Positions 1 through 64,000 of a DNA stretch of 64,000 nt are shown here, in pieces (position 1 is the stretch's first letter; each line of letters begins with the position of its first letter). Made by a program: the position numbers and the translations under genes. Source of the stretch: Tritonibacter mobilis (lineage in GTDB: Bacteria > Pseudomonadota > Alphaproteobacteria > Rhodobacterales > Rhodobacteraceae); assembly GCF_001681715.1 (NCBI RefSeq), contig NZ_LNWY01000007.1, forward strand, positions 1 through 64,000, in the 5' to 3' direction. Below the pieces are notes generated by a model, which saw only the letters and a program-made list of their open reading frames with translations, made no database searches and was not told the DNA's origin.

Positions 1-329
1 GGGTCGGGATCGGCGGTTTTGGTATCCGGTGCGGCGGGTGCTGACACCGCCCCGCCGCCATTGCGGCTGCGTTGCACGGGATCTTGCGGCTTCTCCTTGG
101 AGATCACCGCGATCACCTCGCCCACCGGGGCCTCCTCGCCCGCCTCGGCCAACAGAGCCGCCACAAAGCCATCCTGCCCGGCCTCAACCTCGACGGTGGA
201 TTTGTCGGTTTCCACCTCAAACAGCACGTCGCCAGCCGCGACCTCATCACCGGGCGCCTTATGCCACGCGACGATCAAGCCGCTGTCTTGCGCCATGCCG
301 AGCGCGGGCATGATCACCTCATGCGGCAT
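1..329 (-). CDS. E2 lipoyl-bearing subunit of a 2-oxo acid/acetoin dehydrogenase complex (partial, N-terminal part)
   Basis: Only the N-terminal part is present; the gene runs off the left edge. The protein starts MPHEVIMPALGM and contains one lipoyl domain with the lipoylation motif ETDKST at about residues 42-47; the lysine carries the lipoyl arm. A flexible linker rich in Ala, Pro and Gly begins near residue 90. The family passes the acyl group from the thiamine-dependent E1 to CoA. The ATG lies inside the end of the E1beta gene (11-nt overlap), so translation is probably coupled. The subunit-binding and acyltransferase domains lie outside the window, so whether this is an acetoin- or pyruvate-type E2 cannot be settled, but the E1 partners favour the acetoin type. 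Confidence 0.85.
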   Translation of the reverse strand, partial: MPHEVIMPALGMAQDSGLIVAWHKAPGDEVAAGDVLFEVETDKSTVEVEAGQDGFVAALLAEAGEEAPVGEVIAVISKEKPQDPVQRSRNGGGAVSAPAAPDTKTADPD

Positions 330-1314
330 GGATCATCTCCCCCGACATCAGCTTGCGCGCCTTCTCGACCACCGCCTCCGGGGTGGGCACGGTCAGATCC
401 TCGAGCGCAGGCGTGAAGGGCACCGGCACATCCATCGCCCCCATGCGCAGCACAGGCGCGTCCAGATGATAAAAGGCCTTCTCATTGATCCGCCCGGCAA
501 TTTCGCCGGTGACGCCATAGCTCTGATGGCCCTCGTCGACGACGATCACACGCGAGGTTTTTTTGGCGGAGTTGATCAGCGTGTCCTCATCAAGCGGCAC
601 AATAGTGCGCGGGTCGATCACTTCGGCGCTGATGCCCTCCTTGGCGAGGATCTCGGCGGCGGCTTCGCAGACCTGCACCATGGATGACGTGCCGATCAGG
701 GTGATGTCGGTCCCCTCGCGCAGGATGTTAGCCTCACCGAAGGGGATCAGATATTCCTCCTCGGGCACCGGGGCCTTGTCGTTGTACATCAGCTTGTCTT
801 CGAAGATCACAACCGGGTTGTTGTCGCGGATCGCGGTCTTCATCAGCCCCTTGGCCTCATAGGCGGACGAGGGCATTGCCACCTTCAGCCCCGGAATATG
901 CGCCACCAGCGCGTGCAGCGATTGCGAGTGCTGCGCCGCCGAGCGCCGGGTTGCGCCCAGATTGGTGCGCAGGACCAAAGGCGCGCTCATCTTGCCGCCG
1001 GACATGTAATGGGTCTTGGCAGCCTGATTGCAGAGCTGATCCATGATCAAATAGATGAAATCGCCAAACATCAGGTCCACAACGGGGCGGGTGCCGGTCA
1101 TCGCCGCCCCCACGGCCAGCCCCATAAATCCGGGCTCTGCGATGGGGGTGTCGACCACGCGGCTGGTGCCGAATTCCTCGACCAGACCGCTCAGCACCTT
1201 AAAGGGTGTGCCCGCCTCGGCCACATCCTCGCCAATGATGAACACGGTCTCATCGCGGCGCATTTCCTCGGCCAGCGCCTCGTTGACCGCTTGGGATAGG
1301 GTAATCTCTCGCAT
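319..1314 (-). CDS. Acetoin dehydrogenase-type E1 beta subunit
   Basis: A 331-residue transketolase-like E1 beta subunit (pyrimidine-binding domain followed by the C-terminal transketolase domain). It begins MREITLSQAVNEALAEEM, with the family stretch IIGEDVAEAGTPFKVLSGL and the cation-loop region around LRTNLGATRRSAAQHSQ. The ATG at 1314 is preceded by a GGAGAG ribosome binding site; a longer upstream reading would run into the E1alpha gene. With E1alpha it forms the thiamine-diphosphate decarboxylating or diketone-cleaving heterotetramer. It sits 10 nt after E1alpha and overlaps E2. By similarity it belongs with AcoB and PdhB; the substrate is inferred only from neighbours. Confidence 0.9.
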   Translation of the reverse strand: MREITLSQAVNEALAEEMRRDETVFIIGEDVAEAGTPFKVLSGLVEEFGTSRVVDTPIAEPGFMGLAVGAAMTGTRPVVDLMFGDFIYLIMDQLCNQAAKTHYMSGGKMSAPLVLRTNLGATRRSAAQHSQSLHALVAHIPGLKVAMPSSAYEAKGLMKTAIRDNNPVVIFEDKLMYNDKAPVPEEEYLIPFGEANILREGTDITLIGTSSMVQVCEAAAEILAKEGISAEVIDPRTIVPLDEDTLINSAKKTSRVIVVDEGHQSYGVTGEIAGRINEKAFYHLDAPVLRMGAMDVPVPFTPALEDLTVPTPEAVVEKARKLMSGEMIHAA

Positions 1315-1324
1315 GTCGCTCTCC

Positions 1325-2326
1325 TCAGGCCAGCGCGTGTTTGACATCGGTGAAGACGTGCATGTCGACCTCGGATTCGTCGGGGTATCCGGCCTCCAGC
1401 GCGTAAGTCACCGCCGCTTCGGCATCCTTGCGCACCGCGTCATTGAGGGCCTCGATCTCGTCTTCAGTGGCGATGCCTTGTTCCACCAGCCAGCTGCGGA
1501 AACGGGTGATCGGATCGCGGTTCTCCTTCCAATCCTTCTCTTCTTCCTTGGAGCGGTAATATTCGCGGTTGATGTCGCCGACGTGGTGGCCGTGATAGCG
1601 ATAGGTCATCAGCTCCATGAAAAACGGCCCCTCGCCTTTGCGGGCGCGGGCCACCAGCTGTTCGGTCAGCTCATTCACGGCGAGCACATCCTGGCCGTCC
1701 ACCTGATGTGCCTCGATGCCAAAGGCCTCGGCGCGGGCGGTGATGGAACCCGCCGCGATTTCATCGGTGCGGGTGTATTCCGAGTAGCCGTTGTTTTCGC
1801 AGGCATAAATCACCGGTAGCTTCCACAGCGCGGCCATGTTCATGACCTCATACATCAGCCCCTGTGCGGTGGCGCCATCGCCAAAGAAACAGACCGTCAC
1901 ATCGTCTTTGCCCAAGAGTTTCGCGGTAAAGGCCGACCCCGTCGCAATCCCCATGGAGCCACCGACAATGGCATTTGCGCCAAGGTTGCCATTGGACTGA
2001 TCGGCGATATGCATGCTGCCGCCCTTGCCCCGGCAATAGCCCTCTTCCTTGCCCAGAAGCTCGCAGAACATCTCCTTGAACGCGGCCCCTTTGGCGACGC
2101 AATGGCCGTGGCCGCGGTGGGTTGAGGTGATCTTGTCGGTGATCTTCAGCGCCTCGCAGATGCCAACGGCCACGGCCTCCTCGCCGGAGTACATATGCGT
2201 CAGCCCCGGCATTTTGGCCGAGAGGTACAGTTGGTTGGCGTTGTCCTCAAACGTGCGGATGCGGACCATCTGGCGATACATGCGCAGATAGTCTTCGGTG
2301 TTCGATGCTGTCTTGGCGGGACTCAT
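1325..2326 (-). CDS. Acetoin dehydrogenase-type E1 alpha subunit (thiamine diphosphate)
   Basis: A 333-residue E1 alpha subunit. The thiamine-diphosphate motif is visible as GDGATAQG followed about 20 residues later by ENNGYSEYT. An HRGHGHCVAKGA segment near residue 75 and GLTHMYSGEEAVAVG near residue 40 resemble acetoin dehydrogenase AcoA more than housekeeping pyruvate dehydrogenase. The ATG at 2326 follows AAGAGAGATCCC. It lies in a leftward operon of regulator, SDR, M24 protein, E1alpha, E1beta and E2. Members of this family cleave acetoin or 2-oxo acids and transfer the acyl unit to lipoamide. The true substrate here is unproven; the adjacent dehydrogenases could supply a diketone or oxo acid. 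Confidence 0.88.
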   Translation of the reverse strand: MSPAKTASNTEDYLRMYRQMVRIRTFEDNANQLYLSAKMPGLTHMYSGEEAVAVGICEALKITDKITSTHRGHGHCVAKGAAFKEMFCELLGKEEGYCRGKGGSMHIADQSNGNLGANAIVGGSMGIATGSAFTAKLLGKDDVTVCFFGDGATAQGLMYEVMNMAALWKLPVIYACENNGYSEYTRTDEIAAGSITARAEAFGIEAHQVDGQDVLAVNELTEQLVARARKGEGPFFMELMTYRYHGHHVGDINREYYRSKEEEKDWKENRDPITRFRSWLVEQGIATEDEIEALNDAVRKDAEAAVTYALEAGYPDESEVDMHVFTDVKHALA

Positions 2327-2385
2327 GGGATCTCTCTTTAGAAAAAGTGCCCGGACCCGCAGGACCGAGCAGTCTTCGGGGGAGG

Positions 2386-3684
2386 TTAGTAACGGTTGGC
2401 GATCGGCAGCTCTTCGGCAGGGAACAGCGAAATCACCTCGCAGCCGGTGTCTGTCACCACCACCTCTTCTTCGATCCGCGCGGCAGAATAGCCGTCGCTG
2501 GCCGGGCAATAGGTTTCCAGCGCAAAGACCATGCCGGTCTGGATTTCCATCGGTTTGTCGAGGCTGACCGCGCGCGAAATGATGGGTCGTTCGTGCAGCG
2601 CCAGACCTAGCCCGTGGCCGAATTGCAGACCAAAGGCCGACAGTTCATCCGGGAAGCCGAACTCCTCGGCCTTGGGCCAGAGCTTGGCGACCTGATCGGT
2701 GGTCACGCCCGGCTTGATCGCTTGAATTGACGCATCAATCCATTCGCGCGCCTTGACGTAGGCATCGACCTGCGCAGGCGTCGATTTGCCGATGTTGAAG
2801 GTCCGGTAGTAGCAGGTGCGATAGCCCTGATAGCTTTGCAGGATATCAAAGAACGCCTGATCGCCGGGGCGGAACATGCGATCGGTGAAGTTATGCGGAT
2901 GCGGGTTGCAGCGCTCGCCCGAAATGGCATTGATCGCCTCCACATCGTCCGAGCCCCACTCGTAGAGGAGCTTGTTGGACATGGCGACAATCTCGTTTTC
3001 GCGCACGCCCGGTTTCAGCTCCTCGTAGATCATGTGGTAAACGCCATCGACCATGCTGGCGGCCTGCGTCAAAAGCTGGATCTCGTCCCAATTCTTGATC
3101 TCGCGCGCGGAGAGCATGATCTGCTGACCGTCCACCACATTCAGACCGGCCTCTTTCAGGGCCTCAAACATGGCGGTTTCGGCATAATCCACGCCCACCG
3201 GCATGCCTTTCATGCCCGCGTCCTCAATGAGGCCCGCGATGTCTTCGGCGTATTTCTTCATCAGGCCAAAGCTCGGCGGGATGGTGCCGCGCATGCCGAC
3301 AACGCCCGCGTGGCAATGATCCGGCACCAACCAGTCGGAGTATTTGCGGTGATGCACCGCAGCAGAGCCAAAGTCCCAGACATGCGGCGCGTCATCGCCA
3401 GTGAGCAGGGCAAAGCGGCACATCTTGTCGCGTTCCCACTCGCCGATCTTGGTCGAGGTCACATAGCGGATGTTGTTGACATCAAACAGCAAAAGCGAGC
3501 CTGCGCTGCTTTTCCTCAGTGCCTCGCGGGTGCGGCTCAGCCGGTAGCGGCGCAGCCGGTCGTGATCGACGCGGCGCTCGAAATCCACTTGTGTCGGGCC
3601 CCATGCGGGCAGGCGGCCTTCCCATTGCCAATTGGGCTCCAGATCCTGCGGTGTCAGGACGTTCGGGGTCAGTGCGCGAGACAT
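2386..3684 (-). CDS. M24-family (creatinase/aminopeptidase P-like) protein with incomplete metal site
   Basis: A 432-residue pita-bread-fold protein: N-terminal creatinase-like domain (about 60-200) then the M24 catalytic domain (about 205-425). The start has a strong GGAGGAG site. In canonical M24 peptidases two Asp ligands precede a His and two Glu. Here the first region reads FFDILQSYQGYRTCYYR (Asp280 onward), so only one Asp of the D-x-D/TD pattern remains, while GHGLGLALHE, the FALE region and RIEEE keep the His and Glu positions. This loss resembles metal-independent creatinase rather than a peptidase or the DMSP lyase DddP. Probable role: hydrolysis or elimination on a small substrate within this operon. 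It is not recognised as a named enzyme. Confidence 0.72.
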   Translation of the reverse strand: MSRALTPNVLTPQDLEPNWQWEGRLPAWGPTQVDFERRVDHDRLRRYRLSRTREALRKSSAGSLLLFDVNNIRYVTSTKIGEWERDKMCRFALLTGDDAPHVWDFGSAAVHHRKYSDWLVPDHCHAGVVGMRGTIPPSFGLMKKYAEDIAGLIEDAGMKGMPVGVDYAETAMFEALKEAGLNVVDGQQIMLSAREIKNWDEIQLLTQAASMVDGVYHMIYEELKPGVRENEIVAMSNKLLYEWGSDDVEAINAISGERCNPHPHNFTDRMFRPGDQAFFDILQSYQGYRTCYYRTFNIGKSTPAQVDAYVKAREWIDASIQAIKPGVTTDQVAKLWPKAEEFGFPDELSAFGLQFGHGLGLALHERPIISRAVSLDKPMEIQTGMVFALETYCPASDGYSAARIEEEVVVTDTGCEVISLFPAEELPIANRY

Positions 3685-3747
3685 AGCTCCTCCTTCGGGT
3701 ATGCGCTCGCACACCCGTTTATCGCGTAATTTCAGTTTGTTAGTGTG

Positions 3748-4557
3748 TTACTGGATGCACCAGCCGCCATCGATGTGGATCATCTGGCCGGTCATGTAAT
3801 CGCTGTCGTCCGAGACGAGGAAGGACGCGGTGCCCACGATATCCTTGGGGTAGGACACGCGTTTGATCTGCAAGGCATCGCGGGCGATATCGTCATAGGC
3901 CTGACCTTCGCGCTCCTTGAAACCGATCTCGACCAGATCCTTGTCGAGTTGTTCCCAGAGCGGCGTCACCACCACGCCCGGCGCATAGCCGTTGACGGTG
4001 ATATTATGCTCCGACAGGCCAATCGCCCCGCAATGGGTCAGCGCCAGACAGCCGTATTTCGAGGTACAATACACGGTCACGTCCACCAGCGGTTTGCGCG
4101 ACGCAATGCTACCCACGTTGATGAGCTTGTAGGGGTGATCCGCCATCGGCCCTTGCGCGATCATCTGGCGGGCGGTCTCCTGCATGCCCAGCCACATCGC
4201 CTTGGTGTTGACGTTCATAATCATGTCCCAGTTGTCCTCATCGATATCCATGAAGAACCGGGGCTTGTTGAGACCAGCGTTGAACAGGCCGACATTGATG
4301 GAGCCAAAAGCATCCACGGTCGCCTTGACGGCGGCGGCGTTGTCCGCGCGTTTGGTCACATCCATCCGAATGGCGATCGCCTTGCCGTTTCCGGCGGCGT
4401 TGATCTTGTCGGCCAGCCCCTGCGCCTCACCACCGTCGAGATCACCGATGCAGACATTTGCCCCCTGCGCCGCAAAGGCTTCGGCATTGGTCGCCCCCAT
4501 GCCACGGGCCGCACCCGTAATTAGAATGTTTTTACCTTTCAAGCGGTTGGGGTCCAT
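3748..4557 (-). CDS. Short-chain dehydrogenase/reductase (SDR), operon copy 1
   Basis: A 269-residue classical SDR. It shows the dinucleotide motif TGAARGMG near residue 14, an NAG-type motif as FNAGLNK, and the catalytic Ser in NVGSIAS with YCTSK (Tyr-x3-Lys). The C-terminal DSDYMTGQMIHIDGG is typical of polyol/butanediol-type dehydrogenases. The ATG at 4557 follows AGGAGGAGAGATC. It is a clear paralogue of the SDR at 7659-8447 on the other side of the divergent promoter; both share WEQ-D-DL-EIG and SDYMTGQ stretches. It probably oxidises a hydroxyl group of the imported compound or of its first product with NAD(P)+. Confidence 0.88.
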   Translation of the reverse strand: MDPNRLKGKNILITGAARGMGATNAEAFAAQGANVCIGDLDGGEAQGLADKINAAGNGKAIAIRMDVTKRADNAAAVKATVDAFGSINVGLFNAGLNKPRFFMDIDEDNWDMIMNVNTKAMWLGMQETARQMIAQGPMADHPYKLINVGSIASRKPLVDVTVYCTSKYGCLALTHCGAIGLSEHNITVNGYAPGVVVTPLWEQLDKDLVEIGFKEREGQAYDDIARDALQIKRVSYPKDIVGTASFLVSDDSDYMTGQMIHIDGGWCIQ

Positions 4558-4577
4558 GATCTCTCCTCCTAGAGTCG

Positions 4578-6404
4578 CTATGTTCTTTGTGTTGCAATCA
4601 GGGCATCGGCCCGTGCCTGCGCCTGTCGCAGGGCCTCGCGCGGGGGGATGACCCCGCGCAGCATGTCGTGAAATTCCTCGCCACAGATGCGGATGATCTG
4701 GCCGATCTCCGGCACCGGCGGGCGCGGCCAGAATTGCAGCTCATCGCGCCAGGACATCGCGTCGACCGCCTCAAAGATCTGCGAGGTCCGCCGCACCTCG
4801 GGGTCCGAACCTACCGAGTACCGCGGATTGGTCCGGCTGCCGTGCTGCACAAAAAGCTTCTGCGCCTCAGGCGAGGTAAACACCATCAGCGCCTCGACGG
4901 CGGCGGGAATGCGGTCGGGCGCCAGATTGGCCGGAATGCCCATGACGTAGCCGCCCACCGGGGCAATTGGGTTGCCGCCCGCACCTGCGGGATGCGGCAG
5001 ATAGCCAGTCTGACCATAAGCGGGCGAGCTTTCGTCCAGCTCGAAATATGGGGCCAGCAGCGTATAGCCGTAGGCCATGGCGATATTGCCCGCCGCATAG
5101 GGGCGCACCCGCTCGTACCAGGACATCGACAGGATGTCGGGCGGCGAATATTGCAGCAGTTCCAACAGGTATTCCGCCGCCAGAAGCCCCGCAGGCGTGT
5201 CGATGGTGGCGCGGTACGTCCGATCCGCCAGCCCGTCGGTGTCAAACCCGCCGGCGTTGGCAGGCAGGTCCAGAACCGGCTGGCCGAAATCCGCCATCGT
5301 CATCAAGGCCGTATGCCCCAGCGCCGTGCCGCGCGCCGCATTCCACGCAATGCCATAGCGGCCATGGCGCGGGTCATGCAGCGCCCGCGCGGCGTGCAAC
5401 AGCGCATCAGTGGTCGCGGGGGGCTCCAGCCCCGCCTCGGCAAAGAGGTCGCGGCGATAGAACAGCAACTCCGGCGTGGTCTGCGCCGGCACCCCATAGG
5501 CCCGCCCGCCCCAATGCGCCGCTTTCCATCCCGCCGTGTGGAAATCCGCCGTATCCAGCCGGGCCACATCCATCACCTGATCGAGCGGCATCAGCACGTC
5601 TTTGGTGGCAAACTCTCCGATCCAGGGCAGATCAACGGCGATAATGTCGTAGCGGCTGGCGGCGCGGTCCGCATTGCGCAGGGCCTCTTCGCGCAGCCGG
5701 TCGATGGAAAACGCGCGCTGGCTGATCTGAACCCCGATCACCTGTTCAAACTGGCGTTTCAGGTTCTCCATCACCATAAAGGTCGGATCCCCATGCACCA
5801 GCACCCGCAGGCCGCCCGACACTTTCAACGGCTCGCTGCGCACCCGCATCGGCAGGATCGACTGCGCGGCAGAATAGCTGCCGCCAAAGTAGTAGTCCTT
5901 GCTCTCCTGCCCGCGATGACGCCCCCCGAACCGCGCTTCGGCCATGCGCCGCACGCGGCTTGAGAGACGAATCCACTGGTCCAGCAGCTTGTCGCTGGGA
6001 TGCATCGAGAAACTCTTGCCGGATTTGGTGCGCGGGCGCTGCTCAATAAGGCCCGCCTCCACCATTTCCTTCATCCGGCGGGTGGCGGTCGCATAGGGCA
6101 CCCGGCTGGCCCCGATCAGCGATGTGGGGGTGATGGTCTTGGCCTCGAAATGCCCCTTAATCAGATGCATCGCCATGCGCAGATGGGCATTTGGCACGTA
6201 AACATCGAGCGTATCTTCCAGCTCATCGCTCAGCTCTTCGAGCAGAGACAACGCCCCAAGCGCCTCGGATTTCGCCTCAGGCGACACCGGGCCGATCTGG
6301 TCATGTCTGGCGAAGGCATTCATCGGCGCGGTGGACCTTTTGCGATACAGAGGATTGCGGGGTTTCGTGATTTTATCCGGATTGGATGATGCGGAGTCGC
6401 TCAC
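4578..6404 (-). CDS. Transcription regulator: MarR-like winged helix fused to a type-1 solute-binding domain
   Basis: A 608-residue protein starting at GTG 6404, chosen because GAAAGGAAAG lies six bases upstream. Residues about 72-135 form a winged helix-turn-helix (TSLIGASRVPYATATRRMKEM is the recognition region, followed by a basic wing RPRTKSGKS). From about residue 190 to the end it reads as a family-1 extracellular solute-binding protein: GLRVLVHGDP, YDIIAVDLPWIGEFA, YGVPAQTTPELLFYRRDLF, and APVGGYVMGIP near the C terminus. There is no signal peptide or membrane helix, so the binding domain should act in the cytoplasm as a ligand sensor. It is the first gene of the leftward operon and faces the ABC importer, which fits a role controlling both. 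The architecture is uncommon. Confidence 0.82.
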   Translation of the reverse strand: MSDSASSNPDKITKPRNPLYRKRSTAPMNAFARHDQIGPVSPEAKSEALGALSLLEELSDELEDTLDVYVPNAHLRMAMHLIKGHFEAKTITPTSLIGASRVPYATATRRMKEMVEAGLIEQRPRTKSGKSFSMHPSDKLLDQWIRLSSRVRRMAEARFGGRHRGQESKDYYFGGSYSAAQSILPMRVRSEPLKVSGGLRVLVHGDPTFMVMENLKRQFEQVIGVQISQRAFSIDRLREEALRNADRAASRYDIIAVDLPWIGEFATKDVLMPLDQVMDVARLDTADFHTAGWKAAHWGGRAYGVPAQTTPELLFYRRDLFAEAGLEPPATTDALLHAARALHDPRHGRYGIAWNAARGTALGHTALMTMADFGQPVLDLPANAGGFDTDGLADRTYRATIDTPAGLLAAEYLLELLQYSPPDILSMSWYERVRPYAAGNIAMAYGYTLLAPYFELDESSPAYGQTGYLPHPAGAGGNPIAPVGGYVMGIPANLAPDRIPAAVEALMVFTSPEAQKLFVQHGSRTNPRYSVGSDPEVRRTSQIFEAVDAMSWRDELQFWPRPPVPEIGQIIRICGEEFHDMLRGVIPPREALRQAQARADALIATQRT

Positions 6405-6424
6405 GGGCTTTCCTTTCGAAGATG

Positions 6425-6491
6425 TCCAAACTGACACACGCAGCGTAGCGCGAAGGTATCCAAATTGGACATCAAAACATCCATAATGGAT
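6425..6491. promoter_or_regulatory. Cluster of palindromic operator-like sites between the divergent operons
   Basis: The 223-bp gap between the regulator and the importer holds two good palindromes, TCCAAATTGGA (6459-6469) and ATCCATAATGGAT (6479-6491), with centres 21 bp apart (two helical turns), and a weaker half-matching site TCCAAACTGAC (6425-6435). They lie close to the regulator start and are well placed for dimer binding by the adjacent MarR-like fusion protein. A weak rightward promoter, TTGGAC (6465-6470) then 17 nt then GGATAT, would overlap them. Confidence 0.55.
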
Positions 6492-6627
6492 ATTTTCGCT
6501 ACATTTTGGGTGACGCAGACTTGGCATTGTGCTCGAAGTCATCCGGTCGTCCGGGTGGTCCATTGGCGTCCGGGAGGGGCGCTCGGGACTGGAGGAAGTC
6601 TCGGGAAAAACGGGAGGAGATCAAAAT

Positions 6628-7575
6628 ATGAATATTCGAACCATGCTTGCCGCAAGCACCGCGATCCTGCTGGCGGGTGCAGCATCCGCCGACACCATGA
6701 AGATCGGCATCACCCAGAACAACGTGGGTGTGGACAGCTATCAGACCACATACGAGAAGGCTTTCATCGCCGCGGCCGATGCCAATGCAGACATTGAGGC
6801 CGTGGTTCTGGACGCAGGCGGCGACGTGGCTCGCCAGATTGCGCAGATGGAAGACCTGATCCAGCAAGAGGTCGATGCGATCATCATCTGGCCCACCAAT
6901 GGCGAGGCCGTGATCCCCGCTGTGCGCAAGGCACAGAAAGCAGGTATTCCGGTGGTTGTCACCAATTCCAACATTGCCGAGGCGGGCTTTGACTTCATCA
7001 AGTCCTTCTCCGGCCCCGACAACATCACCCAAGGCGCGCGCTCGGCAGAGATCATGTGCGACAAGTTCAAGGACATGGGCATCGCGGATGAGGCGCAGGT
7101 GGTCCATATCACCGGCCAGCCCGGCTACACCACCGCCATTGAACGTGCCAAGGGGTTTGAGGACCGCCTGCCCGAGGTCTGCCCGAATGTGACCATCGTC
7201 GACACCCAGCCGGGCGACTGGAACCGCGAGAAATCGCAGCAGGTGATGGAAGCCTTCCTTGTGAAATACGACGACATCGACGGCGTCTACGCGGGCGATG
7301 ACAATATGGGCGTCGGGGCTCTCAACGCCGCCAAGGCTGCGGGCCGTGACGGCATCATCTTTGTCGGAGCCACCAACTTTGCCGTGGGGTATGAGGCCAT
7401 GGCAGCGGGGGATTACTGGGGGTCCATCTATCAGTCGCCGGTGGATGATGCCGAGGCCGCGCTGCAAACCGCCGTCGACATCCTGTCGGGCAAGGACATC
7501 CCCTTCCTGAACTACTTCGACACGCCGAAGATCACGCAGGACAATATGGACGAGTTCACCAAACCCGTCTTTTAA
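6628..7575 (+). CDS. Periplasmic substrate-binding protein of a ribose-type ABC importer
   Basis: A 315-residue type-I periplasmic binding protein (RbsB/Peripla_BP_4 family). A Sec signal peptide MNIRTMLAASTAILLAGAASA is followed by DTMKIGITQNN. The core shows two Rossmann-like lobes, with QMEDLIQQEVDAIIIWPTNG and, later, DGVYAGDDNMGVGALNAAK, which are family hallmarks. The ATG at 6628 was chosen over upstream options because GGGAGGAGA lies at 6612-6619 and the signal peptide begins there. It delivers ligand to the two permeases encoded downstream. The family binds sugars, polyols and some other small polar compounds; the ligand is not evident. Confidence 0.9.
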   Translation: MNIRTMLAASTAILLAGAASADTMKIGITQNNVGVDSYQTTYEKAFIAAADANADIEAVVLDAGGDVARQIAQMEDLIQQEVDAIIIWPTNGEAVIPAVRKAQKAGIPVVVTNSNIAEAGFDFIKSFSGPDNITQGARSAEIMCDKFKDMGIADEAQVVHITGQPGYTTAIERAKGFEDRLPEVCPNVTIVDTQPGDWNREKSQQVMEAFLVKYDDIDGVYAGDDNMGVGALNAAKAAGRDGIIFVGATNFAVGYEAMAAGDYWGSIYQSPVDDAEAALQTAVDILSGKDIPFLNYFDTPKITQDNMDEFTKPVF

Positions 7576-7582
7576 GGCGCAT

Positions 7583-7621
7583 CATGTGGGGCGCGTCTGC
7601 CGGGTGCAGGCGCCCCATATG
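7583..7621 (+). other. Stem-loop after the ribose-type binding-protein gene
   Basis: Arms 7583-7593 and 7611-7621 pair over 11 bp with one G-T wobble, and an inner CTGC/GCAG pair closes the loop. It lies just after the binding-protein stop codon and before the SDR. It has no T-tract, so it more likely protects the 3' end of a processed binding-protein mRNA than ends transcription fully. Confidence 0.65.
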
Positions 7622-7658
7622 GCATTTCCCAAAATCGAGATTTGGAAGGGGCACGCCT

Positions 7659-8447
7659 ATGGGACGTGTATCGGATCGCGTCTGCCTTGTGACGGGGGCA
7701 GCGCAGGGCATCGGCCGCGCCATTTCCGAGGCGCTGCTGCGCGAGGGCGCACAGGTCTGTCTGGCCGACATCAACGGCGACAAAGTGGCCGAGGTGGCCC
7801 GGAGTTTTGCCGCGGATCATCCCGGTCGCGTCACCTCCGCCCCGGTGGATGTCACCGATCGTGCACAGGTGCAGGCGATGATCGCCCATACGGTTGCAAC
7901 CTTTGGTCGGCTGGATGTGAAATTCAACAACGCGGGCGTCAACCGGCCGATGAATTTTCTGGACGTGACCGAGGAAAACTGGAACTTCATCATGGGCATC
8001 AACGGCTTGGGCTGTATGATCGGCATGCAGGAAGCTGCCCGCCAGATGATTGCCCAAGGTCAGGGCGGCAAGATCATCAACACCGCCTCGGTGGCCAGCC
8101 GTCAGGGTTTTGACAATGTAGCCCCCTATTGTGCCTCGAAATGGGCAGTGGTGTCGCTCACCCAATCGGGCGCACGGGATCTGGCGAAACATAACATTAC
8201 CGTCACCGGCTTTGCGCCCGGTGTTGTGGCCACGGAAATGTGGGAGCAGGTTGATCAGGATCTGATGGAGATCGGCGCGTCCGAGCGCCCCGGAGAGGCG
8301 ATGGAGACCTTCTCGGCGGATATCCTCAAGGGACGTGTGGCCACGCCCGAGGATATCACCGGAACCACCACGTTTCTGGCCTCTCGGGACAGCGACTACA
8401 TGACCGGACAGATCGTCATGATCGACGGGGGCATGACCCTCGTGTGA
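7659..8447 (+). CDS. Short-chain dehydrogenase/reductase (SDR), operon copy 2
   Basis: A 262-residue classical SDR: TGAAQGIG cofactor motif near residue 13, FNNAGVN, catalytic NTASVAS and YCASK, C-terminal DSDYMTGQIVMIDGG. The ATG at 7659 is preceded by GGAAGGGG; in-frame codons further upstream lie within the hairpin and lack a site. It resembles meso-2,3-butanediol and sorbitol-type dehydrogenases. It is embedded between the binding protein and the permeases of the importer, so its substrate is probably the imported molecule. It is a paralogue of the SDR at 3748-4557; two successive oxidations, or oxidation of two stereoisomers, are both possible. Confidence 0.88.
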   Translation: MGRVSDRVCLVTGAAQGIGRAISEALLREGAQVCLADINGDKVAEVARSFAADHPGRVTSAPVDVTDRAQVQAMIAHTVATFGRLDVKFNNAGVNRPMNFLDVTEENWNFIMGINGLGCMIGMQEAARQMIAQGQGGKIINTASVASRQGFDNVAPYCASKWAVVSLTQSGARDLAKHNITVTGFAPGVVATEMWEQVDQDLMEIGASERPGEAMETFSADILKGRVATPEDITGTTTFLASRDSDYMTGQIVMIDGGMTLV

Positions 8448-8471
8448 CCGGCGACAAGGCAGGAGGAGCCG

Positions 8472-9491
8472 ATGCCCGAGACATCACAACACGCCCAGAA
8501 TCCAAGGGAGGGGATGATGGCAACACTGAGCAAAGAGCAAATCGGACGTGTCCTTGCCAAGCAAGGCATCCTGATTGCTTTCGCGATCTTTCTGGTCGCC
8601 TTTACCATCGCCAACCCCAAATTCCTGTCCGTTGATAATGTGTTCAGCGTGGTGCGTTCCTCCGCCATTCTCGGCGTGATGGCGCTTGGCGTCACCTTTG
8701 TGGTGATCAGTGGCAATCTCGATCTGTCGGTGGGGTCGATGATGTCGTTTTCCACCATCGTGGTGCTGGATCTGCACGACACGCTCGGACCATTGCTGGC
8801 GATCCCGGCGATGTTTGCGATGACGATGGCGCTGGGGGCCTTGATCGGGTTTCTGGTGGGCTACCTGCGGCTCAATTCGCTGATTGTGACGCTGGGGATG
8901 CTCTCGGCCATTCACGGGCTGACGCTCACCTATTCGGGCGGGCAGAACATGGATATCGCCGACAAGGAAGGCACGTGGTTCGGCGTCTTTGGACAGGGCA
9001 GCGCCCTTGGCATCCCGGTGCCGATCCTGATCTTTGCGCTCTTGGCGGCCTTGCTGGGGCTGGTCCTCGGCAAGACCCCATTTGGCCGCAAGATCTATGC
9101 AGTGGGGGGCAATGGCACCGCTGCGACCTTCTCGGGCATCCGCCGCGCCCGGACGGTGTTCAGCTGCTATCTGATCTCTTCGGCCTGTGTGGCCACCGCT
9201 GGGCTTATGCAGGCGAGCCGCTCTCTGGGGTCGCAAAACACCGTGGGCCAGGGGCTGGAACTTGAGGTGCTCGCCGCTGTGATCCTTGGCGGGGCGTCAC
9301 TGATGGGGGGATCAGGGACGATCTTCAAAACCGTGATTGGCGTGCTGATCCTCGGATTTATCCAGAACGGTCTGCTGCTTCTGGGCCTGCAATTCTACGT
9401 CCAGTTCGTGGTGACATGGGTCATCATCATCCTTGCTGTCTGGCTCGATATCGCGGCCAAGCGCGGCAAGCTCTGGTCGCCAATCGCATAA
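8472..9491 (+). CDS. Ribose-type ABC importer permease 1
   Basis: A 339-residue RbsC-family inner membrane protein with about eight to ten hydrophobic helices. Family signatures are GVTFVVISGNLDLSVGSMMSF near residue 75 and AVILGGASLMGGSGTIFKTVIG near residue 265. Start chosen at 8472, where AGGAGGAGCC lies at the right distance; ATG 8514 or 8517, behind GGGAGGGG, would give a protein 14 or 15 residues shorter. It pairs with the next gene to form the translocation channel; two different permease genes suggest a heterodimer. Confidence 0.9.
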   Translation: MPETSQHAQNPREGMMATLSKEQIGRVLAKQGILIAFAIFLVAFTIANPKFLSVDNVFSVVRSSAILGVMALGVTFVVISGNLDLSVGSMMSFSTIVVLDLHDTLGPLLAIPAMFAMTMALGALIGFLVGYLRLNSLIVTLGMLSAIHGLTLTYSGGQNMDIADKEGTWFGVFGQGSALGIPVPILIFALLAALLGLVLGKTPFGRKIYAVGGNGTAATFSGIRRARTVFSCYLISSACVATAGLMQASRSLGSQNTVGQGLELEVLAAVILGGASLMGGSGTIFKTVIGVLILGFIQNGLLLLGLQFYVQFVVTWVIIILAVWLDIAAKRGKLWSPIA

Positions 9492-9506
9492 GGGAAGGAA
9501 GAGCCC

Positions 9507-10508
9507 ATGCAACCGGGTGCATTGTCCAAGGCGCTGAAAAACGGCGCAATCTGGGGCTTCATCGTGCTGGAGCTGATCTTCTTCAGCGTGGCGGGCGAGT
9601 TTCTGTCACTCTCCGACAAGGCCTTTATGGATTTTGAAAACATGCTGCTTTTGCTGAAGCAGTCCGCCCCCATCGGGATCATTGCGATGGGCATGACCAT
9701 CGTCATGGTGAACGGCAATATCGACCTCAGCGTCGGGGCCACCTTTGCGATTGCCGCGATCGTGCTGCTGGACAGTATGACGTGGCCGATCTTCGCGGGA
9801 CTGGGCGACTGGGTGATCCCGGTGGCGTGGCTCTTGGCGCTGACGGTCGGCACGCTTCTGGGGGCGCTCAACGGGCTTATTGTGTGGAAAACCGGGGTTG
9901 ATGCCTTCATCGTGACGCTGGGGTCGATGCTGGGCTATCGCGGCATCGTCTTTATGTTCAACGGCGAGAACCCGACCTCGCATCTGAACTGGACGCTGGT
10001 GGATTTTGCCGAGGCGCAATTTCTTGGCCTGCACACCGCCACATGGTTCCTGCTGGCGGTGACGCTGGCGATCTGGTTCCTGATGGCGCGCACCGTGCAT
10101 GGGCGCAACGCCTATGCCATTGGCGACAACCGCGACGCCGCCGTGAATGCCGGTATCCGCGTTGGCCCACATATGATGGTCAACTTCGCCATCATCGGCT
10201 TTCTCGCAGCGCTTTCAGCAGTGGTGTTTTATTCCGAAAGCGGCTCGGTCAATCCCAATGACGGCCAGCTTTATGAACTCTGGGTGATTACGGCCGTGGT
10301 CCTTGGCGGCACCAAAATCACCGGCGGCGCGGGATCGGTGATCGGCACCTTCGGCGGTGTCATCGCGATCCAGTTGTTGCGCAAGGGGCTGGGCCATATC
10401 GGCGCCGATACCTCCACCGTGAACCTGGTGATCGGCCTCATTCTCATTGCGGTGCTGTTTCTTGATCGTCAACTCAACGTCAAAGGCAAAGAGGAACTGA
10501 AGGTATGA
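9507..10508 (+). CDS. Ribose-type ABC importer permease 2
   Basis: A 333-residue RbsC-family permease with multiple hydrophobic segments and the signatures GMTIVMVNGNIDLSVGATFAI and AVVLGGTKITGGAGSVIGTFGG. A good site, GGAAGGAAG, precedes ATG 9507. It starts 15 bp after permease 1 and overlaps the ATPase gene by four bases (ATGA), indicating one operon. Sequence divergence from permease 1 shows an old duplication rather than a recent copy. Confidence 0.9.
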   Translation: MQPGALSKALKNGAIWGFIVLELIFFSVAGEFLSLSDKAFMDFENMLLLLKQSAPIGIIAMGMTIVMVNGNIDLSVGATFAIAAIVLLDSMTWPIFAGLGDWVIPVAWLLALTVGTLLGALNGLIVWKTGVDAFIVTLGSMLGYRGIVFMFNGENPTSHLNWTLVDFAEAQFLGLHTATWFLLAVTLAIWFLMARTVHGRNAYAIGDNRDAAVNAGIRVGPHMMVNFAIIGFLAALSAVVFYSESGSVNPNDGQLYELWVITAVVLGGTKITGGAGSVIGTFGGVIAIQLLRKGLGHIGADTSTVNLVIGLILIAVLFLDRQLNVKGKEELKV

Positions 10509-12010
10509 GTGATCCGGTTCTGCGTCTCGAAAACATCGTCAAAACCTTCCCCGGTGTGCGGGCGCTGGACGGGGTGTCCTTTTCGGTGATGCCGGGCGAG
10601 GTACACGCCCTCATGGGGGAAAACGGTGCGGGCAAATCCACCCTGATGAAGGTGCTCGGCGGCATTCACCAGCCCGATAGCGGCCACATCTACATGGGCA
10701 ACCATAAGGCGGTGATGGCCGGCCCCTTGGAGGCCAAGGCCAAGGGCATCGTTTTTATCCATCAGGAGCTGAGCCTCGCCGAAGAGCTCTCGGTGGCGGA
10801 AAACATCTACCTCGGGGAGCTGCCGCGCAAAAGCTTTGGCCGGGTGGACTGGCCCCGCCTTGCAGCAAACGCCAATGCGATCCTGAAAAAACTGAACGTG
10901 GGCTTTGATGCCAAGGCCCGTGTGGGCGATCTGTCGATTGCCAATCAACAGATGGTCGAAATCGCCCGCGCGCTCACTGTGGACGCCAAAGCGGTGATCT
11001 TTGACGAACCCACCGCCTCGCTGACGGATGCGGAAAAGGTGGTGCTCTTTGACGTGATCGCGGATCTGCAACGCGAGGGCGTCGGGATCATCTATATTTC
11101 GCACCGCATGGAAGAGATCTTTAAGATCACCGACCGCATCACCGTGCTGCGCGACGGGCAGTATCAGGGCACAGTCGAGACCGCCAACACCAATGAGGAA
11201 GCCGTCACCCAGATGATGATCGGGCGCAAGCTGGACCTCTCTCGCAACGCCGCGCATCACGAACTGGGCGATGTGGCATTGGAGGTGCGGGGCCTCAGCT
11301 GCGGCAAGCTGTTTCACGATGTGAGCTTTGAGGTGCGCCGGGGCGAGGTTCTGGGCTTTTACGGTCTGGTGGGCGCGGGTCGCACAGAGATTGCCGAGAC
11401 GCTCTTTGGCCTGCGCGACCCGTCCGCCGGGCAGATCCTGCTCGATGGGCGCGAGGTGCGGATCACCTCTCCGGTGGAGGCCATCAATATGGGCATCTCT
11501 TTGGTGCCAGAGGACCGCAAAGGTCAGGGTCTCGTGCTGGGCATGAACTGTCGCGATAACATGACCCTGCCGCAGGTGGATGACCTGAAGGCCGGGCCGT
11601 TTGTGGCCGAAGGCGCGGAAATCGCGATCTTTGATCAGTATCGCGACCGGCTCGACATTCGCACCCCCGGCTGGCGGCAGCAGGTGGGCAACCTGTCCGG
11701 CGGCAATCAGCAAAAGATCGTCATCGGCAAATGGCTGTCGATGCACCCCAATGTGCTGATCGTGGACGAACCCACGCGCGGTATCGACGTGGGCAGCAAA
11801 TCCGAGATTCACAAACTGCTGCGAGAGTTGGCCGCACAGGGCTATGCGGTGATCGTCATCAGCTCCGAGATGCCGGAGGTGCTGCATGTCTCCGACCGGA
11901 TCGCGGCGATGTATTCAGGCCGCATCATGCGCAGCTTCACCGCGGAGGAGGTCACCGAGGACAGCCTGATCCAAGCAATCTCGGGCCTCGGTGGCGAGCA
12001 GGTCGCCTGA
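10505..12010 (+). CDS. Ribose-type ABC importer ATPase (two ABC domains)
   Basis: A 501-residue double-domain ATPase of the RbsA/MglA family. Domain 1 (about 1-245) has Walker A GENGAGKST and Walker B AVIFDEPTASL. Domain 2 (about 250-500) has a degenerate P-loop GLVGAGRTE, which is normal in this family, signature LSGGNQQK and Walker B VLIVDEPTRGIDVG. It energises the importer formed by the two preceding permeases. A strong terminator follows at 12040-12073, which closes the rightward operon. Confidence 0.93.
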   Translation: MSDPVLRLENIVKTFPGVRALDGVSFSVMPGEVHALMGENGAGKSTLMKVLGGIHQPDSGHIYMGNHKAVMAGPLEAKAKGIVFIHQELSLAEELSVAENIYLGELPRKSFGRVDWPRLAANANAILKKLNVGFDAKARVGDLSIANQQMVEIARALTVDAKAVIFDEPTASLTDAEKVVLFDVIADLQREGVGIIYISHRMEEIFKITDRITVLRDGQYQGTVETANTNEEAVTQMMIGRKLDLSRNAAHHELGDVALEVRGLSCGKLFHDVSFEVRRGEVLGFYGLVGAGRTEIAETLFGLRDPSAGQILLDGREVRITSPVEAINMGISLVPEDRKGQGLVLGMNCRDNMTLPQVDDLKAGPFVAEGAEIAIFDQYRDRLDIRTPGWRQQVGNLSGGNQQKIVIGKWLSMHPNVLIVDEPTRGIDVGSKSEIHKLLRELAAQGYAVIVISSEMPEVLHVSDRIAAMYSGRIMRSFTAEEVTEDSLIQAISGLGGEQVA

Positions 12011-12039
12011 CGTCAGAGCGTCGCACCGAGATCGTCCAG

Positions 12040-12073
12040 AACGCCACCCCATCGACTGCGGGTGGCGTTTTTG
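12040..12073 (+). terminator. Rho-independent terminator of the ribose-type importer operon
   Basis: A perfect 10-bp stem, AACGCCACCC (12040-12049) with GGGTGGCGTT (12060-12069), and a 10-nt loop. The stem's last two T residues run into TTT, so a run of five T starts at 12068. It lies 30 nt after the ATPase stop codon. Confidence 0.85.
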
Positions 12074-12382
12074 TCTCGCGCTGCAGCGCAGCATAAACCC
12101 GCCCAAAAATTACTCACCCGCGCCCCTGCCCGCTCAAAACGAGGGCATTTCCGTGCATCGCCCGCCGCCCTCAGCAAAACGCCTTGCTCGAAAATGTCGC
12201 TGCGAGGAGCGTTGAAACACCCGCAAAACAAGGCGTCAAAGCCCTTGGCGGGTGTGTGACGACCAGCGAATTGCCACTCGGTCTGGCCGCCACACGGATG
12301 CAACGAAAACACATTGCGCGCATATCCTGCCGAATTGCCCCCTGAAGGGCAAGCGCAGGGTCAGGCGCGACGGGAGACAGCT
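12074..12382. other. Non-coding stretch upstream of urtA
   Basis: About 310 bp between the terminator and urtA. No credible gene on either strand. A promoter for urtA is expected here, but I found no convincing sigma70 pair and no sigma54 GG-N10-GC element. The ribosome binding site GGGAGA lies just before ATG 12383. Confidence 0.6.
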
Positions 12383-13663
12383 ATGAAATCCGCAAAAACA
12401 CTTCTGGCCAGCACAGCCGCTCTGGCAACCATGAGCCTTGCCGCACATGCCGCCGATTGCCCCATCAAGGTGGGCGTGCTGCACTCGCTCTCTGGCACGA
12501 TGGCCATTTCCGAGACCACGCTCAAAGATACCGTCCTGATGCTCATCGACGAGCAAAACGCCAAGGGCGGCGTTTTGGGCTGCGAGCTGGAGGCCGCAGT
12601 GGTGGACCCGGCTTCTGACTGGCCGCTCTTTGCGGAAAAAGCGCGCGAATTGCTGAGCGTGCATGAGGTCGATGTGATCTTTGGCAACTGGACGTCCGTC
12701 AGCCGCAAATCGGTGCTGCCCGTCATCGAGGAACTCAATGGGCTTTTGTTCTACCCGGTGCAGTATGAGGGCGAGGAAAGCTCCAAGAATGTGTTTTACA
12801 CCGGTGCTGCGCCCAACCAGCAAGCGATCCCCGCAACGGATTACTTCCTTGATGAGCTTGGGGTGGAGAAATTCGCGCTTTTGGGTACCGACTACGTCTA
12901 TCCTCGCACCACCAACAACATCCTTGAGAGCTACCTGCAGTCCAAGGGCATCGCAGCAGAAGACATCTTTGTGAACTACACGCCCTTTGGTCACTCTGAT
13001 TGGTCCAAGATCGTCGCCGATGTGGTCGCGCTGGGGGCCGATGGTAAAAAGGTCGGCGTGATCTCGACCATCAATGGCGATGCCAATATCGGCTTTTACA
13101 AGGAACTCGCGGCTGCTGGCATCTCCGCCGATGACATCCCCGTGGTGGCCTTCTCGGTGGGCGAGGAAGAACTCTCCGGTCTCGATACCTCCAACCTCGT
13201 CGGCCATCTGGCGGCGTGGAACTACTTTCAATCCGCCGAAAGCGATGCCAACGATGCCTTTGTCGCCAAGTGGAAAGAGGTCATGGGCGAGGACCGTGTG
13301 ACCAATGACCCGATGGAGGCACATTACATCGGCTTTAACATGTGGGTGCAGGCCGTAGAGGCCGCTGGCACCACCGATGTGGATGCGGTGCGCAGCGCGA
13401 TGTACGGGCAGGAGTTCCCGAACCTCACCGGTGGTATGGCCAAAATGCTGCCCAACCACCACCTCGCCAAACCGGTTCTGATCGGCGAAATCCTCGAGGA
13501 TGGCCAGTTCGACATCATCAGCCAGACCACCGAGGTGGCGGGCGATGCATGGACCGATTTCCTGCCTGAATCGGCTGTGCTGACCTCCGATTGGGAAAAA
13601 CTGGGCTGCGGGATGTACAACACCCAGACCGAGACCTGCGTTCAGATCAAATCAAACTACTGA
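12383..13663 (+). CDS. urtA: Urea ABC transporter, substrate-binding protein
   Basis: A 426-residue LivJ-type binding protein with signal peptide MKSAKTLLASTAALATMSLAAHA. Features typical of UrtA are IKVGVLHSLSGTMAISE, the WTSVSRKSVLPVIEELNGLLFYPVQYEGEES stretch (in part) and YFLDELGVEKFALLGTDYVYPRTTN. It is followed by urtBCDE in the canonical order, which makes the urea assignment firm. It binds urea in the periplasm and feeds UrtBC. No urease genes are in the window, so urea would be hydrolysed by enzymes encoded elsewhere. Confidence 0.93.
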   Translation: MKSAKTLLASTAALATMSLAAHAADCPIKVGVLHSLSGTMAISETTLKDTVLMLIDEQNAKGGVLGCELEAAVVDPASDWPLFAEKARELLSVHEVDVIFGNWTSVSRKSVLPVIEELNGLLFYPVQYEGEESSKNVFYTGAAPNQQAIPATDYFLDELGVEKFALLGTDYVYPRTTNNILESYLQSKGIAAEDIFVNYTPFGHSDWSKIVADVVALGADGKKVGVISTINGDANIGFYKELAAAGISADDIPVVAFSVGEEELSGLDTSNLVGHLAAWNYFQSAESDANDAFVAKWKEVMGEDRVTNDPMEAHYIGFNMWVQAVEAAGTTDVDAVRSAMYGQEFPNLTGGMAKMLPNHHLAKPVLIGEILEDGQFDIISQTTEVAGDAWTDFLPESAVLTSDWEKLGCGMYNTQTETCVQIKSNY

Positions 13664-13680
13664 TCGAACGTCGCATTCAG

Positions 13681-13703
13681 GGAGAGGCCGCTGCGGCCTC
13701 TCC
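13681..13703 (+). other. Stem-loop between urtA and urtB
   Basis: A perfect 11-bp inverted repeat, GGAGAGGCCGC (13681-13691) and GCGGCCTCTCC (13693-13703), around a central T, 17 nt after the urtA stop. No T-tract follows. Like the hairpins after the other binding-protein genes in this window, it probably stabilises the urtA transcript or attenuates the downstream genes. Confidence 0.75.
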
Positions 13704-13730
13704 GCTTGGTTCCGGGAAAAGAGTAAATCC

Positions 13731-15713
13731 ATGAGAAGACGAGTACTGGCAAGCCTCGGCTTGCTGCTGGTGGTGTTTGGCACCTTTGCCCAAAGCCCCG
13801 CCGCGCAACCCGCGTCCCCAGAGGCCGCGCCCATGCAAGATATCCTGCAAGAGCATGCCGCGATCATCACTAAATCCTCGCGCAAAACCATCGGCCCGGC
13901 GATTGACGCGGTTGCGGGCAGCGGTCTGGGCAGCGCACAGCGTGTGTTGGAGGCCTGGCAGGCCAAAGAGATGTGGCAACGGCAATCCGACGGGCTGTTC
14001 TTTCACGCCCAAAAGACCGACACAGGCTATGATCTGATTGATTTTGACAGCGGTGAGAGCGTCGGCGTAGCCAGCAAGGACGCGTTGCAGCAGATTAAAC
14101 CCAACAGCGGCATCCGTGCGCTCTTGGCGGTGGCCTTGGTGCAGTTTCAGCTCTCTGATCCCGATCCCACCCGGCGTGCCGAGGCGCTTTTGTCGCTGGA
14201 ACGCGACCCTACATCCGGCGCACTGGCACCGCTGCGAACCTCGATCCCTGGCGAGGGCGACCCGGTGCTTTTGGCCAACAAACAACGGCTCGAGCGGCTT
14301 TTGACCATCGCCTATGGCAGCAGCGACGAGGAACGCACCCAAGCCATCGACGATATGGCGGGGGATCTCGGCGTCGATGTGCGCGCCACGCTCAACCCGC
14401 TGCTCGTCACCACGCGCAAGGTCTATGAGGGCGCGCTGCCAGAGGGGGTGAATGTCGCCCTGCGGCTCACGCCCGGCGGCGAACGCCTCTCCCGCACCGA
14501 GGCTTATGCGCTTTTGGCAGAGCAAAACCTCGCCCCTGCCCCGGTTACGGCAGACGATATCCGCACCACATTGGCGGCGCATATCGACGGTGGCTACGTC
14601 GGTGGCGTGCCACTGGCACAACTCTCGGACCCGGCGCGGCGCATTGCGGCCTATGAAGCCCTTGTGGACGCGCAAAAAGCGGCGCCACTGCTGACAGAGG
14701 CAGATATCACAGACCTGCTCGCCGCATACGTGTTTGCCGATATCTACGCCGAACCCTCCACCGCTGTCACCGAGGCCGCAAACGCCGCCCTGCGCCGCAT
14801 TGAAACCAAGGTTCAACTCAACCAGACGCTTGATCTGGGGCTGGATGCGCTCTCGCTCGGGTCGATCTATTTCCTTGCGGCCATTGGGCTTGCCATCACC
14901 TTTGGCGTGATGGGCGTCATCAACATGGCGCATGGCGAGTTTATCATGATGGGCGCTTACACCGGCTATGTGGTGCAGCAGGTGATCCCCGATCATACGC
15001 TGTCGATCGCGGTTGCCATCCCGCTCGCCTTTGGCGTGACCTTTCTGGCCGGTGTCGCGCTTGAACGGCTGGTGATCCGCTGGCTTTATAACCGCCCGCT
15101 GGAGACATTGCTGGCAACCTTTGGCGTCTCCATCGCGCTGCAACAACTGGCCAAGAATATCTTTGGCACCCAGGCCCGCCCCCTGACCGCCCCGGACTGG
15201 CTGGGGGGTGCGTGGGTTTTGAACGATGTGGTCTCCATCAGCTATATCCGCATCGCGATCTTCGGCCTCGCGCTGATCTTTCTGGGGCTGTTTCTGTTCA
15301 TCATGAAACGCACGCGGCTTGGTCTGGAGACCCGCGCGGTGACGCAAAACCCCGGCATGGCGGCCTCGATGGGGATCAACACCGACCGCGTCAATATGCT
15401 GACCTTCGGGCTTGGCTCCGGCATCGCCGGGATCGCGGGGGTCGCCATCGGGCTTTTTGCCAAGGTCACCTCAGAACTGGGGCAGGACTATATCGTCCAG
15501 AGCTTCATGACCGTGGTTGTGGGCGGGGTCGGCAATATCTGGGGCACGCTCTTGGGCGCAGGGCTCATTGGCGGGCTGCAAAAAAGCATCGAGTGGCTGA
15601 ACCCCTCAAACACGCTTGCCGCGCAGACCTACATGATCATCTTCATCATCATTTTTATCCAATTCCGGCCACGGGGCATCATCGCCCTCAAGGGTCGCGC
15701 GGCGGGGGATTGA
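13731..15713 (+). CDS. urtB: Urea ABC transporter permease with long N-terminal periplasmic region
   Basis: A 660-residue protein. The last ~295 residues are a LivH-type permease (SLGSIYFLAAIGLAITFGVM, INMAHGEF near residue 400, and FMTVVVGGVGNIWGTLLGA). The first ~20 residues look like a signal peptide or anchor (MRRRVLASLGLLLVVFGTFA), and about 340 polar residues lie between this and the first permease helix. UrtB proteins of Proteobacteria usually carry such an extension, but this one seems longer than the usual total of about 520-550 residues. Its role is unknown. The gene starts 67 bp after urtA and is followed by urtC after three bases. Confidence 0.9.
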   Translation: MRRRVLASLGLLLVVFGTFAQSPAAQPASPEAAPMQDILQEHAAIITKSSRKTIGPAIDAVAGSGLGSAQRVLEAWQAKEMWQRQSDGLFFHAQKTDTGYDLIDFDSGESVGVASKDALQQIKPNSGIRALLAVALVQFQLSDPDPTRRAEALLSLERDPTSGALAPLRTSIPGEGDPVLLANKQRLERLLTIAYGSSDEERTQAIDDMAGDLGVDVRATLNPLLVTTRKVYEGALPEGVNVALRLTPGGERLSRTEAYALLAEQNLAPAPVTADDIRTTLAAHIDGGYVGGVPLAQLSDPARRIAAYEALVDAQKAAPLLTEADITDLLAAYVFADIYAEPSTAVTEAANAALRRIETKVQLNQTLDLGLDALSLGSIYFLAAIGLAITFGVMGVINMAHGEFIMMGAYTGYVVQQVIPDHTLSIAVAIPLAFGVTFLAGVALERLVIRWLYNRPLETLLATFGVSIALQQLAKNIFGTQARPLTAPDWLGGAWVLNDVVSISYIRIAIFGLALIFLGLFLFIMKRTRLGLETRAVTQNPGMAASMGINTDRVNMLTFGLGSGIAGIAGVAIGLFAKVTSELGQDYIVQSFMTVVVGGVGNIWGTLLGAGLIGGLQKSIEWLNPSNTLAAQTYMIIFIIIFIQFRPRGIIALKGRAAGD

Positions 15714-15716
15714 TCC

Positions 15717-16895
15717 ATGAACCGCAGTTTTTTCGCACGGAACCCCTCCGTTTTGGTGTTTCTCGCCACGCTTGGGCTTGCGACGCTGGTTATCACCGCC
15801 GCCTCCGAGGGGCTGGGCCTTGGGCTCATCTCCACCTCGATGGTGAAAACGCTGGGCAAAACGCTCTGTCTCGCGCTCATTGCCGTCGCCATGGATCTGG
15901 TCTGGGGCTACGCGGGCATCCTGAGCCTTGGGCATTTCGCCTTCTTCGGGCTTGGCGGTTATATGATCGGCATGTGGCTCATGTATGAGCGCACCAGCCA
16001 GATCGTGACGCAAAACCTCGCCAATGCGCCTATTCCCCCTACGGCTGAGGAAATCTCGGACGCCATCGGTTCGCAGATCTTTGGCGTCGTTGGCAGTGCC
16101 GAGTTTCCGCTGATCTGGAGCTTTGCCGACAGTCTGGTGATCCAGCTTTTGCTGGTCGTCGCAGTGCCGGGGCTTTTGGCGCTGGTCTTTGGTTGGCTCG
16201 CGTTTCGCTCGCGGGTGGCGGGCGTTTATCTCTCGATCCTGACCCAAGCCATGACGCTGGCGCTGGCGCTCTATCTCTTCCAAAACGACAGCGGGTTGCG
16301 CGGCAATAACGGGCTTTCGGGGCTACAGAACATCCCGCATCTGGATCAAGTGCCACAATCCGTGCTGTCGGTCTGGTTCCTCTGGGCCTCGGCCTTGGCG
16401 CTGGCGCTTGGCTATGTCTTTGCTGCGTGGATCGTGTCGGGCAAATTTGGCAGCGTCATCCGCGGCATTCGCGACAATGAATCCCGGGTGCGGTTCCTTG
16501 GCTACTCGGTCGAGCGCTACAAGCTCTTTATCTTTACCGTCACCGCCATGATCGCGGGCATCGCGGGTGCGCTGTATTATCCGCAGGCGGGGATCATCAA
16601 CCCGGCAGAGCTTGCGCCTGTCGCGTCGATATATCTTGCGGTCTGGGTCGCCATCGGTGGGCGTGGGCGTCTGTATGGCGCGGTGATCGGTGCCTGTTTC
16701 GTCAGCCTGATCTCCACGTGGTTCACCGGCGGGCAGGCCCCGGATATCAACCTCGGCTTTTACACCTTCGCATGGGTCGACTGGTGGACCATCCTCTTGG
16801 GTCTCTCATTCGTGCTGGTCACGCTCTTTGCACCCAAAGGCATCGGCGGGCTTTTTGACCTGATCGCCACACGCAACGAGGAGACACAGGAATGA
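15717..16895 (+). CDS. urtC: Urea ABC transporter permease
   Basis: A 392-residue LivM-type inner membrane permease with about nine to ten hydrophobic helices. Family landmarks are DLVWGYAGILSLGHFAFFGLGGYMIGMWL near residue 60 (in part), RVAGVYLSILTQAMTLAL, GNNGLSGLQNIP, and VAIGGRGRLYGAVIGA near residue 320. It forms the urea channel with UrtB. It starts three bases after urtB and overlaps urtD by four. Confidence 0.93.
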   Translation: MNRSFFARNPSVLVFLATLGLATLVITAASEGLGLGLISTSMVKTLGKTLCLALIAVAMDLVWGYAGILSLGHFAFFGLGGYMIGMWLMYERTSQIVTQNLANAPIPPTAEEISDAIGSQIFGVVGSAEFPLIWSFADSLVIQLLLVVAVPGLLALVFGWLAFRSRVAGVYLSILTQAMTLALALYLFQNDSGLRGNNGLSGLQNIPHLDQVPQSVLSVWFLWASALALALGYVFAAWIVSGKFGSVIRGIRDNESRVRFLGYSVERYKLFIFTVTAMIAGIAGALYYPQAGIINPAELAPVASIYLAVWVAIGGRGRLYGAVIGACFVSLISTWFTGGQAPDINLGFYTFAWVDWWTILLGLSFVLVTLFAPKGIGGLFDLIATRNEETQE

Positions 16896-17632
16896 GCCAG
16901 CTGCTTGAAGTCTCGGGCGTCTCCGTCACGTTTGATGGGTTTCGCGCCATCAACAACCTGTCCTTTGCCATCGGCAGCGCCGAGCTGCGTGCGATCATCG
17001 GACCAAATGGCGCGGGAAAAACCACCTTTATGGACATTGTCACCGGCAAAACCCGCCCTGACGCGGGGCGCATTCGCTGGGGCGACAAGGGCATCTCGCT
17101 TTTGGGTCTCAACGAGGCGCAGATCGCGCGCGAAGGCATCGGGCGGAAGTTTCAAAAACCCACCGTGTTTGAGGATCAGACCGTGCAGGAAAACCTGCTG
17201 ATGGCATTGAAGGCCAAGCGCGGCGCGTTCTCCGTTCTGTTCTGGAAACCACAGCCTGCGGATCTGGAGCGCGTGCGCGCCCTTGCCACCGAAATCGGTC
17301 TTGAGGATGCGCTGCCGCTCAAATCCGGCACCCTCAGCCATGGGCAGAAACAGTGGCTCGAAATCGGCATGTTGCTGGCGCAGGAGCCGCGGCTCTTGCT
17401 GGTGGATGAACCCGCCGCCGGCATGACCCCGGCGGAGCGTGAACACACCACCGCCATTCTGGTCGAGGCCGCCAAGACCCGCGCCGTGGTGGTTGTCGAA
17501 CATGACATGGAGTTTGTGCGCCGCCTCGATTGTCGCGTGACGGTGCTGCACGAAGGCGCGGTCCTCGCCGAAGGATCGCTGGATCATGTCACCGCAAACA
17601 AGGAGGTGATCGATGTCTATCTCGGGCGCTGA
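16892..17632 (+). CDS. urtD: Urea ABC transporter ATPase
   Basis: A 246-residue LivG-type ATPase. Walker A is GPNGAGKTT near residue 37; Q-loop region RKFQKPTVFE is typical of UrtD; signature LSHGQKQWLE is the usual variant of LSGGQ in this family; Walker B is LLLVDEPAAGM, followed by HD in VVVEHDMEFV. It overlaps urtC by ATGA and urtE by 20 bases, so the five urt genes form one transcription unit. Confidence 0.93.
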   Translation: MSQLLEVSGVSVTFDGFRAINNLSFAIGSAELRAIIGPNGAGKTTFMDIVTGKTRPDAGRIRWGDKGISLLGLNEAQIAREGIGRKFQKPTVFEDQTVQENLLMALKAKRGAFSVLFWKPQPADLERVRALATEIGLEDALPLKSGTLSHGQKQWLEIGMLLAQEPRLLLVDEPAAGMTPAEREHTTAILVEAAKTRAVVVVEHDMEFVRRLDCRVTVLHEGAVLAEGSLDHVTANKEVIDVYLGR

Positions 17633-18332
17633 TCCTATGCTGCAGGTCAGTGATCTGACATTGCATTACGGCCATTCGCAGATCCTTCACGGGGTCGACA
17701 TCGAGGCCAGAACCGGCGAGGTCACCTGTGTCATGGGCACCAATGGGGTTGGAAAAACCTCGCTCATTCGCGCGCTTGCCGGGCGGCACAACCGATCTGG
17801 CGGCCGCGTGGTTCTGGATGGCGAGGCACTGCCCATACTGCCCGCGCACCATCTGGCCCACAAAGGCATCGCCTTGGTCAGTCAGGGGCGCGAGATCTTT
17901 CCGCTGCTCACAGTGCGCGAAAATCTGGAAACGGGCCTGTCGATCCTGCCCAAATCCGAGCGCGCCGTCCCAGAAGAGATGTTTGAGCTGTTTCCCGTCC
18001 TGAAGGAGATGCAAAACCGCCGGGGCGGGGATCTCTCGGGCGGTCAGCAACAACAGCTCGCGATTGCGCGCGCGCTCATCACACGGCCCAAGCTGTTGTT
18101 GATGGATGAACCCACCGAGGGCATCCAGCCCAACATCATCCAGATGATCGGTGATGTAATCCGCAGCCTGCGCGATGAAGGCCGAATGGCGATTATTCTG
18201 GTCGAGCAGTATTTCGATTTTGCCTATGATCTGGCCGACCGGATTGTGGTGCTGCAACGCGGTGCCGTCATCGCCTCCGGGGCCAAAGGCGACATGCCGC
18301 GCGACACGGTGCTCGCCAAAGTTTCGGTCTAA
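17613..18332 (+). CDS. urtE: Urea ABC transporter ATPase
   Basis: A 239-residue LivF-type ATPase. Walker A GTNGVGKTS, LVSQGREIFPLLTVRENLETG, signature LSGGQQQQLAIARAL and Walker B LLLMDEPTEGIQP, all diagnostic of UrtE. The start at 17613 lies inside urtD and is preceded by AAGGAGGTGATC, an unusually complete anti-16S match, which decides against the internal ATG at 17637. Convergent with the molybdenum oxidoreductase gene. Confidence 0.93.
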   Translation: MSISGADPMLQVSDLTLHYGHSQILHGVDIEARTGEVTCVMGTNGVGKTSLIRALAGRHNRSGGRVVLDGEALPILPAHHLAHKGIALVSQGREIFPLLTVRENLETGLSILPKSERAVPEEMFELFPVLKEMQNRRGGDLSGGQQQQLAIARALITRPKLLLMDEPTEGIQPNIIQMIGDVIRSLRDEGRMAIILVEQYFDFAYDLADRIVVLQRGAVIASGAKGDMPRDTVLAKVSV

Positions 18333-18342
18333 TAACCCCACC

Positions 18343-18372
18343 CGCAGCCAGCCGATCCGCGCGCTGGCTGCG
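18343..18372. terminator. Stem-loop between the convergent urtE and molybdenum-oxidoreductase genes
   Basis: A perfect 10-bp stem, CGCAGCCAGC (18343-18352) and GCTGGCTGCG (18363-18372), with a 10-nt loop, in the 54-bp gap between two convergent genes. No clear T-tract on either side, so a bidirectional terminator is inferred from strength and position. Confidence 0.6.
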
Positions 18373-18386
18373 AATGGTTTGCTGGG

Positions 18387-21300
18387 TCAGGCGTCGATCA
18401 CCACATCGCTCAACGGCACCGCCTGACAGGCAAGGCAATGCTCCGCCTCTTCAAAGGCAAGCTCGGTTCGGTGCATTGTCCGCCCGTCGATCACCCGCAG
18501 GCGGCAGCTTTCGCATTGGCCCGCGCGGCAACCGCTCGCAAGGGCCAGCCCCTCCCGCTCCGCCAGATCCAGCAGGCTCCCGGCGGCTCTGGTCCAGCGG
18601 AGCGTCCTGCCGCTCTTGGCGAACTGAACCTCAAATGGCCCCTCCGGAAGCGGCCTGTCCGCCACCGGCGATACAAAGGCCTCTTTGTGCAGGTGCTCTA
18701 TCGGGTGGCCCGCCTGCGCCAAGGCCCGCTCCACCGCGGCCATCATCGCAGGGGGGCCGCATTGATAGACCTCGGGCACCTGCCCCGCCCAGTCGCGCAG
18801 GATATCCTCGGCCGTTACAAACCCACATTTGTCGTGGTTTGCGCCAATGCGATCCACCGGCAACGGCTCACTGTAAATATCGACCAGCTGCAGATTGGGC
18901 AGCTGCTTTTGCAAGTGCGCCAGCCGGTGGCGATAGGCATGCCCGGCACTGTTGCGGTTGGCGTATATCAGCCGCAGCGGATGCGAGAGACCAAGCGCCG
19001 CAGCGGTCTCCAGATAGCTCAGGAATGGCGTGATCCCGATCCCGCCCGCCACCATCACCAGCGGTCGCTCCATCGCAATCGGCAGGGTAAAGCGACCCGA
19101 AGGCGCTTTTAACTCGACACGGGTGCCACATGTCAGAGCGGTGTTGATAAACCCCGACATCACACCCCCCGGCAGGTCCGCACGATCTGCGGGTGCGGGC
19201 ACATGGCGCACCGTGATCTGATAGCGGTCGCGCTCGGGATCAACTGCCGCCCCCACCAGCGAATAGCAGCGCACGACCGGCGCATCCTGACCAGCGATCT
19301 GCACCCTCAGCGTGATGTGCTGACCGGGCAGGAAATCCGGCAATTGCGCCATGCCGACAATCGCAAACCCAACGCGCATGCACCCGCTTGCGACCTCTTC
19401 GACCTCTGTGACCACCGCCTCGCGAAACCCCTGCCATGCAGGTTTGACACTGCCGCTGCCCGCAAGCGGTCGCAACGCGCAGCGGGTGGAGCGATGCGGG
19501 GCAGAGCCACTGATCGGGTCGCACTGCGCCGCCGAAATCAGCCGGTTGTAATTCGCCCCCTCGCCCGAGAACGGATCATATCCCCCCAGCCCCAATGGCG
19601 CATTGGCCTGCCACCAGCCATAGCTGCCCACCACCACATCCGGGTGCAGGTCGGTATCAAAGACCACCTGCATCCGGGCCGTCCCATGCGGCGAGACCAG
19701 CTCTGCCCAGTCTCCGTCCTCTAGCCCCTGCGCCTGTGCCGTGTCGGGGTGAACCCACACCTGCGGCTGCCTCATTCGTTTGCGCAAAGAGACCACATTG
19801 CGATGTTGCGAATGGCAAAAATAGCCGTTCTTGGCCGTGGTCAGCCGCAAGGGGTAGGCGTGATGATCCTCGCCCTGCACTTCGCTCTGGAAACGCGGCA
19901 CCGGCTCATACCAATGGCTCAAAAGCCGCTCGGAATAGATCTCCACCAGCCCGGTCGGTGTCTGAAACCCGCGCAGGCCCGTATCCACCTGTTCCGCGAA
20001 TTTCGCCTCACGATAGGTCAACGGGCGACAGATGCCCTTGGGGTTGGCGCGCAGATCCGCCAGCCGCAACCCGCTCGGTTGCACCTGCCAATCCCGCGCC
20101 GCGTCGATATCGCCATCGAAAAACGCATCTCCCAGCCCCAAACGACACGCAAGATCAAAGACGATCTCGGTATCGGAACGCGACTCTCCTGCAGATGGGA
20201 CCACCGCCGGGCGCAGCTGCACCAGACTCTCGGCGCTTTGGCTCACGTCAAACCCATTGCGCAGGGCCTCGCGTTCCCATGGCGTATTGGCGGGCAAAAG
20301 ATAGTCCGCAAACCGCGCCGTCGGGGTTTCCACGCTGTCGATCTGGACATGAAACTCCAGCGCCTGCAGCGCCGCCACGGCCATATCCGTATCCCCCTGA
20401 GACACCGACATATTCGCGCCAAACCCAACCAGAGCCCGCACCCGATAGGGCTCCCCCTCAAGGATCGCAGCATAAAGATCGCGGGCCGTGACCCAGCCCT
20501 GCGATGGCGGGCCAAGGGGGCGCGCCTGATACCCCAGCGCCTTGTCAATCTGCCCCGCCGGGAACTGATTAAAATCCGTCACCGCATGCATCGGGTGCTT
20601 TTCATAGGCCACATTGCCGCCCCGCCGGTCATAGCCCCCTTTGAGCGCCATCAGCAGGGCAATGGCGCGGTCCGTCTGGGTGGCCTCCCGGTGCTGCCCG
20701 ACCCCGGACCAGCAATAATAGGCCACCCGCTTGGCGGCGATCAGCGTCTCGGCGGCGCGCAGAATATCCTCGGCGACGATGCCCGTTTCTGCCGCAGTCC
20801 GCGCCACGGTCCACGGCGCGCAGGCCTCCTCGTAACGAACAAAGGCCGTCCGGCACGCCACTGGGCCAAAGACCGTCTCCACCTCCATTTTGGTGCGCAG
20901 TTGCAGGCCCTGATGATCGGCGTCAAAGCTCCGGCTCTTGGGATCGTAAAACACCAAACCGCCTGCCGCATCGGCAGCAACATATCGCCCGCCCCCCACA
21001 ACGCCGGTGACCTCTTCTTCACGAAGGAACGCTCCGGTCTCATCCTTCACCAACAGGCTGGCGTTGCTCCAGCGGCGCAGAAAATCTGCGTCATAGGCCT
21101 GCCGCGAGATCAGGATCTGTGCCAGACACATCGCCAGCGGCCCATCCCGCCCCGGCAGGACGCGCAGCCAATGATCCGCCCCCTGCGCATAGCCCGCTCT
21201 GCGCGGATCAACCGACAGGATCTTGGCCCCGCGCGCCCGTGCTGCTGCGATCTGCGTCGCCTGATCCAGCCAGACCGCACTGGGGTTAAACCCCCACAAC

Positions 21301-21821
21301 AGGATCGCATCGGCCTTCTCATAATCGGGGTAAAGAATGCCAGACCCATAGGTGAACTTATGCGCGTGATCCTTGTGCCAGTTGCAAATTTCCGTGGCAT
21401 AGACGGTGTTTGGACTGCCAAACAGCCGGATGAACCGCTCCACCCATTCAATCGAGTCACTCATTGGCGTGCCGCTCGGCGTGGTCACGCCAAAGCCAAC
21501 GGCCTCTGCCCCGTCGCGTGTTTTGATCGCCTCCAGCCGCTGCGCGATATCTTGAAGCGCCTGCTCCCACGTCACCCGCTCCCAACCTGGGTTAGGATCG
21601 GATTTCGGGGTGGTGCGACGCTGCGGATAAAGCAGGCGATCCGGGTTGCTCCAAATCTCCGGCGCGGCCTTTCCTTTCAGGCAGAGCGCCTTTCCCGTCG
21701 GGTGATCCGGGGCGGGTTTTGCCGCGATCAACTGATCCTCGCGCACCTCAAAGCGGGCCCCGCAGCGCGACCGGCACAGACAGCAAAAGCCGTCGATTTC
21801 ACGTGTTGTGGATGCTGGCAT
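18387..21821 (-). CDS. Three-module fusion: Mo-bis-MGD oxidoreductase, FAD/NAD reductase and [2Fe-2S] ferredoxin
   Basis: A 1144-residue protein. Module 1 (about 1-770) is a molybdopterin oxidoreductase: an N-terminal [4Fe-4S] site Cys13-x2-Cys16-x3-Cys20-x26-Cys47, a TEICNWHKDHAHK segment near residue 145 whose Cys may be a molybdenum ligand, and a C-terminal molydopterin-binding domain (RLTTAKNGYFCHSQHRN). Module 2 (about 810-1050) is ferredoxin-NADP reductase-like: RCYSL for FAD, GGIGITPFL and YQCGPPAMM for NAD(P). Module 3 is a plant-type [2Fe-2S] domain CRAGQCESC with HCLAC. There is no Tat signal, so it should be cytoplasmic and able to draw electrons from NAD(P)H directly. Distantly like assimilatory nitrate reductases; the substrate is unknown. 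Start 21821 follows GGAGGACATGAT. Confidence 0.85.
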   Translation of the reverse strand: MPASTTREIDGFCCLCRSRCGARFEVREDQLIAAKPAPDHPTGKALCLKGKAAPEIWSNPDRLLYPQRRTTPKSDPNPGWERVTWEQALQDIAQRLEAIKTRDGAEAVGFGVTTPSGTPMSDSIEWVERFIRLFGSPNTVYATEICNWHKDHAHKFTYGSGILYPDYEKADAILLWGFNPSAVWLDQATQIAAARARGAKILSVDPRRAGYAQGADHWLRVLPGRDGPLAMCLAQILISRQAYDADFLRRWSNASLLVKDETGAFLREEEVTGVVGGGRYVAADAAGGLVFYDPKSRSFDADHQGLQLRTKMEVETVFGPVACRTAFVRYEEACAPWTVARTAAETGIVAEDILRAAETLIAAKRVAYYCWSGVGQHREATQTDRAIALLMALKGGYDRRGGNVAYEKHPMHAVTDFNQFPAGQIDKALGYQARPLGPPSQGWVTARDLYAAILEGEPYRVRALVGFGANMSVSQGDTDMAVAALQALEFHVQIDSVETPTARFADYLLPANTPWEREALRNGFDVSQSAESLVQLRPAVVPSAGESRSDTEIVFDLACRLGLGDAFFDGDIDAARDWQVQPSGLRLADLRANPKGICRPLTYREAKFAEQVDTGLRGFQTPTGLVEIYSERLLSHWYEPVPRFQSEVQGEDHHAYPLRLTTAKNGYFCHSQHRNVVSLRKRMRQPQVWVHPDTAQAQGLEDGDWAELVSPHGTARMQVVFDTDLHPDVVVGSYGWWQANAPLGLGGYDPFSGEGANYNRLISAAQCDPISGSAPHRSTRCALRPLAGSGSVKPAWQGFREAVVTEVEEVASGCMRVGFAIVGMAQLPDFLPGQHITLRVQIAGQDAPVVRCYSLVGAAVDPERDRYQITVRHVPAPADRADLPGGVMSGFINTALTCGTRVELKAPSGRFTLPIAMERPLVMVAGGIGITPFLSYLETAAALGLSHPLRLIYANRNSAGHAYRHRLAHLQKQLPNLQLVDIYSEPLPVDRIGANHDKCGFVTAEDILRDWAGQVPEVYQCGPPAMMAAVERALAQAGHPIEHLHKEAFVSPVADRPLPEGPFEVQFAKSGRTLRWTRAAGSLLDLAEREGLALASGCRAGQCESCRLRVIDGRTMHRTELAFEEAEHCLACQAVPLSDVVIDA

Positions 21822-21881
21822 ATCATGTCCTCCGCCCCACAGAGTGTGGCGGGCGCATGACAATAGCTAGTTTTTATATTT

Positions 21882-21892
21882 TATCACTGATA
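21882..21892. promoter_or_regulatory. Palindrome in the LysR/molybdenum-oxidoreductase divergent gap
   Basis: TATCACTGATA is a perfect dyad around a central C within an AT-rich 83-bp gap, 12 bp before the LysR start. It is a candidate binding site for the adjacent LysR protein or a core promoter element. Confidence 0.4.
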
Positions 21893-21904
21893 TTGATTTC
21901 ACTT

Positions 21905-22798
21905 ATGCTTCCCACCATTCGCCAGCTTGAATTTTTTGTCGCCACCGCTGAAACCGGGCAGATCTCGCGCGCGGCCGCCATGGTCAATGTCACGCAGTCC
22001 TCAATCACCATCGCAATCCGGCGGCTGGAGGACATGCTTGGCTATGCGCTGTTCACCCGGAAATCCCATGGCGTCGAACTGACCGCACAGGGCGAGAGCT
22101 TTTTGCGCCACGCGCAAGCCATCCTCTCCGCGCTGCACGAGGCGGTTGAGCCTCCCACGGAAGCCGACTCCGATATTTCTGACACGGTCAATCTGGCGGT
22201 GACGGACACCATTTCGGGCTACTATCTGCCCACCGTCTGGCTGCGCCTGTCGCGGCTGCATCCAAGGCTGAAACTCGTGGTGACAGAGGCAAGTCGCGCG
22301 CAGATCGAAGACGGATTGCTGACAGGCGCCTATGATCTTGGGCTGGCGCTCACCTCGAACCTGCCCAATCCGGACCGCTACCATCTGCGCCGGGCGATGT
22401 CGTCGCCGCGCAATCTCTGGCTGGCGGCCAATCATCCGCTGGCGATGCGCGAAACGGTCGGCTTTGCCGATCTGGAGGATGAAAACTATATCCTGCTCAC
22501 CATGGATGAGCATGAAAACACCATGCAAAATGTCTGGGCAGAGCATGGCTTCACCCCCAACATTCTGTTTAAAAGCCAGTCCATGGAGGCCCTGCGCAGC
22601 ATGGTCGCGCATGGGATGGGGGTCAGCATCCTCTCCGATATGGTCTTTAGATCGTGGTCACTCGAAGGACAGCGCATCCTGCGCAAACCGCTCAGCGATC
22701 GGGTGCCCAATATGGACACCGGGATATTCTGGCTGCGCCAAACCCCGATGCGCGCCGCCAGCCGGGCGATTGTGGATTGTATCTGCCGGGGCAGCTGA
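21905..22798 (+). CDS. LysR-family transcriptional regulator (next to the molybdenum fusion enzyme)
   Basis: A 297-residue LysR protein: N-terminal helix-turn-helix (MLPTIRQLEFFVATAETGQ, SRAAAMVNVTQSSITIAIRRLE) and a type-2 periplasmic-binding-like sensor domain from about residue 90. ATG 21905 gives the standard family N terminus but has no recognisable ribosome binding site; the in-frame ATG 21857 would add 16 hydrophobic residues unusual for the family. The transcript may be leaderless or use a weak site. It is divergent from the molybdenum fusion gene, the usual arrangement for a regulator and its target. Confidence 0.87.
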   Translation: MLPTIRQLEFFVATAETGQISRAAAMVNVTQSSITIAIRRLEDMLGYALFTRKSHGVELTAQGESFLRHAQAILSALHEAVEPPTEADSDISDTVNLAVTDTISGYYLPTVWLRLSRLHPRLKLVVTEASRAQIEDGLLTGAYDLGLALTSNLPNPDRYHLRRAMSSPRNLWLAANHPLAMRETVGFADLEDENYILLTMDEHENTMQNVWAEHGFTPNILFKSQSMEALRSMVAHGMGVSILSDMVFRSWSLEGQRILRKPLSDRVPNMDTGIFWLRQTPMRAASRAIVDCICRGS

Positions 22799-22933
22799 CC
22801 TGCGGCGATTGCGCTCTCAACTCACGGCATCGCGGGGGAATTTCTGCCCGCGCTCCCTGCTGCATTTCTAGGCAACAGCTCCACGCCCGCCGGTGTTTCC
22901 GACCTGATCCCGCGTTTTGGACCCGCGCAAAGG

Positions 22934-22962
22934 TTGACACATCCGATTCTTGAACCAATAGT
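22934..22962 (+). promoter_or_regulatory. Sigma70-type promoter of the gamma-glutamyl peptide operon
   Basis: TTGACA (22934-22939), a 17-nt spacer and AATAGT (22957-22962). The -35 box is perfect and the -10 box matches four of six positions. Expected start of transcription near 22969, about 35 nt before the first ATG at 23003. Confidence 0.7.
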
Positions 22963-22972
22963 GAATTGGTTC
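22952..22972. promoter_or_regulatory. Operator-like inverted repeat over the -10 box
   Basis: Perfect 8-bp arms GAACCAAT (22952-22959) and ATTGGTTC (22965-22972) around AGTGA. It covers the -10 box and the predicted start point, so a bound repressor would block transcription. The best candidate is the FadR-type GntR protein encoded at the end of the same operon (31265-32005). Confidence 0.65.
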
Positions 22973-23002
22973 GCATCATTCTTCGCAGCCAAGGAGCCAC
23001 GG

Positions 23003-24034
23003 ATGTCGCCAGATCCCAGCCCACTCTCGCCACCCGACACGGGAGATCAGGGGCGCGATATTCTCAGCTTGCGCGATTTTCGCCTGCGCTTTCGCGGTCA
23101 GCCGGTCCCCACCGTGAACGGCATCGACCTCAAGGTCGCAGCGGGCGAGATCCTCTGCATTGTGGGTGAATCCGGCTGCGGCAAGAGCGTAACCGCCATG
23201 TCGATCATGGGTCTTTTGCCGCCAAGATCCTCCGAAGTTCTCAGCGGAAGCCTTGATTTCCTCGGTAAATCCTATGATTTGCGACACGAGAACCTGCCCG
23301 CAGGTCAGCGCGGAAATCAGATCGCGATGATCTTTCAGGAACCGATGACCTCGCTCAACCCGTCCTTTACGGTGGGCAATCAGATCGCAGAATCGGTGCT
23401 ACAGCATCAGGGCGGCAGCCGCGCTGAGGCCATGGAACGCGCCCATGACATGCTGGTCAAAGTGGGCATTCCCGCACCGCGCCAACGGCTGAACGAATAC
23501 CCGTACCAATTGTCCGGTGGTATGCGACAGCGGGTGATGATCGCCATGGCGCTGGCCAATGACCCGAAACTTCTGATTGCGGATGAGCCGACAACCGCGC
23601 TGGATGTGACCATTCAGGCGCAGATCCTCGATCTGATCCGCGACTTGCGGCGTGAGACCGGCATGGGCACGATGATGATCACCCATGACCTTGGCGTGGT
23701 TGCCGAAATCGCCGACAGCGTGGCGGTGATGTATGGCGGCGAGGTGGTCGAATACGGCCCCGTGACCGAGATTTTCGACAATCCGCAGCACCCCTACACA
23801 ATCGGCCTGATGAGCGCGATGCCGCGCCTCGATCAGCCCGGTGGACGGCTGGCGATTGTGCCCGGATCGGTGCCGAGCATGGCCAATATGCCGTCGGGCT
23901 GCCGCTTTCGCAGCCGCTGCGCCTTTGCACATGCACGCTGCGCCGACCCCGCCCCAAAGGTAGAGGCCGCACCGGGCCATTCCGTGGCCTGTCACTTTGC
24001 CCCGCTGGAACAAAACCTCGCGGTGACAGCATGA
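23003..24034 (+). CDS. Dipeptide-type ABC importer ATPase (DppD-like)
   Basis: A 343-residue OppD/DppD-family ATPase. Walker A GESGCGKS near residue 57, signature [15 protein letters not shown], Walker [15 protein letters not shown], and a C-terminal Cys-rich oligopeptide-transporter tail with [13 protein letters not shown]. The ATG at 23003 has AAGGAG at 22991-22996; an ATG at 22951 or the upstream TTG lies over the promoter and is not used. First gene of an operon dppDF-A-BC-ggt-DUF1028 and probably gntR. Confidence 0.92.
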
Positions 24035-25116
24035 GCAATGATGTGATCCTAACGGCCAAGGGGCTGACCAAACGTTTTGGCGGCGGCGGATTTATGGCCA
24101 AATCCCCGGTGATGCAGGCGGTGAGTGACATCTCGCTGGAAATCCGCCGGGGCGAGACCTTTGCCATCGTCGGCGAATCCGGCTGTGGCAAATCCACCCT
24201 TGCCCGCCTGTTGATGCGGTTGCTGGACCCCACCGAGGGGCAGGTGACCTTTGACGGTCAGGACATCAGCCATGTCACCGGGGCCGATCTGACCCGGCTG
24301 CGGCGCGATATGCAGTTCATCTTTCAGGACCCGTTTTCCTCTCTCAATCCGCGCATGACCGTGGGCAAGCTGATTGGCGAACCCTTGGAGGTCCACGCGC
24401 CCAACCTCGGCGCCCGCGACCGCCGCCAGAAGGTTGCGGAGCTCTTGCAACAGGTCGGCCTGCCCGCCGAGCACGCCAACCGCTATCCGCACGAATTCTC
24501 CGGCGGCCAGCGCCAGCGCATCGGCATCGCCCGCGCGCTGGCCTCCGGGCCAAAGCTGGTGATCGGGGATGAGCCGGTTTCGGCGCTGGATGTCTCGGTG
24601 CAGGCGCAGGTGATCAACCTGCTGGGCGATCTCAGCCGCGATCTCGGCCTGACACTGGTGGTGATCGCCCATGACCTCGGCGTGATCCGCCATATGAGCG
24701 ACCGGGTCGCGGTGATGTATCTGGGCCGCATCATTGAGATGGGCACCGCCGCCGAGGTGTTTGAACAGCCCCGTCACCCCTATACGCAAGCGCTCCTGGC
24801 CTCGATCCCAGCGCCGCGCAGCGCAGAGGCCCCGCGCGAACAGCTCTCGGGCGAGATGCCTAGCCCCTCTGCCCCGCCACCGGGTTGCGCCTTTCACACC
24901 CGCTGCCCGCACGCGACGTCGGCGTGCAGCGCCGCAATCCCGACAATCACGAAGGTTGGCAACAGCCACAGCGTCGCCTGCCACCGCTGGCAGGACATCC
25001 CCGTCCCCGAAGGACAAACCGCAGAGCCCGCGCGATCAGACCAGGCAGAGTCCCGCTTTGCCCTGTATCGCGCGGCGCTGGCGGGGGGCGCGGTGCAGCA
25101 TGGCCCCCACGAATAA
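24031..25116 (+). CDS. Dipeptide-type ABC importer ATPase (DppF-like)
   Basis: A 361-residue OppF/DppF-family ATPase. Walker [10 protein letters not shown] near residue 48, FQDPFSSLNPRMTVG, signature FSGGQRQRIGIARAL, Walker B LVIGDEPVSALDVS, and a C-terminal HTRCPHA tail. It overlaps dppD by four bases. The last ~45 residues after the family tail are polar and low in complexity. It partners the preceding ATPase. Confidence 0.92.
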   Translation: MSNDVILTAKGLTKRFGGGGFMAKSPVMQAVSDISLEIRRGETFAIVGESGCGKSTLARLLMRLLDPTEGQVTFDGQDISHVTGADLTRLRRDMQFIFQDPFSSLNPRMTVGKLIGEPLEVHAPNLGARDRRQKVAELLQQVGLPAEHANRYPHEFSGGQRQRIGIARALASGPKLVIGDEPVSALDVSVQAQVINLLGDLSRDLGLTLVVIAHDLGVIRHMSDRVAVMYLGRIIEMGTAAEVFEQPRHPYTQALLASIPAPRSAEAPREQLSGEMPSPSAPPPGCAFHTRCPHATSACSAAIPTITKVGNSHSVACHRWQDIPVPEGQTAEPARSDQAESRFALYRAALAGGAVQHGPHE

Positions 25117-25165
25117 CAAGACCAAGAAACCACTGCCAAAGGACCAACAGAGAGGACCACACGAT

Positions 25166-26692
25166 ATGACCCTGCTGAAACCCACCCTGATGGCGGCGCT
25201 CCTCAGCGCCACAGCACTTGGGCTGGCCGCGACCGGAGCCAGCGCCAAGGATCTGCGCATTGGCCTGCAATCGGACGCCGATGTGCTGGACCCCGATCAG
25301 TCGCGCACTTTTGTGGGGCGCATCGTCTATGCCTCGCTCTGTGACAAGCTGGTGGACATCACCCCTGATCTGGAAATCATCCCGCAGCTGGCGACCGCAT
25401 GGCAGCTGTCTGACGATGGCAAAACCATCACCATGCAGCTGCGCGAAGGCGTGATGTTCCACGATGGCACGCCCTTTAATGCCGAGGCCGTGGCCGCCAA
25501 TATCGAGCGCTCCAAAACGCTCGATGAATCGCGCCGCAAGTCCGAGCTGGCCTCTGTGACCTCCACCGAAGTCACCGGAGACTATGAAATCAAACTGCAC
25601 CTCGCAGGCCCCGACGCCACCTTGATGGCACAGCTTGCAGACCGCGCGGGCATGATGCTGTCGCCCACCGCTGCCGCCGAGGCCGGCGCGGATTTTGGGC
25701 TCAATCCGGTCTGCTCCGGCCCCTTCCGGTTCGAAGAACGTGTGGCGCAGGACAAGATCGTGCTGAAACGCTTTGCCGATTATTGGAACGCCGATGCGAT
25801 CAGCTTTGACAGCGTGACCTTCCTGCCGATCCCCGACACCACCGTGCGTCTGGCGAACCTGCAGTCCGGTGATATCGACATGCTGGAACGTCTCGCCGCC
25901 ACCGATCTGGCGCAGGCCAAAGCAGACGCCAGCATCACCGTCGCAGATGCAGTTTCTCTAGGATATCAGGGCATTACCTTTAATATCGGCAATGGTGACA
26001 AGAGCGACAACCCCTGGGGCAATGACAAACGTCTCCGGCAGGCGCTCAGCTACGCCATTGACCGCGCGGCGCTCAATCAAGTGGTCTTTGAGGGTGCCTT
26101 TGCCGCAGGCAACCAGCCCTTCCCGCCGACCTCGCCGTGGTATGATACCGACCACCCTGTGCCCGCACGCGATGTGGCCAAGGCCAAGGAACTGCTGGCC
26201 GAAGCAGGCTACGCCGACGGCATCGAACTGGAAGTACAGGTGCCCAATACCACTGTGCCGCTGCAACTGATGCAGGTGGTTCAGGCGATGGTGGCCGAGG
26301 CAGGCATCAACCTGAAGATTGTCTCGAAAGAATTCGCAACCCTGCTGGCCGATCAATCCGCAGGCGATTTCACCGCAAGCCAGATCGGCTGGTCCGGGCG
26401 CGTTGATCCCGATGGCAACATCCACGGCTTTGTCACCACCGGCGGCGGGCTGAATGATGCGAATTTCTCCAACGCTGATGTGGATGCGGCCCTGAACGCC
26501 GCCCGCGTCGCCCCCGACCTTGAGGCCCGCAAAGCCTCTTATGATGCCGCGCGCGATGTGCTGATCGACGAGTCACCGCTGGTCTATCTCTATCACCAGA
26601 CATGGATCTGGGCGCTGAGCGACAAGATCGAGGGCTTCACCCCCTATCCGGACGGGATGATCCGTCTCGAAGGTGTGACCTGGTCCGAGTGA
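25166..26692 (+). CDS. Peptide/glutathione-type periplasmic binding protein
   Basis: A 508-residue SBP_bac_5 (cluster C) protein with signal peptide MTLLKPTLMAALLSATALGL and cleavage near ASA-KDLRIG. Family landmarks: DKLVDITPDLEIIPQLATAW, TMQLREGVMFHDGTPFNAEAV (in part), FRFEERVAQDKIVLKRFADYW, RQALSYAIDR. The family binds di- and oligopeptides, glutathione and other compounds; the ggt gene downstream argues for a gamma-glutamyl peptide. Start at 25166 follows AGAGAGGACC. Confidence 0.9.
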   Translation: MTLLKPTLMAALLSATALGLAATGASAKDLRIGLQSDADVLDPDQSRTFVGRIVYASLCDKLVDITPDLEIIPQLATAWQLSDDGKTITMQLREGVMFHDGTPFNAEAVAANIERSKTLDESRRKSELASVTSTEVTGDYEIKLHLAGPDATLMAQLADRAGMMLSPTAAAEAGADFGLNPVCSGPFRFEERVAQDKIVLKRFADYWNADAISFDSVTFLPIPDTTVRLANLQSGDIDMLERLAATDLAQAKADASITVADAVSLGYQGITFNIGNGDKSDNPWGNDKRLRQALSYAIDRAALNQVVFEGAFAAGNQPFPPTSPWYDTDHPVPARDVAKAKELLAEAGYADGIELEVQVPNTTVPLQLMQVVQAMVAEAGINLKIVSKEFATLLADQSAGDFTASQIGWSGRVDPDGNIHGFVTTGGGLNDANFSNADVDAALNAARVAPDLEARKASYDAARDVLIDESPLVYLYHQTWIWALSDKIEGFTPYPDGMIRLEGVTWSE

Positions 26693-26699
26693 TCCTGCC

Positions 26700-26731
26700 G
26701 CGCCCTGCCGCCAACTCTTGCGGCGGGGCGC
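26700..26731 (+). other. Stem-loop after the first peptide-binding-protein gene
   Basis: A 12-bp stem with one G-T wobble: GCGCCC-T-GCCGC (26700-26711) pairs with GCGGC-G-GGGCGC (26720-26731), loop of eight bases. It begins eight bases after the stop codon and has no T-tract. Same position as in the other ABC operons here. Confidence 0.75.
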
Positions 26732-26777
26732 ATCTGTCTACCGGCGTAACAGCCCCGCAACCTCACAGGCTTGGTTT

Positions 26778-27722
26778 ATGCTCCTGTTTCTGACGCGCCG
26801 CATCCTGATCGCGCTGCCCACGATCATATTGATCTCGATCTTTGTCTTTGCCCTGCAAAAGCTGCTGCCGGGCGATCCGCTTCTGGTGCTGGCGGGCGAG
26901 GAACGCGACCCGGCGGTGCTGGAACTCCTGCGCGAGAAATACCGCCTGAACGACCCCATCGTGGTGCAATATTTCACATGGGTCTCCAACGCCTTGCAGG
27001 GCGATCTCGGGATCTCTTTGCGCACCAACCAGCCCGTCACCGAACTGATGCTGCAAAAGCTGCCGGTGACGCTGCAACTGGCGGCGATGTCGATGATCTT
27101 TGCGCTGGTGATCGGCGTGCCTGCGGGCATCCTGTCGGCCTATAAAAAGGGCTCGCTCACCGATTATATCGCCAATGTCGTCGCGCTCTCTGGCCTGTCG
27201 ATCCCGAATTTCTGGCTTGGGATCATGCTGATCCTTCTGGTGTCGGTAAAATGGCAACTGCTGCCCGCCTCCGGCTATGTGCCGCTGTCAGAGGATTTCC
27301 TGCAATCCATTCGCACCATGCTGATGCCCTCCTTCGTGCTGGGCACCGCATTGGCGGCCACCATGATGCGGCACACGCGCTCCGCCATGCTGGGCGTTCT
27401 GAGCGCCGATTACGTGCGCACCGCCCGCGCCAAAGGTTTGACCGAGCGCCGCGTGGTGTTGAAACACGCCTTTCGCAATGCGCTGACGCCGATTGTGACC
27501 CTCACGGCGCTGCTGTTTGGCGAACTCGTCGCAGGTGCCGTCCTGACCGAGCAGATCTTCACCATCCCCGGCTTTGGCAAAATGGTGGTCGATGCCGTTT
27601 TTAACCGCGACTACGCCGTGGTGCAGGGCATCGTTCTGGTGACTGCCGTGGGCTTCATTTTTATGAATCTCGTGGCGGACGCGCTCTATTTCATTTTGAA
27701 CCCACGACTGAGAGGGCAGTGA
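26778..27722 (+). CDS. Dipeptide-type ABC importer permease (DppB-like)
   Basis: A 314-residue inner membrane permease of the OppB/DppB family. It starts MLLFLTRRILIALPTIILI, has the LLPGDP motif near residue 33, and the binding-protein-dependent transport (EAA) loop YVRTARAKGLTERRVVLKHAFRN. About six transmembrane helices. Start 26778 is set by the family N terminus; the upstream sequence has only a weak purine stretch, so translation may be lower than for the binding protein. Confidence 0.9.
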   Translation: MLLFLTRRILIALPTIILISIFVFALQKLLPGDPLLVLAGEERDPAVLELLREKYRLNDPIVVQYFTWVSNALQGDLGISLRTNQPVTELMLQKLPVTLQLAAMSMIFALVIGVPAGILSAYKKGSLTDYIANVVALSGLSIPNFWLGIMLILLVSVKWQLLPASGYVPLSEDFLQSIRTMLMPSFVLGTALAATMMRHTRSAMLGVLSADYVRTARAKGLTERRVVLKHAFRNALTPIVTLTALLFGELVAGAVLTEQIFTIPGFGKMVVDAVFNRDYAVVQGIVLVTAVGFIFMNLVADALYFILNPRLRGQ

Positions 27723-27723
27723 G

Positions 27724-28599
27724 ATGACCGAGACCACAGCCCCCATGATGCAGGAACAGCTCGGCAAGGCCGAAAACCGCGTCTGGAAGAAATTCCGCAG
27801 CCATCGCAGTGCCTTGCTCGGAGGTATCCTCGTCAGTTTCTTTGTGCTGATCGCGGTGCTGGCACCGATCCTGCCGATCCCCGATCCCGCCACCACCTCA
27901 TGGAGCGCGGTGCGCAAAGCCCCCTCCATGGCCCATTGGATGGGCACGGATGAGATTGGCCGCGACGTGATGGCCCGCCTGATCTGGGGCGCGCAGGCCT
28001 CGCTTCTGGCAGGCGTCGTCTCGGTGGGCATTGCCATGTGCCTTGGTGTGCCGCTTGGCATTCTTGCCGGGTATTTCGGTGGCTGGACCGATGCCATAAT
28101 CTCGCGCTGTACCGAGGCGCTCTTGGCCGCGCCCTTCCTGATCCTCGCGATTGCGCTGGCGGCCTTCCTCGGTCCCTCGCTCACCAATGCGATGATCGCC
28201 ATCGGGATTTCGGCAACCCCGATTTTTATCCGCCTCACCCGCGGGCAGGTGCTCAATGTGCGCTCCGAGGATTACGTCGACAGCGCCCGCGCCATTGGTC
28301 TGCCGACGCCAAAGATCCTGCGCCGCTATATCCTGCCCAATGTGCTGCCGCCGATCCTTGTGCAGGCGACGCTGACCATCGCCACCGCGATCATCGCAGA
28401 GGCGTCCTTGTCCTTTCTCGGCCTCGGCCAGCAGGCCCCCGCACCCAGCTGGGGGTCGATGCTGAACACCGCCAAGAATTTCCTCAACCAAGCCCCCTGG
28501 ATGGCCATGTGGCCGGGCATCTCGATCTTCCTCGTGGTGCTGGGCTTCAACCTTCTCGGCGACGGGCTGCGCGATGCGCTGGACCCGCGCGAGCACTAA
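27724..28599 (+). CDS. Dipeptide-type ABC importer permease (DppC-like)
   Basis: A 291-residue DppC-family permease with the N-terminal domain WKKFRSHRSALLGG, GTDEIGRDVMARLIWGAQ near residue 80, and the EAA loop YVDSARAIGLPTPKILRRYILPN. It follows dppB with one base between stop and start. Together with DppB it forms the channel. The C terminus LGDGLRDALDPR is standard. Confidence 0.92.
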   Translation: MTETTAPMMQEQLGKAENRVWKKFRSHRSALLGGILVSFFVLIAVLAPILPIPDPATTSWSAVRKAPSMAHWMGTDEIGRDVMARLIWGAQASLLAGVVSVGIAMCLGVPLGILAGYFGGWTDAIISRCTEALLAAPFLILAIALAAFLGPSLTNAMIAIGISATPIFIRLTRGQVLNVRSEDYVDSARAIGLPTPKILRRYILPNVLPPILVQATLTIATAIIAEASLSFLGLGQQAPAPSWGSMLNTAKNFLNQAPWMAMWPGISIFLVVLGFNLLGDGLRDALDPREH

Positions 28600-28620
28600 A
28601 AAGACTAAGGGAGACATATA

Positions 28621-30411
28621 ATGTCCGATTTCACCACCCGGCCCGAGATCCGCGGCACCTTTGGGGTTGCCACCTCGACCCATTGGATCGCCTCCGCTGT
28701 GGGCATGAGCATTCTGGAAAAAGGCGGCAATGCCTTTGACGCCGCCGTTGCCACCGCGCTGGTGCTGCAAGTGGTGGAGCCGCATCTGAACGGCCCCGCA
28801 GGCGATATGCCCGCGATCTTCCACAGCGCGACCACCGGCGAAACAAAGGTGCTCTGCGCCCAGGCCGTCACCCCCGCTGCCGCCACCATTGAGCACTACA
28901 AAGCCCAAGGTCTGACCCTGATCCCCGGCTCGGGGCTGCTCGCCACCGTGGTGCCCGGTGCCTTTGACGGCTGGATGCTGATGCTGCGCGATCATGGCAG
29001 CATGTCCCTGCGCGAGGTGCTGGAACCGGTGGTTTACTACGCCCGCGACGGCCACCCGATGTTGCCGCGCGTGGCCCACACCATCGCAGGCCTTCAGGAT
29101 TTTTTTGAGGCCGAATGGCCCAGTTCGGCGGCCGTCTGGGCGCCAAATGGCGAAGCGCCGAAACCCAACGCCCTGTTTAAGAACCCCGATCTGGCCCGCA
29201 CTTACGCGCGTCTCATTGAGGCCGGCGAAGCCGCAGGCGCGGACCGTGTGGCCCAGATTGACGCGGCGCGCACCGAGTGGCGCGAGGGCTTTGTCGCGGA
29301 TGCGATCTTTGACTACCTCAAGGACGCCTGCGTGATGGATGTCTCCGACAAGAAACACAGCGCGGTTCTGGCCCCCGAGGACATGAAAAACTGGCGCGCT
29401 TCTTATGAGGACACCCTCACCTATGAGTATGAGGGCTGGACCGTCCACAAGACCCACGCCTGGAGCCAAGGCCCGGTTCTGCTACAAGCACTGGCGATCC
29501 TCAAAGGCTTTGACCTTGGCAAAATGGACCCGATGGGCGCAGAATTTGTGCATACGGTGACCGAGGCGATGAAACTCGCCTATGCAGACCGCGAGGCCTA
29601 TTACGGCGATCCCGCGCACTCTGATATCCCGATGGAATACCTCCTGAGCGAGGACTACAACGTCGAGCGGCGCAAGCTGATCACCGCTGAGGCCTCGACC
29701 GAGCAGCGCCCGGGCCGGGTGCCGGGGTTTGAACATCTGGCCGATGCCTATGTTGAGCGCGCCGCACGGGATTTCAACGTGGGCCAAGTGGCCGCACAAG
29801 AGCCGACCATGTCGCATCTGACGGAAAAACGCGGCGATACCGTGCATCTCGATGTGATCGACCGCTGGGGCAATATGGTCGCCGCGACCCCCTCGGGCGG
29901 CTGGCTGCAAAGCTCGCCGGTCATTCCGGGCCTTGGCTTTCCGCTCAACTCCCGCGCCCAGATGTTCTGGCTGGAGGAGGGCCTGCCCACCTCGCTCGCA
30001 CCAAATCGTCGCCCGCGCACCACGCTGACACCGAGCCTTGCGGAAAAGGACGGCATGCAGCTGGTATTTGGCACGCCGGGCGGTGACCAGCAGGACCAAT
30101 GGCAGCTCATCTGGTTCCTGCGCTTTGTGCATTTTGGCATGGAGTTGCAGCAATGTATGGACGCGCCGCTGTTCCACTCGATGCATTTCCAAGGTTCGTT
30201 CTTCCCGCGCGAGGTGCGCACCGCAGAGATGATGCTGGAGCCGAACTTTGGCGCGGCGGTCATTGAGGATTTGCGCGCCCGTGGTCACAAGGTGATCGTG
30301 GCCGATCCATGGACCGTTGGTCGTCTGACGGCGGCCCTGCGGGAACCCGATGGGCTGATGCGGGCGGCTGCAACGCCGCGCCTGATGCAGGCTTATGCGG
30401 TGGGCCGATGA
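28621..30411 (+). CDS. ggt: Gamma-glutamyltransferase family protein without signal peptide
   Basis: A 596-residue Ntn-hydrolase of the gamma-glutamyltranspeptidase family. The N-terminal part has GGNAFDAAVATALVLQVVEPH; the processing/nucleophile site is Thr407 in GDTVHLDVIDRWGN; SPVIPGLGFPLNSRAQMF and NRRPRTTLTPSL follow in the small subunit. The family autocleaves before the Thr and hydrolyses or transfers gamma-glutamyl groups. Most bacterial GGTs are exported, but this one begins MSDFTTRPEIRGTFG with no signal peptide, so it should act on imported substrate in the cytoplasm. AAGGGAG precedes the ATG. Related acylases share the fold, so the exact substrate is open. Confidence 0.88.
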   Translation: MSDFTTRPEIRGTFGVATSTHWIASAVGMSILEKGGNAFDAAVATALVLQVVEPHLNGPAGDMPAIFHSATTGETKVLCAQAVTPAAATIEHYKAQGLTLIPGSGLLATVVPGAFDGWMLMLRDHGSMSLREVLEPVVYYARDGHPMLPRVAHTIAGLQDFFEAEWPSSAAVWAPNGEAPKPNALFKNPDLARTYARLIEAGEAAGADRVAQIDAARTEWREGFVADAIFDYLKDACVMDVSDKKHSAVLAPEDMKNWRASYEDTLTYEYEGWTVHKTHAWSQGPVLLQALAILKGFDLGKMDPMGAEFVHTVTEAMKLAYADREAYYGDPAHSDIPMEYLLSEDYNVERRKLITAEASTEQRPGRVPGFEHLADAYVERAARDFNVGQVAAQEPTMSHLTEKRGDTVHLDVIDRWGNMVAATPSGGWLQSSPVIPGLGFPLNSRAQMFWLEEGLPTSLAPNRRPRTTLTPSLAEKDGMQLVFGTPGGDQQDQWQLIWFLRFVHFGMELQQCMDAPLFHSMHFQGSFFPREVRTAEMMLEPNFGAAVIEDLRARGHKVIVADPWTVGRLTAALREPDGLMRAAATPRLMQAYAVGR

Positions 30412-31157
30412 CCTTTTCGCTGATCGCAAAGGACCCGGCGGACGGCGCGATTGGCGTGATCGTCGCCTCCCGCTTCTTTGCCTGTGGGGCGGCGGTGCCT
30501 TATGTGGGCGCCGCCGTCGCGGTCGCCACGCAGGCCTTCTGCAACCCGGTCTGGGGCACCGAAGGCCGCCGCCGTCTGGCAATGGCAGAGAGCGCCCAAG
30601 ACGTGCTTGGCGATTTTGTCAGACGCGATGCGGGTCAGGCCATCCGTCAGGCGCATATGCTGGATGCGCAGGGCAATTTTGCGGCCCACACCGGTGCTGA
30701 TTGCGTTGACTGGGCCGGGCATCTGATTGCGCGGGATCACTCCGTTGCGGGCAATATGCTGACGGGCCCCGAGGTCATCAAAGCCACCTCCGAGGCCTAC
30801 GCCGCCCAGACCGATCTGCCCTTTGCACAGCGCCTGATTGCCGCGATGCAGGCAGGCGAGGCCGCAGGCGGGGACAAGCGCGGACGCCAGGCGGCGGGTC
30901 TGGTGATCCATCGCGGCGAGGATCACCCATGGCTTGATATCCGCGCCGATGATCACAGTGACCCTTTGGCGGAGCTGGCGCGGCTCTGGGATGTGGCGCA
31001 GGAACGCTATGTGCATTTCGCCAAAGCCATGCCCACTGCGGCCAATTTCTCCGGCCTGCCCACACGCGAGGGGATCGACGCCGACATCCAACGCGCCGAG
31101 GCCGCGCGCAAGGCGGCAGGGATCATCAGCCGCTCTTATGCGATCGACGCGGAGTGA
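30408..31157 (+). CDS. DUF1028 family putative Ntn-hydrolase
   Basis: A 249-residue protein opening MTFSLIAKDPADGAIGVIVAS, then AVATQAFCNPVWGTEG, which are the hallmarks of the DUF1028 family. It keeps the ADDHSDPLAELARLWD stretch near residue 185. The family is predicted to have an N-terminal-nucleophile hydrolase fold; its reaction is not established. It overlaps ggt by four bases (ATGA), so the two are translationally coupled and probably work on the same imported compound. Confidence 0.85.
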   Translation: MTFSLIAKDPADGAIGVIVASRFFACGAAVPYVGAAVAVATQAFCNPVWGTEGRRRLAMAESAQDVLGDFVRRDAGQAIRQAHMLDAQGNFAAHTGADCVDWAGHLIARDHSVAGNMLTGPEVIKATSEAYAAQTDLPFAQRLIAAMQAGEAAGGDKRGRQAAGLVIHRGEDHPWLDIRADDHSDPLAELARLWDVAQERYVHFAKAMPTAANFSGLPTREGIDADIQRAEAARKAAGIISRSYAIDAE

Positions 31158-31171
31158 CCCACAACGACAGA

Positions 31172-31194
31172 AGGCCGGATACATTCCCCGGCCT
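31172..31194 (+). terminator. Weak stem-loop after the DUF1028 gene
   Basis: AGGCCGG (31172-31178) pairs with CCGGCCT (31188-31194) over a 9-nt loop, 15 bases after the stop codon. Only CTT follows, so termination may be partial and gntR may be co-transcribed. Confidence 0.5.
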
Positions 31195-31264
31195 CTTGCA
31201 TTAAACAATTGACCTCTGCCCCGGCAGGCTTTTCTTTGCCGGAAATTTCAGGGAACCTGCACTT

Positions 31265-32005
31265 ATGTCGTCATCCAGCCGCAACTCCTCGATCGAGCCG
31301 ATCAAGCAGCAGGTCTTGGCCCTGATCCGCTCGGGCAGCCTTGCGGCGGATGGCAAACTCCCGACCGAGCGGGTGCTGGCCGAACAATTCGACGTCAGCC
31401 GCCGCGCGGTGCGTCAGGCGCTCGACAGTCTGGAAGAACAGGGGCTGGTCTGGCGCAAACAGGGCAAGGGCACCTTTGCGGGACAGCCCGCCGACCCCAC
31501 CGGCGATCTCGCGGCGCGGATTGCCGGGGAAACCGATGCGCTGCAGGTGATGGAAGCGCGCCTGTGTATCGAGCCGGAGCTGGCAGCCCTATGCGCCAAA
31601 CGGATGCAGCCCGATGAACTTGCGCGTCTGCGCCGTCTGGTGCAGCGGCAGTTTGAATCCAGCGGGCCAGAGGCGATCGAACTCTGGGACGGGGCGTTTC
31701 ACCGGCTGATTGCGCAATGCGCCCGCAATCGCCCGCTGCTCACGGCCTTTGCGCTCTTGGACAAGATCCGCTCCAACCCGGAATGGATTCGCATCCGGGC
31801 CAAAGCGCGCAGCGCGCCCTCGCTGGAGGTGTCGCACTGCGAACATGTCACCATCATCGAGGCGATTGCGGCCCAGAACCCCGAATTGGCGCGCACCGCC
31901 ATGCGCGATCACCTGACCACGCGGTTTGACGCGCTCCGGCAGGAAATGGACCCCGCAGATGCGGCCTGGGCCTCCGTGTTGTTCGACCCGGACACCGGCG
32001 CCTGA
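31265..32005 (+). CDS. GntR-family (FadR/FCD subfamily) transcriptional regulator
   Basis: A 246-residue regulator. N-terminal winged helix about 12-75: GKLPTERVLAEQFDVSRRAVRQALDSLEEQGLV, then GKGTF. The C-terminal all-helical FCD ligand domain runs from about residue 90 (VMEARLCIEPELAALCA) with metal-type positions in FHRLIAQCARN and CEHVTIIEAI-x20-MRDHL. Same direction as the ggt operon and two bases from the next gene, which is convergent. It is the likely controller of the operator at 22952-22972. Confidence 0.88.
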   Translation: MSSSSRNSSIEPIKQQVLALIRSGSLAADGKLPTERVLAEQFDVSRRAVRQALDSLEEQGLVWRKQGKGTFAGQPADPTGDLAARIAGETDALQVMEARLCIEPELAALCAKRMQPDELARLRRLVQRQFESSGPEAIELWDGAFHRLIAQCARNRPLLTAFALLDKIRSNPEWIRIRAKARSAPSLEVSHCEHVTIIEAIAAQNPELARTAMRDHLTTRFDALRQEMDPADAAWASVLFDPDTGA

Positions 32006-32007
32006 TC

Positions 32008-32811
32008 TCAAAGCCAGGCCGCATCCACCTCCGGCAGTGGGATCGCATCCAGCAAATCGCGCGTGTACTGGGCCTGCGGCTGTGCAAATAAATCCGCCGT
32101 CGCCGCGTGCTCCACGATCTCACCTTGGTACAGCACCAACGTGGTGCCACAAAGCCGCCGGATAACCGACAGATCATGGCTGACAAAGGCCAGCGTCAGC
32201 CCCATCTCGGCCACCAGCCGCTCCAAGAGTGTCAGCACCTGCGCCTGCGAGGACACATCCAGCCCCGAGACAATCTCATCGGCGAGGATGAACTCCGGCT
32301 CTGTCGCAATGGCGCGGGCAATACCAACGCGCTGGCGCTGGCCGCCAGAGAGCTCATGCGGAAAGCGATGACGAAACGCCAGCGGCAGCCCCACCTGTGA
32401 CAGCGCTTGACTGACCCGGTCCTTCACATCGTCAAACCCATGCAGCCTGAGCGGCCCCGCAATGATCCCGCCCACCGTGCGGCGCGGATTGAGCGAGGAC
32501 ATCGGATCCTGAAAGATCATCTGAAACCGCTTGCGCAGGGGCCGCAGCGCCGCCTCATCCAGATGGGTGATATCGCGCCCTTCAAACTCCACCAGCCCGG
32601 CCGAAGGTTCCAGCAGCCGCACCAGTGCGCGGCCCAAAGTGGATTTGCCGGAGCCCGAGCCGCCCACGATGCCCAGCACCTCGCCGCGCGCAATGTCAAA
32701 GCTCAGCCCCTTCAGCACCTCCACCCGTGGTGCCGCCCCAAACAGGGGCTTTTGCGCCAAGAGCGGAAACGACAGCCGCAGATCACGGACGCGGTAAATC
32801 GGCTCGCTCAT
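32008..32811 (-). CDS. Second peptide-type ABC importer ATPase (OppF/DppF-like)
   Basis: A 267-residue ATPase: Walker A GGSGSGKST near residue 50, FQDPMSSLNPRRTVG, signature LSGGQRQRVGIARAI, Walker B FILADEIVSGLDVS (Ile in place of the usual Pro after DE, which leaves the catalytic Glu intact). It lacks the Cys-containing C-terminal tail of longer homologues. Last gene of the leftward ABC operon, overlapping the other ATPase by four bases. Confidence 0.9.
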   Translation of the reverse strand: MSEPIYRVRDLRLSFPLLAQKPLFGAAPRVEVLKGLSFDIARGEVLGIVGGSGSGKSTLGRALVRLLEPSAGLVEFEGRDITHLDEAALRPLRKRFQMIFQDPMSSLNPRRTVGGIIAGPLRLHGFDDVKDRVSQALSQVGLPLAFRHRFPHELSGGQRQRVGIARAIATEPEFILADEIVSGLDVSSQAQVLTLLERLVAEMGLTLAFVSHDLSVIRRLCGTTLVLYQGEIVEHAATADLFAQPQAQYTRDLLDAIPLPEVDAAWL

Positions 32812-33668
32812 GTCGTGGTCCTCTCGGCAAAATCCAGTTGCGCCTGCAGATCGTCAAGGATGCTTTGCGGCACCGGCGTCAGGCTCTGGTCGGGATCGGT
32901 ATATTTGGGCGTCGCCGCTAAAAGCGCGCGCGAATAGGCATGCTGGGGCGCGGCAAAAAACGCCTCAACCGAGGCCTCTTCGAGCACCATGCCGCCAAAC
33001 AGCACCGTCAGTTTCTGACAGATCTTGGCCACCACCCCCAGATCATGGGTCACGAACAAAAGCGCCGTATTGTGGCGCTGCTGCATTTCCTTAATGAGGC
33101 GCAGGATTTGTTTCTGCACCGTCACATCCAGCGCCGTGGTCGGCTCATCCGCGATGATCAGTTTCGGCTCCGCCGCAAAGGCCGAGGCAATCAGCACCCG
33201 CTGCCGCATCCCGCCCGACAGCTCATGCGGATAGCTCTGCATCACCCGTTTGGGGTCCGGGATATGAACCTCTGCCAACAGCTCCAGCGCGCGGGCCTCG
33301 GCGTCACGCTTGCTCCAGCCCAGAATATCCACCAGCCGCCGTGTGATCTGCGGCCCGATCCGGCGCACCGGATTGAGCGCGGTCAGCGGATCCTGTGGAA
33401 TAAGCGCCGCCGTCTGGCCGATCACCCGACGCCGCTCTGCGGGGCGTAGCGCCAGCAGGTCCTGCCCATCAAGGCGGATCTCACCGCCGGTGATGTGAAT
33501 GGCGCCGGGCAGCGTGCCAAGGATCGCCTTGCCGATCATGCTCTTGCCCGCGCCACTTTCGCCCACCAGCGCGCGCACTTCGCCTGCGGCCACGTTGAGC
33601 GAAACATCACGCAGGATCGGCACCGGACCCACGCGCGCACTGAGGGAGGTGATTTCAAGAAAGCTCAT
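32808..33668 (-). CDS. Second peptide-type ABC importer ATPase (OppD/DppD-like)
   Basis: A 286-residue ATPase with Walker A GESGAGKSM, IPQDPLTALNPVRRIG, signature [15 protein letters not shown], Walker [15 protein letters not shown] and H-motif THDLGVV. Shorter than typical OppD proteins. It overlaps the permease gene upstream by four bases. Works with the ATPase at 32008-32811. Confidence 0.9.
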   Translation of the reverse strand: MSFLEITSLSARVGPVPILRDVSLNVAAGEVRALVGESGAGKSMIGKAILGTLPGAIHITGGEIRLDGQDLLALRPAERRRVIGQTAALIPQDPLTALNPVRRIGPQITRRLVDILGWSKRDAEARALELLAEVHIPDPKRVMQSYPHELSGGMRQRVLIASAFAAEPKLIIADEPTTALDVTVQKQILRLIKEMQQRHNTALLFVTHDLGVVAKICQKLTVLFGGMVLEEASVEAFFAAPQHAYSRALLAATPKYTDPDQSLTPVPQSILDDLQAQLDFAERTTT

Positions 33669-34516
33669 CGCAGCACCGGATCGAAATAGTCCTTCAGCCC
33701 CTCGCCCAATTGGCTAAAGCTGAGGACGGTGAAAAACAGACAGACCAGCGGGAACACCAGCACCCACCACGCCTGATGGATCGACACGCGACCCTCGGAA
33801 ATCATCGACCCCCAAGTGGGATCATCGGTCGAGATTGAGAGGTTCACAAAGGACAGGATCGCCTCGACAATCACCGCGATGCCCATCTCCAGCGTCAAGA
33901 GCACCACCATGGTCGGCAGCACATTGGGCAGGATCTCAAGCAGCATAATGCCAATGCGCTTGTGCCCCGTCACCTGCGCCGAGGCCACGTAATCCATCGC
34001 CCCCTGCGTCATCGCTTCGGCTCGGATCACGCGGGCAAACCGCGTCCAGTCGATCACCACAATTGCGATGATGATGGACGTCAAACCCGTCCCCATCACC
34101 GCAATCAGCAGGATTGAAAACAGCACCGGCGGAAAGGCCATCCAGATGTCGATGAACCGCGAAATCAACAGATCCGGCCAGCCGCGATAGTATCCCGCAA
34201 TCAGCCCGAGCGTGGTGCCCAGCAGGCAGGTCAGCACCCCGGCAATCAGCCCCACAAACAGCGCCACCCGCGCGCCATAAAGAAGACGGCTCAGCACATC
34301 GCGCCCCAGCGAGTCTGTGCCCAACAGATACCCCGGCTCCGCGCCGGGCAACCAAAACGGTGGCATCCGTCCCAGAAACAGATCCTGCATCAGCGGATCT
34401 TTGGGCGCCAAAAGCGGCGCAAAGACCGCCCCCAGCACCAATAGCGTGAGCCAGCCGCCCGAGAGCCACAACCGTGGCCCGATGGGGCGCTTTATTGCAC
34501 TGCGCGCATCAGCCAT
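33665..34516 (-). CDS. Second peptide-type ABC importer permease (DppC-like)
   Basis: A 283-residue permease with GTDSLGRDVLSRLLYGARVAL near residue 80 (in part) and the EAA loop YVASAQVTGHKRIGIMLLEILPN. About six hydrophobic helices. ATG 34516 (MADARSAIKRP) was chosen because it overlaps the end of the upstream permease by eight bases; a start further upstream would run well into that gene. Confidence 0.9.
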   Translation of the reverse strand: MADARSAIKRPIGPRLWLSGGWLTLLVLGAVFAPLLAPKDPLMQDLFLGRMPPFWLPGAEPGYLLGTDSLGRDVLSRLLYGARVALFVGLIAGVLTCLLGTTLGLIAGYYRGWPDLLISRFIDIWMAFPPVLFSILLIAVMGTGLTSIIIAIVVIDWTRFARVIRAEAMTQGAMDYVASAQVTGHKRIGIMLLEILPNVLPTMVVLLTLEMGIAVIVEAILSFVNLSISTDDPTWGSMISEGRVSIHQAWWVLVFPLVCLFFTVLSFSQLGEGLKDYFDPVLR

Positions 34517-35516
34517 GTCGCAACCTCGGATTAAGCAGCGCATAGGTCAGATCAACGATCAGGTTCACCAGCGTGAACATCAGCGCAAACAGGATGACGA
34601 TGCCCTGGATCAGCGGCAGATCGCGGTTGATCACCGCATCAATCGCCATATTGCCAAGGCCCTCATAGGAAAACAGCCGCTCGATGATCACCGTGCCGCC
34701 AATCAGAAACGTGAACTGCACCCCCACCAGAGTCAGCGTCGGCAGGATCGCGTTTGGCAGCGCTTCGCGGGTGATCACCCGATTTTCGCCGTACCCATGC
34801 GTGCGCGCCAGCGTCACGTAATCCAGATGCATGGTTTCCTTGAGCGATTGCTTCAGCAGCTGTGCAATGATCGCCGCGAGCGGAATGGCCAGCGCCAGCG
34901 CGGGCATGAACATGTGGCTCACCAGATCAAGCCAGATATCAAACCGAAGCCGCAGCACGCTCTCAAAGAGGTAAAAGTTGGTGGCAAACGGCAGATCCAG
35001 CGCAGGGGAAACCCGGCCAGAGATGTGAAACACCGGCCAGAGCACCCCAAAGAGCAGGATCAGCAATAGCCCCCACAGGAAATCCGGCACCGAGAGCGCC
35101 ATGCCGTTGGTGACATCAATCGCACCTTCCGTGCGCGTGCCCCGGTGTCGCGTGCCCGTCAGGGCCAGCACACTGCCGATCACAATGGCGATCACCAGCG
35201 CCATCACCGCCAGTTCAATAGTGGCGGGCAGACGCCCCAGCACCAGCGACAGAACCGGCTGGCGGGTGCTGATCGAGGTTCCAAAATCCCCCTGCAGCAC
35301 ACCTGCGACCCAGATCACAAATTGCTCGGGCAGGGATTTATCAAACCCATAGAGCGCCTTGAGGCGTGCGATATCTTCCTCGCCCGCGCCGGGGGGCAGC
35401 ATCATGGCGATGGGGTTTCCGGGCACCACCCGGATCACAAAGAATACAATGACCGCCACGCCAAACAGCGTGATCAGCATGGAAAGAAGGCGGGTGAGAA
35501 GGGCTCTGACTGGCAT
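34509..35516 (-). CDS. Second peptide-type ABC importer permease (DppB-like)
   Basis: A 335-residue OppB/DppB-family permease beginning MPVRALLTRLLSMLITLFG, with VVPGNP near residue 32 and the EAA loop YVTLARTHGYGENRVITREALPN. Compared with the first DppB (26778-27722) it has an extra hydrophilic loop in the middle, around residues 115-185. Follows the binding-protein gene after a 43-bp gap holding a hairpin. Confidence 0.9.
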   Translation of the reverse strand: MPVRALLTRLLSMLITLFGVAVIVFFVIRVVPGNPIAMMLPPGAGEEDIARLKALYGFDKSLPEQFVIWVAGVLQGDFGTSISTRQPVLSLVLGRLPATIELAVMALVIAIVIGSVLALTGTRHRGTRTEGAIDVTNGMALSVPDFLWGLLLILLFGVLWPVFHISGRVSPALDLPFATNFYLFESVLRLRFDIWLDLVSHMFMPALALAIPLAAIIAQLLKQSLKETMHLDYVTLARTHGYGENRVITREALPNAILPTLTLVGVQFTFLIGGTVIIERLFSYEGLGNMAIDAVINRDLPLIQGIVILFALMFTLVNLIVDLTYALLNPRLRHG

Positions 35517-35527
35517 ATATGTATGAG

Positions 35528-35552
35528 GGGCAGCCCATCTGCCGGGCTGCCC
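35528..35552 (-). other. Stem-loop after the second peptide-binding-protein gene
   Basis: GGGCAGCCC (35528-35536) and GGGCTGCCC (35544-35552), a perfect 9-bp stem with a 7-nt loop, between the binding-protein stop and the permease start. No T-tract. Confidence 0.7.
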
Positions 35553-35559
35553 ACCGTCC

Positions 35560-37086
35560 TTATCCGCGCGTCATCAGCGCGGGCAGCAAGGCACCCGAGG
35601 TATGCGGCACCACCTTGACGCCCGGCGCATGCAGGATCGGCTGCACATATTGGAACAGCGGCAACACCAGCGCATCCTCGGCGATCTTGCGATCCACCGC
35701 TTTCCAGCCTTCGATGCGCTTGGTCTCATCCGCTTCGCCCCAGAGCGGGCCGATCATTGCCGCGAGGTCTTCGCCGTCCCAGACCGAATGCGGCGAGGGG
35801 CCGAACATGGCAAATCCGGTCGATGTGGTCGGATCGCCAATGGAGTTGCCCCAGTTATAAAACGCCGCCGGGGCCAGCTGGTCTGTGGCGCGCAGCTCGT
35901 AATGTTTGGCGACCTCATAGACCTCGATCTCGGCCTCAATCCCGACCCGACGCCACAGACCCACGATCGCCTGAATGATCTCGTAATCCTTGGGCTTGAA
36001 GCCACGGGTGGTCTGGATCTTGAACTTTACCGGGTTGTCCGGCCCATAGCCCGATTTCGCCAGCAGCGCCTTGGCCCCGTCGGGATCATAGGGCGTGGTA
36101 ATCGACGCGTCATAAGCCGCATATTCCGGCGTTTGCAGCGTATCAATCGGCACGCCGTACCCCGACAAGAGCCGGTCCACGATGGCCTGTTTGTCCACCG
36201 CCATCACCGCCGCCTTGCGCACGTTGGGGTCTGCCATCACCTCGATATCGTTAAAGAAAATCATCGCGATGTCAGAGACGGGATGCGCCACGCCCTCGAG
36301 TTTGCCCGCCTTCAGGCGATCAAATTCCTCGTAAGGCATCTCCAGCGTGACATGGGCGTTGCCAGATTCCACCTCTGCCACCCGCGCCGCCGCGTCGGTC
36401 ACAAATTTGATGGTGACACTCTCAAATTCGGGCTTCGGCCCCCAATAATCGCCAAAGGCCTTGAGTCGCACAAAGGCGTTGCGCTCATATTTTTCGACCA
36501 TATAGGGGCCAGAGCCGATGGGCGCGGCCTCAAACCCTTCGGCGCCAACGCGCTCAATGTAGGCTTTGGGCCGCACATAGCCGGTGAGGAACGACATCCA
36601 TTTGAAAATCGTCGGCTCAAACCGCAAAACATCCGCGGTGATACGCTGGCCATCGATCTGGAAATTGCCCACCGTGGACCAGATAAACTGGATCGGGTTG
36701 CCGCCATCCGGGTCGGCTGCGGTCTCAAGGCTCCAGACCACATCCTCGGGCGTCAGATCCGTGCCATCATGCCATTTGACGCCCTCGCGCACGGTCATGA
36801 AAATCTGGCTCTTGTCGTCGTTCCAGCCCCAATCGGTCACGATCCCCGGCACCTGCGACAGATCCGTGTCCTGCGCGATGAACAGGTCAAATACCGATTG
36901 ATACATGCCCTGCAAGGTCGGGTTCACCGCCGACAGCCCCACGGTCGGGTCCCAACTGGGCAATGAGACGTTATTGGCAATCACCAATTCGTCGATATTT
37001 TGGGCAAAGGCGGGCAAGCCCACCGCTGCCAATGAAATCGATGCCGCGCCGAGCTTGAGCAAGCTCCTTTTGCTGAGTGTTGTCAT
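35560..37086 (-). CDS. Periplasmic binding protein of the second peptide-type importer
   Basis: A 508-residue SBP_bac_5 protein. The N terminus MTTLSKRSLLKLGAASISLA resembles a twin-arginine signal with Lys-Arg in place of Arg-Arg, ending in LPAFA; export by Sec is also possible. Core landmarks: SLPSWDPTVGLSAVNPTLQG, VREGVKWHDGTDLTPEDVVW, GSGPYMVEKYERNAFVRLK (in part). The GGGAGG site before ATG 37086 is strong. The ligand is unknown. The cluster of aromatic-compound enzymes that follows suggests it may import an indolic compound or conjugate rather than a peptide. Confidence 0.88.
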   Translation of the reverse strand: MTTLSKRSLLKLGAASISLAAVGLPAFAQNIDELVIANNVSLPSWDPTVGLSAVNPTLQGMYQSVFDLFIAQDTDLSQVPGIVTDWGWNDDKSQIFMTVREGVKWHDGTDLTPEDVVWSLETAADPDGGNPIQFIWSTVGNFQIDGQRITADVLRFEPTIFKWMSFLTGYVRPKAYIERVGAEGFEAAPIGSGPYMVEKYERNAFVRLKAFGDYWGPKPEFESVTIKFVTDAAARVAEVESGNAHVTLEMPYEEFDRLKAGKLEGVAHPVSDIAMIFFNDIEVMADPNVRKAAVMAVDKQAIVDRLLSGYGVPIDTLQTPEYAAYDASITTPYDPDGAKALLAKSGYGPDNPVKFKIQTTRGFKPKDYEIIQAIVGLWRRVGIEAEIEVYEVAKHYELRATDQLAPAAFYNWGNSIGDPTTSTGFAMFGPSPHSVWDGEDLAAMIGPLWGEADETKRIEGWKAVDRKIAEDALVLPLFQYVQPILHAPGVKVVPHTSGALLPALMTRG

Positions 37087-37096
37087 GTTGTCCTCC

Positions 37097-38662
37097 CTAT
37101 GACGCCAGTTTTTGGCCGAGTAGAAACCCCGCGCCCGCCCCGGTGCCTGCACCGGGCCAGACCGCAGCGCCTGTGTGAAACAGGCCCTCAATGGGGGTAC
37201 TTCCGTCCGAGCGGCCAAACATCGGGCGGTACAGGAAATGCTGCGACAGATGGTGCGAGCCGCAAATCTGGTCTCCTCCAACCAGATTGGGGTTGTCTGC
37301 CTCAAGCATGTCCGGGGTCACCACTTTCTGAGCGATGATCTTGGCCCGTGTGCCGGGCGCATAGCGCTCCAGAATATCAAGGGCGCGATTGGCCATCGGC
37401 GCGGCGGCCGCCTGCCAGTCGCGCGCGCTGATCTGCCCCGCCGCATCGCCTTTGATGTCGCCGGGCACCATACGCACCTGCATCCAGAGCACATGTTTGC
37501 CCTCCGGCGCGCGGCTCGGATCAATCGCCGTCGGCTGCCCCACCACCACCACAGGTGCGTCGGGCAATAGCCCCGCCTGCGCCTGCTGATAGGTGCGCGC
37601 CATCTGGTCCATGTCGGGGGCCAGATGCACATAGGCAAACTGGCGCAATTCCGGGTCCGCGCGCCAATCGGGCAGATCCTCCATCGCCAGATGGATCATC
37701 ATCGTCCCCGGCGCATGGCGGAATCTCTTCAGTTTCTGCTGATAATCGGGGGTCTCCTCGCCCATCAGCTTTGCCAGATGTTTGGGGGCGACATTGGCGA
37801 TCACCGCGCGCTGCGCCTGACAGATGCGACCATCAGCCAGACGCACGCCCGTGGCCTTGCCGCCCTCGATCAGCACATCCGTGACCGGCACATTGGTCCA
37901 AATTCGCCCGCCTGCATCCTCGATACAGGCGACCATCGCCTTGATGATCGTATCCGCGCCGCCCTCGCCGATCACCATGCCAAAGCTCTGATTGGCCATG
38001 GCTTCCAGATAGGGAAACACCGCCCCCCCGGCGATGTCGGGGGCAAAATCCAGATGCATACCCCAAGCGGCCAGCGTCGATTTCACCTGCGCGCTTTCAA
38101 AGGTATCGCCCAGCCAGCTGCGCGGCGACGACAGCAAAAACCGCAGCAGTTCTAATGCGCCGCGCGTGCCCTCCTTGCGCCACAGACGCCACAGGATCTT
38201 GGCGAGGGGCCAGAACTTAAACGGGGTTCCCAGCAGCGCAAAGATATGCTCGGCCCGTGCCGGGAACTGGTCACTGAGCGCCCCCCAGGCTTCCCCATCG
38301 TTATTTGCAAATGCAGAAATATTCTTCGCATTGCGGCTACGGTCATTGGTGATGCCCAGCCATGTGTCATCGCCAAAGGCGGTGGCAAAGCAGCGCTCTG
38401 CGGGCACGAAGCTCAACCCCGCCGCCGTCAGCTCTGTCTGAAAGCGCTGAAAGAACGGTGATCCGGCGAATAAAGACAGGTTCATCGCGGCCCAGTCGTG
38501 CCGAAACCCCTCTGCAGTATAGGCCCCGGTCTTCACCGCGCCGCCAATCTCCGCCGCTTGTTCACAGATCAAAACGCGCCATCCACGGCTTTGCAGCACC
38601 ATGGCACACGCCAAACTATTCAGCCCCGATCCAATGATCACGGCATCCGTTTTCTGGTCCAT
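37097..38662 (-). CDS. CrtI-like FAD-dependent oxidoreductase 1
   Basis: A 521-residue flavoprotein of the phytoene-desaturase/amine-oxidase superfamily. N-terminal FAD motif VIIGSGLNSLACAMVLQSRGW with the acidic residue in VLICEQ and GGAVKTGAY; C-terminal FAD segment IEGLFHTGAAVWPGAGTGAGAG. About 45% like the partner at 39555-41114 by eye, especially in the C-terminal third (NLVGGD, PDAP/PDAPRQIKGDA). Ten bases upstream of the binding-protein gene, so it heads the leftward operon and is divergent from the isatin-hydrolase-like gene. No carotenoid genes are nearby, so a role in oxidation of an aromatic substrate is more likely than desaturation of phytoene. Confidence 0.82.
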   Translation of the reverse strand: MDQKTDAVIIGSGLNSLACAMVLQSRGWRVLICEQAAEIGGAVKTGAYTAEGFRHDWAAMNLSLFAGSPFFQRFQTELTAAGLSFVPAERCFATAFGDDTWLGITNDRSRNAKNISAFANNDGEAWGALSDQFPARAEHIFALLGTPFKFWPLAKILWRLWRKEGTRGALELLRFLLSSPRSWLGDTFESAQVKSTLAAWGMHLDFAPDIAGGAVFPYLEAMANQSFGMVIGEGGADTIIKAMVACIEDAGGRIWTNVPVTDVLIEGGKATGVRLADGRICQAQRAVIANVAPKHLAKLMGEETPDYQQKLKRFRHAPGTMMIHLAMEDLPDWRADPELRQFAYVHLAPDMDQMARTYQQAQAGLLPDAPVVVVGQPTAIDPSRAPEGKHVLWMQVRMVPGDIKGDAAGQISARDWQAAAAPMANRALDILERYAPGTRAKIIAQKVVTPDMLEADNPNLVGGDQICGSHHLSQHFLYRPMFGRSDGSTPIEGLFHTGAAVWPGAGTGAGAGFLLGQKLAS

Positions 38663-38686
38663 TTCTGGCCTCCCTCACGCATATTG

Positions 38687-38700
38687 TTTGCAAATGCAAA
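38687..38700. promoter_or_regulatory. Palindromic operator candidate between divergent operons
   Basis: TTTGCAAATGCAAA is a perfect inverted repeat (TTTGCA-AA-TGCAAA) in the 96-bp gap between the CrtI-like gene 1 and the isatin-hydrolase-like gene. Candidate site for the MarR protein at 41111-41581. A near-copy (13 of 14) lies inside the CrtI-like gene at 38304-38317. Confidence 0.5.
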
Positions 38701-38758
38701 TTTATTTGTCTAGCGTTGAATCACACCTACGGGGTCGATCTTTGCAAGGGAGGATGCA

Positions 38759-39550
38759 ATGAACGCAGGAAACACACTGGCCAATCTGGGGCAAATGCTG
38801 GCGTCAGGCGCGGTCGAAATCATCGATTGCACGGGCGTCTTGGGGCCCAACACCCCAATTCTGCAACTGCCTGAAGACTTTGCCAAAAACACACCCAAAG
38901 TCGAAATTCACAAGATCAGTGAATATGACGAGGACGGCCCGTTTTTTGCGTGGAACTGGATGGTTCTGGGCGAACACTCAGGCACCCATTTCGACGCGCC
39001 GCATCACTGGGTCACCGGCAAGGATTACAGCGACGGGTTTACCGACACGCTCGACGTCAATCGCTTGATTGCACCGGTCAATGTGATCGACTGCTCCAAG
39101 GAAAGCGCCGCGGATGAGGACTTTTTGCTGACCGCCGATCTGGTCAAAGCATGGGAGGCAGAGCACGGCGAAATCAACGCAGGCGAATGGGTGGTCATGC
39201 GCACCGACTGGGACCAGCGCGCCGGCGACGAGGCCAAATTCCTCAATGCCGATGAGAGCGGCCCCCACAGCCCCGGCCCCACGCCAGATTGCATCGAATA
39301 TCTCTTGTCGAAAAAGATCGTCGGCTGGGGCAGCCAGTGCATCGGCACGGACGCAGGCCAAGCGGGCGCGATGGACCCGCCCTATCCCGCGCACAACCTG
39401 TTGCACCGCGACAATTGCTTTGGTCTGGCAAGCCTTGCCAACCTCGACAAGCTGCCCGCCAAAGGCGCGATCCTGATCGCAGCACCCTTGAAAATCGAGC
39501 GTGGCACCGGCTCTCCGATCCGCGCCCTTGCGATGGTTTCCAAGGGCTAA
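38759..39550 (+). CDS. Isatin hydrolase-like metal-dependent hydrolase (cyclase family)
   Basis: A 263-residue cyclase-family enzyme. The metal motif HSGTHFDAPHHW places His73, His77 and Asp79 as ligands; H212 and S225 are also present. These numbers agree with those I recall for the structurally studied Labrenzia isatin hydrolase (His73, His77, Asp79; Ser225 in the water channel), and the stretches CTGVLGPNTPILQLP and EYDEDGPFFAWNWMVLGEHS look very close to it. The enzyme opens the isatin lactam to isatinate with Mn2+. Start 38759 has AAGGGAGGA before it. It precedes a CrtI-like enzyme, a MarR regulator and IorAB. A kynurenine-formamidase-like role is the alternative, less likely because of the specific residues. 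Confidence 0.82.
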   Translation: MNAGNTLANLGQMLASGAVEIIDCTGVLGPNTPILQLPEDFAKNTPKVEIHKISEYDEDGPFFAWNWMVLGEHSGTHFDAPHHWVTGKDYSDGFTDTLDVNRLIAPVNVIDCSKESAADEDFLLTADLVKAWEAEHGEINAGEWVVMRTDWDQRAGDEAKFLNADESGPHSPGPTPDCIEYLLSKKIVGWGSQCIGTDAGQAGAMDPPYPAHNLLHRDNCFGLASLANLDKLPAKGAILIAAPLKIERGTGSPIRALAMVSKG

Positions 39551-39554
39551 CACC

Positions 39555-41114
39555 ATGACAGATCACGTCATAATCGGGTCGGGGATCAACGCTCTGGTGG
39601 CCGCCGCCTTGTTGTCGCGCAAAGGGCGCAAGGTGGTGGTGCTGGAGCGTGAGGATCGTCTGGGCGGCTGCATGATGACCGCCGAGGCCACCCTGCCCGG
39701 CTTTTATCATGACGTGATGGCCGCGACGTTTGTGCTGTTTCTGACCTCGCCCGCCTATGGCGAGCTGGCGGCGGATCTGGCGCAGCACGGGTTTGAGCTC
39801 TGTCACACCACGCATCCCACCGCCGTGTTGCGCCCCAACGGGCGCGCCACCATCCTCAGCATGGACCGCGCCGCCAATATCGCGCAGTTCAACGCGCTTG
39901 CAGCAGGCGATGGCGACCTGCACGACCGCGACGTGAGCGCCATCGAGGCGGATGCGGAGTTTCTGTTCTCGCTCCTTGGGGGTGAACTTTGGCGTTGGCG
40001 CACCGCCCGGCTGATGCTGTCGCAAATCCGCAAACGCGGCCTCAATGGGCTGAAAACATGGTTTGGCGAGGCGCTGCGCCCCGCCCGCGCATGGCTGGAG
40101 CCCGCCTATCAAAGCCCCGACATTCAGGCCCTCTGGGCACCATGGGTGCTGCACACGGGCCTCACGCCCGAAAGCACCTATTCCGGTCAAATGGGCAAGG
40201 TCATCGCCTTCGCGCTGGAGGCCGCCGGTGCCCCCATCGTCAAAGGCGGCGCGGGCCAGGCGGTCGCCGCCTTCCGCGCGCTCATTGAATCCCACGGCGG
40301 TGAATTGCGCACAGGCGCGGATGTGGCAGAGATCATCACTCAGGACGGCAAAGCCCGTGGCGTGCGCCTTGCGAATGGCGAGGCGATCTGGGCCGGCTCG
40401 GTGCTGGCCTCCGTCACGCCTTCGCAACTCTATGGGCGGCTGTTGAACGGCGCAGAAATTGCCCCCGAACAGCACGCGACGCAGAATTTCCGCCACGGGC
40501 GCGGCAATTTCCAACTGCATTATGCCCTCGAGAACCCCCCAGTGTGGCGGGCCGAGGGGCTTGAGAATGTGGCGCTGATCCATCTCGCAGATGGTATTGA
40601 TTCCGTGTCCAAATCCGCCAATGAGGCCGAGCGCGGCCTCTTTCCCGAGACCCCCACCATCTGCGTCGGCCAGCCCCACCGGCTTGATCCCTCGCGCTGT
40701 CCAGAGGGCAAGGCGATCCTGTGGCTACAGATCCCCGACGCCCCGCGCCAGATCAAAGGCGACGCCAAGGGGGAAATCACCGGCAAGGATTGGGACGACG
40801 CCACCCGAGAGGCCTTTGCCGACCGTATTGAGGCGATCCTTGCCCGCCACATCGCAAACTTTGACGACATCAAACTGGCCCGCCGCGCCTATTCCCCCGC
40901 CGATCTGCAACGGCTCAATATGAACCTCGTGGGCGGCGACCCTTATGGCGGCCACTGCGGCATTGATCAGTTTTTCACCTTTCGTCCGTTCCCCGCTTCC
41001 TGCAATGGGGCGACATCATTTTCCAACCTATACCACATCGGGGCCTCCACCCATCCGGGACCGGGTCTGGGCGGCGGCTCGGGGTACAACACAGCAAAGC
41101 GATTGGGCGGATGA
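39555..41114 (+). CDS. CrtI-like FAD-dependent oxidoreductase 2
   Basis: A 519-residue flavoprotein starting MTDHVIIGSGINALVAAALL with the FAD acidic residue in VVVLERED, GGCMMTAEATLPGFYHD, and a C-terminal FAD segment NLYHIGASTHPGPGLGGGSG. Paralogue of the enzyme at 37097-38662; both have an RLDPSR/AIDPSR stretch and KAILWLQ/HVLWMQ before IKGDA. Four bases after the isatin-hydrolase-like stop and overlapping the MarR gene by four, so the three are co-expressed. Two related flavoproteins could be successive oxidation steps or a heteromer. Confidence 0.84.
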   Translation: MTDHVIIGSGINALVAAALLSRKGRKVVVLEREDRLGGCMMTAEATLPGFYHDVMAATFVLFLTSPAYGELAADLAQHGFELCHTTHPTAVLRPNGRATILSMDRAANIAQFNALAAGDGDLHDRDVSAIEADAEFLFSLLGGELWRWRTARLMLSQIRKRGLNGLKTWFGEALRPARAWLEPAYQSPDIQALWAPWVLHTGLTPESTYSGQMGKVIAFALEAAGAPIVKGGAGQAVAAFRALIESHGGELRTGADVAEIITQDGKARGVRLANGEAIWAGSVLASVTPSQLYGRLLNGAEIAPEQHATQNFRHGRGNFQLHYALENPPVWRAEGLENVALIHLADGIDSVSKSANEAERGLFPETPTICVGQPHRLDPSRCPEGKAILWLQIPDAPRQIKGDAKGEITGKDWDDATREAFADRIEAILARHIANFDDIKLARRAYSPADLQRLNMNLVGGDPYGGHCGIDQFFTFRPFPASCNGATSFSNLYHIGASTHPGPGLGGGSGYNTAKRLGG

Positions 41115-41581
41115 CGGAGCCACAGGAACAACAACAAACACTCGGGGAAATCGGGCTGGAGAATTTCGCGCCCTACCTCATGAACCGCATTATGGGACGC
41201 TACAACGCGTCGATGCGCGAAGAACTGGCAGAGCTTGGCCTGACCACGCCAAAGATGCGTGCGCTGGCGGTGCTGGCGATGATCGACGGTCTTTTGATCG
41301 GCCAACTCGCGGTTTATGCGGTGGTCGAATATTCCACCCTGTCGCGCTCGCTCGACGGGCTAGAGGCCGACGCATTGGTCGAACGCCGACCCGATATCGA
41401 GGACGCCCGCGCCACCCGCGTCTTTATCACCCCCGCCGGGCGCAGCACCTTTGAAAAAATCTGGCCGCGCATGGCAGAGGCCACGGCGCAGATGTTCGAA
41501 GGCATCTCTACCGACGAGCGGCGGGTTTTTACAACAACGCTGCAAAAGATGCTCCGCAACATTCGGGTGCATGATTTCTGA
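41111..41581 (+). CDS. MarR-family transcriptional regulator
   Basis: A 156-residue winged-helix regulator: LGLTTPKMRALAVLAMIDGLLIGQLAVYAVVEYSTLSRSLDGLEADALVER, wing DIEDARATRVFITPAG. It starts within the stop region of CrtI-like gene 2 (ATGA) and lies before iorAB. MarR proteins usually repress their own catabolic operon and release DNA on binding an aromatic ligand, which fits this cluster. Candidate site: 38687-38700. Confidence 0.88.
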   Translation: MTEPQEQQQTLGEIGLENFAPYLMNRIMGRYNASMREELAELGLTTPKMRALAVLAMIDGLLIGQLAVYAVVEYSTLSRSLDGLEADALVERRPDIEDARATRVFITPAGRSTFEKIWPRMAEATAQMFEGISTDERRVFTTTLQKMLRNIRVHDF

Positions 41582-41639
41582 TCCCCAATCAGCCGCCGCA
41601 TACCACGCCACTCAGCAATATTAAGTCGCAAGGGACCCC

Positions 41640-43790
41640 ATGGCAGAACGGTCATTCAAAAAAGAAGTCGAGGAACTGCGCGCAGGTGCAGGCGAAACCT
41701 TTACCGGCGAAGGCATTCTGGCCCTGACCAAGGCGCTTTTGGAGAATGGCGTGGGCTATGTCGGCGGCTATCAGGGCGCGCCGATTTCGCATCTGATGGA
41801 TGTTCTGGCAGATGCGCAGGAGCTGTTGGGCGAATTGGATGTGCGCTTTGAGGCCAACGCCTCCGAGGCCGCCGCCGCTGCCATGCTCGCGGCCTCTGTT
41901 CATTATCCGATCCGCGGTGCGGTGACGTTCAAAGGCTCGGTCGGGGTCAATGTGGCCTCTGATGCGCTCGCCAACCTGTCGTCCTCCGGGGTGACCGGCG
42001 GCGCGGTGGTGATCGTGGGCGAGGACTACGGCGAAGGCTCCTCCATCATGCAGGAGCGCAGCCACGCCTTTGCGATGAAATCGCAATTCTGGCTGATAGA
42101 CCCGCGCCCCAACCTGCCCTCGATCGTGAAATCCGTCGGCGACAGTTTCGAGCTTTCCGAGGCCTCAAACACCCCCGTGATGCTGATGGTGCGCATCCGC
42201 AGTTGCCACGTCACCGGCAGCTTTGAATGTTCCGACAACCAGCGCCCGGCGCTGACGGTGCGCGACGCGCTCAGCAATCCGCAAAAGGACTGGAACCGGG
42301 TGGTGCTGCCGCCGATGTCCTTTGCCCACGAACAGGACAAGATCAACACGCGCTGGCCCAATGCGGTACAGCACATCATCGACAAAGGGCTGAATGAATT
42401 CTTCGGCCCCAAAGAGGGCGAGCTTGGCATCATCTGTCAGGGCGGCATGTACAACGGCGTCATCCGCGCGCTGCAACGCCTCGGCCTTGCGGATATCTAC
42501 GGCAACACCGAAATCCCGCTCTATTGCCTCAATGTCACCTACCCGCTGGTGGACAGTGAGGTGCTGCGCTTTGCGGCTGGTAAAAAAGCCGTCCTGATGA
42601 TCGAGGAAGGCCAGCCCGAGTTTATCGAACAGTCGCTCTCCACCATCTTTTTGCGCTCGGACCTGAAGGTCAAACTCCACGGCAAGGACGTCTTTCCAAT
42701 GGCGGGCGAATACACCGGTCAGGTGATGTTCGACAGCATTTCGGAATTCTTGCGTCTCAATGCGCCGGGGCTGTTGCCGGATAAGATGCGCGCGCCAAAC
42801 CAGCCGCCGCCCGAAATCCCCGACCTCAGCAAAACCGTTCCGATCCGCCCCCCCGGGTTCTGCACCGGCTGCCCGGAGCGGCCGATCTTTGCAGGGCTGA
42901 AGCTTGCACAAGAAGAACTTGGCACACATCAGATCAGCGCGGATATCGGCTGTCATCTCTTTGCCGCGCTGCCGCCGTTTGAAATCGGCGGGGCCACCAT
43001 GGGCTATGGTCTGGGGCCTGCCTCCAACGCGGCTTTTGACGGCGGCGGCGAGCGGCGCGCCATCTCGATCATTGGCGATGGGGGCTTTTGGCACAACGGG
43101 CTGTCGTCTTCGATCGGCAATATGGTGTTCAACAAATCCGACTCCGTCGCGGTGATCGTGGACAACTATTACTCCGCCGCCACCGGCGGGCAGGACATCC
43201 TCTCTAGCCGTGCCGACAATCCGACCAAATCCACCAACAACCCGATCCCCAAGGCGCTCAAAGGGATCGGCGTGGAGTGGATTCGCCACATCGACCACAC
43301 CTATGATGTGGGCCGAATGCGCGATGTGTTCCGCGAGGCCCTCACCACCGATTACGACGGACCAAAGGTGATTGTGGCCTCCTCGGAATGTATGTTGAAC
43401 CGCCAGCGCCGCGAAAAACCGCTGCGCAACAAGGCGATCAAGGACGGCCAGCGCATGGAAATCCCACGCTTTGGCGTGGATGAGGACATCTGCACCGGCG
43501 ATCACGCCTGCATCCGCCTGTCGGGCTGCCCCTCCCTGTCGGTGAAACATCTCGATGACCCGCTGCGCGACGACCCGGTGGCGGCGATTGACCAGACCTG
43601 CGTGGGCTGCGGCAACTGTGGCGAGGTGGCGGATGCCGCCGTGCTCTGCCCCAGCTTCTACCGCGCCGATGTGGTGCATAACCCCGGCGGCTTTGAACGC
43701 TGGTGGAACGGAGTCTCCACGCGCGTCATCACTTGGCTGCAAACCCGTCGCGAGACCCGCCGCCTGACCTTTATGGAGGTGCCGCAATGA
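41640..43790 (+). CDS. iorA: Indolepyruvate ferredoxin oxidoreductase, alpha subunit
   Basis: A 716-residue IorA-type subunit. N-terminal pyrimidine-binding domain (NGVGYVGGYQGAPISHLMD), thiamine-diphosphate motif GDGGFWHNGL with DNYY about 25 residues later, and a C-terminal ferredoxin domain. The first cluster reads CTGDHACIRLSGCP, with Asp where the second Cys is expected; the second is CVGCGNC-x8-CP. The family converts arylpyruvates such as indolepyruvate to aryl-acetyl-CoA, reducing ferredoxin. Overlaps iorB by four bases. An aryl-acetyl-CoA product fits the isatin-hydrolase-like neighbour in an indole pathway. Confidence 0.9.
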   Translation: MAERSFKKEVEELRAGAGETFTGEGILALTKALLENGVGYVGGYQGAPISHLMDVLADAQELLGELDVRFEANASEAAAAAMLAASVHYPIRGAVTFKGSVGVNVASDALANLSSSGVTGGAVVIVGEDYGEGSSIMQERSHAFAMKSQFWLIDPRPNLPSIVKSVGDSFELSEASNTPVMLMVRIRSCHVTGSFECSDNQRPALTVRDALSNPQKDWNRVVLPPMSFAHEQDKINTRWPNAVQHIIDKGLNEFFGPKEGELGIICQGGMYNGVIRALQRLGLADIYGNTEIPLYCLNVTYPLVDSEVLRFAAGKKAVLMIEEGQPEFIEQSLSTIFLRSDLKVKLHGKDVFPMAGEYTGQVMFDSISEFLRLNAPGLLPDKMRAPNQPPPEIPDLSKTVPIRPPGFCTGCPERPIFAGLKLAQEELGTHQISADIGCHLFAALPPFEIGGATMGYGLGPASNAAFDGGGERRAISIIGDGGFWHNGLSSSIGNMVFNKSDSVAVIVDNYYSAATGGQDILSSRADNPTKSTNNPIPKALKGIGVEWIRHIDHTYDVGRMRDVFREALTTDYDGPKVIVASSECMLNRQRREKPLRNKAIKDGQRMEIPRFGVDEDICTGDHACIRLSGCPSLSVKHLDDPLRDDPVAAIDQTCVGCGNCGEVADAAVLCPSFYRADVVHNPGGFERWWNGVSTRVITWLQTRRETRRLTFMEVPQ

Positions 43791-45313
43791 ACGCCCCCAC
43801 CCTGCCCGTCCGCACCCCGGACGAAAAACTCCAGAGCATCATCAAGATCGCCACCCTCGCCGTCGGGGGTCAGGGCGGCGGCGTCCTCACGGGCTGGATC
43901 GAGAGCGTGGCCCGCGCGCAGGGCTATGCCGCGCAGGCCACATCGGTGGCCGGGGTCGCGCAGCGCACAGGTGCCACGATCTACTATATCGAAATGGCCC
44001 CGATGGGCGACACCATGCCCGTGTTTTCGCTCGCGCCCACCAGCGGCGACGTTGACATTATGATCGCCGCCGAGCTGATGGAGGCCGGGCGCGCCATTAT
44101 GCGCGGCTTTGTCACCCCGGATCGCACCACGCTCATTGCCTCGACCCACCGCGCGCTGGCGGTCTCGGAAAAAATGGTGCCCGGTGACGGCATCGCCAAC
44201 GCGGACGAGGTGTTTGAGGCCGCCCGGCTCGCCTCGGACCAGCTCATCATGTTCGACCTTGATCGCATGGCCACCGAGAATGGCTCGGTGATCTCCTCCT
44301 CGCTCTTTGGCGCACTTGCAGGCTCTGGCGCCCTGCCCTTCCCGCGCGCCGCCTTTGAGGACGCCATTCGCGCCTCCGGCAAAGGGATCGAGGCCAGCCT
44401 GCGCGCCTTTGATGCCGCTTTCCGACGCGCGCAATCCGGCGCAAACGCGCCCGAACCCTCTGCCGCAACGCCCCGCGCACAGACCACACCCAAAGGCCCG
44501 GAGCCGCAGCTTCACGCCTGGCACGCGCTCGAAGAAGAGGCGCGCAGCATCGCCCCTATGGCTGTTCTGGGACTGAAAAAAACCGTTGAATTTCAGGACA
44601 TTAAATATGGGCGCGAATATCTGGACCGGCTGCGGCGGTTTCACGATCTGCACCCCAAAAACGCGGAACTCCAAGAGGCCGCCTCTAAATATATCGCAAA
44701 TGCGATGTGTTACGATGACATCATCCGCGTGGCCGATCTCAAAACCCGCCGCGCCCGGTTTGAACGCATCACGCAGGACATGAAATCCGGCCAAAGCCCT
44801 GTGCATCTGACCGAGTTTTTCCACCCCCGTGGCGAGGAAATCGTCTCGCTCCTGCCCGCCGGTCTGGGCCGCTGGCTCGAGGCCCGCCCACGCCTCAATG
44901 CGTGGATCGACCGCCGCCTCAACCGGGGACGCCGGGTGCGGACCCATCGTTTGTCGGGGTTTGTGACGCTCTATCTCTTGGGGGGCTTGCGCCGCATCCG
45001 CCGCAAAAGCCTGCGTCACGCGATCGAACAAGCCCATCTGGATGCATGGCAAACCGCCTGCCTCGATCTGGCCAAAACCGACGCCGCCGCCGCGACCGAG
45101 CTCTTGGCCTGTCGCCGCCTCATCAAAGGATACTCTGACACCCATGTGCGGGGGCTGTCGAAATTCTCCCGCGTGATGGAGGCGGCAAAACTTGTCTATG
45201 GCCGCGATGACGCCGCCCAATGGATCGCCCGCCTGCGCGAGGCCGCCTTGCGCGACGAAAAGGGCGAGGAATTAAACGGCGCGATCAAAACCATCCAGTC
45301 CTTTACCGGCTGA
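43787..45313 (+). CDS. iorB: Indolepyruvate oxidoreductase, beta subunit with C-terminal extension
   Basis: A 508-residue protein. Residues about 20-215 are the gamma/beta POR-type catalytic domain (KIATLAVGGQGGGVLTGWIE, SVAGVAQRTGATIYYIEM). The rest (about 250-508) is a basic helical domain found in the aerobic type of IorB (DUF6537-like), with GLKKTVEFQDIKYGREYLDRL (in part) and HLTEFFHPRGEEI. Short IorB proteins of anaerobic archaea lack this extension. Translation is coupled to iorA through ATGA. It ends the rightward operon. Confidence 0.87.
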   Translation: MNAPTLPVRTPDEKLQSIIKIATLAVGGQGGGVLTGWIESVARAQGYAAQATSVAGVAQRTGATIYYIEMAPMGDTMPVFSLAPTSGDVDIMIAAELMEAGRAIMRGFVTPDRTTLIASTHRALAVSEKMVPGDGIANADEVFEAARLASDQLIMFDLDRMATENGSVISSSLFGALAGSGALPFPRAAFEDAIRASGKGIEASLRAFDAAFRRAQSGANAPEPSAATPRAQTTPKGPEPQLHAWHALEEEARSIAPMAVLGLKKTVEFQDIKYGREYLDRLRRFHDLHPKNAELQEAASKYIANAMCYDDIIRVADLKTRRARFERITQDMKSGQSPVHLTEFFHPRGEEIVSLLPAGLGRWLEARPRLNAWIDRRLNRGRRVRTHRLSGFVTLYLLGGLRRIRRKSLRHAIEQAHLDAWQTACLDLAKTDAAAATELLACRRLIKGYSDTHVRGLSKFSRVMEAAKLVYGRDDAAQWIARLREAALRDEKGEELNGAIKTIQSFTG

Positions 45314-45411
45314 CGCGCTGGTGATCTCAGGTAGGGTCCGGGCGACACGGGATGTGGCGGCCCCGATGCGCCGTTTTGGCTCGCAGCGCCCAAGACCCGC
45401 CAGGAGCCTGC

Positions 45412-46110
45412 CTAAACACTGGTGATATCCGCATAAATCGGCAGATGGTCCGAGGCCAGTTTGGACAGAGCGGTGCGCAGGGTGCCGCTGTCACTGGCCT
45501 GCAGCGCCTGCCCCAGCGCAATCCGATCCAGCGCGGCCGAGGGGGCAACGCTGTGAAACGACGGCCCCGTCTTGAGGATGTGATAGCCCTCCCATAGCGG
45601 CTCCAGCCCAAATTTGCGCCGCCATTCGTTGAAATCCCCAAGGATCACCGCACGCGCCTGCCGCTCTGGCCCAATGTCAGAGGCGATCTGCATCAGCTGC
45701 TGCCTGCGGTATTTGCGCAGCAATCCCAGATGCGCCCCCACCACCGTAAGCGGGCCAATCGGCGTTTCCAGATCCGCCAATACCGCGCCGCGTGGCTCCA
45801 ACCCCGGCAACAGCAGCCGCTCCACCGCGCGCACCGTGATGGTATCGCGCACCAAAAGCGCGTTACCATGCCAACCCAGACTGACATCATTGGTGGCCAC
45901 CTCCACCGGCACCAGCCCGCTTTCGCGCAGGATTGACGCGGCCGACAGCACCGCAGGCCGGGGGGCCAGCCGCCGGTCCACCTCCTGCAAGGCAACGATA
46001 TCGGCCTTCAGGGACGCAATCACCCGCGCAATACGCTCGGGGCTTCTGCGATAATCCACCCCCACCGCCTTATGGACGTTATAGCTCGCTATTCTCAGTT
46101 GGTCGGGCAT
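45412..46110 (-). CDS. Endonuclease/exonuclease/phosphatase-family protein
   Basis: A 232-residue EEP-fold protein. Conserved catalytic elements: ASYNVHKAVG (Asn), ALQEVDRR (Glu), GAHLG, GDFNEW (Asp, Asn), and SDHLPIYADI (Asp-His). No signal peptide or membrane segment. AAGGAGAGAT precedes ATG 46110. It starts eight bases after the cardiolipin synthase gene. In Escherichia coli the EEP protein YbhP is likewise encoded next to the cardiolipin synthase ClsB, so a lipid-linked role is likely; the substrate is unknown. Confidence 0.87.
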   Translation of the reverse strand: MPDQLRIASYNVHKAVGVDYRRSPERIARVIASLKADIVALQEVDRRLAPRPAVLSAASILRESGLVPVEVATNDVSLGWHGNALLVRDTITVRAVERLLLPGLEPRGAVLADLETPIGPLTVVGAHLGLLRKYRRQQLMQIASDIGPERQARAVILGDFNEWRRKFGLEPLWEGYHILKTGPSFHSVAPSAALDRIALGQALQASDSGTLRTALSKLASDHLPIYADITSV

Positions 46111-46118
46111 ATCTCTCC

Positions 46119-47531
46119 TTACAGCAGCGGTGAAAACAGGCGCGCAATCGGCGCGCAAATTCTGATCCACAGCGGCCGCGCGCCAAGGCTTTGTTCCAGA
46201 AGGAACGCATCCTTGAAATCAGCCTCCAGCATCTGCGTCACCTCGCCCGCAAACGCCCTGTCAAACAGCACCGCCATCGATTCAAAATTCAGCCGGAAGG
46301 ACCGGTTATCAAGGTTCGCGGTGCCAACCGCTGCGATCTGATCGTCGATCAAAACCACCTTTTGATGCATGAACCCCTTGTTATAGCGCCAGATTTCAAC
46401 GCCCACCGCGCGCAGCTCGTCGAAATAGGCCATGGCCGCCAGCCACGGCAGCCAATGGTCCACCTTATCCGGCACCAAGAGCCGCACCTCCACGCCGCGC
46501 AGCGCCGCCAGTTTCAGGGCCGCAAGCACATCGTTTTCCGGCACCATATAGGGCGTCGCGATCCACAGCCGCTTGCGCGCTGCATGGATCGCCGCACAAA
46601 AGAACAACGCGCCGTATTCATGCGGATCGGCAGGTCCGGTGGCCACGATCACGCCATTGGTGTTCTGCGGCATCTGCGGCGCGGTCCAGTTGACCATGTC
46701 GCGCAAATCCTCACCCGTGGCCCAGAACCAATCCTCGGCAAAAACCAGTTGCAGCTGGCTCACCATCGGTCCTTCCAACTGGCAATGGGTGTCGCGCCAA
46801 TGGCCAAAATACGTATCGCGGGACATATACTCATCGCCCACGTTCAGCCCGCCGGTAAAGCCACATGTGCCATCCACCACCACCGTTTTGCGGTGGTTGC
46901 GAAAGTTGATCTGAAATCGGCTGTGCGGGCCGGTTTGCGCATGTACGTTGATGGTTTTGACCCCCGCTTCCTCAAGGGCCTCCAGATAGGTCTTGGGCAA
47001 CTTATGACTGCCCACCCGGTCAAACAAAAACCGCACCCGCACCCCGCGTTTGGCGCAGGCAATGAGTCGGTCACGAAAAGCACGGCCCAGCTCATCATCA
47101 GAGACGATATAGAACTGCACCAGCACGTAGTCCTGCGCCCGGTCCAGCGCGGCAAACATCGCCTCAAAGGTCGCAGGACCGTCGATCAACAATGAGACAT
47201 GGTTGCCCGCAGCAACCGGCAGTCCCGCAATCGCCTCAAAGGCGTGGATACTATCGTCCAGCGCGCTTTCATTTGGGCGGTTCAGCTTGGCATGGCTGCG
47301 GATGGCATGTGCCACGTCCTTGACCTCGCGGCGCGCCACCACATACCCGCCGATGCGCCAGCTTCCCAAGAACAGATAGGCCGGCACCGCAACCAGCGGC
47401 AGCGCCACAAGGAACACCACCCAGGCCGCCGCCCCTTGCGAGGTGCGCGTGATCTGGATCGCCCGAAACGCAAAAACCAACGCGCAGATCTGCACGGCAG
47501 CATACCCAAGAACAAGCAATGCGTTCAGCAT
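46119..47531 (-). CDS. cls: Cardiolipin synthase (phospholipase D family)
   Basis: A 470-residue protein with two N-terminal transmembrane helices (MLNALLVLGYAAVQICALVF, then AAWVVFLVALPLVAVPAYLF) and two HKD catalytic motifs, HRKTVVVDG near residue 225 and HQKVVLIDD near residue 405. This is the standard ClsA-like layout for joining two phosphatidylglycerols at the inner membrane. ATG 47531 has GGAAAGG eight bases upstream; starts further upstream add polar residues with no function evident. First gene of a two-gene operon. Confidence 0.9.
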   Translation of the reverse strand: MLNALLVLGYAAVQICALVFAFRAIQITRTSQGAAAWVVFLVALPLVAVPAYLFLGSWRIGGYVVARREVKDVAHAIRSHAKLNRPNESALDDSIHAFEAIAGLPVAAGNHVSLLIDGPATFEAMFAALDRAQDYVLVQFYIVSDDELGRAFRDRLIACAKRGVRVRFLFDRVGSHKLPKTYLEALEEAGVKTINVHAQTGPHSRFQINFRNHRKTVVVDGTCGFTGGLNVGDEYMSRDTYFGHWRDTHCQLEGPMVSQLQLVFAEDWFWATGEDLRDMVNWTAPQMPQNTNGVIVATGPADPHEYGALFFCAAIHAARKRLWIATPYMVPENDVLAALKLAALRGVEVRLLVPDKVDHWLPWLAAMAYFDELRAVGVEIWRYNKGFMHQKVVLIDDQIAAVGTANLDNRSFRLNFESMAVLFDRAFAGEVTQMLEADFKDAFLLEQSLGARPLWIRICAPIARLFSPLL

Positions 47532-47827
47532 AAGACAGACCTTTCCAACAGCGGCGCGCAGCATCCCTGCGCCGGGGTCATCGACCTTCAACCTTGGGTC
47601 TGTGCCGCCATAAAACAATAGCGCCGCCCCCCGCCCCAGGTTTCAGGCGGCCCCCTGCCCGCCGCTCAGACGTTCATGCAGGGCGGCGGCTTTTGAGCGG
47701 TATTTCACGCGCTGAGGTATCGTTTTTCGCGGATTTGGTATCTTTGGAGACATTTTTCATGTACGAGGAACAAAATTCAGACCGCAGCAGCTGAGTGACA
47801 CGCACGTCACGCTAAGGAACGTAATTC
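47532..47827. other. Divergent gap between cls and fic
   Basis: Just under 300 bp. It contains a GC-rich imperfect stem, CCGCCGC (47659-47665) with GCGGCGG (47683-47689) followed by C and four T, which could be a rightward terminator but has no upstream rightward gene. AAGGAAC lies before the fic start. No credible gene. Confidence 0.5.
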
Positions 47828-49375
47828 ATGAACTCTACTCATGAGATTCAATTTTCAGGACCAAGGATCGTTTTTCAGGAACGCCGCCTGCCCGAGACCG
47901 CGACTTTAGCGGGCTATAGCGCCTTGATCGACGCCTATGCGCTCGCGGTCCCCCTGCCCCGCAAACTCAGCGCCACCGGCCAGCACCACCGCATCCTTGA
48001 GGATGACGCATGGCGCATCCTGACGCCGCGCCACGCCCCAAGCGCCGATCTCGACGGTCATCTGACCTTTGCCCTGAAATACGAGGGGGTCGATCTCGCC
48101 GTGCTCAAACGCCTGTTTGAAACCACCGGCGCCGCCGCGATCAGTGACATCATCCGCCGCAAACCCACCGGCAGCTATGCCCGGCGCATCTGGTTTCTCT
48201 ATGAATGGCTCATGCCAGAGCCGCTGGACCTGCCGGACGCAGAGGGTGGCCGCTATGTCCCGGTGATCGACCCGGAGCAGCAATTTGCCACTGAAGGAGA
48301 GACCGCGCCGCGCTACCGGGTGAAAAACAACCTGCCCGGCACCCCGGAGTTTTGCCCGCTGGTGTTTCGCACGCCCGCGCTGGAGACCTTTATCGCCATG
48401 GATCTGCCCGCCCGTGCCCGCGCGGTGGTGGCCGATGTGCCCCGCGATCTCCTTGCCCGGACCTCGGCCTTCTTGCTGCTCAAGGACTCCCGCTCCAGCT
48501 ACGCCATCGAAGGCGAGCGCCCGCCACAGGACCGTATCCAGCGCTGGGGGCGCGCCATTGGCGAAGCGGGCCGCCAGCCTCTGGACCGGGACGAATTGCT
48601 GCGTCTGCAACGGATTGTCATTGGCGATGCCCGCTTTATCCGGCTGGGCTTTCGCGCCGAGGGTGGCTTTGTCGGGGATCATGACCGCGAAACCCGTATG
48701 CCCCTGCCCGATCACATCAGCGCAAGGCACGACGACCTGCCCGCGCTGACCGATGGTATGATCGCCTTTGATCAGGGGGCTGCACGGCACAGCGACCCCG
48801 TGGTCGCGGCGGCAGTGCTCGCCTTTGGTTTTGTCTATATCCACCCGTTCGAGGACGGCAATGGCCGCTTGCACCGCTACCTGATCCACCACGTCCTCGC
48901 CGAGCGCGGCTTTAACCCGCCGGGCGTCACCTTCCCGGTCTCCGCCGCCATCCTGCAACGGATCGACGACTACCGCTCCGTGCTGGAGAGCTATTCCACC
49001 CGCCTGTTGCCCCTGATCGCATGGGAGCCAACCGAGAAATTCAACATCCGCGTCCTCAATGAGACAGGCGATTTCTACCGCTATTTCGATGCAACCCCGC
49101 ATGCAGAATTCCTCTATGCCTGTGTGCAACAAACGATTGACGAAGACCTCCCCGCCGAGACCGCGTTTCTGAAAAACTACGACGCCTTTCGCGCCCGCGT
49201 GGAGGCTCTGATCGAGATGCCCGAACGCACCATTGATCTGTTGTTTCGCTTTTTGCAGCAAAACGACGGAACCCTCTCGCGCCGCGCCAGAGCCAATGAA
49301 TTTGCAGCCCTGACCGACGCGGAGCAGAAAGAGATCGAGACCGCCTATCAAGAGATTTTTCGCTCGGATAGGTAA
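47828..49375 (+). CDS. Fic-domain AMPylase-type protein, autoinhibited class
   Basis: A 515-residue Fic protein. The catalytic loop HPFEDGNGRLHR is near residue 340 and matches HPFx(D/E)GNGR fully, so nucleotide transfer activity is expected. An inhibitory helix motif S-x3-E-G (SRSSYAIEGE) lies upstream near residue 220, placing it in the class where the inhibitor is N-terminal within the same chain; no separate antitoxin gene is adjacent. The N-terminal ~200 residues and the C-terminal ~110 (a possible wHTH-like end) are unassigned. It probably modifies a cellular protein with AMP; the target is unknown. Confidence 0.88.
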   Translation: MNSTHEIQFSGPRIVFQERRLPETATLAGYSALIDAYALAVPLPRKLSATGQHHRILEDDAWRILTPRHAPSADLDGHLTFALKYEGVDLAVLKRLFETTGAAAISDIIRRKPTGSYARRIWFLYEWLMPEPLDLPDAEGGRYVPVIDPEQQFATEGETAPRYRVKNNLPGTPEFCPLVFRTPALETFIAMDLPARARAVVADVPRDLLARTSAFLLLKDSRSSYAIEGERPPQDRIQRWGRAIGEAGRQPLDRDELLRLQRIVIGDARFIRLGFRAEGGFVGDHDRETRMPLPDHISARHDDLPALTDGMIAFDQGAARHSDPVVAAAVLAFGFVYIHPFEDGNGRLHRYLIHHVLAERGFNPPGVTFPVSAAILQRIDDYRSVLESYSTRLLPLIAWEPTEKFNIRVLNETGDFYRYFDATPHAEFLYACVQQTIDEDLPAETAFLKNYDAFRARVEALIEMPERTIDLLFRFLQQNDGTLSRRARANEFAALTDAEQKEIETAYQEIFRSDR

Positions 49376-49602
49376 CTCCGGCACCTCAGCAACACAACCT
49401 ATGAGATTACCCGATAAAACCAACACACTCTTTGCGAGATTGCAGAAACCCCCTTGCCAGCCTTGCGCGAACTGCGCACACTCCGATCGAGCCATGCGCT
49501 GAGTTTAGTTTTTTGAATAGTATCTCCCATTGGACACGGGTGGGCCATCGGCGCTACCGCGATCAAGCGCCCCAAAGGGATAAGTAAAAAGGGATTACCG
49601 CG

Positions 49603-51609
49603 ATGACTCTCTTCGCGCGCCGGGTTTCCGAATTTCGCATCTGCGTGCAGGAGGCCTTCTTGTCCCTGTTGCCGGTCGCGCTCTTGTCGTCAATCATCAT
49701 CGTCCTGATCAACGGCTTAAATATCTTCCTCCCGAACCAATACCTTATACCGGACACCCTGCTGGTTGAGGCAGGCAAGATCCCCGCGCTCATCTATCCG
49801 CTCGCCTTGACCGCGGCCCTGTCTTATTATCTGTCCGGCTTTTTCGAGGTGGACCGGGTCAGCGGTGTCCTCCTCGCCCTCACCACCTATCTCATGGCGC
49901 AACAATTGGTCGGCAATGGTGCGCAAGAGACGTCCTTCAACGCCTCGCTCACTGTAATGATCCTGCCGATCCTGATGTTGCGGATCTTTGCGACGATGTC
50001 GCGGCTGCTGCGCTCCATCGCGCGCCAACATGCGCAGGGGGCGGTCTTTCAGCCTGTCACCCTGATTGTCCCGCTGACGCTCACGATACTCATTGGCGCA
50101 GCGCTGATCTATCCGCTGTATCACCTCGTTGAGGCGCTGACCCAAGGCATCGCATATGTTCTGAACACAATCCCCGGCACCCTTGGCGTTGCGATCTGGT
50201 CGACCTTGGCGCATCTGATCTGGTTCGTCGGTTTTCATGGCACCAATGTCATGTCCATGATCACCGGCGGCGATTTGCAAAGCGACATCATTCCCGGCCT
50301 CACCTGGCAGAAATTTCTGGAAGTGTTCATCGGCATGGGCGGCGTGGGCTCCGTTCTGGGTCTGGCGCTGGCCATTTTGCTAACGGCCAAGGACAGATAC
50401 ATGCGCGCCGTGGCCTATCTCGGCCTACCCTTCGCCCTGTTCAACATCAGCGAGGTGCTCATTTTCGGGATACCGATTATCCTGAACCGGGTTTTGCTTA
50501 TCCCCTTTCTCCTTGCGCCCATCGTCAATTTCACCATCGCCTATGGCGTTCTGAAACTTGGCATCTTTGAATTTGGCGGCGCATCTGTGCCCTGGGTCGC
50601 ACCCGTTGGTCTCAACGGATATCTGCTCACCGGAAGCAGCTATATGGTCCTGTTTCAGCTGTTTCTTCTCGCCACGACCACAGCGATTTACGCCCCCTTT
50701 GTGTGCCGCTACAGCCGCACACAAAGCTCAACCGAACTGCGCGAAGCGCTGCGGGCAAAACTGCATCTGGGCGATGCCATCGGCAGCGATTACTCCCAGA
50801 AATTCTATGGCGCGCAGAGCTTTATCCTGCGCTCACACCGGGAAACCAGACAGGTTGTCGAGGATCTGCGCCGCAACGATCTTGTGTTGCATTACCAACC
50901 TAAATTGGACATTCGCGCCAACATATGCACCAGCATCGAGGCATTGCTGCGCATTCAAATGCAGGACGGCACGGTGGAGGGGCCGTATTTTCTGGATACG
51001 CTGGAAAAGGCCGGGTTTTCGGTGATCCTCGACAGATGGGTCTGCGACCGCGTGCTCGAAGACATGTCCCGCGCCGACACTCTCGGCAGCGACCTCATGT
51101 TTTCCATCAACCTCAACCCAGAATCCTTTGCGGACGGCGAATTTGTCGATTACCTCATCCAACAGTTTACCGGCAAAAATGTCGTATTCGAGATCATCGA
51201 ACGCGGCTTTATCGGTGGCTCTGGCATCACAAAAAACATCAAGAAATTGCTGGCCGCAGGCATTCGTCTCTCGGTCGACGATTTTGGCGCGGGCTATTCA
51301 AATCTGGGCCGGCTGACGACGCTTCCGGTGGATGAGATCAAGATCGACAAAAGTCTGCTGGCAAAGGTCGACACACAGACAGGCCGCAAACTCTATGAAA
51401 CCGTCACCCGGTTGTGCCGCGATCTCGGATACCGGGTTGTGGCCGAAGGTGTTGAGACGCGGAGCGAATTTGAATTTGCCAAAACCTGCGGCGTCACCGA
51501 AATACAGGGATGGTATATCGCCGGTGCGCTGCCGCTGAGCGAAGCACTGGCCTTTGCCCGCGCCCCTGCCCCATCACCCGCACCTGCGGAAACGGCGCAG
51601 TTGGTTTAA
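49603..51609 (+). CDS. PTS EIIC-like membrane domain fused to EAL c-di-GMP phosphodiesterase
   Basis: A 668-residue protein. Residues about 15-385 form eight to ten hydrophobic helices like the lactose/cellobiose EIIC permease (SEVLIFGIPIILN, HGTNVMSMITGG, WVAPVGLNGYLLTG). Residues about 420-655 are an EAL domain with all catalytic elements: EALLR, NLNPES, EIIER, DDFGAGYSN, KIDKS, AEGVET and QGWYIAGALP. It should therefore hydrolyse c-di-GMP. No EIIA or EIIB domain or gene is nearby, so the membrane part may sense a sugar rather than phosphorylate it. AAAGGGA precedes the ATG. Confidence 0.9.
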   Translation: MTLFARRVSEFRICVQEAFLSLLPVALLSSIIIVLINGLNIFLPNQYLIPDTLLVEAGKIPALIYPLALTAALSYYLSGFFEVDRVSGVLLALTTYLMAQQLVGNGAQETSFNASLTVMILPILMLRIFATMSRLLRSIARQHAQGAVFQPVTLIVPLTLTILIGAALIYPLYHLVEALTQGIAYVLNTIPGTLGVAIWSTLAHLIWFVGFHGTNVMSMITGGDLQSDIIPGLTWQKFLEVFIGMGGVGSVLGLALAILLTAKDRYMRAVAYLGLPFALFNISEVLIFGIPIILNRVLLIPFLLAPIVNFTIAYGVLKLGIFEFGGASVPWVAPVGLNGYLLTGSSYMVLFQLFLLATTTAIYAPFVCRYSRTQSSTELREALRAKLHLGDAIGSDYSQKFYGAQSFILRSHRETRQVVEDLRRNDLVLHYQPKLDIRANICTSIEALLRIQMQDGTVEGPYFLDTLEKAGFSVILDRWVCDRVLEDMSRADTLGSDLMFSINLNPESFADGEFVDYLIQQFTGKNVVFEIIERGFIGGSGITKNIKKLLAAGIRLSVDDFGAGYSNLGRLTTLPVDEIKIDKSLLAKVDTQTGRKLYETVTRLCRDLGYRVVAEGVETRSEFEFAKTCGVTEIQGWYIAGALPLSEALAFARAPAPSPAPAETAQLV

Positions 51610-51673
51610 CCCCGCCAGACCCGCGCCCTCCCTCCCCTGCCTACTCCAAGACGGCCCTTATATACGGCAGGCG

Positions 51674-52825
51674 CTACAGATCCTTGCGTTGATTGAATAT
51701 TTGTTCTGCTTCCACATAGGCCCGCTCCGCCATCGGCCCGTCGAGGTCAGACATGATCTTCAGTGTCGCCTCAGCGCCGCGTCGTGACAATCGAAGCGGC
51801 GACTTTTTGATGAATTGGAATTTCCGATATCGCAAAGTGAAATAGGGCAAGGCGTACCCGATGGCTTGGCGCGCCACCGCCATCAAGATCACTTGATGAC
51901 GATCCCGGCGCCCCGTCTCCGATGTCAGGTCGCTCTCCAGAACTTTGTCCAGAATGCCAAGTATCCTGAGATCTTCGAGAATGACGAGATGCCGTGCAAC
52001 GGTATCAAGTTCAACATCGCCCAACGCCGCGATCTCTTTGTCGAGCTCCGCAACATCACAGGTCGCACAATGGTTATAGCCGTGTTGAAGAACCCATTGG
52101 GTGAGACCGATCTCACCGCGCCGGACAGTGCGCGTTTTATTGTTGGAAATGCGGAAATTCTTCCAATACGCGAGAAACTTCGGGTCTTTTAATATATTCT
52201 GGCCAATTGATAACGCATAAGACGCATAATGAAAATTAGGGTGTTTTACAGAATGTGACCAAATCAGGTTCCGAAAATCATCTGCGTCGTATCTTTTAAT
52301 TCCGAAATTGGATGTAGCACCAACAAAATCACACCCAGCAGCTCTGGCTTCGGCAAACCAGTTTTGCGGCGTATCAACCATCCAGACGGAGTCATTTACA
52401 ATATACAGTCGATCAAGATCGCTCAATTTCGACGAGATCTGCATAACCGCATCGCGATATCCGCCAAAGTCATACCCGATGTTAGGACGTTCAATAACCA
52501 AACCGGATTGTTTCAGCAACAATTCACGATCCGCATCCGCAAGCGGAAGATTAGAAACCACAATAGGCGTTATATTTTCCGCAGTCATAACCTTCAGCAT
52601 ATCCAAATGCGACGGCTGCAACCCCTTTGGAGCATAAACAAGGTAAATCGCCACCTCACCGGTGATTGATTTACTGCCTTCAAGAACTTTCATTTCCCGA
52701 GACGTTCTATAGTCGTAAAGCACGCGCAGAAACAAATACTCATAAATAACGCCAGGTAGTTCCAACAACTGACGAAACAGGCGCTTGACCTCTCGTTTTA
52801 CTTTCCACAGTGGCGTTTTTTTCAT
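51674..52825 (-). CDS. RgpF-like polysaccharide biosynthesis protein
   Basis: A 383-residue protein with the rhamnan-synthesis-F family motif NIGYDFGGYRDA near residue 140, preceded by VAIYLVYAPKGLQPSHLDML and followed by LDRLYIVNDSVW and GATSNFGIKRY. Such proteins add or modify sugars in surface polysaccharides. ATG 52825 (MKKTPLWKVKREVKRLF) is chosen for its basic start; a start 21 codons earlier is possible. The gene is markedly AT-richer than most of the window (long A/T runs around 52180-52560), suggesting transfer. Confidence 0.8.
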   Translation of the reverse strand: MKKTPLWKVKREVKRLFRQLLELPGVIYEYLFLRVLYDYRTSREMKVLEGSKSITGEVAIYLVYAPKGLQPSHLDMLKVMTAENITPIVVSNLPLADADRELLLKQSGLVIERPNIGYDFGGYRDAVMQISSKLSDLDRLYIVNDSVWMVDTPQNWFAEARAAGCDFVGATSNFGIKRYDADDFRNLIWSHSVKHPNFHYASYALSIGQNILKDPKFLAYWKNFRISNNKTRTVRRGEIGLTQWVLQHGYNHCATCDVAELDKEIAALGDVELDTVARHLVILEDLRILGILDKVLESDLTSETGRRDRHQVILMAVARQAIGYALPYFTLRYRKFQFIKKSPLRLSRRGAEATLKIMSDLDGPMAERAYVEAEQIFNQRKDL

Positions 52826-53049
52826 GGGGAGGCCTTTTGGTGCGGTTCGAACATGGGTTGAAAGTGTTAATACTGGACGGATCGTCAAATGCAGATCGAG
52901 AGGGCGTTCACTTCACCCGGCACCGGAGTCTTCGATGACAGAAAGAATGCGCCCTCTGCGCCGCAGCTCCCACACCTCGTATCCCCTTGATTTAGTGTCT
53001 GTACTTGCTGCCTCTGCAGGCTCGCCCTGCCCCACCACGAGGTCTGCGC

Positions 53050-53985
53050 CTAGGCCCCGAACAGTTTCTTGATCTTGCGCTTCGTGACACGGCGACGGTA
53101 TTTCCATGTTTTCTTGTGGTCTTCAATAAACTGCGCGACCTGCGGACTCAGATCAGATGCCAGCCGAACATCATCGGGCCGGTCCTGCTGGATGCTCTGC
53201 TTCACCAGACCTTCAATCCATTTGTAAAACAGGTCCGGATAAGCACGATCCGGGAAATACTTTTCCTTCCACTGCACAATGGTCTTTACCTGCCGCAGTG
53301 TATTTCGGTGAAGGTTGTCTCCGTGCTTGCGGTACAAAAGCACGACGTTGTTGCCCAAAGCGAACTTTAATTCGGGATGCCGGGCCATATGCTGAAACAG
53401 CCGTGTGCGCAAAATAATATCGTCGCCGGTCATCGTATCATCGAAGCCGCCAACCGCCAAAAGGGCGTCGCGCCGGAACACCTGCCCCTGAATGTAGAAA
53501 GACCCAAGGGAATTAAATTCCAGTTCGATCAGATCCTGAGCGGTTTTCGGGTGGTTTTCGGGACGCGGAAGATGAAGCTCCTCCGAAATTCGCTTGCCGT
53601 TTTCGTCGATGCTGAAATGGCCAGTGTTTGCGGCAAAGACGATGCTGTGATCCTGTGACAGAACGTCAATCGCATTTGCGATGCAGTCCGGCATCAATAT
53701 GTCGTCCAACGCCACCATCGTAACAAATTCACCAGAGGCCGCGGCAAGTGCTTTATTGAAATTGGCCGGCACATTACCAGAGTTTTCCTGCTTGATGAAC
53801 GTTGTCGGAAACGGGCTTTGGGCGAGCGCCGCTTCAATCACCTCGACGGAATTGTCGGGCGAGCCATCATCCAGAACAATGATTTCAATGTCCCGATAGG
53901 TTTGTTCATAGATGGATTGCAACCCTGCGGCCGCGAACTTCGCGTGGTTATACGATACGCATAGAACAGAACACAGTTGAGACAC
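53050..53985 (-). CDS. Family 2 glycosyltransferase
   Basis: A 311-residue GT-A fold enzyme: SVLCVSYNHAKFAAAGLQSIYEQTY, DDGSPDNS for nucleotide binding near residue 40, MVALDDILMP as the DxD-like metal site near residue 93, and DDIILRTRLF as the probable catalytic-base region. The C terminus is strongly basic (RRRVTKRKIKKLFG), as if membrane-associated. It transfers an activated sugar to a growing polysaccharide; donor and acceptor unknown. Moderate G+C, between the RgpF-like gene and the FdtB homologue, all leftward. Confidence 0.87.
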   Translation of the reverse strand: MSQLCSVLCVSYNHAKFAAAGLQSIYEQTYRDIEIIVLDDGSPDNSVEVIEAALAQSPFPTTFIKQENSGNVPANFNKALAAASGEFVTMVALDDILMPDCIANAIDVLSQDHSIVFAANTGHFSIDENGKRISEELHLPRPENHPKTAQDLIELEFNSLGSFYIQGQVFRRDALLAVGGFDDTMTGDDIILRTRLFQHMARHPELKFALGNNVVLLYRKHGDNLHRNTLRQVKTIVQWKEKYFPDRAYPDLFYKWIEGLVKQSIQQDRPDDVRLASDLSPQVAQFIEDHKKTWKYRRRVTKRKIKKLFGA

Positions 53986-54059
53986 TCAGGTTTCCCTTTT
54001 CGGTCGTGGCAAGTGAGTGGCATTCAGGTAATGCGACAGGCGGCGCGGCGATGCCGTGG

Positions 54060-55157
54060 TCAGTCGTTTCGCAGGATTTCCGGTACGATCTGATTTTTCA
54101 CGACGGATGTATCCAGTTGCGGCCCCATTGGCAAGCTCAGCACCTCTTGCGCAAGACGGCGCGCAATCGGGAACGCCTCGGCATCAAAGCCCAAATCCGC
54201 ATAGGCATCCTGCATATGCGGTGGAATTGGATAATGGATCAACGTACCGATCTCGGCCTGTACCAGCTGCGCCTGCAGCTCCTCGCGCGCCGTGCTGCGC
54301 ACAACAAACAGATGCCAAACCGGCGCAACCCACTCTGGCACATGAGGCAGGATCAAACCGCTGTCCTTCAATCCCTCCAGATAGATGGCCGCGATCGCGC
54401 GCCGCCGTTCGGTCCAGTCGTCCAGAACCTTCAGCTTCACCCTCAAAACGGCAGCTTGCACCGGATCAAGGCGCGAGTTCACGCCCGGAACTTCGTTGAC
54501 GTATTTCTCGCGCGAGCCATAGTTGCGCAGCATCGAAACCCGCGCTGCCAGATCGCTATCATTGGTGGTGATCGCCCCACCATCGCCCAAGGCACCGAGG
54601 TTCTTGCCCGGATAGAAACTCCAGCAAACGATATCACCGTGCCCGCCCAGTCGACGCCCTTTGTAGGCTGCGCCATGCGCTTGCGCGGCGTCTTCGATTA
54701 CCCGCAGGCCATGCCGCTGTGCGATGTCGAGGATGGGATCAAGGTCGGCGGGTTGACCGTAGAGGTGAACCGGCAACAGCGCGCGGGTGCGCGGGGTGAT
54801 GGCAGCCTCGATGAGGCTTGGGTCGATATTATGGGTGGCCGCGTCCGGCTCGACCGGAACCGGTGTTGCGCCCACGCTGGATACAGCAAGCCAGGTGGCG
54901 ATATAGGTGTTTGAGGGCACGATCACTTCGTCACCCGGCCCAATCTCCAGCGCGCGCAACGCAAGCGTCAGCGCATCAAGACCGTTGGCGAGTCCCACGG
55001 CACATTTGGTATCGCAATAGGCAGCCCATTCCGCCTCGAACGCCTCAACCTCCGGGCCAAGAATATACCAGCCACTCTCAAGGACGCGCGCCACAGCGGC
55101 ATCAATTTGCGGTTTCAACTCGCGATAGGCCGCGCCCAGATCAAGAAATGGGATCAT
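54060..55157 (-). CDS. DegT/DnrJ/EryC1-type sugar aminotransferase (FdtB-like)
   Basis: A 365-residue PLP enzyme of the 3-keto-sugar aminotransferase group. [22 protein letters not shown] opening, [16 protein letters not shown] for cofactor phosphate, EDAAQAHGA, and the PLP lysine in [15 protein letters not shown]; then [12 protein letters not shown]. These features match FdtB/QdtB, which aminate C3 of dTDP-3-keto-6-deoxyhexoses. The gene overlaps the FdtA homologue by four bases, so the pair should make dTDP-3-amino-3,6-dideoxyhexose. Confidence 0.88.
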
Positions 55158-55585
55158 TTTGCTTCTCCACGCAGCGCCGCTTGGAACTCGTTATAGTCTC
55201 TGTAGTAGTCGGACTCATCATAGGGGTGCGACGCAAGCACCATGCAAACGGCCCCCTGGCTGAAGGCATCCATTTCCCGCCAGATCATCCGGTTGACATA
55301 CAGCCCCTTGCGCGGGTCGCGCAGCCAGAACTCGGTTTTGTTGGTCCCATCATCAAGCGAGATACGGAAACTGCCCGACAGAGCAAAGATGACCTGTTCC
55401 AGATCACGATGCGCATGCCCGCCCCGTTCTGAATCAACCGGCACGTTATAAAGATAATACACTCTGGCAATATCGAACGGCACATGGTTGCCCCCTTCCA
55501 CGAAGGTCAGGTCGCCGCGCGGATCGCTGATTTGCGGAAGATCAATGATCCGAGCGCTGCCTTGGGGCGTGGAATTTCGTGTCAT
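55154..55585 (-). CDS. dTDP-6-deoxyhexose 3,4-ketoisomerase (FdtA/WxcM cupin)
   Basis: A 143-residue cupin. [42 protein letters not shown] with two active-site His, and LWLRDP-like [12 protein letters not shown] are hallmarks of FdtA/QdtA isomerases that turn dTDP-4-keto-6-deoxyglucose into the 3-keto sugar. It precedes the aminotransferase gene in the same operon. Whether the galacto (Fuc3N) or gluco (Qui3N) product forms cannot be read from the sequence. Confidence 0.87.
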
Positions 55586-55591
55586 AGAGGG

Positions 55592-56134
55592 TCACCCTTT
55601 GAGTAGTTGGAGGTAGGTGGAGCGTGTCTCTTCGAACAACTCGCGTGGATAGTCAAAGAAGATGTCTTGCGCCGTCCTATGGGTCTCGATCATGCCAAGA
55701 CGACGATAGAAGGCCTCTGCATGAGTGTTTTCCACCCGGACATCGACCTTGGCCACCAGCAGACCCAGATGATCGAAGCCGATACCAAAAGACAAGACCG
55801 CGCTTTCCAGTGCCGCTTTGGGTGGTTTGTTCGCATCGAGAATCCAGCTGCCCCAAGTGAATTGCGTGTCCTCAATATCATAAAGACGGACCACGCCGCA
55901 GCGCGTGCCGTCGTGACGTTCGATCACGTAATAGAGTTGCTGACACCGGGCCTCTTGGACTTTGTAGCGTTCAATCCACTGGCGCTGATCCTCTGCCGTC
56001 CCAGTTACCGCAGAGAGATGCCGGTTGTAGAGCGGATTGACGCGCAGGGCATGAACATAGGGCGCATCCTCCGGGGTGATGAGCCTTAGCCGCAATCGGG
56101 GCCCAGCCACATGAGCGACAGGCGATGTAGTCAT
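55592..56134 (-). CDS. GNAT-family N-acetyltransferase
   Basis: A 180-residue RimJ/PseH-like GNAT: PRLRLRLITPEDAPYVHALR, an acetyl-CoA-binding region around AVLSFGIGFDHLGL, and VENTHAEAFYRRLGMIE. ATG 56134 follows GAGGG; an extended start at 56164 is possible but lacks a site. Seven bases before the FdtA homologue. It probably acetylates the 3-amino group of the sugar made by the next two enzymes, in place of the left-handed-helix enzyme FdtC/QdtC more often seen. Confidence 0.82.
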   Translation of the reverse strand: MTTSPVAHVAGPRLRLRLITPEDAPYVHALRVNPLYNRHLSAVTGTAEDQRQWIERYKVQEARCQQLYYVIERHDGTRCGVVRLYDIEDTQFTWGSWILDANKPPKAALESAVLSFGIGFDHLGLLVAKVDVRVENTHAEAFYRRLGMIETHRTAQDIFFDYPRELFEETRSTYLQLLKG

Positions 56135-56319
56135 AATGCCCTCAGAGCTTTGAAATAGTACCACAGTAACGGACGCGATTATGGGTGTTTCTGATAGGTT
56201 TCACCAGAGATAACCCGATGGTGGAACAGGACTCCAAACGGTAGATGTGCCTTGCTGGGCAGAATATCGTGTTTGATGTCGTGACACAGCGGTGAGACCG
56301 AAGTCGGTGCACTCCGATT

Positions 56320-57318
56320 TCAGCCTGCAGGGAAGTTCTCCAGCTTTTCAAAACCTGGGTAATCATGTGCCGTATCACATCCGGCAAGTTCTGGCCCACG
56401 TTTCTGATCAGGGAGCCAGCGCATCGGCACAATAACCGTTTTATCACTGTTCTCGTTCAGCAACCCACCCCAGTAACCAAAGCTGGAATTAGAGCTCACC
56501 TGATGGTCGCATTGTGAAATCAGAAACAGGTCCAAATGCCCGGCCTCAGTATCGTTCACGTCCACGCAGCGCCACTCAATGTTCGGCGGCAGTTCCGGTG
56601 CCAGATGGGTGCGGACCCAATCGATTTCATCAGAGAAAAAGAAGACCTTTGCTTCGTTCTTTTCTGACGCTGTGACGATTTTTTTGATGGCCGTTGTGTA
56701 ATAATCTTCGCCAAGCATCGCCATGCCAAGGCGGACATAATCGCCGCGACGCACATGAACCGCAATCGAGACCGGCGCCTCATGAATGTCTGCAAGCACA
56801 TCCTTGTTGGCCGTGTTCAGGTCCAGATCCTTAAAGCGAAGCTCAGAAAGGACCTTGTCTTCGACTTCCGAAACATACTTCCAGTTCTCGGCATACCCAT
56901 CGAAATAGAGCGGTCTGGGATGATCAAACAGGCGCGCGTCATACCCATAAGGTGTTGGGTTGTTGTAATAGAAATACTGCCTGTAAAATGCGATCTCTTC
57001 CGGGGTGGCGGCCTCCATCTCGAGGTGCGGGAACAAAGTGGCCAAGGTGAACAGGCGGCTTCCTTTGTTGTCGCAGTCTTTGCCGTTTGTCTCAAACCAC
57101 GTCAGATCGTACTTCACGACCATCCCGAAGTGCTTTCGAAAACACTCACCCAATACGTATTTCGTGATCGCAGAGCAGAGGCCGCCATCAACCATGACGA
57201 TGACCATCGGCTCCTCTCCTGTCTTACGCAGGATCTCTTCCCCCCGTTTCCGGAGGGAGTGGCTCTTTCGTTGAGCGATCAACGAACGCAAGGATTTACG
57301 AAGGCGACGAAATGACAT
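56320..57318 (-). CDS. GT11-family (alpha-1,2-fucosyltransferase-like) glycosyltransferase
   Basis: A 332-residue GT11 enzyme: VHVRRGDYV near residue 190 matches the family H-x-R-R-x-D motif, and SSNSSFGYWGGLLN near residue 280 matches the second conserved region. A basic N-terminal tail (SFRRLRKSLRSLIAQRKSHSLRKRG) may hold it at the membrane. ATG 57318 has no good ribosome binding site; GTG 57340-57342 is an in-frame alternative. First gene of the leftward polysaccharide run, bordered by the repABC module. Confidence 0.8.
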   Translation of the reverse strand: MSFRRLRKSLRSLIAQRKSHSLRKRGEEILRKTGEEPMVIVMVDGGLCSAITKYVLGECFRKHFGMVVKYDLTWFETNGKDCDNKGSRLFTLATLFPHLEMEAATPEEIAFYRQYFYYNNPTPYGYDARLFDHPRPLYFDGYAENWKYVSEVEDKVLSELRFKDLDLNTANKDVLADIHEAPVSIAVHVRRGDYVRLGMAMLGEDYYTTAIKKIVTASEKNEAKVFFFSDEIDWVRTHLAPELPPNIEWRCVDVNDTEAGHLDLFLISQCDHQVSSNSSFGYWGGLLNENSDKTVIVPMRWLPDQKRGPELAGCDTAHDYPGFEKLENFPAG

Positions 57319-57688
57319 GGGGCATACGTATCTTATGAGCACAGGATAGTAAAAGGGGACAGTTGCGAGTCGGAGGATAATTCTACATCAGGCGCCGTGA
57401 GCTATCTTGCAGTCTCGGGAGCGTCTTGTCCGCGGTTTCATCGAGATCCGGCATGATGTCCTTTCTTTTTCTTAGGTTCTAAGGGCTGACAAAACCGCAA
57501 CATCTTTGGTGGGTTTTGCGAGAATGAGGATGACCTCGATGACGTTTCACGTTACATTTTCTCAGTGTTCTGCGATGCGATCTTTCACGAACGGACCTCA
57601 TCGCGGCGCTTTTATCCCGAAAATTCCCACCAAAGCGCCCTACTCTTCTTGTGCGCGGTATGTCCAATAATTGTGGATCTTGGTGAGA
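57319..57688. other. Non-coding stretch between the polysaccharide island and the parS-like palindromes
   Basis: About 370 bp with no convincing gene. An open frame runs leftward from within repC through the palindromes, but its sequence is low in family resemblance and crosses the palindromic sites. Marks the border between cargo and backbone. Confidence 0.55.
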
Positions 57689-57704
57689 GTTCACAGCTGT
57701 GAAC
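57689..57704. repeat. parS-like palindrome 1 of the repABC module
   Basis: GTTCACAGCTGTGAAC, a perfect 16-bp palindrome identical to that at 57742-57757, located downstream of repC. RepABC centromeres are characteristically 16-bp palindromes of the form GTT-N10-AAC bound by RepB. Confidence 0.85.
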
Positions 57705-57741
57705 TTTGCTAAGCAAACCGCCCTTGTGATCCCCACCAAAA

Positions 57742-57757
57742 GTTCACAGCTGTGAAC
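57742..57757. repeat. parS-like palindrome 2 of the repABC module
   Basis: Same 16-bp palindrome as at 57689, here extended to 22 bp by AAA and TTT (57739-57760). Centre-to-centre spacing of the two copies is 53 bp, about five helical turns, so RepB dimers would lie on the same face of DNA. Confidence 0.85.
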
Positions 57758-57794
57758 TTTCCTCAAAGGTGAAATCCAACATTCCATTCCTTTC

Positions 57795-59150
57795 TCAGTG
57801 TTTGCGCAGCAGCGCCATGACCATCGGGCCGCAGGAAAACGTGCCATCGGTGGATTTCGCGCTGAGATGGCGCAAGTAACCACCGGGATTTTTGATCTCT
57901 TCAAAGCGTTCAAGCATTGACGCAAGGACCACTGCGGCCTCTGCCGGACCCATCACACTCAGAGCTTCCTCCCAGGCGGAGGTGGAAATGCCCATCATCG
58001 GGCGGATGTGATGCGCAGCTTTGACTAGATCATGCCAGTGACGAATGGGATGATCGATATAGCTTTGGATGCTGGTGCAGGCAGCAAGGGTGACAGATAG
58101 CGGCATGTTTGGCAGCTTATCATGTGCAGATGTAGAGCTGCTTTCCGGGGCGTTCGGTGACGTTGTCGTTTGGTAACCACCGGCAGTGATCTTGGCAGGG
58201 CAGGGGGTGTCGGTGCGGGTTTGTGGCTTTTTCTCAGCTTGCACGATCTGTGGCAAAGCGCTGACCTCTGCGAGGTTGTCCGTCCCCACCTCGCTTTCAG
58301 ATTCAAAAGAGTCTTTCTGTGAATTCTGATGGTGCTGCTCAATTTCGGCGGCTTTGGTGCTCAGTTGTGGTGTTTCAATGAGCGCATCAGTGCGGTTGTC
58401 CACAGGCTCCATCGGGTCGAGAATGTCGCGCGCCTCATCCAGAGCGACGCGCAATTGGGTCTCCATCTGCGCAAGGTCCGCGAGGGTCAGCTTGCGCCGC
58501 AGGGCACGCGCGGACAGAGCCGCCAGATCACCAAGACGATCCCAGAGCGGCAGGTCCGGACGCAGGGAGAGGCCAAACTCCGCCAGCCCGGCCAGATCGC
58601 GGCGCATCAGGCTGACGGTCTCGCGCAGGCGTTTCAGGCGAAATTCCTCGGCGCGCACATCCTCTGCCGCCATTTCAATCTCGCGAGCGCGTTGGCGCAG
58701 CGGCGAGAGGTCAAACCCATAGGCCACCTTTTCGCCGCCGTAGCGCCGGGCGTAGCGCTTGCCGTTGGGGCTGTCGCGCCGCAACAGCAAACCTGCGTCA
58801 ACCAGCCGGGCGAGATAGCGGCGCATGGTGGAATTGGCCATGCCATTGAGCCGGTCGCAGATGGTCTGGTTCGACGGATGAATGACAAGCGCGCGGTCTG
58901 CGGGCAGTTCGGTGCCGGACCAGAAACTCAGCAGCGCTTGCAGCACGGAGAGATCGCGGTCGCTCAGGCCAAAATGATGTCGCGCCACCGCAAGATCGCG
59001 CAGGACATTCCATTTGCTGACCGGTTTTGCAGCTTCCAGCTGAGATGATGCGGCAGGCATGCGCTCGCTTGCCGCCTGAAGCTGGTTCTGACGTTGGATC
59101 AGAACAGCATCAACGGTGCGCCCAAAAGGCGTTACAGGATGATACCCCAT
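57795..59150 (-). CDS. repC: Replication initiator RepC
   Basis: A 451-residue RepC. Family features: the N-terminal region FGRTVDAVLIQ, SKWNVLRDLAVARHHFGLSDRDLSVLQALLSFW (in part), LVIHPSNQTICDRLNGMANSTMRRYLARLVDAGLL as the DNA-binding winged helix, then a variable low-complexity linker (about 250-345) and a conserved C-terminal domain ending GTFSCGPMVMALLRKH. RepC opens the replication origin, which in repABC replicons lies within repC itself. It has no clear ribosome binding site at 59150, in keeping with control by the antisense RNA. Confidence 0.93.
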   Translation of the reverse strand: MGYHPVTPFGRTVDAVLIQRQNQLQAASERMPAASSQLEAAKPVSKWNVLRDLAVARHHFGLSDRDLSVLQALLSFWSGTELPADRALVIHPSNQTICDRLNGMANSTMRRYLARLVDAGLLLRRDSPNGKRYARRYGGEKVAYGFDLSPLRQRAREIEMAAEDVRAEEFRLKRLRETVSLMRRDLAGLAEFGLSLRPDLPLWDRLGDLAALSARALRRKLTLADLAQMETQLRVALDEARDILDPMEPVDNRTDALIETPQLSTKAAEIEQHHQNSQKDSFESESEVGTDNLAEVSALPQIVQAEKKPQTRTDTPCPAKITAGGYQTTTSPNAPESSSTSAHDKLPNMPLSVTLAACTSIQSYIDHPIRHWHDLVKAAHHIRPMMGISTSAWEEALSVMGPAEAAVVLASMLERFEEIKNPGGYLRHLSAKSTDGTFSCGPMVMALLRKH

Positions 59151-59194
59151 GTTTCATTCACGAAGACAAAGAAATCCCGTTCTGCGAATCATAT

Positions 59195-59223
59195 TTGACT
59201 TGCAGTTTTAGGCTCCTGACACT
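59195..59223 (+). promoter_or_regulatory. Promoter of the repABC antisense RNA
   Basis: TTGACT (59195-59200), 17-nt spacer, GACACT (59218-59223) on the strand opposite to repABC, in the repB-repC gap. The -35 box matches five of six positions, the -10 box three of six. Confidence 0.6.
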
Positions 59224-59229
59224 AGCTTG

Positions 59230-59289
59230 AAGTTGCTAAACACAAGTCAGGGTCTCGTGGAGCGATGTCTTTGCGGGACCTTTTCTTTT
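59230..59289 (+). ncRNA. Counter-transcribed RNA controlling repC (inc-alpha type)
   Basis: Predicted RNA of about 60 nt, antisense to the repB-repC leader. Start inferred from the promoter at 59195-59223. The 3' end is a terminator: GGTCTCG (59251-59257) pairs with CGGGACC (59274-59280, one wobble) followed by TTTTCTTTT. Nearly all repABC plasmids encode such an RNA here; it represses repC and determines incompatibility. Confidence 0.75.
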
Positions 59290-59329
59290 GTCTGCTCGTG
59301 CCTCCTTTCCTTACTCTGCTCTTATTTTG

Positions 59330-60340
59330 TTATTGGTCTTCAGACCGTTGCAACCAACGGGCATGAAGGTCTGCGATCAGGTCCTGGGCCTCGGCCTCGA
59401 CCCAATCGGCAAATGCGCCCTCCGCCAGATCAATCTGCACGCCCTTTGCGGTGCGGCGAATGCTGCCGGTTTTTTCCCCATCCAACGTCAAGGCGCGCGG
59501 TTTTTTGCGCGCAGGCTTGGCGGCGGTGCGTGCCGGGGTAGGGGAGGCGGGCAGGGCTTTCATCACCGCCTCAAAGGCGGCGGTGGAGGTTTCTTGCGGG
59601 TCGTTGCCGCGCCCGTCGATCACGGCGATGCTGGCATCGGTGTGGACCCGTTCTGCGACGGCAATCAGCTGCGCGGGGTCCACATCGGTTTCCGTCAATG
59701 CGCGGCCGAGATCATCCCAGCGGGGGCGGCCGATGTTGGGGGCGGGACCAATGGCGCGGGCCAGATCAACGCCCACCGCATCCAGAATGGCCATCGCCAT
59801 CGACACGGAGGATTTGGTCACGGTCAGCACCTCGGCCACCTGCGACTGGTTGCCGAAACCGGATTCGATCAGCTCCCGCGCAAAGATCGCGCGTTCGATG
59901 AATGTCAGATCGCGGCGCGCCATATTCTCGGTAATCTGGGCGCGCACGGCGCTGTCGTCATCCATGCTGGCGACAAGGGCGCGGACCTTGCTGACCTTGT
60001 TTGAATGGCGGATCGCCTCCAGCCGGCGGCGGCCATAGACCAGCAGATAGCGGTCTGCATCACTTGGATCACGGCGCACGAGGATCGGCACGGTCTGACC
60101 AGAAGTTTCAATGGATTCAATCAGATCGGCCACGTCACCGGGGGCGAGGCGGTCCTCGATCCGCAGGTTGGTGATCGCATCTGGATCAAGCTCCCAGACA
60201 TGATGGGAATCCACCGCATCACGCGCCGCGCGCAGGGCGCGATTGGTCGACATCATCGACCCCCCGGCGGTGGCGGAGGGTCCTCCCGCTGCTGCGAGAC
60301 TGTCGAGCATGGACATGCGTTTTTTCTTGCCGGTGGTCAT
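59330..60340 (-). CDS. repB: Partition protein RepB (ParB family)
   Basis: A 336-residue ParB-like protein: N-terminal ParB/Sulfiredoxin domain with GQTVPILVRRDP and YLLVYGRRRLEAIR (about 85-115), central helix-turn-helix SQVAEVLTVTKSSVSMAMAI (about 165-185), and a C-terminal dimerisation region. The starting sequence TTGKKKRMSMLDSL resembles the RepA-contact segment of RepB proteins. It should bind the palindromes at 57689 and 57742. Overlaps repA by four bases. Confidence 0.93.
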   Translation of the reverse strand: MTTGKKKRMSMLDSLAAAGGPSATAGGSMMSTNRALRAARDAVDSHHVWELDPDAITNLRIEDRLAPGDVADLIESIETSGQTVPILVRRDPSDADRYLLVYGRRRLEAIRHSNKVSKVRALVASMDDDSAVRAQITENMARRDLTFIERAIFARELIESGFGNQSQVAEVLTVTKSSVSMAMAILDAVGVDLARAIGPAPNIGRPRWDDLGRALTETDVDPAQLIAVAERVHTDASIAVIDGRGNDPQETSTAAFEAVMKALPASPTPARTAAKPARKKPRALTLDGEKTGSIRRTAKGVQIDLAEGAFADWVEAEAQDLIADLHARWLQRSEDQ

Positions 60341-61542
60341 TTGCGTCCCCAGGTCTGCTGGATCAGTTCGGAAATCTCATCATTGACCGCATTGACGCTC
60401 TCGATGGCGCGGTCATAGGTGGACCGGGTGAAGGCGGAGCGCTCCACCTCGTAGAGGGTCTGTTTGGTGAGGCCCGCATCGGAAATCGCGGTGGATTTCA
60501 GCATCGGCGCATTGAGCACCTTGTCGCCATACATGGTGCGCAGGAAGGCCACGATGCGGTTTTGCGGCGCGTCCGAGGGCTCATAACGGGTGAGCACATA
60601 GCGCATCCAGTCATGCGACATGTCGGCGCCGCTTTCGGCGATCACATCCATCAGATCGGCGGTCATGCGCAGGAATTGCGACATCGACATCACGTCGAGC
60701 ATCTCCGGGTGGATGGTGACAAGCACGCCGGTTGCAGCCGAAAGCGCGGACATGGTGAGAAAGCCAAGCTGCGGCGGGCAGTCGATCACCACCACATCAT
60801 AGTCGCCGTCCACCTGTTCGAGCGCCTGTTTGACCCGGAAGAAGAACAGCCCCGCCTGACCCTGCGCCAGCGCGCGGGGGGTTTCGTGCTCGAACTCCAT
60901 CAGCTCCAGATTGCCGGGGATGAGGTCGAGGTTGGGGATATAGGTCTTGCGGATCACCGAGGCGATCGGGGCCGGGTCATCATAGCGAATGGCATCATAA
61001 AGCGTGCCGCCATCCTGCAGGTCGACCTCGGGCTGCACACCATGTAGCGCGGTCATCGAGGCTTGCGGGTCGAGGTCGATGGCCAGCACCCGGTAGCCAC
61101 GCAGGGCGAGCCGTTGGGCCAGATGCGCGGAGGTTGTGGTTTTGCCGGAGCCGCCTTTGAAGTTCATCACGCCGATGATCTGCATGTGGTCGCCCTCGCG
61201 ACGTCCGGGCAGGTAGTCACCGGGCTTGCGGGCGGTTTTCTCAAGCAGATGGCGCAGATCCAGCATGTCCTGCACCGAATAAAGCCGCCGATTGCCCGGT
61301 GTCAGCTCGGGCGAGGGGCCTTTGCCATCCAGATGCAGCTTGCGCAGATAGCTGTCATTGACGCCCAGAAGGGTCGCCGCCTCGCCAGAGGTGAACTTGC
61401 GCATCATCTTGGCGGCGTCGGGGGGAAACAGGCTTTCGCGCTGGTTGTGCAATTGGGTGGCCAGCCATTCGGAATGCTCCCGAATAAGCTGGTTGAGATC
61501 CTCATGCAGCGCCTCTGCTGCCGGAGACTGGTTCGTTGCCAT
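60337..61542 (-). CDS. repA: Partition ATPase RepA (ParA family)
   Basis: A 401-residue ParA ATPase with an N-terminal winged-helix DNA-binding region (FTSGEAATLLGVNDSYLRKLHLDG) and deviant Walker A KGGSGKTT near residue 130, followed by VLAIDLDPQAS and VVVIDCPPQLG. In repABC systems RepA with RepB segregates the plasmid and represses the operon. GAGGG lies about 12 bases before ATG 61542. Confidence 0.94.
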   Translation of the reverse strand: MATNQSPAAEALHEDLNQLIREHSEWLATQLHNQRESLFPPDAAKMMRKFTSGEAATLLGVNDSYLRKLHLDGKGPSPELTPGNRRLYSVQDMLDLRHLLEKTARKPGDYLPGRREGDHMQIIGVMNFKGGSGKTTTSAHLAQRLALRGYRVLAIDLDPQASMTALHGVQPEVDLQDGGTLYDAIRYDDPAPIASVIRKTYIPNLDLIPGNLELMEFEHETPRALAQGQAGLFFFRVKQALEQVDGDYDVVVIDCPPQLGFLTMSALSAATGVLVTIHPEMLDVMSMSQFLRMTADLMDVIAESGADMSHDWMRYVLTRYEPSDAPQNRIVAFLRTMYGDKVLNAPMLKSTAISDAGLTKQTLYEVERSAFTRSTYDRAIESVNAVNDEISELIQQTWGRK

Positions 61543-62434
61543 CGCCGTTCTGCCCTCGTATCCTGTGTGACGGATGCAAGAGCGTGCAGGATTAGAGCCT
61601 AATACGGATCATTTTCTGCAGCCTGCCGCCGTGTTCACGGAAATCGACGTTTGTCGTTATCTTTCCGTGACTATTTACCGTTGAGCGGGATTCGTGCAAG
61701 GGTTTTCTGGCCGATTTATCCACATCACCCCCACCTATATGGGTCACGCAACAGGGGCACGACAAGGGATAGGGGGACTCGTAGCGCCGCGCGGAGCCTC
61801 AGTCCGGGCTCTTTGGTGCGAGGATGAGGTCAACGGGCCGCGCGGTCGGCATGAGTGGTTTGCTGACGTGTCCGTATTGGCGGCAGTTTCAAGGTGGAGC
61901 CAGCCGATGGCGGGCGCATAGCGCAAATATAGGGCAGCTTTGCGCTGAAAATGCACGTTGAGCACGAATGGCTTTGGTGTCCTTTTTGATTTGGTTTATC
62001 TTGTGATCAGCGGGTCGCGAAACGGCAGACCAGAGGCCGCTACCTGATATTAGGGCTGCTCCCTCCCTTGTGCATCCGCGCAAAGTGCCGACCTGATCTC
62101 AACTAAGATGTTCTTTGACTTCGCCTATTTCTGGGGATGTGACGAGATTGCCCAAATGGCGGTGCCAGACTATGCACAAGGCAGCTAAATGACAGAAATA
62201 ATTCATAAATAAACGGGTTGATTAAATCTGCATACTGCATAACCTATGGGAGAATCGTTTTCAGTGATCAACCCCTAGGTTGTTTGAGGGTGTATATACC
62301 AAGGTGCTTTGCCAGCCGTTTTCCGGCGCGTTTGCAGATCATATGCTGCGCGCTCACGACAGCCAGAGATCCTGACCTTTCCCAAAACGTCGTTATGTAT
62401 TTTGCGAGTTCTCTGTAAAGGAGCGAGAGTAGAT
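61543..62434. other. Long non-coding region upstream of repA
   Basis: About 890 bp between repA and the LysR gene on the other strand. It should contain the repABC promoter. Besides the inverted repeat at 61635-61670 I see no credible gene; short open frames at 61694-61921 (plus) and 61744-62083 (minus) lack ribosome binding sites and family features. The part from about 62140 onward is AT-rich. Confidence 0.55.
61635..61670. promoter_or_regulatory. Inverted repeat upstream of repA (possible RepA operator)
   Basis: Perfect 9-bp arms TCACGGAAA (61635-61643) and TTTCCGTGA (61662-61670), 18 bp apart, about 95 bp upstream of the repA start. Position fits autoregulation by RepA/RepB. Confidence 0.5.
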
Positions 62435-63355
62435 TTGGACATTCAACAACTAAGGGTCTTCGTCACCGTCGCTAAATATGGCAGCATCACCCGTGCCTCT
62501 GACATTTTGTGCCGCAGTCAGCCGTCGGTGAGCGCGCAAATCAAAGGGTTGGAAACAACGCTTGGTATCGCCTTATTTGAGCGCACGTCGCGGGGCATGA
62601 TCGTCACGCAAGAGGGCGAGCGTTTGCTCGACGAGGCGATTTCATTAGTTGACCGACATAAGCAGTTTATGCAGGAGGCGTCGCGGCTTAAGGGCAGCGT
62701 ATCCGGGGTGTTTATGCTGGGCGCGGGGCGGCATTCGGGAAACGGATTTGTCAGCGCATTCCTTCATCTGGTGTCCGAGCGGTTTCCTGAATTGGAGATT
62801 GAATTGAAACACCTCGGCTCTGCTCAGGTGATCGAGGGGCTGCGGGACAACTCATTAGATATGGGGTTTTTCACAGAAACCGAGAGCGACACCTCTGATT
62901 TGACCCTCGTTGAAGTGGCGAGTTTTGGCATTTATCTGGCGGCTCCGCCGGGGATCATCCGCACGTCTGACCCGCTTGACTGGCAGCAGCTGGCAGATCA
63001 GATCTGGATTGTATCGTCGCATGACGGCTGCTGTGGCCGCTGGGCCAACGCGCTGATGGAACAACACGATATCTGCCCGAAACGGATCATCAAAGTGGAT
63101 GATGAGGCCGTAACCCGCACGTTGGTTGCCAGCGGGGCAGGGATTGGTCTGGTGCATGTGAATGCAGACGACACCCTCCCGCCGCCCAAGGACATCGACC
63201 TGCTGCACCGGGTGCGCAAAACCGCGCGGATTATGTGTGGCTATCTGGAGGCGCGCAGCGATGACCCATCAATTCGTGCAGTTGATGAATTGGTTCTGGA
63301 TCTTTTGAAATCGGACGCCTCGGGCGCGACACCCTCGATGTTGCAACTTGCGTGA
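62435..63355 (+). CDS. LysR-family transcriptional regulator
   Basis: A 306-residue LysR protein starting at TTG 62435: L(M)DIQQLRVFVTVAKYGSITRASDILCRSQPSVSAQIKGLE is the complete family N terminus, and no ATG or GTG is correctly placed. AAAGGAGCGAG lies upstream. The sensor domain begins near residue 90 (GVFMLGAGRHSGNG). Its target may be the glutathione S-transferase gene 108 bp downstream in the same direction. Confidence 0.85.
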   Translation: MDIQQLRVFVTVAKYGSITRASDILCRSQPSVSAQIKGLETTLGIALFERTSRGMIVTQEGERLLDEAISLVDRHKQFMQEASRLKGSVSGVFMLGAGRHSGNGFVSAFLHLVSERFPELEIELKHLGSAQVIEGLRDNSLDMGFFTETESDTSDLTLVEVASFGIYLAAPPGIIRTSDPLDWQQLADQIWIVSSHDGCCGRWANALMEQHDICPKRIIKVDDEAVTRTLVASGAGIGLVHVNADDTLPPPKDIDLLHRVRKTARIMCGYLEARSDDPSIRAVDELVLDLLKSDASGATPSMLQLA

Positions 63356-63463
63356 TCTTCGGCAGACGAGTTCTGCGGCGTGAATAAACAGAATCCTAAA
63401 TTTACCTGTCACTGCTTTTATTCAAGCGGTAATGCATCAAATTGCACAATCTCCGGAGGCACT

Positions 63464-64000
63464 ATGGTTACGATTTATAGTCTGTGTGGAAAAGACGGCA
63501 TTCATTACTCTCCGCATGTTTGGAAAGTGATAATGGCATTGCATCACAAGCAGCTTAATTTTAAAATTATACCTGTTGATTTTTCCACCATTCGGGAAAT
63601 TGAGAATGGGGCCTTTAAAAGTGTACCAGTGCTGCGTGATGGGGATCGGGTGTTGGGCGATAGTTTCGAAATCTGCGAATATCTGGAAACGGCCTATCCC
63701 GATGCGCCAAGCCTGTTTGATGGCGAAGGATCCCGGCGGATGGCGCGGTTTTTGGAGAGCTATTGTTTGACGCAATTGCACCCGCCGCTTGCGGTCATCG
63801 CGGTGATGAACATGCACAACATCATGCACGAATCAGATCAGGCGTATTTTCGCGCTAAACGTGAAGAGCGATTCGGCATGTCGATCGAAGCCATGGCAGA
63901 AGGGGCCCCAGAGCAGCGCAAAATCCTGCGTGAGCGACTGGCGCCCCTGCGTGCAATTCTGAACGATCACCCTTGGATATATGGCGATACGCCATTGCTG
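63464..64000 (+). CDS. Glutathione S-transferase family protein (partial, 3' end missing)
   Basis: The first 179 residues are present; the gene runs off the right edge. N-terminal thioredoxin-fold domain: MVTIYSLCGKDGIHYSPHVWKV (in part), with cis-Pro in FKSVPVLRDGDRVLGDSFEICEYLE. The CGKDG-x-YSPHVWK pattern and the layout resemble beta-etherase-type GSTs (LigE/LigP group), which cleave lignin-derived ethers, but the closer substrate cannot be inferred. GGAGG precedes ATG 63464. The 5' half is AT-richer than the rest of the window. Confidence 0.8.
   Translation, partial: MVTIYSLCGKDGIHYSPHVWKVIMALHHKQLNFKIIPVDFSTIREIENGAFKSVPVLRDGDRVLGDSFEICEYLETAYPDAPSLFDGEGSRRMARFLESYCLTQLHPPLAVIAVMNMHNIMHESDQAYFRAKREERFGMSIEAMAEGAPEQRKILRERLAPLRAILNDHPWIYGDTPLL

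Follow-up and report, generated by a model that had tools for sequence, protein, structure and literature searches.

A cluster of eleven genes in two divergent runs, at positions 32008 to 45313 of a Tritonibacter mobilis sequence window (contig NZ_LNWY01000007.1), probably encodes the lower part of a route through isatin, complete with a dedicated importer and enzymes for entry, in which IorAB would make 2-aminobenzoyl-CoA. We put the probability of this reading at about 0.6. The window is the whole 64,000-nucleotide stretch analyzed, part of a 145,849-base contig. Isatin hydrolysis apart, we infer every reaction, and the evidence is of three kinds: homology, synteny, and co-occurrence. The open reading frame (ORF) list and profile matches bear out the gene content and divergent operons described in an earlier, sequence-only reading of this DNA. 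The minus strand carries, in order, flavoprotein A, a substrate-binding protein, two permeases, and two ATPases; the plus strand carries isatin hydrolase, flavoprotein B, MarR, iorA, and iorB. Gene starts are those annotated in the collinear plasmid of T. mobilis F1926.

32008..32811, minus strand: ABC transporter ATPase, DppF/OppF type (ORF; NCBIfam; synteny)
32808..33668, minus strand: ABC transporter ATPase, DppD/OppD type (ORF; NCBIfam; synteny)
33665..34516, minus strand: ABC transporter permease, DppC/OppC type (ORF; NCBIfam; start from T. mobilis F1926)
34509..35516, minus strand: ABC transporter permease, DppB/OppB type (ORF; NCBIfam)
35560..37086, minus strand: periplasmic substrate-binding protein, SBP_bac_5 (PF00496, E=3.5e-69; start from F1926)
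37097..38662, minus strand: flavoprotein A, FAD oxidoreductase with predicted carotenoid-desaturase fold (profiles; AlphaFold model; Foldseek)
38663..38758, no strand: divergent promoter region between flavoprotein A and isatin hydrolase (intergenic)
38687..38700, plus strand: probable MarR operator TTTGCAAATGCAAA (within the conserved block TTGCANAYGCA...GTCTAG)
38759..39550, plus strand: isatin hydrolase B, cyclase family (phmmer to 4j0n/4m8d, E=4.7e-166)
39555..41114, plus strand: flavoprotein B, FAD oxidoreductase with predicted carotenoid-desaturase fold, paralogue of A (profiles; model; Foldseek)
41111..41581, plus strand: MarR-family regulator (PF12802; structure matches)
41640..43790, plus strand: IorA, thiamine-diphosphate 2-oxoacid oxidoreductase large subunit with C-terminal ferredoxin-like domain, IadA type (profiles; invariant Fe-S cysteines)
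43787..45313, plus strand: IorB, POR domain and DUF6537, IadB type (PF01558, E=7e-17; PF20169, E=2.6e-41; start from F1926)

By Pfam and NCBIfam profiles, the families represented are PF04199 cyclase, PF01593/NAD_binding_8, MarR, TPP_enzyme_C with a weak Fer4, POR with DUF6537, and SBP_bac_5. In the proposed pathway, the Opp/Dpp-type ABC transporter would import a small indole-derived compound, which the two CrtI-fold flavoproteins would oxidize to isatin, a dioxindole-type substrate being the most likely. Isatin hydrolase B would convert isatin to isatinate, an aryl 2-oxoacid, and oxidative, CoA-dependent decarboxylation of isatinate by IorAB would give 2-aminobenzoyl-CoA plus reduced ferredoxin. 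An enzyme resembling 2-aminobenzoyl-CoA monooxygenase/reductase (ACMR), with beta-oxidation genes in an operon elsewhere in the genome, would complete breakdown. MarR would keep the two operons repressed at their common promoter and release them on binding a pathway compound.

The hydrolase is the firmest element of this scheme. It shares 234 of 262 residues with the crystallized isatin hydrolase of Labrenzia aggregata (LaIHB; 4j0n, 4m8d; PMC6117287), including all the mapped residues H73, H77, D79, H83, D198, H212, A224, and S225. The metal motif HxG[T/A]HxDxPxH (H73-H77-D79-H83) and the Asp-His-His catalytic residues (with D198 and H212) are thus present, and on residue identity the gene is isatin hydrolase B. 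Isatin hydrolase activity is known for the Labrenzia orthologue; the accessible part of PMC6117287 describes no gene neighborhood of LaIHB. The same eleven-gene cluster occurs in Labrenzia sp. DG1229 (L200), with an IHB orthologue identical to LaIHB at 236 of 262 positions. Kynurenine formamidase (KynB, TIGR03035) was considered for the hydrolase and rejected, at 33.4 bits against a cut-off of 223.05 and given the strong isatin hydrolase match. The earlier proposal of an indole-compound catabolic cluster is upheld.

The gene arrangement is not a chance one. The full set of eleven, matching in order and strand, was found at 13 of 40 other places (40 examined of 51 listed), and complete sets also occur in L170 and L171, which belong to other families of the same class. 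Among 80 isatin-hydrolase loci in named genomes, 54 carry both flavoproteins and 68 carry iorA at at least 60% identity. The survey of 40 places dropped matches covering less than 40% of the query; the named-loci and StyA-neighborhood surveys dropped those covering less than 35%. Members of both Rhodobacterales and Rhizobiales retain the cluster as a unit. Across its whole length, the stretch is 97.5 to 97.6% identical at the nucleotide level to three T. mobilis plasmids of 136 to 147 kb, to which, judged by this identity, the locus corresponds. This agrees with the extrachromosomal location proposed earlier. The accompanying idea of a mobile trait is weak: the one matching plasmid examined is typed as non-mobilizable in PLSDB, and self-transfer is not supported, although horizontal spread would fit the IorA tree, in which Rhizobiaceae and Stappiaceae rows lie among Rhodobacterales rows. 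The tree was built without 12 near-copies (L191, L198, L254, L256 to L259, and L264 to L268), and its Azospirillum row L074 was disregarded (not a true IorA frame, on a branch of 10); one later comparison left out 13 near-copies (these 12 and L255).

The identity of IorAB decides between the main reading and an indolepyruvate route. IorAB has the architecture of the 2-oxoacid:ferredoxin oxidoreductase superfamily, with TPP, ferredoxin, and POR domains on two subunits. PF02775 and PF01558 score above their own cut-offs, Fer4_10 reaches 18.4 bits in IorA (cut-off, 25.5), and C618, C624, C630, C654, C657, C660, and C670 of IorA are invariant in 15 aligned rows. Automatic annotation calls the pair an indolepyruvate oxidoreductase, and the sequence-only reading had it make indoleacetyl-CoA. 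On such a route, indolepyruvate derived from tryptophan would yield indoleacetyl-CoA and isatin hydrolase would act later in the same indoleacetate route; both would then be indole enzymes, and an amino-acid-like importer would suit a tryptophan source. However, IorA scores 275.8 bits against TIGR03336 (indolepyruvate ferredoxin oxidoreductase; cut-off, 650.9), and the cluster has no Rieske oxygenase, ligase, or thiolase to take indoleacetyl-CoA to isatin. IorAB also pairs with both A-type and B-type isatin hydrolases and lies in or beside auxin-type loci; these would start from indoleacetate, and a supply of indoleacetyl-CoA from indolepyruvate would serve no obvious end there. L172 reads Rieske-hydrolase-iorA-iorB, L174 has a complete A-type locus adjoining iorBA, and in L206 a complete A-type locus is followed by IHB-MarR-iorAB. 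In Azospirillum thermophilum, MarR accompanies iorA-iorB-Rieske-ligase-SDR-ACMR, and no isatin hydrolase is in the stretch listed. On the TIGR03336 score and these loci, we reject indolepyruvate as the IorAB substrate for the main reading; the annotated label is probably wrong, and the route as a whole is distinctly unlikely. Gene order after iorB points the same way, with a thioesterase directly following in three relatives and a thioesterase plus a salicylyl-CoA-type hydroxylase in a fourth, as an aroyl-CoA product would call for. Phenylglyoxylate:acceptor oxidoreductase, which differs from IorAB in subunit make-up, turns an aryl glyoxylate into an aroyl-CoA by oxidative decarboxylation, the kind of reaction proposed for IorAB.

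Co-occurrence ties IorA to the hydrolase. In a family sample of 198 genomes, all 37 with isatin hydrolase carry an IorA of at least 63% identity, compared to 1 of the 161 that lack the hydrolase. The exception, G155, has only part of flavoprotein B near its IorA. All five genomes with an A-type hydrolase only (G031, G092, G139, G186, and G193) carry IorA, on a different contig from the hydrolase or about 60 kb from it in four. Rows from A-type and B-type genomes are intermixed in the IorA tree, where the IorA of G186 groups with gentisate-context rows, apart from the isatin-cluster rows. Places at 51 to 56% identity were not counted as IorA (G009, G118, G120, G133, G143, and second copies in G142 and G186); two of these seven genomes have an isatin hydrolase. 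In a class-wide sample, all 13 hydrolase genomes have IorA at E<=1e-150, compared to 45 of 372 without hydrolase; at at least 60% identity the counts are 7 of 13 and 10 of 372, the best IorA being just 53 to 54% identical in the other 6. Ten of the 17 genomes with IorA at this identity thus have no isatin hydrolase, so its substrates are probably wider; these hydrolase-free copies lie near TRAP-like transporters or other genes (named by eye). The association within the family is partly shared ancestry. Such hydrolase-free relatives would suit a version in which the hydrolase detoxifies isatin as a side product, which can form spontaneously from oxidized indoles (accessible part of PMC12538310), and the true substrate of IorAB and the flavoproteins is some other, unrelated aromatic compound. 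This version is very improbable, being hard to square with the 37/37 pairing in the family and the shared promoter.

The genome around the cluster supplies a candidate continuation. An ACMR-like gene occurs in 35 of 38 IorA genomes of the family sample, compared to 33 of the 160 without IorA; in seven (G034, G077, G104, G121, G142, G178, and G184) it lies no more than 25 kb from iorA, and it is also present in 23 of the 80 named loci. In the T. mobilis genome it is accompanied by CoA ligase, acyl-CoA dehydrogenase, enoyl-CoA hydratase, and SDR genes. It scores 1318.8 bits against NF006101 (bifunctional salicylyl-CoA 5-hydroxylase/ACMR; cut-off, 1078), a model that does not separate salicylyl-CoA from 2-aminobenzoyl-CoA enzymes; PRK08255 spans salicylyl-CoA hydroxylases too. 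The operon's own CoA ligase counts against IorAB as the source of 2-aminobenzoyl-CoA.

The divergent promoter probably contains the MarR operator. The motif TTGCANAYGCA lies within 350 bases upstream of isatin hydrolase in 54 of 73 non-fused loci, and elsewhere in those loci it matches 4 times in 1,330,592 bases. It has no match upstream of ACMR in L109 to L117. Matches in L109 (4160) and L112 (10595) fall inside genes. The regulator itself had been described as an aromatic-type MarR, and the evidence is divided: its closest solved structures are 3cjn (E=9.4e-57) and then 7kym (E=1.1e-22), one of the auxin-catabolism MarR structures, with 7kfo at E=5.5e-9, but it scores only 34.8 bits against HpaR (cut-off, 121.2). 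With regard to the iad-type MarR (IadR), whose IAA-binding pocket is marked by a Ser and an Arg (S28 and R46 of MarR_73), the 7kym and 7kfo matches indicate relatedness only. The importer is confirmed as part of the cluster by conserved synteny. The best NCBIfam match of the ATPase at 32008..32811 is OppF (254 bits, below the cut-off of 540), and a transporter of the Opp/Dpp type would fit peptide or amino acid uptake just as well as that of indoles.

Flavoproteins A and B, which share 176 of 516 aligned residues, had been singled out as possible new players, which is upheld. Their best NCBIfam matches are of the CrtO/CrtI type, with scores of 132.4 and 87.4 bits against the CrtI phytoene desaturase model TIGR02734 (cut-off, 238.1). 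In the AlphaFold models (mean pLDDT, 85.4 for A and 83.6 for B), the best Foldseek match is the gamma-carotene desaturase 4rep (E=5.1e-27 for A; E=1.3e-24 for B, followed by CrtI and amine oxidases). TM scores by query length are 0.78 (A) and 0.76 (B) with 4rep and 0.54 for both with CrtI (4dgk). Both predicted structures thus have a CrtI-type fold; carotenoid desaturases are their closest matches, followed by nicotine and amine oxidases. The fold names no substrate. Most likely, the flavoproteins act upstream, oxidizing an imported (di)oxindole-type compound to isatin.

What feeds them may differ between genomes. They could serve indole degradation, with an indole monooxygenase and an SDR forming dioxindole, the flavoproteins producing isatin, and the known lower part following. 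On 10 contigs (L040, L043, L053, L171, L205, L223, L227, L237, L249, and L260) the cluster has as its neighbor a StyA-type gene, which scores 596 bits with 7z4x and 120 bits with styrene monooxygenase 3ihm. In six of these contigs (L040, L043, L053 with L113, L171, L205, and L237) an SDR and a flavin reductase lie beside it, the same kinds of genes as iifB, iifC, and iifD. In the accessible part of PMC12538310, IifC/IifD convert indole to a dihydrodiol and IifB/IifA lead onward to anthranilate. Flavoprotein B occurs in 23 of the 198 genomes, and these 23 include six of the seven that have a StyA resembling indole monooxygenase. However, StyA lies within the surveyed stretch of just 6 of 57 flavoprotein loci in the named set, and the T. 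mobilis genome has none of this type at E<=1e-50, so that StyA is at best one of several entries and the indole route is possible but not probable.

A start from oxidized tryptophan, such as dioxindolylalanine, free or in peptides, is less probable still. After Opp-type import, the side chain would be lost through a kynureninase-like PLP enzyme (retro-aldol cleavage to isatin and alanine) or flavoprotein oxidation, before isatin hydrolase and IorAB. In several genomes a class-V PLP enzyme, whose best solved relative is kynureninase 1qz9 (E=9.9e-16), forms a fusion with isatin hydrolase; counting fused and separate copies, the family sample has it in 21 of the 37 genomes with isatin hydrolase and in 2 of the 161 without. 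The PLP enzyme has a Leu before the PLP lysine where kynureninase has Tyr, and in L047 a Dpp-type transporter and a peptidase-like gene (named by eye) precede the fusion. The T. mobilis genome, however, has no PLP gene of this type at E<=1e-60, and bacterial dioxindolylalanine breakdown is absent from the titles among the matches listed. The PLP enzyme and the flavoproteins are not strict alternatives; a PLP gene is nearby in 7 of 57 flavoprotein loci.

Beyond the main reading lies a broader and more speculative one, against which the odds clearly stand: that IorAB/IadAB would be an ATP-free isatinate:ferredoxin oxidoreductase, the common exit of auxin, indole, and perhaps oxidized-tryptophan breakdown, and that the paired flavoproteins would form a new (di)oxindole-to-isatin oxidase, bringing the carotenoid-desaturase fold to bear on indoles in marine and soil Alphaproteobacteria. 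The pairing of IadA/IadB (IorA/IorB) with the hydrolase and with aminobenzoyl-CoA genes suggests one concrete reaction for them, testable with purified protein. A further possibility is that bacteria of sea and soil use such a route to live on indole derivatives other than auxin, and the cluster draws attention to two flavoprotein families awaiting a substrate.

The cluster is a half-iad pathway with a new entry. With the iad loci of Variovorax, Achromobacter, and Bradyrhizobium, as described in the accessible parts of PMC9613470 and PMC12633357, it shares an isatin-hydrolase-type gene (the counterpart of IadI by role), IorAB (IadAB), and MarR, and its proposed route, like theirs, runs through isatin to the anthranilate level. 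IadA and IadB are given there as exclusive markers of iad loci (PMC9613470), and the IorA and IorB of the cluster are of the same type as those in the Rieske loci L172, L174, L206, and Azospirillum. It is not an iad locus, however, because the Rieske oxygenase IadCDE, the ligase IadF, and the thiolase IadG are all absent at 32008-45313; two flavoproteins and an Opp-type importer are found instead. The accessible iad literature (PMC9613470 and PMC12633357) gives no reaction for IadA/IadB and assigns the post-isatinate step to no gene. In Bradyrhizobium given IAA, iorA is up 30.7-fold and iorB 7.64-fold (accessible part of PMC3788728). A compound of isatinate formula, C8H7NO3, strongly accumulates only in Variovorax overexpressing iadC-K2 in a locus-deletion background, and this nine-gene region, as named without iadA/iadB, restores anthranilate (PMC12633357, in part), so that IorAB is unneeded for free anthranilate in Variovorax. 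We found no paper assigning isatinate oxidation to IorAB among the titles and abstract starts of the matches listed, a search largely outside the subscription literature.

The iif and ipo-dho indole clusters (PMC12538310 and PMC6221969) resemble the present one in their SDR, StyA-type monooxygenase, and flavin reductase, which adjoin it in some relatives, but they reach anthranilate through IifB and IifA, and their accessible descriptions name no isatin hydrolase, IorAB, or such flavoproteins. The 2-aminobenzoyl-CoA pathway of Azoarcus evansii and Arthrobacter Rue61a, in the accessible part of PMC3534580, is like the T. mobilis genome in its ACMR-like, CoA ligase, acyl-CoA dehydrogenase, and enoyl-CoA hydratase genes. 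There, an ATP-dependent ligase activates anthranilate, whereas in the cluster IorAB would yield the CoA ester directly.

The eleven genes at 32008-45313 form two divergent runs with 96 bases between them:

Minus strand: flavoprotein A, then the parts of an ABC transporter of the Opp/Dpp kind (family-5 substrate-binding protein, two permeases, two ATPases)
38663-38758: divergent promoter
38687..38700 (+): TTTGCAAATGCAAA, probable MarR operator
Plus strand: isatin hydrolase, flavoprotein B, MarR, iorA and iorB

Isatin hydrolysis by this cluster is predicted with near certainty. When the window hydrolase was compared with solved structures using phmmer, Labrenzia aggregata isatin hydrolase B (LaIHB; 4j0n, 4m8d) was matched at E=4.7e-166, and the isatin hydrolases of the other kind (A-type) at E = 1e-84 to 1e-80. 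The window enzyme shares 234 of 262 residues with LaIHB, and those positions of the metal motif and of the Asp and His residues which could be mapped from the structure paper (PMC6117287) are conserved. An orthologue in Labrenzia sp. DG1229 (236/262 to LaIHB) is located in the same eleven-gene cluster. An arylformamidase identity was considered and rejected, as the score lies far under the model cut-off.

The sequence-only reading had proposed a candidate indole-compound cluster here; its genes are confirmed, and the cluster is real, conserved and catabolic. Isatin hydrolase was found at E<=1e-40 in 37 of 198 sampled family genomes, at 52 places. Wider stretches were inspected around 40 of 51 places (excluding that of the window), and 13 of these 40 retain all eleven genes in the same order, as do two loci from other families of the class (L170, L171). 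In addition, 80 named loci were compared, mostly from Rhodobacterales and Rhizobiales and including Mesorhizobium, Hoeflea and Labrenzia. Since these are the best 80 of at least 576 confirmed relatives, their counts describe close relatives: iorA occurs in 68, both flavoproteins in 54, a gene resembling 2-aminobenzoyl-CoA monooxygenase/reductase (ACMR) in 23, and a kynureninase-like class-V PLP gene in 17, with some contigs stopping within the cluster and some duplicating those of other loci (e.g., L207 and L041). Variant loci keep hydrolase-(MarR)-iorA-iorB and swap the remainder, showing different transporters, absent flavoproteins, or a fusion of the hydrolase with a kynureninase-like PLP domain.

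Of the 73 non-fused named loci, 54 carry the promoter block TTGCANAYGCA no more than 350 bases upstream of the hydrolase gene; the 1,330,592 bases elsewhere in these loci contain 4 matches. The motif was derived from these loci, many of them near relatives, so this count reflects conservation, not independent discovery. The window holds the motif at 38688 and at three further sites, one within flavoprotein A at 38305 (0.63 expected).

The proposed extrachromosomal location also held up. Three T. mobilis plasmids (136 to 147 kb) show 97.5 to 97.6% identity across the entire window, and the contig measures 145,849 bases; therefore, the window is almost surely plasmid DNA of a Tritonibacter. On the annotated plasmid of T. 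mobilis F1926, the gene starts agree with those in the window and the eleven genes have identical order; mobility typing classed this plasmid as non-mobilizable. Upstream, at 23003-32005 (gene positions transferred from the F1926 plasmid), lie a second Opp-type ABC transporter, a gamma-glutamyltranspeptidase, a DUF1028 protein and a FadR/GntR regulator, perhaps for the use of gamma-glutamyl compounds. A gene for a Fic-family protein is found at 47828-49375, near the cluster.

IorAB had been read as an indolepyruvate oxidoreductase, an assignment that is not upheld: IorA scores 275.8 bits against the indolepyruvate family model, whose cut-off is 650.9. Its distribution follows the hydrolase. 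At a threshold of at least 63% identity, IorA is present in 38 of the 198 family genomes, including all 37 with isatin hydrolase; in the remaining one, G155, the neighbourhood of IorA contains only a portion of flavoprotein B. The five genomes with only an A-type hydrolase all carry IorA, on a different contig or about 60 kb off in four, and in the IorA tree their rows, G186 excepted, fall among those of clusters with the window's kind of hydrolase (B-type). In the class sample, IorA is found at E<=1e-150 in 13/13 hydrolase genomes and 45/372 others, with an identity of just 53 to 54% in six of the 13; at 60% identity or more, these numbers become 7/13 and 10/372. Isatin hydrolase is absent from 10 of these 17 class genomes, which suggests that the enzyme group is broader than isatinate.

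Relatives of IorAB also occur inside or beside loci that resemble auxin degradation (iad) loci in the kinds of gene they hold (Rieske oxygenase, ligase, thiolase, SDR and hydrolase) and are called auxin-type on that basis. These are in Azospirillum thermophilum, with no isatin hydrolase within the stretch listed, and at L172, L174, L120 and L206. A thioesterase adjoins IorAB relatives in Ruegeria pomeroyi, Sagittula, Shinella and Caballeronia, and in Caballeronia the neighbours also include a gene of the ACMR/salicylyl-CoA-hydroxylase type and one for a gentisate-type dioxygenase. Given the co-occurrence and these contexts, the formation of aroyl-CoA from aryl glyoxylates, of which isatinate is one, fits IorAB; the pair is probably an isatinate oxidoreductase that would convert isatinate to aroyl-CoA. 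At four loci (L071, L073, L075, L076), IorAB is accompanied by thioesterase, cupin (gentisate-dioxygenase type in L076), fumarylacetoacetate-hydrolase and carbon-nitrogen-hydrolase genes, and in three by an Asp/Glu-racemase gene; this looks like a separate aromatic route from aryl glyoxylate to gentisate. A conjugative plasmid of Variovorax sp. PBS-H4 from linuron-contaminated soil (L072) carries, at 10001-12349, an IorA relative without annotated iorB, flanked by IS1071 transposases and close to genes for amidohydrolase and acyl-homoserine-lactone synthase.

Models of flavoproteins A and B (mean pLDDT, 85.4 and 83.6) fit gamma-carotene desaturase 4rep best (TM, 0.78 and 0.76), followed by CrtI, nicotine oxidoreductase and amine oxidases; among solved structures, neither has a sequence relative with known indole activity. 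A StyA-type gene adjoins the cluster on 10 contigs, alongside an SDR and a flavin reductase in six. It scores 596 bits to flavoprotein 7z4x, which we take to be an indole monooxygenase (its structure record reads putative dehydrogenase/oxygenase subunit), and 120 bits to styrene monooxygenase 3ihm. Of the seven family genomes with this StyA, six also have flavoprotein B, which 23 family genomes carry; the seventh, G166, is incomplete. When only the 38 genomes that hold either hydrolase or flavoprotein B are considered, this association (6/23 versus 0/15) is not significant (p=0.06). The window's genome lacks both a 7z4x-like StyA (E<=1e-50) and a PLP gene (E<=1e-60).

A luciferase-type monooxygenase, often with flavin reductase, adjoins other clusters, and many flavoprotein loci (L044, L045, L209, L217, L220 and others) have both, plus an extra MarR-like gene, beside iorB. 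In L209, L223 and L227, a small gene that looks VOC-like by eye and has an apparent signal peptide sits between marR and iorA; its family occurs in 18 of 57 flavoprotein loci and is absent from the window. The PLP domain is fused to the hydrolase in L047, L041 and L056-L058, and fused or directly adjacent in L207, L228, L231 and L244 (frame-blind searches). In L047, Leu precedes the PLP lysine, where solved kynureninase 1qz9 has Tyr. On chemical grounds, PLP variants may cleave dioxindolylalanine in a kynureninase-like manner. What these entries most likely have in common is a compound that needs one more oxidation to become isatin; in Tritonibacter it would come from outside the cell.

As for the exit, 35 of 38 IorA genomes (all but G014, G028 and G108) carry an ACMR-like gene of the PRK08255 family, versus 33 of 160 others. 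In seven genomes it shares a contig with iorA, no more than 25 kb away, and in L117 it comes immediately after a complete A-type locus of the auxin type. In the window's genome it is on another contig, with an acyl-CoA dehydrogenase, an enoyl-CoA hydratase, an SDR and a gene of the benzoate-CoA-ligase type, whose 371.0 bits fall just short of the cut-off of 375.25.

Isatinate has the formula C8H7NO3. For Bradyrhizobium given indoleacetate, PMC3788728 gives 30.7-fold and 7.64-fold increases of iorA and iorB, respectively, and the 2-aminobenzoyl-CoA route is already described in PMC3534580. IadA and IadB are exclusive markers of iad loci according to PMC9613470. The Variovorax result of PMC12633357 cuts both ways. 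There the iadC-K2 region restores anthranilate, so IorAB is dispensable for free anthranilate. The same paper describes strong accumulation of a C8H7NO3 compound, excluded as N-formylanthranilate and left unnamed, in strains that overexpress iadC-K2 in a locus-deletion background. Judging by the name of that region and by the deletion, these strains would lack iadAB; the missing IorAB would explain this accumulation.
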